Under the pieces are notes generated by a model. That model ran no database searches, had not been told where the DNA came from, and saw only the letters and a program-made list of their open reading frames with translations. Positions 1 through 64,000 of a stretch of DNA of 64,000 bases are shown here, piece after piece; positions within the stretch are counted from its first letter, which is position 1; each line of letters begins with the position of its first letter. The position numbers were made by a program, and so were the translations under genes. The stretch comes from Salminus brasiliensis (lineage: Eukaryota; Chordata; Actinopteri; Characiformes; Bryconidae): positions 90,071,507 to 90,135,506 of the forward strand of contig NC_132878.1 in NCBI RefSeq assembly GCF_030463535.1, given 5' to 3'.

Positions 1-1240
1 AGGTTATGCATTGTATGCATTATTCGAAAATGAGACTGCATTAAATTTTCTCAGATGTCTCTCCCTCATGCAACAAATGTATTATCCATAATTTTTAATC
101 TGAAATTAGATCCTGACCCAATACTGATAATTACAGGCTTTCTGAACCATGCTCTGACTGTTAAAAAAAAAGTAAATGAAGTGTGGTTAAAAGTGGTTCT
201 TCTTTTCCGGAAGAGGAATAAGGCCTTGTTGGTTAATAGATGATTGTCAGAATCAACCGATATTTTGGCTTTTTAGAGACTTATGTCGACCTTCTTTGTT
301 TTAACTGGATACAGAATCAATAAATGGTGTACTTCTGTTTAGGCACAGTGGTGGCTGCTGGGGGTAGTCGGGGAAGGAGGGTATATTAGTCATTATGTGC
401 TATTTGCTCATTGTTTATTATGTATGTCTGTCATCTTTGTGTGTTTGTGTTATCAAATGTATTATATAATATTTATGTATATATAATATGTATGTAGCAC
501 ATTACAATATGTATGTAGTATTTGTGCTTCTCTCAATTAACAAATTAAAAGTGAAACTTAAAGTCTGGCTTCTACAAAGCTTTATTTGCAGTAAAAATAA
601 ATTAAATGAGTTTATGTATAATAATGGTATGTTCACTGTGAATACCATAACAGCAAATATTTTAGGGAGTCATGGCATTTTCATATGTAGTCTTCTTGCA
701 TAAAAATATATATGTATGTCTGTGCTGATAATGGTCTAAAGTAAAGATGTCAAAGCCAAAAAAAAAAAAACTTTTAATGGATGCATTAATCCAATAGCAC
801 ATGAACAGAAATGAACCAGTCTTATGTGGTGTGCTGTAAAATGCAAAAAGGAAAAGAATATCACTGTCTAGTTTCAATGAGCCCTTCCAGCAGTAAATAT
901 TCTCTCAGCTTCAAAAGACTAGGTAAGAAAATCACAGTTGAATTCATGTAGATGAGCTAGCACTGCTGTGTGATTAGCTGACTGCTGAATGATTCATTTG
1001 TAAACTAAATCTAAAATATTCAGTTCGATTAATGAAAACCTTCTCAAATAAATTTTGTGATAAATGAACCAATACATCTATCCAAAATCTGTTGGCACTT
1101 TACTTTCCCTGTAAAGTAATTTATTATAGGAGTAATGTTATATATATAATGTAGTAGAACCTTTACAAGGCATGGCAACCAGTCTTGCCCTGTTTAATCT
1201 CAGCCATGACCTTCAAAACTGACCTTGTAGTGTACTAGAC
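1..1240. other. AT-rich non-coding DNA
   Basis: No reading frame here resembles a known protein and no exon-like block with splice sites stands out. The stretch is AT-rich, with short A/T runs near 480-490 and 760-770. It lies downstream of the NLR pseudogene on the minus strand, so it could hold that gene's former 3' UTR, but nothing proves it. Confidence 0.5.
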
Positions 1241-1624
1241 TTACACAAGATCACAGAACGTGACTGTGTCATCGTCATTGCGGTTATAAACTCTGATGCC
1301 TGCATGTAGAGGCTCGGTGAATGTTGTGTGGAAGGTATATGTGTGATACACCCTCTCAGGAGAAATGATATAAAAGGAGATTGTGCCAGCCTGCCAATCA
1401 AGATGGATCCCCATTCTTCTGGAAAGACTTGGGGGGGTAGAAATGGAGCAGCCTTCTTCTGTCACACAACACCCTGAAAGACTGATAAGAAAATAACATG
1501 TGATTTAAAATGTTTCTCTATGTTGAGCACCTGTGTTGGTGTCTGTGAATTTTATGGATTCATGTTTAGTCTCTCAGCCAATGTGGCTTGGCCCCTCCCC
1601 AGGCTCAAAACTGGTGGTCAATGG

Positions 1625-1692
1625 TCAAAATGAATGGAAAATTGGAATGAATGGAAATGAATGGACATTGGAATGAATGGAAATTGGAATTA
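1625..1692. repeat. Short GGAATGAATGGA-type tandem repeat
   Basis: Imperfect reiterations of ggaatgaatgga / ggaaattgga follow one another here, inside the intron between the pseudogene's fused exon and its LRR exon. Confidence 0.6.
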
Positions 1693-1780
1693 ATCAAATT
1701 CATGAAAGGCAGACAACTGCCTTTATTTCCAAGCAGCTACCACCATGATAGTATGGTTAGCATAGCACTTTTTATTTATT

Positions 1781-2184
1781 AGGGGTCCAAGCACCACTGG
1801 CGTTGGAACACTATTTTGTTTGCTCCAGTTTTTCTTTTTCCTTCTTCTTGTTCTTTTTATCCCAAAAAGCAAGTAACATCATCCAAGCGGTAAGTCCTCC
1901 AAGCACTAAATTTGGAGAGTAGGTGTAGTTTGAGTGCATCTTGCCAGGCAAACATACCTAAGCTGGCCTGATAGTGGTGCTAAAGTGCAGTGTTTTACAT
2001 TTTGGTGCAAATCTCCTTAACCATGAAACATACTTTTTTAAACACACGTTTTAAAACACACGTTTTACTAAATATGTTTATTAATTCCTCACATTATTTC
2101 ATATCAATGCCCTATTTGGTCTATTTAGCCCTGCTCTCTCTCCCTGCATTTTACCAAATTGTACCATAATGTGCTTGGACCCCT
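1781..2184. mobile_element. MITE with 14-bp perfect terminal inverted repeats
   Basis: The element begins aggggtccaagcac and ends with its exact reverse complement, gtgcttggacccct, 404 bp overall, with no coding capacity. A segment of roughly 42 bp (attaatcaaattcatgaaag and onward) is present on both sides, at about 1688-1729 and 2277-2317. The insertion therefore sits between direct repeats longer than a normal target duplication. The class (hAT-like or other) is not decided by the sequence. Confidence 0.7.
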
Positions 2185-3224
2185 TAAATCACCACTTGCT
2201 ACTATATTTTTTATGTTTTCCTGGGTTTACATTTTTATGCCAGACATACACTTAACATTGCACAGCTGCAATTTAAATTAATCAAATTCATGAAAGGCAG
2301 ACAACTGCTTTATTTCTAAGCATCGTAGCTGCATAATTACTACTTACTTCAGTCTCTGCAGTTTACACTGTGGATCCCGAAGACCAACACAAAGGTGCTT
2401 TACACCTGAATCTGCCAGGTCATTGTCTCTTAGCTCCAGTTCAATTAAGCAAAAGGGGGACCTCAGTGCTGAGGCCAGATCTGAGCAACATCTGTCTCTC
2501 AGATTACACCAGCATAGACTGCAATAGAGAAGAGAGATATTTTATATATAGTTCACTCATGCCATGTACACATTTATATCAACATTAATATGGAATATCA
2601 GCTATATACTAAAATAAATAAGAAACTATGGGTAATTTTATTAATGAAACATCTAGTGGTATAACATCAGATATATTGAGACACAAGAAAGCCCTCACTA
2701 CTACTATATTCACCACCTCAGTTTCTCTAGTTGGCCAGCTCTCTCAGGTGTGGATTTACTGACTCTAGAACTGCTGTGAGAGTTTTACATGTCTCCTCCA
2801 GAATACCAACATCAGCAAGTCTGCAAAAAACATGTCCATATCACCACGATGTTACAAAAGTGTACATTGATTTGATAATTATTATATTTTCCTCCTGTGT
2901 GTGTGTCTGTAACCCCTTCCCTCCCATCCCGCTCAGTGTAGACACCCAGACTTCACCACACATCTGGATCAGGTTCTGAATCGCCTCCTTTTTAGAAAAT
3001 GCTACAGTAGGTAGGATGTTCTGATAGCTTCAATCACTTACCAGAAAACAACTCCCTTGTTCATTTCAGAAAACTCACTTCTCAACCCAATAAAACCCAT
3101 TGAGGTTGACACACCCCTGCAATGTTGACTGAACCTTGGGAACAGTGCCTCTGGACTGGCAAACGGGGGCGGTGGTCCCTTTTTTTAAGGGGACTGAGAG
3201 TTTGTGCAAGCTCTCAAGGCATCA

Positions 3225-3820
3225 CACATCTCGGATTTGAACTTCAGATGCAGGAGGAGGATTCAATGTGGATTTCATCCTGGATGTAGTATGGTGGACA
3301 TGCTCTTCACACTCTCACAGATAGTGGAGAGGGCACAGGAGCCACTCCAGTCTATGTGTGTTTGGGGTGTATGGGGTCATGAATGTGAGACGTGCAGTCC
3401 TTGTACCCTTTGAGCTTTGTCTGTATTCTGGGCACAAGATCAAGCTTGTTCAGTGTTGGCATGGATTGCATCAGGGCTGTGTCTTCTTTCCACTCTTGTT
3501 TGAGATATTCATGGACAGGATAGCAAGGCGAGGAACCCAGTTGGTTGTGTCTCCGCCGTTTGCAGAGGACGTCCTTCTGGCCTCTACATGCAGGGCTGTC
3601 CAGCATGCACCTGAGTGCTGTGTCAAGCTGAGTGTGAAGCATGAGTATGAGAATGCATGTCCAAATCTAAGGCCATGGTAGTGTCCTGTAGAAGGATGTT
3701 ATGTTCACTCTAGGTAGAGGGTATTAATCTACCCTAAGTAGAGGAGCTTTAATGTCACAGGGATGGGAAGAGTGATTGTGAGAGCTATCATATGTTAGGT
3801 GAGGTAGCTGTAGGAACCCG
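3225..3820 (+). mobile_element. Degenerate non-LTR (LINE) reverse-transcriptase relic
   Basis: The plus-strand frame at 3358-3681 retains recognisable reverse-transcriptase blocks: HGLHQGCVFFPLLFEIFMDRI (normally GLRQGCxLSPLLF...MDRI) and FAEDVLLAS, a decayed form of the FADD catalytic motif. The finger region lies just upstream (GFHPGCSMVDMLFTLSQIVE in another frame), so frameshifts separate parts of the domain. It is a truncated, non-functional copy without a visible 5' end, endonuclease or tail. Confidence 0.75.
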
Positions 3821-3867
3821 GAAATCCTAAGAGAAAACATCATGCCTTCTCTGAGTAAGACTGGACA

Positions 3868-3970
3868 TGCGGCATCATTGGACCTTTCAACAGGACAATG
3901 ATTCCAAGCATACCACCAAGGCTTGGTTTCAGAAACATCCTGGAAAATACTGGAATCAGTCAGTGCATAT
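3868..3970 (+). mobile_element. Tc1-like transposase fragment
   Basis: The plus strand encodes FQQDNDSKHTTKAWFQK, which carries the second catalytic Asp of the Tc1 DDE transposase (usual form FQQDNDPKHTSK). Only about 35 codons are recognisable. It is a relic directly behind the LINE fragment. Confidence 0.7.
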
Positions 3971-3974
3971 TAAT

Positions 3975-5260
3975 TCATTTATAAGCTTAAAACTGCTAAG
4001 AAATAAGACACAAATTAGTCAATTATTTTTTTGCAGTATTTGATGAGCACTTGTTTTCTCCAAAAGACCTATTAGAGGTCACTAATGAGCGAACAAAAGG
4101 CGAAGAGGACAATCTGTAGTCATGTCAAGGTTTATTTTTCATCTGCATGTTGGAACATTCATGCATTGAAATGCATATGGTAAGGCTCAGGTAATCACTC
4201 AATACCACTAATGTAGGTAGGATATATTTTATAAATCCCAGTATCAGAGGGTAAAATTTTAATAATATATTTGTCATGGGGGGGGGAGCACATAATAATG
4301 TGGGCTGATAATAATTTAGCTGTGGGTCTGATGTTGCCTGTGATTAACACTAGCAATTCTTGCGTATTTCTTTCTATGTAGTAAAGAAGCATGCAATTTG
4401 GATGCAGCTATCACTGCTTACATCAGCTTAATTAGTATACTGTTAGTCTCTCGTTACTACACAACGGATGCTGCTTTAACCAAAGGTCGGCTGTCACAAC
4501 CTTTAGCAGTGGTATTTTTAAAATAGAGCTAATACTGTATTGACGGTATTGATTGTCATTTAAATTTAGAATTTATTGAAACAGAAAAACCAAGGAAATG
4601 AATATTATTGATTAATGCCCTAAAACCTTTTGAAGAGATTCTTTAGCCGCATGACTTTTAGGTTATAATCATTGTATAATGTTTATATTGTAAGCTCTGT
4701 CATTATGCTGTGATAATGAAAACAAATAAAATTAACTCGTTATTGAGGATAAATGGAGTGAAAAATATATGCAAATTCATTCTGCAATACATTTGTAGGC
4801 TTTTTATTTACGAAGTGTCATCCCCATTAAGGCTTCCTTAAGAAGTCTGTAAGGTAAAGGCCCAACCTCCTATTCATAAATTAACATGGTGTTTTATTAA
4901 TCTAGGTGAGACTCTTAACTCTTAAGTCTCTTAACATTTGACCACCATGTTCATTTGTATGCAGTTGCATGTGTCCCTGAAAACTATAGCGTGTCCAAAT
5001 GTCCGAATAACATGATTAAATGTAATTTAAAAAATATTTGCCAAGTGAAATCCAGCATTGGCATGGAAAAATACATAAAACAGTACTACAGGTATTTTTT
5101 ATTTGTGACTTCTGCTAATTTCAATTAGTGTGTAAGTGAAGAAAACAAGTGTAAAATGTATGTAGTTCATTTTATGGTTACAGTACATTTACCTGGGACA
5201 CTCTCTTGGTCAACTGTGGTCAGCAATTAAATAGCATATTTACATTGTTCATTTGAACAA
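3975..5260. other. Non-coding spacer
   Basis: I see no gene, exon or clear repeat here. A poly-G run (4268-4275) and AT-rich DNA are the only marks. Confidence 0.5.
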
Positions 5261-5261
5261 A

Positions 5262-5420
5262 TACAGTGGTGTGGAAGTGTTTGCTCACTTCCTGATATCT
5301 TATTTGTTTGCATGTTTGTCACATTTAAATGTTTCAGATCATCAAACAAATAAATGTATAAATAAATTTAAATGAAGGTTTTTATTATTAACGGGAAAAC
5401 TTTTTTCAAGTTTTCAAATT
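5262..5420. mobile_element. Fragment of a fish DNA transposon end
   Basis: The stretch beginning tacagtggtgtggaagtgtt and continuing with the atcatcaaacaaa block resembles the terminal part of a widespread fish Tc1/mariner-type element. I recognise only one end and no transposase. The family assignment is from memory and tentative. Confidence 0.45.
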
Positions 5421-5868
5421 ATTGAATAAACTAGCAGCAGTTCACTCAATCATACAGAATCACACAACAGTGATACACTAACAATCAAGCAATGTTCACT
5501 GATTGCTTGACTATTAGGAAATAAGTGGCGATTAGCTATGTGCTAATGCGTTTGTGAGAAGTGTGTTAGTTACACATATATATACAATTCAGCCATATTG
5601 CAAGTTGACCAAAAATTCTGGACCAAGTGAAGACCAAGATAAGATACACCAACAGACACTTAACATTTTACATGAGATAAAATTAATGATTACATTGTCT
5701 GCCATACATTATCATATTCTGTCCTATGCATTATTCAGTAACTAATATGAAATAATCAATAAATTATTATGATAAATTATTTTTTATAAAAGCAATTCGT
5801 AACCTAAAAATAATATAATTTGAATCAACCAACTTACTCCTCAGGAACTTTCAAGTATTATCTCTCGC

Positions 5869-5874
5869 TTTATT
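5869..5874 (-). terminator. Candidate polyadenylation signal of the NLR gene
   Basis: Plus-strand tttatt reads AATAAA on the minus strand, about 145 nt beyond the NLR stop codon. Another AATAAA (6016-6021) overlaps the stop codon itself and is probably too close to use. Confidence 0.4.
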
Positions 5875-6019
5875 AGAGTGAGTCTTTGGGAGCCATCAGA
5901 TTGTCCACATTATTGACTTATAGCTAACTATACTACATAATCATAGAGTGCTAATTACCCGATGTTTCTTGGAAGGTGAAGTATGACTATGTTTTGACTC
6001 CACTGTTTTCCTGTGTTTA

Positions 6020-6558
6020 TTAATTTAGCATGCATAATGTGACTGTATCATCATAGCTATAAACCCTAATACCTGGATACAAGGGCTCAGTGAAGGTGGT
6101 GTGGAAGGTATATGTGTGGTATACCCTGTCAGGGGAAATAATATAAAAGGAGAGTGTGCCAGCCTGACAGTCTACATAAATCCCCATTCTTTTGGAGGGG
6201 TTGGGAGTAGGAATGACAGTCTCCTTGCCATTGTAACACACATAATACCCATAGTCATCTGAACAGAACAGAATCCAAGATTTGTTATTTGTGCCTAGTG
6301 TGCAGTCTCTCCCACGTCCTTTCCTGTTGATGCCTTTGTATGTCACTCCTATGTAAACAACGTCCCCTGTCCACTCTGCTTCCCAGTAAAACCGAGCCTT
6401 GCTCAAGCTTTCTCTGCACAAAACCTGAGCATAGTACTCAAACCGATCTGGGTGATCGGGGCAAGGCTGCTCCCCTTTCGTCATTGTCACCTTTTTGCTC
6501 CCCGTCAGTGACAGGGTTCGGTGTGCTGTGTTCGGGTCTAGTGTGATCTCACAGGCAT
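6020..6558 (-). CDS. B30.2 (PRY-SPRY) terminal exon of the NLR
   Basis: This exon encodes a complete PRY-SPRY domain: the PRY part begins [14 protein letters not shown], followed by SPRY blocks [44 protein letters not shown] and [12 protein letters not shown]. It ends LCMLN and TAA. The acceptor at 6558 continues the split Tyr codon from the 47-nt exon. B30.2 domains bind proteins or ligands in TRIMs and fish NLRs and often evolve quickly. The exon is intact and is the intact counterpart of the fused remnant at 1241-1481. Confidence 0.93.
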
Positions 6559-9500
6559 CTGAAGAAAAAACGACAGAAAGGTAAAACCTTCCACTTTCCT
6601 CCATGACTGGATGCACTACTACTACTTCTACTACATTACTGCTGATAAATAGTCTGCGTCTTGTGGTATATAGCCTCTAAACACTGAAAACCCAAACATT
6701 ATGGGACAGTCCCAAGACTTTTGCCATGTCCCATGGAAACTACTAAACATACATACTGGATATAGGAGACATTGTTTGTTTCCTTATGATAAATGACAAA
6801 TTATGATTATGATAAATTCACCCTTGCTTTGTGAGTCATTGCTGATATCACTAACTGTTGTTTTTGGGGGGTCTTTTCAGCTTCCACAATATTTCTGTCA
6901 TCAACTGATTTTGTCTTTGGCCCACCTGTTCAATGTTTAGTAGTGCATCACTGATTTCTTTCTTTTTCAGGAAATTTCAATATGTTGTATTAAATATAGC
7001 CTTTGCTTGTGCAATGGCTCTGATTGAGTCCCCCTCTTTTCTGGCTTCAAAATGGATTGCTTTTCTTCCATAGACAACTCTGCAGTCTTTGTCTTGGTTT
7101 ATCCCTTTCAACAATAAATGCAGTCAATGGGCCCTATTTTACACCCTGCGCAAGGCGCGTCACAATGCCATCTTATGATCTGAAACTCAAATAATAAAGG
7201 ATTACTAATGATCAATATTAATTAATCCTTTATTAGTAATAATATTAATACGGGAAACTAATAAAGGATTATCTTATCTTATCTTATCTTAAATGTCTGA
7301 AGTGTATACCAAAAACAAAAAAAAATGTCATTCCAATACTTTCAGAGGGGGCACTAAATGTGTAAGAACCTAAAATGTGATCTTTCATGTTCAAATAGCT
7401 CTGATTCTTTAAATAAACAATATTAATTACCATTTAATATACAAACAAAGATCACACTTACACTTCTGAAGTCCTGGTTTATTTCTGCACTTGCCACCAT
7501 ATTCCATTCTGTAGGAAAACAGAAAACTAGTAAAAACTGTAATGGCTGCACCAAGACTATTCAAGCTTTAGGCCAATCTGAATAGCTTCGGAAAATAAAC
7601 TATAATGAACTGTTTTAGTTTGAAGACACAACACATTCCATTTTTATTCCATTTTTATTCTCACCTCAGTTTCTTCAATTTACAGCAAGGATCATCCAGT
7701 ATAGTTGAAAGCTGTCTCAAACCATATTCCCCTGGGTGATTGTAGCTGATGTCAAGCTCTTTTAACTCTGAATTGTTTGAACTCAGAGCTAAACCAAGAG
7801 CAGAACAGCCTTCTTCTGTAATGCGACACCCTGAAAGACTGATGAAAAAATTACTTCATTAACACAAGGACCAGTAATATATTTGTTATTAAGATAGTTA
7901 AGATATAGAAAGTGTAATACATCTAAAATAAATCTATAAATCTTTGGTTACATTTAACATTCTGTATGATTCCCAAAAGACTTAATAATCTACAAATCTG
8001 CCTATACATTGTTGCTTTTTTGCTTTTCACACTACTGTACTTTAATTATACTCTTGAAATAGTTTGATGTGAAAAACCCAAAACAGCATCCATTTTGGAG
8101 GTGCCTGAATTATCATGTTATGCTTAAAGTTTCTAAAATGACTTGTCTGACTAACTGTACTAATGCTACACTCCACATGACCAGTTGGGTCTGTTTACTA
8201 AACTGAAAGTCCCTTACTCTTTCAGCACATTAGTGTTACGTTCCATGCCACTACTTACCCTAGTCTCTGCAGTTTGCACTGTGGATCCTGAAGGCCCACA
8301 CAAAGCAGTTTCACGCCTGAATCCTGCAGATCATTGTCTCTCAGCTCTAATTCTACCAAGCAAGACTGGGAACTCAAGACTGAGGCTAGGTCTGAGCAAC
8401 AACTGTCTGTGAGATTGCACCAGCACAGACTGCAATAGAGAAGATTATTTATAGGTATACTCTTTTTTACATGTGTTTTCATCCACATACCATATATCTG
8501 TCTTATGTGTGTTTTTAAAAGCAAATAAAATTTACTTTAACTTATTAAAAATACTAAAACATACAATATTAACACATTAATGTACCTCAGTTTCTGTAGT
8601 TTGCAGTTTGGGCTTTGCAATGCAGAACATAGCAGTTTCACTCCTGAATCTCCAATGTAATTATTACTAAGATCCATCTCTCTCAGGTGTGGATTTGCTG
8701 ATTCCAGAACTGAGGCAAGAGTTTCACATGCCACTTCCAGAATGCAAACACTGGCAAGTCTACAAGGAACAAATAGCATCAGACATTGTATAACAACAAA
8801 TAATACACAATATGTCCAAATGTTGGTGGACACCCTTTAAGTTGTTACCATTGCTACTTTAAAATAATTTAAATACAAGTATAACCTTATAGTGTTCAGT
8901 TTGCAGTCTGGATTCATCAGTCCAGCACAGAGAAGTTCTACTCCAGAATGGTCAAGGTTGTTGTAGCTGAGATCAAGTTTTTCCAGTTTGCAGTTTGGAT
9001 GTGTCAGTCCATCACAGAGCTGCTTAATGCCCGAGTCTCCCAGCTTGTTGTAGCTCAGATCCAACTCTCTCAAGGAAGATTTGGGTGTTTGCAGGGCAGC
9101 TCTTAAGGCTTCACAAGATTCATTTGTCAGGTCACATCTGTCCAATCTGTAAAGTGTTAGTTCATATATAGTTCAGTGATATAATATGCTTGACCCCACA
9201 ATGCATTCATTTTATTGTTGCTAAATGAAATACTAGAAAGGCCTACAGATGACCACAGATGTTCAGTTTGTTCCTGTAGAATGATTTAGTGCCCATCAGA
9301 GTTTATGTTTAACCCTAATCTTAACGCACCTGATTCAGTTAACGAAAGATTCTCAGAACCATCTCTCCTGGGTGACAGCTCGCCAGGATCAAGGTTAGGC
9401 AGCCATGCTGTAGAGGCTTTCTTATAGTATATTTCCTTTTCAGCACTTGATGTTCAAAAACATATTTTATGTATATAGTGCTATATTTACTACTTCATCC

Positions 9501-12500
9501 ATGCCACACCAAAATACAATAATGCAACCATTTAGTACCACAGAGAGGGGCAAATTCAGGCCCAAGGACAGTGCAACCAACCACTGCTGGAAAAATCAGC
9601 ATCTTAACATAAAAAGGACAGAGGCAAAATCCCAGATCCTAGATGCAGCATTCTTTAAAAAGCCCCAAATTAATACTTCTGTAAATTGAACCAAGGTCAC
9701 TTTTGCCTACTTTACTTATGTTACAAGTAGTTTAACTAGGTTTTCAGTGGAATTAAAGCCAACACTGTAACCTCCAAGTGCCAAAACTTACAATATCAGT
9801 TTATTGACATATTCATTTCTGCTCCTGGCAGGACCAAGCTTGACCAACATCAAATTTGCATACTTCGGGGTAATAGTACAGCAGTGGCCAGGCACAAAGG
9901 GTTTAAGCAGGAAGCAATGAATATATATATGGAAGAATCTACCTATAGTGAATTACAATCTACCAATTGTGCTCCCAAAGGCTGATGTTGCAGCCGTTTC
10001 TGAAAGCCAAATGTGGGGATGGGCTCAAAGCCAAACCAAAAAATGTAATATGCACAGCGCCAACATGTTAATATTTTGGATGTTTTCAAGACTTTACCTG
10101 TAGGATTTTTTCCTCTCTTTAGACAAGAGCATATACTAGGTGTATGTATAGGTACATGCAAGCCAACCTAATACTAATTCTTAGTAGAGATGTTTAATAA
10201 GCATAACATTATCTCGCTCAATTGCGATAATGACAAACATTTAGTTTCATTTTTACTCATTGTGGTGTATGAACTGCACGATGAATTATACAGCAAAGCT
10301 TGGCTTTCTTAGTCTGCTGAAACCACAGCAAGAGGACTGAGGTAATCATGCCCCACCCATAATTATTTTATCCCCTAATGTCTTGTTCAGAAATATGTCA
10401 CATTACGGAAGAAAATGTGCTCAGGTTTCTACTTCACACTGACTTCAGCTTACCTAAGTCTCTCCAGTTTACAGTGCATACTTGTCAATCCAGCAGAAAG
10501 CTGCTTCACTCCTGAGTCTTTCATGCTGTTGCAGCCAAGATCCAGCTCTTTTAGGCGTGAATTTACAGACTGGAATACTGAGGCCATCTGTTCGCAAGAT
10601 TGTTCAGAGAAGTTGACACCAGACAATCTGGAAACAGATGAAAATCAACTTTAAAAAAATCACTATGATCTTCAATTATTTAATATGAAGCTTAATATTG
10701 TGGAGTTTTCATTAAGATTTTGTTGTAGCATTTTTCCTTTGCACAATTAATTATACAGCAATACAGCAACCTTATAATTATATATATTCCCTGGTGCATG
10801 GTCAATTCATTTTCAGTATTTTTTCTATATGTTGTGCACAGTTCACAGTATTTTTAATCAAAGATTTTCATATGAAATGCTTCTAGAGTATGATATGGTA
10901 CAAACTCACATTTTTTGGCAAATAGAGCAAGAGCATGTAATGAAGATAAAGTTATTAATTTATATACGTTAGCCTCATCGCAGTTGAGACAGATTATACT
11001 GAAGCTTGTACAGGCAGAACACTTACAGGTAATAACAGTGAATTCTTGCATTATATCTTACTTTAGAAGCACAGGTTTCACATACAAGCTTAAATTATTG
11101 TACTAAAGCACAGAAATGCATATACTGTTTAGAACAAATATGGGAATCCACTCCAACATCAATATTAATTTAAATACTTAAATACAAACCCAAGCATCTG
11201 AAGTTTGCAGTGTGGACTCATTAGACTGTCACAAAGCAGTTTCACTCCTATATGTTCTAGTCTGTTATGGTTGAGAGTCAGTTTCTTTAGTTTACAGTGT
11301 GTATCTGAGAGCCCAGCACAGAGAAGCTTGACCCCCAAATCTCCCAGATTATTGAAGCTGAGGTCCAGTTCTGTCAGGTGTGAGTTAGGTGATTGGAGAA
11401 CTGAAGCAAGAGTTTCACATGATTCATCAGTGAGACTGGATCCAGCGAGACTGTGGAAGGTCAGAATTTAGTTTAAATGATCACAGAGATTAAACATTTA
11501 CAGCACTTAAACATACATGCACATCCAAAGACTTGGTTTTAGAGATGCACTGATTGCAATTTTCCTGGCCAATTCTGATTTAATGTTTTTTGGGGTTTTT
11601 TTTCAAAATTTTTAGATTTTTGAGGGAGGTTGAAAACCAATGAGCACTCTTTAAAACGACGCATGTAGTTTAACACTTACTTTGATAATACTACTGTTCA
11701 GAGCTGAATATGATGACACTAAAGGGATCCATATCGAGGTCAGCTATAGTGTGTGGGGCTGTGCTGGTGCTGTTGGCGCCCTTATGTGATACACAAATGT
11801 AAAACAGACTGGCACAGAATCGGACCCATCACCGATCAAGTCTGATCATGCTAATAACGATGGTACCTGTTACCAGCCGATCAATCGGTGCATCTCCACT
11901 TGATTTACAATATAATGATGACAGAAGTTACATTTCACAGTGTAATAAACATGATTAAATGCTATATTTTAATTTGATGCTATGAGGCTGAGTAGAAAAC
12001 AGAAACTTACATGGCTCTTTTTGAAGTTCTCACCACTGGCAACAACCTCTGATATCCTTCAGGAGATGTGTTGCACATCTTCAAGTCAAATTCATCCATC
12101 ACATCCTCTGATGTTAGCAGTACATAAGCCAGAGCAGAACACTGGTCAGGTTTGAGCTCTGTCTCTGAATGCCTGCCTGATCTCAAGAAAGTACGTATTT
12201 CTTCCACCAAAGAGTTGTAATTCAATTCATTCAGACAGTGGAAAAGATTAATGGTCCTTTCTGCTGACGACTCATTTCTGATCTTCTCCTTTATGTAGTT
12301 CACCGTTTCCTCAGAGCTTTCCTCACATCTTTCCTCACATCTTTCCTCACATCTTCTGGAAAACAGACCTCTCAAAAGAACCTGATTGGATTCAAGTGAG
12401 AGACCAAGAAGAAAGCGAAGGAAAAGGTCAAGGTGTCCGTTCTCACTCCGCAGGGCTCTGTCCACAGCACTCTTGTGCACATGTGACATCGTCACTGCAC

Positions 12501-15500
12501 TGCTCTGACTCTCTGCGTCTTGACTGAAAATGTTCACATTGCTGTTCGCAAAGGTGAGCTGCACATACACTGCAGCAAGGTGCTCCTGAATACTCAGGTG
12601 TACAAAGCAGAAGACCCTCTCCCAGTACAGTCCAAACTCTTCTTTGAAGATTTCTGTGCAAATTGCAGAGTACTCCGTCGCTTTGCTGACATCAATGCCA
12701 CATTCTGTCAGATCTTTCTCATAGAAAATTAGATTTCCCTTCTCCAACTGTAGAAATGCTAGTTTTCCAAGTTTGGTGATCATCTCCTCATCAGACTCTG
12801 TCAGGACCATGTTGTTCTGAAGCACTCCATGGTACTTCTTGTTCTTCAAGTGTGTTTGGATGAGGAGGAAGTGGGTGTACATCTGAGTCAGAGTTTTGGG
12901 CACTTCTGCACAGTCAGATTGATCTAACATCTTCTCCAGGACTGTTGCAGATATCCAACAGAAGACCGGTATGTGGCACATAATGTGGAGGCTTCTTGAG
13001 GATTTTATGTGTGCAACAATTTTGTCAGCAAGGCCTGATTTGCTAAACCTCTTTCTAAAATACTCCTCTTTCTCAGAGTCATTAAATCCTCTGACCTCCG
13101 TAACCTGGTCAACACATTCAGGAGGGATTTGACTAGTGGCTGCTGGTCGGGAGGTTATCCAGAGGAGAGCAGAAGGAAGTATATTCCCCCGAATGAGATT
13201 TGTTAGCAGCACATCCACAGGGACTTTCTTTGTCAGGTCACAGCACATTTCATTGTTCTTGAAATCAAGAGGAAGACGGCATTCATCCAGACCATCGAAG
13301 ATAAACACGGTTTTTACCTCCTCACTGCTAATAGTTTGTAGTTCTTTGAGCTCTGGAAAGTACTGATGAAGAAGCTCAATTGCACTATATTTGCTGTTTC
13401 TCTTCAAATTCAGATCACGGAAAGGGAGCGGGAACATGAAGTGAATATCCTGATTTTCCTTTCCTTCTGCCCAGTCCAAGATGAATTTATGCACAGAGAC
13501 TGTCTTTCCAATCCCAGCGATGCCCTTAGTTAGCACGGTTCTGATCCGTTTTCTTTGTCCAGGTAAAGGTTTAAAGATATCATGACATTGTATTGCATTT
13601 TCTTGAATGTCTTTGATCTTTGTTGATTCCTCAATCAATCTGACTTCGTGTTCTACATTGACACCTCCACTTCCTCCTTCTGTGATCAACAGCTTTGTGA
13701 AAATATCATTTAACAGGATTTGATTTCCTTGCTCAGAATTTCCCTCACGTATGCATTCAAATTTAGATTTAAGATGGCTCTGTAGTTTAATTTTAAGATG
13801 ATCCTGGATACCTTTAAGAAGACTCCCTACAGAATGTGAAACATCTAATTTAGTAATAGTAATAAAAGTACAACATGTATTATGCACATTCTAGACATTT
13901 CTGATTCTGATTCTGGCTGCAGGAAAAAATGTTACTTTGAGGCTGATATTTGTAGCTGTAGTGCAAATGGTCTGCATTACAGTACCTTAATTTTACCTAA
14001 AGTCAGCTTGTAATGTTTTACACATTGAACACAGGGACACAGGAATAAATGTAATCCTACCTTTCTCCAAAATGACTTTGAGAGTTATTTTCAGGGCACC
14101 CTCTGATCCAAATGTATCCAGAACATGCTTAGATAATTCATGGACATCATGGGTTTCCTTACGAGCTTCAAAGCATTCTGGATAATTCTGACATAGATAC
14201 CTCATAAACTCATCTTTGTCTATGTTGTTTAGTGTCTGCTCAAGTAAACACAATGTGTCAAGTTCCTGGAGCACCTGTAAGCAAAAGAAGGATAACAAAA
14301 AGGATGATTAATACAGAATAAAGCTGCTGATTATACTCACTCTGATGGACAACACTCTTTTTTGTCACAGTGATCGAGAAAAAAGAACTGCTGAAACTAA
14401 CCAAGAACATTTTGCACAATTATTCACACTTCGATAAAAAGCATCATGCTTTTTTTTTTCACAGAATTGAAAACACAAAAACTAGATTCAGAGCTTTATA
14501 GTTTCTGAGCCAGACAGCAGTAATTCACAATTAATCATCCACAGCAGCAGTTTTATAAAAGAAAAACAACACTTTCTACAGCATTTGTATTTTCACATTT
14601 CGATTACTTACTGGACCAGAGCTAGCAGTCAGAACGGAAACTAATATTAACTAGTACTTCTAATGATGCACAACTGACAGTCATCTAAATCCAATGAGTA
14701 CGTTTTGAAATTGGTCTATAAAAACATGTTCTGCATTGTATAAAACAAATAAATTAATAAGTAAACTGACCTAAACAAATTTGTTTACCTGGCCAAAAAT
14801 AAAATGTAATATTAACTATAATCAATTTCAACTAATATCAACAATTAACAGTTTTAAGATTGTATTTGGTGACCTTCTCATATTCACACAGCTGCATCCT
14901 CTGTGAATTTCTCAATGTTTACCCTAAGGTGGTTTTGAGTACTGCATTGTGTGGAAGTCACCGAATTCATTCCTTATTCCTTCACGTTAATTTATTCTCC
15001 TTCTGGTGGGGTCATGTCATGCAAAAATGGCAACTTTACAATAGAAGGACACATATTAACTCTTATGGAAATTATTTTGAAAGTATTTATGTTCATCCTG
15101 AAATTCAGACGCAGATTCAAATAATTTCAACAAGTGAGAAGTGGCAAAAATTGATGTTTTTTGTATATACGTTACGGTAAATCTATACGTCTATAAATCT
15201 AAGTCTATAACCCCTACATGCATTTTAATTATATTATAATATATAATATTCTAAAATAAATGTGGGGTGTCTGACACGCCCCTTTTTTACTAATCATATT
15301 TATTTGGGAGCAGATATTTAATGTATTCACATTGGGACATTCAACACTCAAAGTGCCATGAGTTATTTGGTGCATTTCTGCATTATTTTATAATTATTGT
15401 TACAACATACTCTTTAACTTGTTTTAATTAACCCTCAGTTAAATGTGTAATTGTAACATCTGCACACACCCCAGTTTTGCCTTAATTGTCATTAATGGTA

Positions 15501-18500
15501 GGTGCTGATAACAAATGTTACATTCACATTTGAAGCAGAGACTGACAGGTTACTACCGTAAAAATAGTATGAATCTTGCTGAAGTACTTTTAAATTCATG
15601 TTGTGTCCTGCTCTTCTCAACTGCATAAAATAAATAGATCTCTGTAACATTTTCAAACTGCATAACATTTCCTGTCCAAGCAGCGGATCTCTTACCCTGG
15701 CTCGTAATGTGTAGCTTTTGTTGTGGCCTCTGTGTTCCAGAGTTGCACACTGTTTACAGATCAGCGTCTGGTCTGTCCTGCAAAAAACATCCACAGGTAA
15801 GCAGTGCTCTGGACAGAGCTTCTGCTCCTGGTCTGCACTCAGCTCTGGTGGTGTGTATCCATGAGGTGCTGTTGCTGAGGTCTGCCAATGTTTCCCACTG
15901 GTCTTTTCTTCCTGGTTGAAGTTCAACGGTGGGTTGAGTGACTTGTTACTCTTCATAGAGATGATGCTAGGTGAGGGTGACTGAGGTCTCTCATTTTCAG
16001 CACTGAAACCGAACACAGAGACAGACCCAGTGAACTACCAGAGTCACTAATCATAAATGAAATAATCTCAGAAATTCATGTTGACCTGTTTTCAGTTTCT
16101 GATGCACACAGCATTTCAGAATAAACTTTACATTCATTTACATTAACATCCATTCAAAGTTAAGAACACCCCACCCACAAAAACTAATGTCCGTCAGCAA
16201 AACAGTGTATTATAGATGACTAATAGATCAATTCAGCCACAGCCTCCAAACTCTTCAACTGTTCAAAATGTAACTTCTATAAACATGTCGTATGCAATAA
16301 TCTTCATTATTTTATTTCCAGACTGCTGCACCACAGACCTTTTTTCAGTGCTCATTTGACCTTGGCAAAGATTCTTCTTCCAGTCCATGGATGTATCACT
16401 TGCCATGGACACACAGCTGGAAACAGGTGAAGCCGGTCTATCTGCCTAGAAACAAACAGCTTCTTAACTTTTGTCATATGAAAATGAAGCATTGCTAAGA
16501 AATGAGGTTCAAATATACATGCATGCATTGACTTGCTGGAAATTAAATATTCTCCTAAGTCTCTCCTAAATCTCTTACCTCAGCCTTTATAGTGTAGCTT
16601 ATACTGTGGCCTTGGTGTTTCTCTGTGTTCCACATCAGCGTCTGATCTGTCTTGCAATGCATTTCCACAGGTAAGCTGTGCTCTGGACAGAGCTTCTGCT
16701 CCTGGTCTGCACTCAGCTCTGGTGGTGTGTATCCATGAGGTGCTGTTGCTGAGGTCTGCCAACTTTCACCACTGGTCTTTTCTTCCTGGTTGAAGTTCAA
16801 CGGTGGGTTGAGTGACTTGTTACTCTTCATAGAGATGATGCTAGGTGAGGGTGACTGAGGTCTCTCATTGTCAGCACTAAAACCGAACAGAGACAGACCC
16901 AGTGAACTACCAGAGTCACTAATCATAAATGAAATAATCTCAGAAATTCATGTTGACCTGTTTTCAGTTTCTGATGCACACCGCATTTCAGAATAAACTT
17001 TACATTCATTTACATTGCCTTCTGCTGTAAAGTCACAATTTTGAATATGCATGTTTTTACTGGACAGTGGCAATATTGAGATTCCATGAGCAAAGTCCTG
17101 CTTAAATAATACCTACTCTCTTTATTATGCATGACCATTTATTTCTCAGGTCCAGTGTGGAGCCAATCACTAACGTGGCAGTGTGATCCAGCATTGCGTG
17201 GCAAATGATCCAGTCACAGAGATGAATCTAAAGCCTAATGTTTCCACTTAGTTATTTTATTTTTATTTCTTATTGCATTCTAGGAGGCAGTTTACACCAC
17301 TGCATTAACAGCGTTTTTGGAGGTCGGATCACATTAAGATTTCACTTGACCGCATGAAAGGCCAGGTGTAAACAATCCCAGGATGCAGAAATACATGTTC
17401 CTTGGTGTTATGGATATTGGGTTCTCTCACTCTCTCTTTCCCTCGCTCTCTCTTGTGTTTTCAACACGTTTAATAGAAAACTGTGAATTTTATTTGATCA
17501 GGTATGAAGTGAAAAGCAATCAGTCCTACATTAATCCTTCTGATTTAAATGAACTGACTTTGAATGAACTCCTAGTCCATTGCCACAAGCTTTCAAGCAT
17601 CTACCACCCGGTTTGAACAAATGTATTGGGGCAACACTGCAGAGACAGTGTCAGGATTTGACTGCAATCTGAAGCTAAACTGAAAAGGGGAGCACTGTGT
17701 GATGTAGGCCTTTGTACTCTTTGTGCTTCTAAAGACTTTTGAAGGGGCTTGTAGACACATGCATATAACCCCACCCACAAAAACTAATGTCCGTCAGCAA
17801 AGCAGTGTATTATAGATGACTAATAGATCAATTCAGCCACAGCCTCCAAACTCTTCAACTGTTCAAAATGTAACTTCTATAAACATGTCGTATGCAATAA
17901 TCTTCATTATTTTATTTCCAGACTGCTGCACCACAGACCTTTTTTCAGTGCTCATTTGACCTTGGCAAAGATTCTTCTTCCAGTCCATGGATGTATCACT
18001 TGCCATGGACACACAGCTGGAAACAGGTGAAGCCGGTCTATCTGCCTAGAAACAAACAGCAGAAACAAACAGCTTCTTAACCTTTGTCATATGAAAATGA
18101 AGCATTGCTAAGAAATGAGGTTCAAATATACATGCATGCATTGACTTACTGGAAATTAAATATTCTCCTAAGTCTCTCCTAAATCTCTTACCTCGGCCTT
18201 TATAGTGTAGCTTATACTGTGGCCTTGGTGTTTCTCTGTGTTCCACATCAGCGTCTGATCTGTCTTGCAATGCATTTCCACAGGTAAGCTGTGCTCTGGA
18301 CAGAGCTTCTGCTCCTGGTCTGCACTCAGCTCTGGTGGTGTGTATCCATGAGGTGCTGTTGCTGAGGTCTGCCAACTTTCACCACTGGTCTTTTCTTCCT
18401 GGTTGAAGTTCAACGGTGGGTTGAGTGACTTGTTACTCTTCATAGAGATGATGCTAGGTGAGGGTGACTGAGGTCTCTCATTGTCAGCACTAAAACCGAA

Positions 18501-21500
18501 CACAGAGACAGACCCAGTGAACTACCAGAGTCACTAATCATAAATGAAATAATCTCAGAAATTCATGTTGACCTGTTTTCAGTTTCTGATGCACACCGCA
18601 TTTCAGAATAAACTTTACATTCATTTACATTGCCTTCTGCTGTAAAGTCACAATTTTGAATATGCATGTTTTTACTGGACAGTGGCAATATTGAGATTCC
18701 ATGAGCAAAGTCCTGCTTAAATAATACCTACTCTCTTTATTATGCATGACCATTTATTTCTCAGGTCCAGTGTGGACCCAATCACTAACGTGGCAGTGTG
18801 ATCCAGCATTGCGTGGCAAATGATCCAGTCACAGAGATGAATCTAATGCCTAATGTTTCCACTTAGTTGTTTTATTTTTATTTTTATTTCTTATTGCATT
18901 CTAGGAGGCAGTTTACACCTCTGCATTAACAGCGTTTTTGGAGATCGGATCACATTAAGATTTCACTTGACCGCATGAAAGGCCAGGTGTAAACAATCCC
19001 AGGATGCAGAAATACATGTGCCGAAAAAGTTAACACAAGTGGTCTTGGTGTTATGGATATTGGGTTCTCTCTCTCTCTTTCCCTCGCTCTCTCTCTCTCT
19101 CTCGCTCTCTCTTGTGTTTTCAACACATTTAATAGAAAACTGTGAAATTTTATTTGACCAGGTATGAAGTGAAAAGCAATCAGTCCTACATGAATCCTTC
19201 TGATTTAAATGAACTGACTTTGAATGAACTCCTAGTCCATTGCCACAAGCTTTCAAGCATCTACCACCTGGTTTGAACAAATGTATTGGGGCAACACTGC
19301 AGAGACAGTGTCAGGATTTGACTGCAATCTGAAGCTAAACTGAAAAGGGGAGCACTGTGTGATGTAGGCCTTTGTACTCTTTGTGCTTCTAAAGACTTTT
19401 GAAGGGGCTTGTAGACACATGCATATAACCCCACCCACAAAAACTAATGTCCATCAGCAAAGCAGTGTATTATAGATGACTAATAGATCAATTCAGCCAC
19501 AGCCTCCAAACTCTTCAACTGTCCAAAATGTAACTTCTATAAACATGTCGTATGCAATAATCTTCATTATTTTATTTCCAGACTGCTGCACCACAGACCT
19601 TTTTTCAGTGCTCATTTGACCTTGGCAAAGATTCTTCTTCCAGTCCATGGATGTATCACTTGCCATGGACACACAGCTGGAAACAGGTGAAGCCGGTCTA
19701 TCTGCCTAGAAACAAACAGCAGAAACAAACAGCTTCTTAACCTTTGTCATATGAAAATGAAGCATTGCTAAGAAATGAGGTTCAAATATACATGCATGCA
19801 TTGACTTGCTGGAAATTAAATATTCTCCTAAGTCTCTCCTAAATCTCTTACCTCGGCCTTTATAGTGTAGCTTATACTGTGGCCTTGGTGTTTCTCTGTG
19901 TTCCACATCAGCGTCTGATCTGTCTTGCAATGCATTTCCACAGGTAAGCTGTGCTCTGGACAGAGCTTCTGCTCCTGGTCTGCACTCAGCTCTGGTGGTG
20001 TGTATCCATGAGGTGCTGTTGCTGAGGTCTGCCAACTTTCACCACTGGTCTTTTCTTCCTGGTTGAAGTTCAACGGTGGGTTGAGTGACTTGTTACTCTT
20101 CATAGAGATGATGCTAGGTGAGGGTGACCGAGGTCTCTCATTGTCAGCACTAAAACCGAACACAGAGACAGACCCAGTGAACTACCAGAGTCACTAATCA
20201 TAAATGAAATAATCTCAGAAATTCATGTTGACCTGTTTTCAGTTTCTGATGCACACCGCATTTCAGAATAAACTTTACATTCATTTACATTGCCTTCTGC
20301 TGTAAAGTCACAATTTTGAATATGCATGTTTTTACTGGACAGTGGCAATATTGAGATTCCATGAGCAAAGTCCTGCTTAAATAATACCTACTCTCTTTAT
20401 TATGCATGACCATTTATTTCTCAGGTCCAGTGTGGAGCCAATCACTAACGTGGCAGTGTGATCCAGCATTGCGTGGCAAATGATCCAGTCATAGAGATGA
20501 ATCTAATGCCTAATGTTTCCACTTAGTTGTTTTATTTTTATTTTTATTTCTTATTGCATTCTAAGAGGCAGTTTACACAAGTTGTCTTGGTGTTTTGAAT
20601 ATTGGGTTCTCTCTCTATCTCTCTCTCTCTCTCACAATTTTTATTTGACCAGGTATGAAGTGAAAAGCAATCAGTCCTACATTAATCCTTCTGATTTAAA
20701 TAAACTGACTTTGAATGAACTCCTAGTCCATTGCCACAAGCTTTCAAGCATCTACCACCCGGTTTGAACAAATGTATTGGGGCAACACTGCAGAGACAGT
20801 GTCAGGATTTGACTGCAATCTGAAGCTAAACTGAAAAGGGGAGCACTGTGTGATGTAGGCCTTTGTGCTTCTAAATACTTTTTAAGGGGCTTGTATATAA
20901 CCCCACCCACAAAACCTAATGTCCGTCAGCAAAGCAGTGTATTATAGATGACTAATAGATCAATTCACAGTCACAGCCTCCAAACTCTTCAACTGTTCAA
21001 AAGGTACAGTAAGAGACTGCTGCATCACAGACCTTTTTTCAGTGCAAAAATTCTTCTTCCAGTCCATGGATGTATCACTTGCCATGGACACACAGCTGGA
21101 AACAGGTGAAGCCGGTCTATATGCCTAGAAACAAACAGCAGAAACAAACAGCCTGTTAACCTTTGTCATATGAAAATGAAGCATTGCTCATGAATGAGGT
21201 CCAAATATAATAAAACTCACCACAATAACCTACTGTGAGGACAGTCATACCATTACACCTTCTATTACATATGGAAGTATATATGAGCCAAAATAAAGAT
21301 GAAAATGTAAGATCCAAAATAACAATGTTATCCTATGTTTGAATTTAAATGTTTCACTCATGCACGCACACTTAAGCTCAGAATTCAAATACAACACATT
21401 TGCCATTTGGTAGACTTCATTTGAATGCTTTATGAGTGGCTTTATTTAAATGTATGAACTTAAACATCAGACAACAACTGTGTCAAAATGATCATTAAAA

Positions 21501-22411
21501 TGTTACTTGCCTAGTATGCATTTACACTCAATGACAATGTGTTTGAAATCATTTTCAAACTCAACACCACAGTAGAATAATGCCAAAATTCAAATGTTAA
21601 AGGGTAAAGAGCTCCTTCCAGCTTTACAATAAAATGATCAACCCTGCTGCGCTCACTCTGTCTCAAAAAATGCAATCCGAGTCGAATGCATTTAATTTTC
21701 CAAGGTCTTTCATCTCAGTCAGCCAATCAGGTTCCCATCTTTCCAATCAGCTTGATTTGCATTTTTTTATATATATATTGACAAAGTATTTTTTTAGTGT
21801 GGTCCTGAGTTTATTAAATTACATGAAATTTGTTCATTCAAATTGGGAAATGCATTCTCATTTAATAAAGCCACTTGTAAAGCATTCACATCTTTGTGTA
21901 AATGAAATATCAATAGAAATCTGCCAAATAGTGAATGTAAATGGAGTTACTGAAGTTGAAACTGAATTCTGAGTTTAAATGTGCATGTATGAGTGGAACA
22001 TTGTCATTTTGCATTTTACATTTTCATTTTCATGTTGGTACTGATATGCTTCAATAGTTACAATGCTAAGCTAGACTATGCTACATGGCCACATGTGGGC
22101 CATCTGAATGGCATAAACCAGCCGATAAAAGCAGAGCTTTTTTACCACAAGCCCTATGTAAAATAAAAAAACAGTGTGTTCCATTCAGAGGTAAAATAAC
22201 AAGGTTTTAAATAGGCTTGGAAAACTGCATCTGAGCATTTTTAACCCCAACCAAAGCCACAAACACACTGGCTCAATAAATGCATTCTGTGGCGTCAATA
22301 AAGCATCTTTCATTTGTAATTTGAGTATAAGGTTGAGTTGAAGTGAAAGGGTTAAATTTCACTTGAACTGGAACTGAGCTCAGTTGACTAGAGACAATAA
22401 CGACTTACCAT
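6020..22411 (-). CDS. NLR immune receptor: B-box modules, PYD-like, FISNA-NACHT, LRR, B30.2
   Basis: Cytoplasmic NLRC3/NLRP-like sensor of the large fish family. Coding exons in transcript order: 22409-22411, 21033-21124, 19852-20149, 19599-19705, 18192-18489, 17939-18045, 16579-16876, 16339-16445, 15696-16002, 14061-14274, 12011-13826, 11190-11450, 10454-10627, 8886-9146, 8586-8759, 8259-8429, 7665-7838, 7462-7508, 6020-6558. Every junction has GT/AG and all phases agree. The total is 5,448 nt, 1,815 codons plus stop, with no internal stop. The start is the weak point: ATG is the last codon of its exon, with a good context (GAGATG then G from the next exon). An unseen exon is possible. Family knowledge suggests NACHT oligomerisation and LRR/B30.2 ligand sensing; the ligand is unknown. 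The 5' modules are the unusual part. Confidence 0.82.
7462..7508 (-). CDS. 47-nt linker exon between LRR and B30.2
   Basis: Too short for ORF calling. It reads [15 protein letters not shown] plus one base, with acceptor ACAG and donor GTAAGT. Fish NLR-B30.2 proteins carry an equivalent hEHGGExRhKPG linker before PRY. Phase matches on both sides: AG|A in front and T|AT behind, giving Tyr. Confidence 0.8.
7665..11450 (-). CDS. LRR exon series (six exons)
   Basis: Six leucine-rich-repeat exons of the NLR: 11190-11450 (261 nt), 10454-10627 (174), 8886-9146 (261), 8586-8759 (174), 8259-8429 (171), 7665-7838 (174). All join in the same phase, with the codon split after two bases. Each encodes RI-type NLR repeats such as [30 protein letters not shown] and VKLLCAGL. 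The 7838 acceptor was chosen over a downstream AG because only it keeps phase and restores the expected GLSGC start. The 261-nt exons hold an extra repeat and look like a fusion or internal duplication of the 174-nt unit. The LRR region normally provides ligand recognition and autoinhibition. Confidence 0.9.
8806..8870. mobile_element. Remnant of the TA-flanked MITE family
   Basis: One end of the MITE described at 29592-30054 (cacaatatgtccaaatgttg, then gtggacaccc) lies in the intron, ending about 15 bp from the 3' splice boundary of the LRR exon at 8886. The rest of the element is missing. Confidence 0.65.
12011..13826 (-). CDS. FISNA-NACHT exon of the NLR
   Basis: A single 1,816-nt exon, the typical size for fish NLRs. 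It begins with the FISNA segment ([27 protein letters not shown]). NACHT follows, with Walker A GIAGIGKT at 13501-13524, Walker B FIFDGLDE near 13281-13306, and the sensor motif TSRPAA. A helical NHD-like region follows ([21 protein letters not shown]), then [16 protein letters not shown]. The ATPase residues are all present, so nucleotide-driven oligomerisation is plausible. Near the end an acidic linker carries three exact copies of a 12-bp unit (12318-12353). Acceptor TGTAG| and donor |GTAAGT agree with the neighbouring phases. Confidence 0.95.
12318..12353 (-). repeat. Coding 12-bp tandem repeat (3 copies)
   Basis: tttcctcacatc occurs three times in exact tandem and encodes repeated CEER-type residues ([14 protein letters not shown]) in the linker between the NACHT region and the LRRs. 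The 12-bp unit keeps the frame, so copy number can vary without breaking the gene. Confidence 0.9.
14061..14274 (-). CDS. PYD-like death-fold exon of the NLR
   Basis: This 214-nt exon begins [18 protein letters not shown] and ends [17 protein letters not shown]. The spacing of leucines and the closing ALxITLxxLxK helix resemble pyrin domains at the N-terminus of fish NLRs, which recruit ASC-type adaptors. The central part ([16 protein letters not shown]) is divergent, so another death-fold type is possible. Phase 0 entry and one leftover base join it correctly to the B-box exon and the NACHT exon. Confidence 0.65.
15696..16002 (-). CDS. B-box exon copy 1 (all zinc ligands present)
   Basis: 307-nt exon. 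Its first part is the fish NLR N-terminal repeat ([25 protein letters not shown]). It then encodes a B-box: [20 protein letters not shown] followed by [12 protein letters not shown]. The ligand series C-H-C-D-C-C-H-H is complete. Acceptor TTTCAG at 16003 and donor GTAAGAG at 15695 fit the phase. B-boxes mediate higher-order assembly in TRIM proteins; whether they do so here is inference. It is the copy nearest the PYD-like exon. Confidence 0.85.
16339..16445 (-). CDS. RPASP module exon, copy 1
   Basis: 107-nt exon encoding [20 protein letters not shown] then [15 protein letters not shown]. This is the classic short N-terminal repeat of fish NLRC3-like proteins. Acceptor TTTCTAG, donor GTCTGTGG (weaker than the others). 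It starts in phase 0 and ends with AG, which the next B-box exon completes to Ser. Confidence 0.75.
16579..16876 (-). CDS. B-box exon copy 2 (CxxC lost)
   Basis: 298-nt exon, 9 nt shorter than copy 1 and still in frame. The B-box reads [20 protein letters not shown] then WNTEKHQGH: the first C/H and C/D ligands and the final H..H remain, but the CKQC pair is gone. Folding as a normal two-zinc B-box is therefore doubtful. Splice sites and phases match copy 1. Confidence 0.82.
17939..18045 (-). CDS. RPASP module exon, copy 2
   Basis: 107 nt, same coding sequence and splice sites as the exon at 16339-16445. It lies 1,660 bp from copy 3. Confidence 0.75.
18192..18489 (-). CDS. B-box exon copy 3 (CxxC lost)
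   Basis: 298 nt. It encodes the same protein as copy 2, including loss of the Cys pair. Position and flanks repeat at a 1,660-bp offset in copy 4. Confidence 0.82.
19599..19705 (-). CDS. RPASP module exon, copy 3
   Basis: 107 nt, essentially identical to copies 1 and 2, with acceptor TTTCTAG and donor GTCTGTGG retained. Confidence 0.75.
19852..20149 (-). CDS. B-box exon copy 4 (CxxC lost)
   Basis: 298 nt. It differs from copy 3 by at least one missense base: ERPRSPSP instead of ERPQSPSP. The Cys pair is missing as in copies 2 and 3. It is the first B-box in protein order. Confidence 0.82.
21033..21124 (-). CDS. RPASP module exon, copy 4 (shortened)
   Basis: 92 nt, 15 nt shorter than the other copies by an in-frame loss of the CQGQM segment. 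It begins AYRPASP instead of ADRPASP. It is the first module exon and joins the ATG-bearing exon at 22409 in phase 0. Confidence 0.7.
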
Positions 22412-22502
22412 CTCGACCACAGGCTCTCTCGAATCCAGCTGGGCCTTTTGTACCTTCTTTATCTTCTTTTTCCAACTTCGTCTCTTGCCTTTTCATTACT
22501 CT
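22409..22502 (-). CDS. Probable first coding exon of the NLR (ATG is its last codon)
   Basis: The donor GTAAGT directly follows ATG at 22409-22411, and only the frame that ends in this ATG joins the next exon without a stop. A likely acceptor is ATACAG at 22503. An earlier ATG in the exon (about 22495) opens a 30-codon frame that hits TAG just after the next junction, so it would be an upstream ORF. Most of the exon is therefore 5' UTR. Not proven; a missing exon would change the start. Confidence 0.45.
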
Positions 22503-22558
22503 CTGTATCACAGGCAGGCACCTTTATGCACATGCCTGTGATCTTCAGCCACCTTCAT

Positions 22559-22560
<2 letters not shown>

Positions 22561-22603
<43 letters not shown>
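22561..22603. repeat. (CA)n microsatellite
   Basis: About 21 uninterrupted CA units in the putative first intron of the NLR gene. Confidence 0.97.
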
Positions 22604-22604
<1 letters not shown>

Positions 22605-22660
22605 AAAAGGTGTTCTGGTCATCTTTAGATAGGACAATGAAGAGTTTCATAAAGCAAGTG

Positions 22661-23086
22661 AGCGATGTGAAAATTATGAAAATAAGTAGAAATATTCACA
22701 AACAAACAAACAAAGACAATGTCATGTAAAGGACAGTGTTACATTACAACCATTTCTGAGGTTGTCCATTTGGTTAGACAATCAAATGCTGCCATCTACT
22801 GTTCACACTGATTAAATCCAACAGAAGCTTCCAGAAAATCAACATGTAGGAACACACACCATCACCTTTAAACCTGTCGATTTTAGCCATTTTTTGCCAT
22901 TTTTTGCCATCATTTAAATAGTTATTCTTTACATTGTGTTAACTTTTAAGATGAATGGACCATCAGAAATGCTCCAGAATAACATCTTTAACATTTCCTA
23001 AGTTTAGAAGGTATTTCCTTCTTTTGGAGATGCCAAAATCTGCCATTCATACATACTTGTATATATTTATGGAGATATGTATCTTC

Positions 23087-23126
<40 letters not shown>

Positions 23127-23335
23127 TTTAACATCATTATTCTCCATAGGTGTAAGCTTATGGTCTGTATTTAAGCTAAACTGAGCATAAAGCAAATGTA
23201 CATCTACATGTTTAAGGACAGACTATGATCTGTGTCACATGTCTGTGTAAGTCGTGGTTCAGTGCAGTCAAGCAGTTCCAGCAGACCAACCAGCACAACC
23301 ACTCTTCATCACTGGAGCCATGTAACATTTACACG
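22661..23335. repeat. Dispersed duplicate, copy 1 (partner 24396-25099)
   Basis: About 0.67 kb that recurs at 24396-25099. Shared blocks include acaaacaaacaaacaaagac, gaggttgtccatttggttag and gtcgtggttcagtgcagtca. It contains an (AAT)n tract at about 23088-23126. No coding sequence is recognisable. Confidence 0.85.
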
Positions 23336-23421
23336 ACAGCTGAAAACAGCTGAACAGAAGCACTGTCCCAAAGCTCCAGCTATGCCAAACTGTTCATACA
23401 GACATTTAAAAAAGAACTTAC

Positions 23422-23470
23422 GTATTACTGAAGAAACTCCCATGTATTAGGAGCTGTGAAAGAGGCTCCA
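23422..23470 (-). other. Possible 5' UTR exon of the NLR gene
   Basis: Downstream of the ISRE-like motif the minus strand reads into a short segment ending at a strong donor (TAC|GTAAGT at 23421). It contains a small upstream ATG (23441-23443) that opens MGVSSVI before the donor. The transcription start is not determined. The link to the exon at 22409-22502 is inferred from spacing and strand only. Confidence 0.35.
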
Positions 23471-23476
23471 CCGTTT

Positions 23477-23488
23477 ACTTTCGTTTTC
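23477..23488 (-). promoter_or_regulatory. ISRE / IRF-binding consensus
   Basis: The minus strand reads GAAAACGAAAGT, a full match to the interferon-stimulated response element GAAANNGAAASY. It is followed by TAAAC and lies just upstream of the possible first exon. An interferon-inducible promoter would suit an NLR, but function is inferred from the motif. A (GGA)n run lies just beside it at 23499-23515. Confidence 0.5.
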
Positions 23489-23519
23489 CGAGGAGGAGGA
23501 GGAGGAGGAGGAGGGGAGC

Positions 23520-25560
23520 GAGACAAACCGAAAGTCTGGACGTCTGGACTAGTTTACCTATTGGACCTATGCAGTCAGTCTGAGTGAGCATTTCAGCAAA
23601 AATAAAAAAATACATACAAATACAAATCAATTACTAAAACAAACCATTACAATTACTACTGCTCAGTACAGTACAGTACAGTACAGTGCTTACATACCCC
23701 AGAAATGTGTGGATCATTACTCCCCCATTACATACAGTGAGACAGTCAGCTTAATAATGTAGGATTTCGAGGTGGTAGGAAATGAACCATGGTAGGTGGG
23801 TGATTATTCAAATACTTTTTTATCCTCAGGTTATAAATGCATAATAGAAATACTTTACTACAAAAGAAATAGCTTAGGTATTACACATATTGTTTATTAC
23901 ACCCCCCCAGAAATCTGCACCAATATCATAATTAACACAACACAAATTTGCTTTAAATACAAGTACTTTACCATCTTGGGATTTTCCAAAACCTGACTTC
24001 CTTTGTGTATATAGTGCAACATATATAAATATATATAAATATATAATTGTGCAACATATTTCTGTAAAGAACTTTTAAAGGTAACATGTGTTTATGTTGT
24101 AATCATAGAAACAAAGACTGATAGGGGAGCACATGTCAGCCATGAGAGAAGAGTGATATTTTAATGTCTGGAAAAGTCATTTATGACACCGGGTAAAGAC
24201 ACCTGGTGATGATACTCACAGGTCTTTCATTTTATCTTTGCACTTTTTCGAAATTCAAACTACACTTCCTAAAACTAATGTTCACTGTTTTAGTCAATAT
24301 GGCTGTAAGACATCAGTAGAGCTCTAGTAGAGCTCATCACTCCACTGCTGACCTCAGTGTGGAGTTCATGCATAGGTCATGTGCTTCAGTCTGCAGCGAT
24401 GTGAAAAATATGAAAAAGAATAGAAATATTCACAAACAAACAAACAAAGACAATGTCATGTAAAGTACAGTGTTACATTACAACCATTTCTGAGGTTGTC
24501 CATTTGGTTAGACAATCAAATGCTGCCATCTACTGTTCACACTGATTAAATCCAACAGAAGCTTCCAGAAAATCAACATGTGGGAACACACACCATCACC
24601 TTTAAACCTGTCGATTTTGGCCATTTTCCATTTTTTGCCATCAGTTAAATTGTTATTCTTTACATTATGTGAGATTTCAATATCAATGGACCATAGGAAA
24701 TGTTCCAGAATATCATTAACAAAAGGTCAGAAGGTATTTTCCTTCTTTTGGAGATGCCAAAATCTGCCATTCATCATTGAACTTGATAAGAAGTGAATTG
24801 AGCAAGATACATATCTCCAAAAATGGCATATTATATAAAAATGGGATATATATCTTGCTCAATTCACTTAAAATTAAAAGGTTCCACTTCAAAGCAACAA
24901 CATCAATAATAATAATAATAATAATAATAATCATCATCATCATCATCATCTCCTTAGATGTAAGCTTATGGTCTCTATTTAGGCTAAACTGAGTCGAAGT
25001 CATCCATGTCTGTGTATGTCGTGGTTCAGTGCAGTCAAGCAGTTCCAGCAGACCAACCAGCACAACCACTTTCCATCACAGGATCCATGTAACATTTACA
25101 GTAGAGCTCTAGTAGAGCTCACCACTCCACTGCTGACCTCTGTGTGGAGTTCATGCATAGGTCTTGTGCTCCAGTCTTCCAGGGCTAAGCTCCGCCCTTC
25201 ACCTTAGGCTTGTCTCCAGCACACAGGTGCTGTTCATAATTGGACTGATTAGGATTTCTCTTAACACCTCAGTTTGGGTGCTCTTACTTATTGCTGATTG
25301 GTTCGTGGTGTCTTGGAGAGTATTTTGCTTTTGACCCTCTGCCTTGTAATTGGACCTGAGTTATGGATTTGCTTAAGTTGGATTTGTTGGATTTGCCTAA
25401 ATGATGCAATCATCTCACTATACACCCGAATCTCAGAGGATGGAATATACAGGCCAAAGCAGCCAATTTGCCAAGTCTGTTTTGAGAGTGAAGGGAGGCC
25501 CTACCCAGAATAGTGTTCCTATTAAAGGATTAAAGTGAGTGCAGTTATCCAGTGCTGTGC
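23520..25560. other. Non-coding spacer with nested duplications
   Basis: No exon recognised. An 80-bp block (agagctctagtagagctcat..., 24316-24397) recurs at 25100-25181 and so brackets the 24396-25099 duplicate. ATT/ATC microsatellites lie at 24905-24950. Confidence 0.6.
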
Positions 25561-25599
25561 AGTTGCAGGACAACTTTGGTGAAGCTGATTAATGCATCC

Positions 25600-25790
25600 A
25601 CTAGGTGTCACCCAATTATCATTTAAGCAATTATTAACCATAACCATAATCATCCATAGGTAACATCTCCAGGTTATAGAGGAGGTTAAAGGCCAGTGGC
25701 AGCTTGCCGGCCCGGGTATCGGATCCACAACCCAGTCCACAATAGCCGGAGCTCTAACCGCTGAGCCACCACTGCCCAGTGGCTGATTAC
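25600..25790. mobile_element. SINE-like repeat fragment
   Basis: It ends gagctctaaccgctgagcca then ccactgcccag, the same tail seen near 49925 and, in related form, near 51705. This looks like a dispersed fish SINE-like element; the family name is not established here. Confidence 0.5.
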
Positions 25791-25800
25791 AGACATGATA

Positions 25801-26210
25801 CACTATATGTCCAAATGTTTGTGGACACTCCTTCTAAAGAATGGATTCAGCTACTTTAAGTTGCACCCATTGCTGAAACAAACATGCAAATGCGCACACA
25901 CAGCTTGTCTAGTCCTTGTAGAGAAGCACTGCCAATAGAAAAGGACTCTCTGGAGCAGATAACCGTGCAGAACCTGTTGTGAACATTCCTAATGTCTAGT
26001 TGTAGGCTTGGGTAGCACAAAGCCCACCCCCAGCATTAAGCTCTGGAACGGTGTTCTTTGGAATGATGGTTGGTGCTCCATCGAATACTTTTGGGATAAG
26101 TTGGGGAGTTGGGAATGAAGTGAGATGGTGGTCCTGCAACATCGTGACCTCCTTAAAACTCTCATCAGTGAATGCAATCAAAGTGTCCCAATATTTTTGT
26201 CCATATCGCA
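25801..26210. mobile_element. TA-flanked MITE, copy 1
   Basis: It starts cactatatgtccaaatgttt and ends with the inverted motif (tttttgtccatatcgca), about 410 bp, non-coding. TA precedes it. It belongs to the same family as 28390-28812, 29592-30054, 33523-33930 and 42323-42735. Confidence 0.85.
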
Positions 26211-26431
26211 AAGTACATTGTTGGGAAGGTAGTTAGTGGTTCCCTTACAGCACATTTAGACACATTAATTCTACTTCTTTATTAAATCAGTATGGTTTCT
26301 TCAAATTCAGGAGTCCAGAAGTAACAATAAAGCCACTGCTTCTGAGTTGTACTTATAAGCGTACTTCAGATTTCAGTGAGAACAAGCTCTACAGTCTGCA
26401 TGGCAAGAGAGAAGAAATGGAAATATATTTT

Positions 26432-26448
26432 TTTATTTTATATTTATT
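26432..26448 (-). terminator. Candidate polyadenylation signals of gapdhs
   Basis: Two AATAAA hexamers on the minus strand (26432-26437 and 26443-26448) lie about 350 nt past the gapdhs stop. Confidence 0.45.
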
Positions 26449-26797
26449 ATCTCTTAATCTGTGTTACAATAGCCTTTATCTCTGCACTTTTCAATTCATA
26501 ACACCAATATAACATGGTAACATCCAGTATGGTAACATCTACAGCAATGCTTGTGGGGCGACACAGACACAGATACTGTCAAAGTCAAAACCGCCTCCAA
26601 GTGGGACTTGTTTTCATAAAGGAAAAAACTAACACTCGCACACAGACTACTACAGAGACTAGCTCGTCTTGTAGAGAGGGGTGGGAGGATGATAGGGCGT
26701 GTTACTATGGCTTGAGCTATGACATTAATTAAGTGCATGTAAAAGAAGGAATGGTGGTCCCAACTGGGCTTCTCGGCGTGTCCGGAGACGCAGACAT

Positions 26798-32214
<5,417 letters not shown>

Positions 32215-32243
<29 letters not shown>

Positions 32244-32274
32244 TTTTACAGTTAGGTGGGTTGTGGGTTAGAAC
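32215..32274 (-). promoter_or_regulatory. gapdhs: gapdhs translation-start exon
   Basis: A 60-nt exon with acceptor TTGCAG at 32275 and donor GTAAG at 32214. It holds 31 nt of 5' UTR and then the ATG at 32241-32243. The minus-strand context GTAAAAATGTCAG has A at position -3. Confidence 0.85.
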
Positions 32275-35200
32275 CTGCAATTAGAGACAGAGAAAAGCAA
32301 CATATTAGTCAAACATGCAGCCTACACTTGTGAAGCACTTATTTTTGTGCTAGAAATACTGTTCAACTCTCAGGTACTCTTAATTGTCCTCATTAGCAAT
32401 TTGCTTAAAGACAGTACCAACTGTAATGCACAGGCTGCCTACTAACAGCAACCTACAGCAAGCTTGTGTCTGCAGGCACTTTAGAACTGTTAAACTAGCT
32501 CTTAGCCAGTCCAGTGCTCTGAAAAGTGGGAGTGATCTTGGACGCTGTTGCAGAAAAACAGATACCATTGTTTTGGCCTCCATTAGAATGCTGTTCAGGG
32601 AGTTTTAAGCGCTTGCCCGGACCCACATACTTTTGCCAGTCAGATCTATTGCGTTGCCTTCAGCCAAAGAGCAGCCAGTAACTATAGCAAAATAAGCCAC
32701 AGGAACTGCAAAAGCCTCCTTTCGTCCCTCTTAACTTCTCCTTTACACTTTGCTCAACATTCGGCTACCAAACAGCTTCCTGGATGATACTTCTGACTTC
32801 TTTACAGCAGTTTCCAAGCCTTGTTAAAACATAATACGCTTCTTAGATTTCATACCAAGCTTACTGAAAGTGAGTGGAACAAGCAGAAAAAGGGGTGTAT
32901 GCACACGTTGCCAGGCACACTGCTGAAGCAAGTTGCTACATGCATGGTATCTTCACAAGTGAACCTCTATAATGTGTATAACTACCACCCACCCCCACAG
33001 AGGGGGAAAAAACATGCTAGGTTATGCAACCTGAATCCACTGAGCAAAAAATGGACAGTTGGTATACTTGGGTTGGAGCCAAAGAATGCTTCCATATTGC
33101 CGTATAAGGTTTACTCAGCGGGGAGAGTCAACTTGTGAAGAAAGCAGAAAGAGACAGGAAGTGGGTGGAGTTTCATCCAGGACACAGATCACACTATGGT
33201 GCCCCAGTTCTGTTTAGAAAGACGTGAATAATTGCAGCAGTACTGACTAAGAATTTACATCCAGAAGTAATTGATGTAAGAAATCAATGCACTGTGTCGT
33301 TACAAAATGAAGAAGTAGTAAGACCTAACGTTCTCTCGAGTGAAGCAATCTCAGAGTGGCTTAGTTTACTGCAGTGTTTCACCCACTGCAGAAGAGAGAA
33401 CATACATCAGGCTTAGTATTACAGCATTATAACAGTGTATGTGTTTATGCCGTACTATGGTAACATCTGTCAGGGCAGAGAGCTCACATTTTGTCTGTAA
33501 TTACATAATACAGGCATGTGATGCACTCTATGTCCAAATGTTTGTGGACACCCCTTCTTTTTAATGAATTCAGCTGCACACACAGCTTGTATAATCTCTA
33601 AAGTTAAGCACGGAAAAAAGAATGGGAAACTGGAGCTGGAGCAGCCAGACATGAGCCTAAGGCCACCATGCACAATGCCAAGGACTGGCTAGGTGGGTAT
33701 AAGCCACCCAGCATTGAGCTGTGGAGCAGTGGGACTGTGTTTTCTGGAGTGATGGACATCCATCCAGTACCTCTGGGATGAGTTGGAGTGCCATAACTGA
33801 CCATCTAAATTAGAAATCTAAATTAGTACCTGACCTTGCCAATGGTCGTATGGCGGAATGCAATCAAATCCTCACTGCAATGTTTCAAATCTAGTGGACA
33901 GCCTTCCTAGAAGAGTAGAGCAAGTTATTGGTCAGAGCCTGCCAGTAACAGAAGCGTGTCTAACCGACTCACTCGCTAGTACAAAAGCCCCAAGAGCTAT
34001 TGCCGCTTCACACATGTCAAATCACTGAGCGATGCACTGGCCTTTCGGTTAATACAGGGACACACAACCGTACATGAGATAATGACACAGAGATGGATAC
34101 AGAATAAAGGGCTCTCCATTAACGGGCTATGCCTCTTTCCATTGGAAGAGAGCCGAAACGATCCGTACCACAGTGGAAAGGCTCTGAGCCTCATGGTAAT
34201 GAGGGAAATCACCTTCAGGCTCTGAATGGATTGTCCAATCAAAGCCTTTAACCAATCAACTCGAAATTGATCCAAACGGGTTGCCTATTGGATCGCCCTT
34301 TGAGCGGCAGGTTCAATGTCTGGCTCTTTGAGAGAGCTGAATTAGCTGAAGCTGACCTGAACATAACCCTGCATGACCTCTGAATGCAAGATACTAGGCC
34401 TAGCTAATTTAAAGAGCCCATATTCACATTGTATTTTCTTCTGGAGTCTTCTGTGGTTTCACATGCAATTTTTTTCTGTTACTGTTCTGTTATTTTCCAA
34501 CCTTATTTTATCCCTTTTAAACAGACTTATGCATGCAAATTATCTTTGCTCTGATTGGCTGCCCTTTATTGTGCCTCATTTAAAAAGCAGCTGAGCTGAA
34601 ACGCTCTTTGTAACTATAGGGTGAACAGGCATGGCTAAACTCTAGCAGGATGAAATTTAAATTTAAGGCTATTGCTGTAGCTTGGTTTCCATATATAGAG
34701 CTTACATACATCCTAAATTTGAGAAAAATCTAATTTTTCATAATATGGATCCTTTAAATGTAAATTAGTCGGCTGCAAATCCATGACCAGTAAAAGCAAG
34801 TGCATATTCCACTCATACTTTACACTGGAAAAAAACAAGCATGGACTTACTGTAAAAAAACAAGGTTCTGCACTGCTGTCCCCTTCAAAACAAGCTAATG
34901 AACTAAATCCAGGAGTCAGAAGCAGGTCTGCCTATCACTGGATAGTCTAATTCAAGACTGCCCTTGCATCTGGCTCACTGTAACAGAAGACATTCTACTA
35001 ATCTTCTAATCTGGAGCTGTGTGTGTGTGTTTGTGTGTGTGCATGCATGCAAAGAGTCTGGCGAACCTAACCCGGCTGGATTATCCTAATCTCTCCTAGC
35101 CCTCTCTTACCCCGTGCTGTTTTATACAGGGTACCAACATGCACTGCGCCAGCTCTGATTGACTGACTGGCCTAGTTGAACCTGCCCAGCACATTCAGTC

Positions 35201-38200
35201 ATATACGCACGCAGCTGTGAGATTCCTGCTGGGCTGCATCACTGCCATGCACTGTTGTATAAAGCTTAGTAAAATGGATTGAGGCTTTATTTGAATGCAA
35301 CAGTATACAGACTGTCAGTAAACAGCTGTAGAAATGCAGCATACTTCTCCTCCAGCCTCTGCAGAGGCTGTAAAGGAGTGGTCTGAAATTGCAGGGGTAG
35401 ATCACATGACAACAGCCAAGGTCACCGCAAGAGGTGGGACGAGAAGAATGCATCTCAGGGCTGCTCAGTGTTGAGTTTCCCTTCCTTTTCCTTCCTAGCT
35501 TTGTGCACTTGGCCTGCTTTGCCTCTTAAAAGAGCTACTAACTGCAGGTTTCAGCTCAAACCCAAAGCTATTACACCCCATTCAGCCAGCCAATCGAGGA
35601 CCTCTGAAGGCAGTAATTAGTTGGTTTAGGTGGGATGGATTAGGGTTGCATCCAGTATCTGCAGGAGGGTGCTCTCCAGACCACTACACTACACTTATAA
35701 GTAAAGTTCTCTATAAGCAGTGCCATAGAAGAACCACTTTATGAGAGTGTATAGGTTACATTTTCCCTGATGGCAATATAATTACCATATACTTACCAAC
35801 TAGGCTAGCTTCTAATATTATTGTCCAATTATTATTTTTAATCTAATGTTTTATGCTGTATTTTATCATTTTACCGGATAAGAAGAACCACATCCAGTGG
35901 TTCTTGACGAGTCATTGCTTGAAAACCCAAACCTAGCACACTTACACTGTTTTTACGGACAGGTTTGTCTATTTTGCTCTCTAGTGGAGAGCAGATCTTA
36001 CGTTCACAAGCTTCTTTGTTTCATTTACATGGTTTTTAGTGGTGGTGTTTAGGCTAGGTATTTGTGTAGTTCATTAGTGGACAAAGCCTGTACTTAAATA
36101 TGACCTATTACACTGTACAAACATTAAACTAAACTTATATTAGAGTGATTATAAACTAGTGAGTTTCAATGTAAATAGAAAATAAAATAATAATAATAGA
36201 AAACATTTAAAAAATACAATATCATAATATATGAGTAGATATGGTACTAACGACTGTTAATAGTAAGCATGTCAGTGTCTAACCATATCTGCAGGCAGGC
36301 CATATCCTGCTGAGCTCGAACAGTACATAAGGTATAAAGTATACAGACAACAAGGCCTAACAGCTGTGATATTCTTGGAAAACTGATGGCAGAAAAGGCA
36401 GTCAATGCAGGTCCCACATGATGGCACCAATTAAAAAGATCCTATGGCTTCAAATAAAAAACTCATAAGGTGAATGGGTCAAATAACAGTCTGCTGGCAG
36501 TAGGCTGGTGACTCTAATTACAATGGAGGAGAATCAAATGACCACTGTGTTTCAGAGGCCCACCTCTGCGCTGGCCCAAATTCACTCGCTACACTGTTCT
36601 ACAGTAGCGCCACTCTAGAAGAGCGATACCAGAAAACAACTCCACATATATGTATACTATTACTATATATATATTTAACTAATATATATAAATAATATTT
36701 AATTAAATATTTTATTTTTGTGGTTCATAATGGTAAATTAATCTTTGTGCAGCACTGAAACACAAGGAAAATACCTATTAATTGCTTTTTAATATCAACT
36801 TAATGACATTTAATTGCTATTTAATATCATGCTATTATAAACATCAAAAAATAAAATATCACATATGCTGGAGTTTACCCCTGGTGAGGTTGTCTCCTGC
36901 CAGAATGACCCAATCACACAGGACTGGAGGAAGTTGCCCTTGGCTGAGGCAACAGAGTGCCACACCCCCCCTTTCACAGTCGCAGGGCCAGAGACAAGCA
37001 CACAGCCGCATCAACCCAGTTACGAGCCGTTTCCCCCTCTAAAAAACAGGACTAACTGGGTCAACCTCCCCTGGGGACAATCGCACATCAATTTCAGTGG
37101 AAAACGTCCTTTACCGTAGCATATTCATCACAAATGAGTCCAGACAAAGTGAACTTATCAGCAAATCCTCTGCATTTGGGTGAGAACGCACGCCCATTTC
37201 AGGCTATACTGAGCTTTCCGCTGCGCATTTGGGACACATCACGGTTCAGTAGGTGCAGCTTGTGACGAGGTGATTAACAAACTGAGACAGTTCATGGCTT
37301 CTGTAAATGACTGGAGGGGGAATCCATTCGAGTCTGGGGAGGTGACTGGAAGCCATTTTGAGGAAGTGCTGTGTCATACCATGGCCATTTACACAGGCTG
37401 GTGTGGGCGACACACAAAGGCCGCATCAGAGGCTGCAGATAAGGAAATTACTCACGGACATTCCTTCATAACTCACTACATACCTCTGTGTGGTCATGTT
37501 GACTCAGAAAAGTTGCACAGTTTCAGGTTGCTCTGTGCACCGTAGTGCTCTGGCATGTAATTAGCAATGAATTACACGTGTAGTAAAAGAAAAGAGGGGC
37601 TATAACTAGTAAAATGTGTCACCTCACCCCCCCCCTTAATTTACCTCCTCTCACTCACTCTTTTTTCCTCAGTAATTTTCCACCAGCCACCTCTGAACAC
37701 GAGGTGGAGGCCCAACACTGCAATAGACTCCTTCAAGAGCCACTGAGAGAAACCTCGGCATCTTTAATATGTATATAATATAACTGTAATATACACACAG
37801 ATACACAGCAACATTTTAATCCATTTATTCTGCTGTTGCACAAATTGAGCCGTACAGTGCACGGCTAAATACCCAATGCTCTGAATGTGAATGAATGTAA
37901 AGCTAATGTCAAGACAGGCAGACTCGATGTCAGTGGACACCAGAGGACATCCTGTGGTCTCCAGCTGCAGTGGGGTCATTAGGGGGAAGGCTTTCATGAG
38001 GAAGGCCTTCATGAAATCTGCCTGCTGTGCCATCATGGACATCCGATCTGCTCCCTTTTGTAAAAGCCAGCCTGATTGCAACTTTACAGTAGAATTTTTC
38101 TACAGTTTTAAATATTAATGAAAGTTAATGTATAGATATTTTATTATATTATTATTAAGCCATTTTGGATCATTTCTATTGGTCAGTTCTTCCTAAAAAT

Positions 38201-39574
38201 GTGAAGAACGGCACGATTTGCACTGTCAAAATAGAGATGCATGGTTATGCAAGAAAGTGACAACATGTAATAATACTCATGAGTAGCAATAAATAGATCA
38301 TAAGTAAGTGGTTTATTAAAAAAACAATATTTAAAGAATAGAGGAATGTTTTAATAGAGGCACACTTCAGTCCCCCACCCTCGGCGGATCTGACTCAGAC
38401 TGGTCCTGGTTGCATCAGCACCACCAACCACATGAGGTACCTGGCACTCGGCACGTAGACCATGTAAGGCCCATGCAGGGGAACAAGTGAGGCATCTCAC
38501 ATCTCTGCCAAAACCCCATGAACCTAAAGCTGTTTAGTCACTCCCACTATTCACTATTCAACTATAGACTATAGACGATGTTTTCAGAAGGGCAAAGATG
38601 TGAAACAACCCTGGTCTGACCTTGACGCTGGATACGACCTTCAGCATGAATAAAGAGAACAGCCGACATCTCCCCGACGATATGCCGACGCACAGCCGAC
38701 GGTTTACAGCACGAGAGGATCGGCCGGACAGACAGGGGGGCGGCCTTACGTTCACGTTACTTGTTGCTTGATTGCAGACGAGCCTACAGACGACCCTCAG
38801 CCAGGCCCCGAGTGATGCAGCGTTCACGGACTCAACCACAAGGTCTCAAAATGTCACAAAAATGCGTTAAAACTGCAACTAATCGTGTAAAACTCGCGAA
38901 AAAATTAAGAATAAAAATATTAAGTTAAATAATAAAAAGTAGCTAAATTTAAAAAAAGAAGAAAAAGTACCCGGATGACACGCTCTTGAACGACGTGACG
39001 TAATATGGCTTCATATTAAGGGGCTATAGGAGGCTAAAACAAGGTTTACGTAAATAATATCTAATTTACGTAAAAATATAATGCGTAAATGTTCACGTGA
39101 TTATTAAAAGACGACGTTTTTCTGCGACAAAATCTCGAATTTCATCCTAGTTGCACGCAAAAACGAGAAAAAAAGAGAGATGCGGACGCATTATTATTCC
39201 TACGCCAAAAAAACTAGCACCGCACTTATAGATAACTGGGGTGCTAAGCATCCATTTGGCAACCCTTTTCAGTGCAAGACTGTCCTATCTGAGTCTGTAA
39301 CGGCAGTCCAGTCAGCTTGTGTCTGGCTTACTGTGCAGAAAGCGGTTATATAACCGAGCTGGCTAAAGCTGCGTCCTTGACGGCGAGGCCTGAAGTGAGG
39401 CAGCGGAGGGATACATCCCTTCCTCCCTTCCTTCTCCCATCCTTCCAAAAACACTTATTTTTTTTAAACATTTGAATTAAACTGAATTAAAAGGTTGGCT
39501 ATTTGAAAACGTACGGAAATGAAGATTTAGGTGTGTGAATATTGGCAGATTGCGAGCGACGAGTTCAGACCTAC
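32275..39574 (-). other. Large first intron of gapdhs
   Basis: About 7.3 kb separate the 5' UTR exon from the ATG exon. It holds a truncated MITE (33523-33930), a (GT)n/GCATGC stretch near 35020-35050, AT-rich DNA around 36640-36720 and a CpG-rich patch at 38560-38840. I found no exon of another gene on either strand. A 41-codon open frame at 38647 (+) inside the CpG patch is unsupported. Confidence 0.7.
33523..33930. mobile_element. TA-flanked MITE, copy 4 (3' end eroded)
   Basis: It begins gcactctatgtccaaatgtt and gtggacacccc, and continues with the shared interior (catccatccagtacctctgg, atgcaatcaaatcctcactg). The distal inverted end is not recognisable. Confidence 0.75.
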
Positions 39575-39603
39575 CTCTTTCTGAGTGATGCTGCAGCCAC
39601 TGC
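39575..39603 (-). promoter_or_regulatory. gapdhs: gapdhs 5' UTR exon
   Basis: Minus-strand segment ending CAGAAAGAG|GTAGGT, 25-50 nt downstream of a TATA box. The start at about 39603 is estimated from TATA spacing. It would splice to 32274. Confidence 0.6.
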
Positions 39604-39627
39604 ACCCTGCCGGCCGTGGGCTTCCTC

Positions 39628-39679
39628 CTTATATAGCAGACACGTGCACGGGTCTGGTCTCCCTGGCGACGTGACGTCA
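39628..39679 (-). promoter_or_regulatory. gapdhs: gapdhs core promoter: TATA box, E-box, CRE
   Basis: On the minus strand TATATAAG (39628-39635) lies about 25-30 nt before the expected start. CACGTG (E-box, 39641-39646) is just upstream, and a perfect palindromic CRE, TGACGTCA (39672-39679), follows. The surrounding DNA is CpG-rich. A CRE is bound by CREB/CREM factors in general; regulation here is inferred. Confidence 0.65.
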
Positions 39680-39884
39680 CCGCGCTAAAGGATTCGCTGT
39701 ATATCGGAACGTGCGGACACGAGAGGACGGGCACGGCTGCCATGGAAACAGTGTGAGGAGACTGAGGGTGGTTATGAAGGGCAGCAGAAGGAGGAGAGCA
39801 ATACAGCGGGTTCATACGGTGGACAGAGGGTTACACTTACATCCAGCCTCACTGAATTTACTTTATCTGACATATGATTTCAGT

Positions 39885-39929
39885 TATAGTCATGTTATAG
39901 TCATGTTATAGTCATGTTATAGTCATGTT
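39885..39929. repeat. 11-bp tandem repeat (four copies)
   Basis: tatagtcatgt is repeated four times without interruption, about 0.2 kb upstream of the gapdhs promoter. Confidence 0.9.
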
Positions 39930-40122
39930 GTTAGTAGATTTGTTTTCATTCAGTGCTAGCTGAATCACGAATCATTGAATCACGCACTGAATCGGTTCGC
40001 CTGAACAAAATCAATTGTAGTTATCTATTATCTGAATTGAGTCAAAATTACACCTAATGCATGCCCTTTCATTTATTAAAGATTTGTACTTCCCCATATA
40101 TTTTCCTAATGTGTATGCAAAT

Positions 40123-40130
<8 letters not shown>

Positions 40131-40192
<62 letters not shown>
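40131..40192. repeat. (TA)n(TG)n microsatellite
   Basis: A run of TA units passes directly into about 20 TG units. Confidence 0.97.
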
Positions 40193-40194
<2 letters not shown>

Positions 40195-40485
40195 CTGAAT
40201 CTTTGTCAAGGACCAAGATGCGTCAGAGCATCTCCAAAACATCAGGCAGGTCTCGTGGGGTTTTCTGGTATGCAAGTGGTCCAGTGAAAATGGCCAGTGA
40301 CAAGGTCATGCACATCTAAGGCTCACTGATGCAGTCCATAGAGGCCCCACCTGACCACCTACAGGACTTAAAGCATCTGCTGCTAACATCTTGGTGCCAT
40401 ATGCCACACGTATTCAGAGGCCTTGTGCATCAAATGGACAGATCTGTTGTGGCGGTACAATATTAGGTACTAATGTTATGGCGGA
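40195..40485 (+). mobile_element. Internally deleted Tc1-like transposon, 3' part
   Basis: Scattered plus-strand transposase pieces are recognisable: the N-terminal part near gcatctccaaaac, then the C-terminal stretch encoding LQDLKHLLLTSWCHMPH and FRGLVHQMDRSVVA. The end gttatggcggatcggtgtat matches the common terminus of this family. Most of the catalytic domain is missing. Confidence 0.7.
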
Positions 40486-40521
40486 TCGGTGTATGCATAT
40501 GTAAATACACACACACACATC

Positions 40522-40522
<1 letters not shown>

Positions 40523-40555
<33 letters not shown>

Positions 40556-40564
40556 GCATGTCTG

Positions 40565-40607
<43 letters not shown>

Positions 40608-40748
40608 GCATGTCTGTCTATCTATCTATCTGCATGTCTGTCTGTCTATCTATCTATGCATGTCTGTCTATCTATCTATATCTCTATATATCTGTCTGTC
40701 TGTCTATCTATCTATCTATGCATGTCTGTCTATCTATCTATATCTCTG

Positions 40749-40795
<47 letters not shown>

Positions 40796-40912
40796 GTCTG
40801 TCTATCTATCTATCTATATCTCTATATATCTATCTGTCTGTCTACCTATCTATCTATATCTCCATATATCTATCTGTCTGTCTATCTATCTATATCTCTA
40901 TATATCTGTCTG

Positions 40913-40943
<31 letters not shown>

Positions 40944-41314
40944 GTCTGTCTATCTATCTATCTATATCTCTATATATCTGTCTGTCTACCTATCTATCTA
41001 TATCTCTATATATCTATCTGTCTGTCTATCTATCTATCTATGCATGTCTGTCTATCTATCTATCTATGTATATCTCCATATATCTATCTGTCTGTCTATC
41101 TATCTATCTATGCATGTCTGTCTATCTATCTATCTATATCTCTATATATCTATCTGTCTGTCTACCTATCTATCTATATCTCCATATATCTATCTGTCTG
41201 TCTATCTATCTATCTATATCTCCATATATCTATCTGTCTGTCTACCTATCTATCTATATCTCCATATATCTATCTGTCTGTCTATCTATATCTCTATATA
41301 TCTGTCTGTCTGTC
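40523..41314. repeat. Complex TATC (GATA) tetranucleotide array, 0.8 kb
   Basis: TCTA units alternate with TGTC, TGCATGTC and TCTATATATC variants in higher-order blocks (for instance tctgtctgtctacctatcta recurs). All three plus frames stay open over long stretches as YLSIYLS-type translations, a by-product of the repeat and not protein coding. Confidence 0.97.
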
Positions 41315-41449
41315 ATATGGCAACACAGGAGAGGGTATGATGCCGAGGGGCTGCTACTTTGGCCGATTACTCTGTGGATAATCTACATAGCTGCATGCAC
41401 AGTTCCATGCATTTCCCAGATATCCATGAACCAGCCCAGCCCAGACCTT

Positions 41450-41720
41450 ATTACACTGCTGGTGGAAACGGAAGCTCCACGCGCAGGAGCACGTGACGAA
41501 CGGAGGCGTGTCGCACTTGCAGGCAACTGAGCTACGTGCGAGACAGCGCGCGCGCCTCTGCGCACACTCTCAGACCCTCCTCTGATGAGCAGAAAGAGGA
41601 AGAGAGGGCGGGTCACTGCGGTTTAACCCACTATGAGCAACAGCAGTGGAAACCTACACTTTTCAGGAAGAGCATCCGCTGGCGTCCTGCAACAGCGCGC
41701 CCCCGTGTGGCAGCACCCAA
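41450..41720. promoter_or_regulatory. CpG-rich patch with CTCF-like motif
   Basis: CpG dinucleotides are dense (cgcgcgcgcctctgcgc and others) in otherwise AT-rich DNA between atp4a and gapdhs. At 41695-41713 the minus strand reads CTGCCACACGGGGGCGCGC, close to the CTCF consensus. No exon is recognisable. It may be an insulator or an orphan promoter; this is inference. Confidence 0.35.
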
Positions 41721-41739
41721 CACGACCACAGTATTGATT

Positions 41740-42070
41740 AAAGGGCCCATCCCTGCTGAAAACGCCAGCTCCAGGCCAGCTTGTGCTGGTAGCTGGTTTC
41801 AGATGGTTTAAGCAGATCAAGGTGGTTGAAAAAAGCTGGTTGTCCAGGCGACAACATATATACCCTATAGCTACTGGTAAACCTACTGGTTAACTGGTGT
41901 ATGTTTTTATTTGAGTAGATGGACGACAAAGCTGGTCGTCAAGCTGGACATACTGCCTGGACATAAGCCTTGGTTAAGTTGGTTGACCAGTTTGGTCAAG
42001 CAGGTCATTCTATTGGTCAACTGGCTTAGTCATACTGGTTGATTAGCTTGAAAGACCAGCAAAACCATCA
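41740..42070. repeat. Degenerate CTGGT / CCAGC minisatellite-like element
   Basis: Blocks of agctggt, actggtt and gaccagc in both orientations fill this stretch, as in the fold-back type repeats known from fish. No coding. Confidence 0.6.
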
Positions 42071-42164
42071 AACTTGCACCAAGATGTTAGTAGATCCAGC
42101 AGATCCTTTCCATCCCTGCAAGTTGTGAGGTGGATCTTCTTGCCTCCATGAATCACATCAAACC

Positions 42165-42325
42165 TCAGGTTTACTGGCTGTCATTTTTTGGACCACTTTT
42201 GGTAGGAGATGTTCTGACCCATTTGGCTCTTGTCAAAGTGGCTCAGATTTTTAGGCTTGGCCATTTTTCCTGCTTTTAAAAACATCACCTTCGTGAACTG
42301 ACTGCCCACTTGCTGCCTAATACAC
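42165..42325 (-). mobile_element. Tc1-like transposon 5' fragment (inverted)
   Basis: Contains tggctcttgtcaaagtggct, ccatttttcctgctttt and acttgctgcctaata, the start of the transposase region of the same family as 40195-40485 but in the opposite orientation. Confidence 0.65.
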
Positions 42326-42735
42326 AATATGGACAAAAGTATTGGGACACCTCATTCATAGCTTATTCATTGTTTCTTCTGAAATCCAAAGTATTAAAAA
42401 AAGAGTGTATCCAGCCTTTGTTGGAGCAACTGTCCAGGGAAGGCTTTCTACTACTTCATTCAATTGCTGTGAGGTTTTGATGGATGATATGTTAGATGAT
42501 CATCATCCCACCTCAAACTCAACATCTCAACTCATCAAAAGTTGTAGATGGGGCACCATCCATCATTCCAACACAGTTCCACTGGTTCTTATACTCCAGT
42601 GTCTAGCTTTAGGCATGGTGCCAATAGGTTCTGCTGTTGTTTAAACATTTGCACATCTGTGTCAGCAATGGGTGCAAATTGAAATAGCTGAATGCATTCA
42701 TTAGAAGGGGTGTCCACAAACATTTGGATATATAG
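42323..42735. mobile_element. TA-flanked MITE, copy 5
   Basis: It starts cacaatatggacaaaagtat and ends gtgtccacaaacatttggat then atatag, with TA on both sides (42321-42322 and 42736-42737). It lies directly beside the Tc1 fragment. Confidence 0.85.
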
Positions 42736-43562
42736 TAAACAGTGAGTGTATGTATATCCCAATGCTTGACGGCTTGACAGTAAAATCAGATATTGTTATA
42801 TTTACTTACCTGTCAGTGGCTATTGCTAACTATTATTATTATAATAAATAGTATATATATATGTACCAGACGTCTTTAGTTTTCTCTAGTTTTAAAGAGA
42901 TTTTGGGTGTAGGAAACTGTCCTCACAACATTCTGTCTTCATTTGTATTTTTCAGGACAGAGCAACAATTTTGGGAGATCAATATGCCTTTATTTATTAA
43001 GTGTCTTCTTCCAGACATTATAATAGGAATCAGAATGTGCAATGGCCTCAAAATACTGTGGTGCAGTGCAGTAACACAGTTCCTACACTGATTTTATGTA
43101 GACAACAGGGTGGTAAATTAAACGTCAAAGCCTAATTTACTTATATTGCAACAGACTAGCTTTAAGTTGTTAACCAATAACGTCCCTACAATGGTTCCCT
43201 AAAAAGGCCCACTAAAAAGGCCCCTTCTTTCCCAGAATCTACATAAACTTTCAGTTTTTAGTCCATTTTTAAAGCCCTGGCAGTTTGCTGCCTAATATTG
43301 TACTATTTAAGTTTACAGGACTTTGTGCCATTGCAAATTATTCTATAGACTTAAATGTTAATAAATACAATGGAAAAATGGGAGTGTTCTAAAACTTTTG
43401 ACCGGTAGGGTACATATATATATATTTTAGTCTTGCCCATTAATCTTGAGGCAAAACAGATCCATACACATACAGCAGCCTATTAAAATCTATGGAATAT
43501 AGAGTGATAAAAATAATTAGTAAATAAGCCTCACAGGGAAGATTAAGAGTGTAATATAACAT

Positions 43563-43568
43563 TTTATT
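43563..43568 (-). terminator. atp4a: Candidate polyadenylation signal of atp4a
   Basis: AATAAA on the minus strand about 300 nt past the atp4a stop codon, inside otherwise non-coding DNA. Confidence 0.5.
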
Positions 43569-43868
43569 AATAAAAACAATTGATTAAAATAATGTACATG
43601 CATCTTATGTCTCACGTCTCACCCACCTTCCACATCAGTTGCCAATATTATTATATTGCTTAGTACATTCATTTTTCTCCAGTACTTTCCCTTTCAGCAA
43701 AAAGGTATGTAGGCCTAGGCAGTTGATCACTCTGTGATTATATAATAAGAAATAGCAATATCAGGACAGTTAAAGACATTTAGGGCACAATATAAAAATA
43801 ATTCACGGTCATTTAAAGAAGGCAGGAAAAATCATCGCCATTCTCCAGTGTGAAATGACCATGCTTGC

Positions 43869-64000
<20,132 letters not shown>

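Follow-up and report, generated by a model that had tools for sequence, protein, structure and literature searches.

Organization of the locus

The window (the whole stretch of 64,000 nucleotides that was analysed) carries an NLR gene on its minus strand that is fronted by an array of four pairs of exons, designated A and B, arranged head to tail at 15696-21124. Judged from its sequence, the gene is a fish NLR-C gene (FISNA-NACHT-LRR-B30.2). The following features were assigned:

21033-21124, minus strand: exon A1, 92 nt, first peptide exon of the array; 15 nt of the other A exons are absent
19852-20149, minus strand: exon B1, 298 nt, peptide and degenerate B-box; Pfam zf-B_box 15.8 bits (cut-off 24.1)
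19599-19705, minus strand: exon A2, 107 nt, peptide exon, assigned by splice sites and frame
18192-18489, minus strand: exon B2, 298 nt, peptide and degenerate B-box; zf-B_box 15.8 bits
17939-18045, minus strand: exon A3, 107 nt, peptide exon, assigned by splice sites and frame
16579-16876, minus strand: exon B3, 298 nt, peptide and degenerate B-box; zf-B_box 15.8 bits
16339-16445, minus strand: exon A4, 107 nt, peptide exon, assigned by splice sites and frame
15696-16002, minus strand: exon B4, 307 nt, peptide and canonical B-box; zf-B_box 35.5 bits
15723-15815, minus strand: complete zinc-ligand pattern of a type-2 B-box, the single occurrence in six frames of the window
14061-14274, minus strand: exon that separates the array from the FISNA-NACHT exon, labelled PYD-like in the first-pass annotation
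12011-13826, minus strand: FISNA-NACHT-WH-HD2 exon, 1816 nt, open, Walker A motif GIAGIGKT
7664-11467, minus strand: LRR exon region, from open stretches chosen by eye and Pfam LRR matches
11168-11467, 10453-10644 and 8840-9172, minus strand: first three LRR open stretches (by eye)
8540-8836, 8258-8536 and 7664-7855, minus strand: last three LRR open stretches (by eye)
6020-6676, minus strand: open frame with the B30.2 (PRY-SPRY) exon; PRY 1.3e-16, SPRY 2.6e-14

The large exon at 12011-13826 was matched by the Pfam profiles FISNA (6.2e-28), NACHT (1.4e-35), NLRC4_HD2 (4.4e-31) and NOD2_WH (1.3e-14). FISNA, NACHT, PRY and SPRY all exceeded the Pfam cut-offs, and LRR_6 was above its cut-off in one of three scanned LRR stretches and below it in two. 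The B30.2 exon probably starts near 6558, at an acceptor candidate picked by eye. Group motifs of fish NLR-C genes (Walker A and the final residues of the large exon) were taken from Table 4 of PMC6988351. The Walker A motif GIAGIGKT is the one listed there for group 3, but the last eleven residues of the large exon appeared by eye to be nearer to groups 1, 2 or 5.

The order PYD-like, NACHT, LRR and B30.2 behind the array, as given in the first-pass annotation, was borne out by Pfam for the last three elements and not for the PYD-like one. No Pfam death-fold match was obtained for the exon at 14061-14274 at E<=10, and its best match in a PDB sequence search, an ABC-F protein (0.0035), was taken as chance. 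A resemblance of 33% over 61 aa was seen to a stretch directly ahead of the NACHT exon in another NLR of the same genome (E 4.3e-5, one 10-kb locus searched).

Splice sites and reading frame of the array

AG acceptors and GT donors flank all eight array exons, and the coordinates, order and sizes of the four pairs agreed exactly with those proposed earlier. The A donors (AG/GTCTGT) look weak by eye. Units 1 to 4 comprise 130, 135, 135 and 138 codons per A+B pair. Splicing of the eight exons from A1 to B4 gave a stop-free reading of 538 codons, confirming the claim that each pair adds 135-138 codons (130 in the shortened first one) without a phase shift. Amplification stays in frame because each cassette begins and ends in phase 0. 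Moreover, the summed length of A_i and B_j (i<=j) is divisible by three in all ten combinations; every A-to-B junction thus preserves the frame, and the number of repeats could therefore be changed by exchange or by splicing.

The region upstream of A1 (21125-26800) was scanned for phase-0 exons of 18-200 nt that begin with ATG and end at a GTRAG donor; this yielded two candidates for a first coding exon (24 and 36 nt), neither of them convincing. The array could therefore be partly skipped, or the gene could be damaged. Translation possibly starts at an ATG within A1 (21083-21085).

Duplication history

Units 2 and 3 are identical at 107/107 positions in exon A, at 297/298 in exon B and at 1047/1062 aligned bases of the A-B intron (5 gaps), and a self-blastn comparison gave a 2,811-nt alignment at 97%. 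The likeness of the units is far beyond chance. Between units, substitutions and indels of up to 118 nt were present, A1 and B4 have private changes, and most of the A-B intron is absent from unit 4. The dS between B3 and B4 was 0.03 over the first 58 aligned codons and 0.41 over the remainder. Among units 1-3, 4 of 390 columns were variable in the exons and 36 of 999 in the introns (Fisher p = 0.007); this low exon variation could reflect selection, or gene conversion instead.

The earlier description of a head-to-tail, frame-keeping cassette in front of an NLR ending in B30.2 is supported by these data, with the addition that the duplication is recent. The proposed amplification by unequal crossing over is consistent with the near-identical introns and the half-homogenised last copy.

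The peptide motif

The part of the array that is repeated intact is a Ser/Pro peptide of approximately 30 residues, present twice per unit and eight times in total. Alignment of exon A with the N-terminus of exon B gave a score of 51, a value that none of 2000 shuffles attained. Both sequences also matched each of two peptides of other NLRs of the same genome, and in all four comparisons no shuffle out of 2000 did as well. The array peptide would correspond to the published repeat of about 30 aa of NLR-C genes, as suggested by place, length and repetition.

Three further NLRs of this genome have two to four consecutive peptide exons each, with no convincing B-box within the 20-30 kb examined. 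One of them, a C18 NLR, has four peptide exons and its paralogue three; in the former, a 719-nt stretch recurs in tandem with 98.9% identity at a spacing of 608 nt. The phase-2 acceptor of exon B and the phase-2 donor of exon A agree with those of the C18 peptide exons, whose phases (2-2) were read by eye.

The B-box and its zinc ligands

The B-box-2 pattern printed in PMC5533445, including the site I and site II ligands, was used for comparison. Only one of the four copies, B4, which lies nearest to NACHT, satisfied both this pattern and the Pfam zf-B_box cut-off. In B1-B3, zinc site I lacks its second Cys pair. All four copies have the ligands of site II and the first pair of site I unchanged, so that a residual fold may persist in B1-B3. 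In a PDB sequence search, TRIM29 (2csv) was the best match of both B4 (E=7.9e-7) and B3 (E=0.014). A structure model of exon B4, computed from a 4-row alignment, had a mean pLDDT of 41.3 and is uninformative even for the canonical B-box. The spliced protein passed the Pfam profile DUF5530 (33.4 bits, cut-off 25), yet no single stretch did (14.5 bits for each of exons B1-B3), and the match was taken as a score summed over repeats.

Searches of the genome with B4 gave at least 104 matches; 150 of 230 candidates were scored, and the counts are lower bounds. Only the four copies in the window span peptide and B-box, while 97 matches fell inside query residues 32-100 (linker and B-box) and three solely in the peptide part. 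Among 26 B-box loci fetched, a RING was found in the same frame at 25 and was absent at one (L035). With a 300-nt DNA query, five places were hit, every one inside the window. Viral contigs and phage records contained no relative, as expected for fish DNA. The unusual feature is thus the apparent fusion of an NLR peptide exon with a TRIM-type B-box.

Interpretation

The gene is probably best explained as an NLR-C with an amplified peptide-B-box cassette, providing eight peptide motifs, one canonical B-box and a tail of variable copy number. One Ser/Pro-rich NLR peptide repeat would be encoded by exon A and another by the first third of exon B, whose remainder would encode a linker followed by a B-box 2 of TRIM type. 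Exon B looks like a fusion of a peptide exon with a B-box because of this succession, and may have originated in that way. The cassette would then have been multiplied head to tail through unequal exchange or gene conversion, the amplified copies deriving from a version in which the high-affinity zinc site has no second Cys pair. Loss of these ligands in B1-B3 is assumed rather than their gain in B4. With such a version amplified, copy number would vary the tail of peptide motifs and not B-box valency. All array exons are presumed to be used in the mRNA, the tail is probably flexible, and the single B-box might fold and assist self-association by analogy with TRIM5alpha. Only tentatively do we extend this to an NLR that captured a TRIM B-box through fusion with its own repeat exon, combining one working self-association B-box with a tail of peptides and B-box relics tunable by copy number or splicing.

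Use of the last unit alone, through an A exon spliced straight to B4 or a late start, would make the upstream units relics of duplication. The frame is kept at any A_i-B_j junction, B4 is the sole exon that passes as a B-box, the A donors seem weak by eye and a convincing first coding exon was not found in the upstream scan; however, splice sites are preserved in all four units, and the exons of units 1-3 vary less than their introns. We regard this alternative as rather improbable. Less probable still is that the degenerate copies were refunctionalised as a module resembling a B-box, either with site II as its sole zinc site or with a newly formed binding surface. The invariant ligands and the exon constraint among units 1-3 would fit such a module, but B1-B3 are too similar to reveal selection on the B-box part alone, and site II of TRIM21 was judged incompletely saturated (PMC5533445).

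Four working B-boxes forming an expandable, multivalent TRIM-like assembly domain, as envisaged in the first-pass annotation, are very unlikely. Four in-frame exons of common origin do carry a B-box or its remnant, and the dimers and trimers of TRIM5alpha B-box 2 build lattices (PMC4936894). B-box valency is nevertheless unsupported since in three of the four copies site I, the occupied site in TRIM21 (PMC5533445), is missing its second Cys pair, and these copies fail pattern and cut-off. Of the four TRIM-like B-box segments claimed, B4 stands as canonical and B1-B3 do not; the candidate valency of four was rejected, as zinc ligands and profile scores support just B4. False tandem duplication of one unit during assembly, to which the identity of about 99% between units 2 and 3 might point, is hardly credible in view of the inter-unit substitutions and indels, the private changes in A1 and B4, the reduced intron of unit 4 and the location of the array inside a 99.4-Mb contig.

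If the capture reading is true, TRIM-like parts lie at both ends of the receptor. The known exchange between TRIM proteins and NLRs in fish concerns B30.2 (PMC2657112), and the B-box joined to an NLR repeat would be a second one. N-terminal exon arrays are also seen to be in flux here: the units of one gene are almost identical, and peptide exons number four in one paralogue and three in another.

Comparison with known systems

The FISNA-NACHT exon, the LRR exons and the C-terminal B30.2 are shared with the fish NLR-C genes described by Howe et al. (2016; PMC4852459), as are N-terminal repeats of about 30 aa on single exons, which vary in number. These authors described the repeats as 'extensively duplicated' in groups 2b and 3b, and exon shuffling was put forward for these genes. 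The view of the first-pass annotation that an expandable N-terminal exon array is the unusual part is accordingly not supported; consecutive peptide exons also occur in three other NLRs of this genome. Unlike in the genes of Howe et al., the repeat unit here consists of two exons, with a B-box in exon B; in the text of that article, the word B-box occurs once, in connection with TRIM genes. No B-box exons in fish NLRs, of which the first-pass annotation cites single ones from NLRC3-like annotations, were mentioned in the titles and abstract openings of open-licence PMC texts found by literature search; the words themselves do occur in several of these texts (e.g. PMC11218377, PMC10300353 and PMC3137616).

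B-box and B30.2 are common to the gene and to the finTRIM proteins (RING-B-box-B30.2), and van der Aa et al. (2009; PMC2657112) ascribed the B30.2 shared by finTRIMs and fish NLRs to exon shuffling. In contrast to finTRIMs, the gene combines its B-box with an NLR peptide and NACHT, and no RING pattern was found in six frames of the window. The absence of a RING likewise distinguishes the gene from TRIM5alpha; its canonical B-box 2 could, like that of TRIM5alpha (PMC4936894), serve as a self-association domain.

Gene layout and reading frame

The window corresponds to positions 90071507-90135506 of contig C1 in an assembly of 1.07 Gb and 103 contigs; the 5,000 bases directly ahead of it are N (fetched stretch L006, 4908-9907). 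The NLR gene, with the FISNA, NACHT and B30.2 domain set of a fish, was laid out as follows.

21124-15696, minus strand: array of four exon A-exon B pairs (units 1-4), by exons and frame
14274-14061, minus strand: exon between the array and the FISNA-NACHT exon
13826-12011, minus strand: FISNA-NACHT exon, by Pfam domains
down to 7664, minus strand: LRR exons
6676-6020, minus strand: B30.2 frame

Positions and lengths of the eight array exons were re-checked and agreed with the first-pass annotation, as did its claim that the pairs keep frame. Exon A runs from phase 0 to phase 2 and exon B from phase 2 back to phase 0; each pair is therefore a phase 0-0 cassette. All ten sums of an A exon with the B exon of the same or a later-numbered unit (A_i + B_j, i<=j) were divisible by three. 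Spliced together, the eight exons gave 538 codons without a stop, and the frame stayed stop-free through the join with the next two exons. A scan of 21125-26800 for ATG-started phase-0 exons (18-200 nt, GTRAG donor) found no convincing first coding exon upstream of A1.

The NACHT-containing exon carries an in-frame 12-nt tandem repeat (4.2 copies, 12306-12355) encoding a repeated CEER peptide. The same exon (12011-13826) holds the Walker A motif GIAGIGKT, listed for NLR-C group 3 in Table 4 of PMC6988351; the last 11 residues look closer to other NLR-C groups. A direct repeat of about 390 nt lies upstream of the array (22661-23050 and 24395-24774, 91% identical). Minus-strand neighbours at 26801-29541 and 53863-60123 look, partly by eye, like glyceraldehyde-3-phosphate dehydrogenase and a P-type cation ATPase; Pfam matches were Gp_dh_C in one of two scanned stretches (0.0011, below the Pfam cut-off) and Cation_ATPase in one of three (2.6e-6), respectively. 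The long open frames at 40467-41530 (plus strand) are low-complexity peptide repeats, a simple-repeat artefact.

B-box state of the array

A complete zinc-ligand set was present in one of the four copies, the NACHT-proximal exon B4 (15696-16002). Its residues C63, H66, C82 and C85 are counterparts of zinc site I, and C74, D77, H90 and H93 of site II, as given for TRIM21 B-box 2 (PMC5533445). B1, B2 and B3 have Trp in place of C82 and lack residues 84-86, including C85; none of the three matched the B-box pattern printed in that source. Pfam zf-B_box (cut-off 24.1 bits) scored 35.5 bits for B4 versus 15.8 bits for each of the others. The best PDB match of B4 was TRIM29 (2csv, E 7.9e-7), and B3 matched the same chain at E 0.014. 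Since ligands, pattern and Pfam scores all split B4 from B1-B3, and the PDB match splits it from B3, the array is one B-box plus three remnants; the four B-box segments of the first-pass annotation are thus reduced to B4. We infer that the Cys pair was lost in B1-B3, as opposed to gained in B4. A structure model of exon B4 had a mean pLDDT of 41.3 and was uninformative.

History of the repeats

Repeat homology extends from about 21209 to 15687. Among units 1-3, identity was 97.8-100% for A exons, 99.3-99.7% for B exons and 96.3-98.6% for A-B introns. This intron measures 336 nt in unit 4 versus 883-1109 nt in units 1-3, with the join at 16144/16168. Between B3 and B4, dS was 0.03 over the first 58 aligned codons versus 0.41 thereafter (dN 0.24), so the first part of B4 seems to have been homogenised with the array and its B-box half looks like an older branch. 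Varying columns in units 1-3 numbered 4 of 390 (ungapped) in exons versus 36 of 999 in introns (Fisher p = 0.007), which suggests coding constraint; the low exon variation may alternatively be read as gene conversion.

The peptide repeat and its occurrence in other NLRs

A Ser/Pro-rich peptide of about 30 residues is encoded by exon A and by the N-terminal part of exon B. The two aligned with a score of 51, reached by none of 2000 shuffles, and each resembled two peptides of other NLRs of this genome (0/2000 shuffles in each of four comparisons). A search of the genome with exon B4, with 150 of 230 candidates scored, gave 104 matches: four were the window copies, 97 fell between query residues 32 and 100, in the linker and B-box, and three covered the peptide part alone. 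Among 26 fetched loci of the 97, eight of them also read individually, 25 also encode a RING in the open frame of the B-box; at the remaining one (L035) RING was absent within the 3.1 kb examined. No further peptide-B-box exon was found among the scored candidates, and a 300-nt array DNA query matched five places, all inside the window.

The three peptide-only places are all NLRs, with peptide exons identified by motif scan in 30 kb around the C1 place and 20 kb around each place on contig C18.

G000:C18:34209301-34229300 (L041, L042): first C18 NLR, four N-terminal peptide exons
G000:C18:34498101-34518100 (L043, L044): second C18 NLR, paralogue of the first, three N-terminal peptide exons
C1:98.25 Mb: C1 NLR, two peptide exons

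Their NACHT exons were 52.5-58.0% identical to that of the window. With B3 as query, the B-box part gave chance-like stretches only in the three regions (E 0.05 or worse, without ligands). The C1 NLR has a third peptide stretch, interrupted by a stop; in the first C18 NLR a 719-nt stretch including a peptide exon recurs with 98.9% identity at 608-nt spacing. Given the counts of four, three and two exons and this repeat, tandem duplication seems to alter how many N-terminal exons an NLR of this genome has, with no B-box involved. Read by eye, the peptide exons of both C18 NLRs are phase 2-2, and phase 2 is also the phase at the end of exon A and the start of exon B. Exon B is probably a peptide exon that continues into a B-box.

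Proposed role and comparison with known NLRs

Most likely, the array would extend an N-terminal tail of peptide motifs. The one B-box adjoining NACHT may aid self-association, by analogy with TRIM5alpha, whose B-box 2 assembles into dimers and trimers (PMC4936894). Among the open-licence PMC papers listed in searches, none had a title or abstract opening that dealt with B-boxes in fish NLRs. The first-pass annotation had taken the expandable array to be the unusual part; such an array is known in kind, because Howe et al. (PMC4852459) describe N-terminal peptide repeats of about 30 aa in zebrafish NLR groups 2-4, each peptide encoded by a single exon and the repeats 'extensively duplicated' in groups 2b and 3b, together with exon shuffling between family members.
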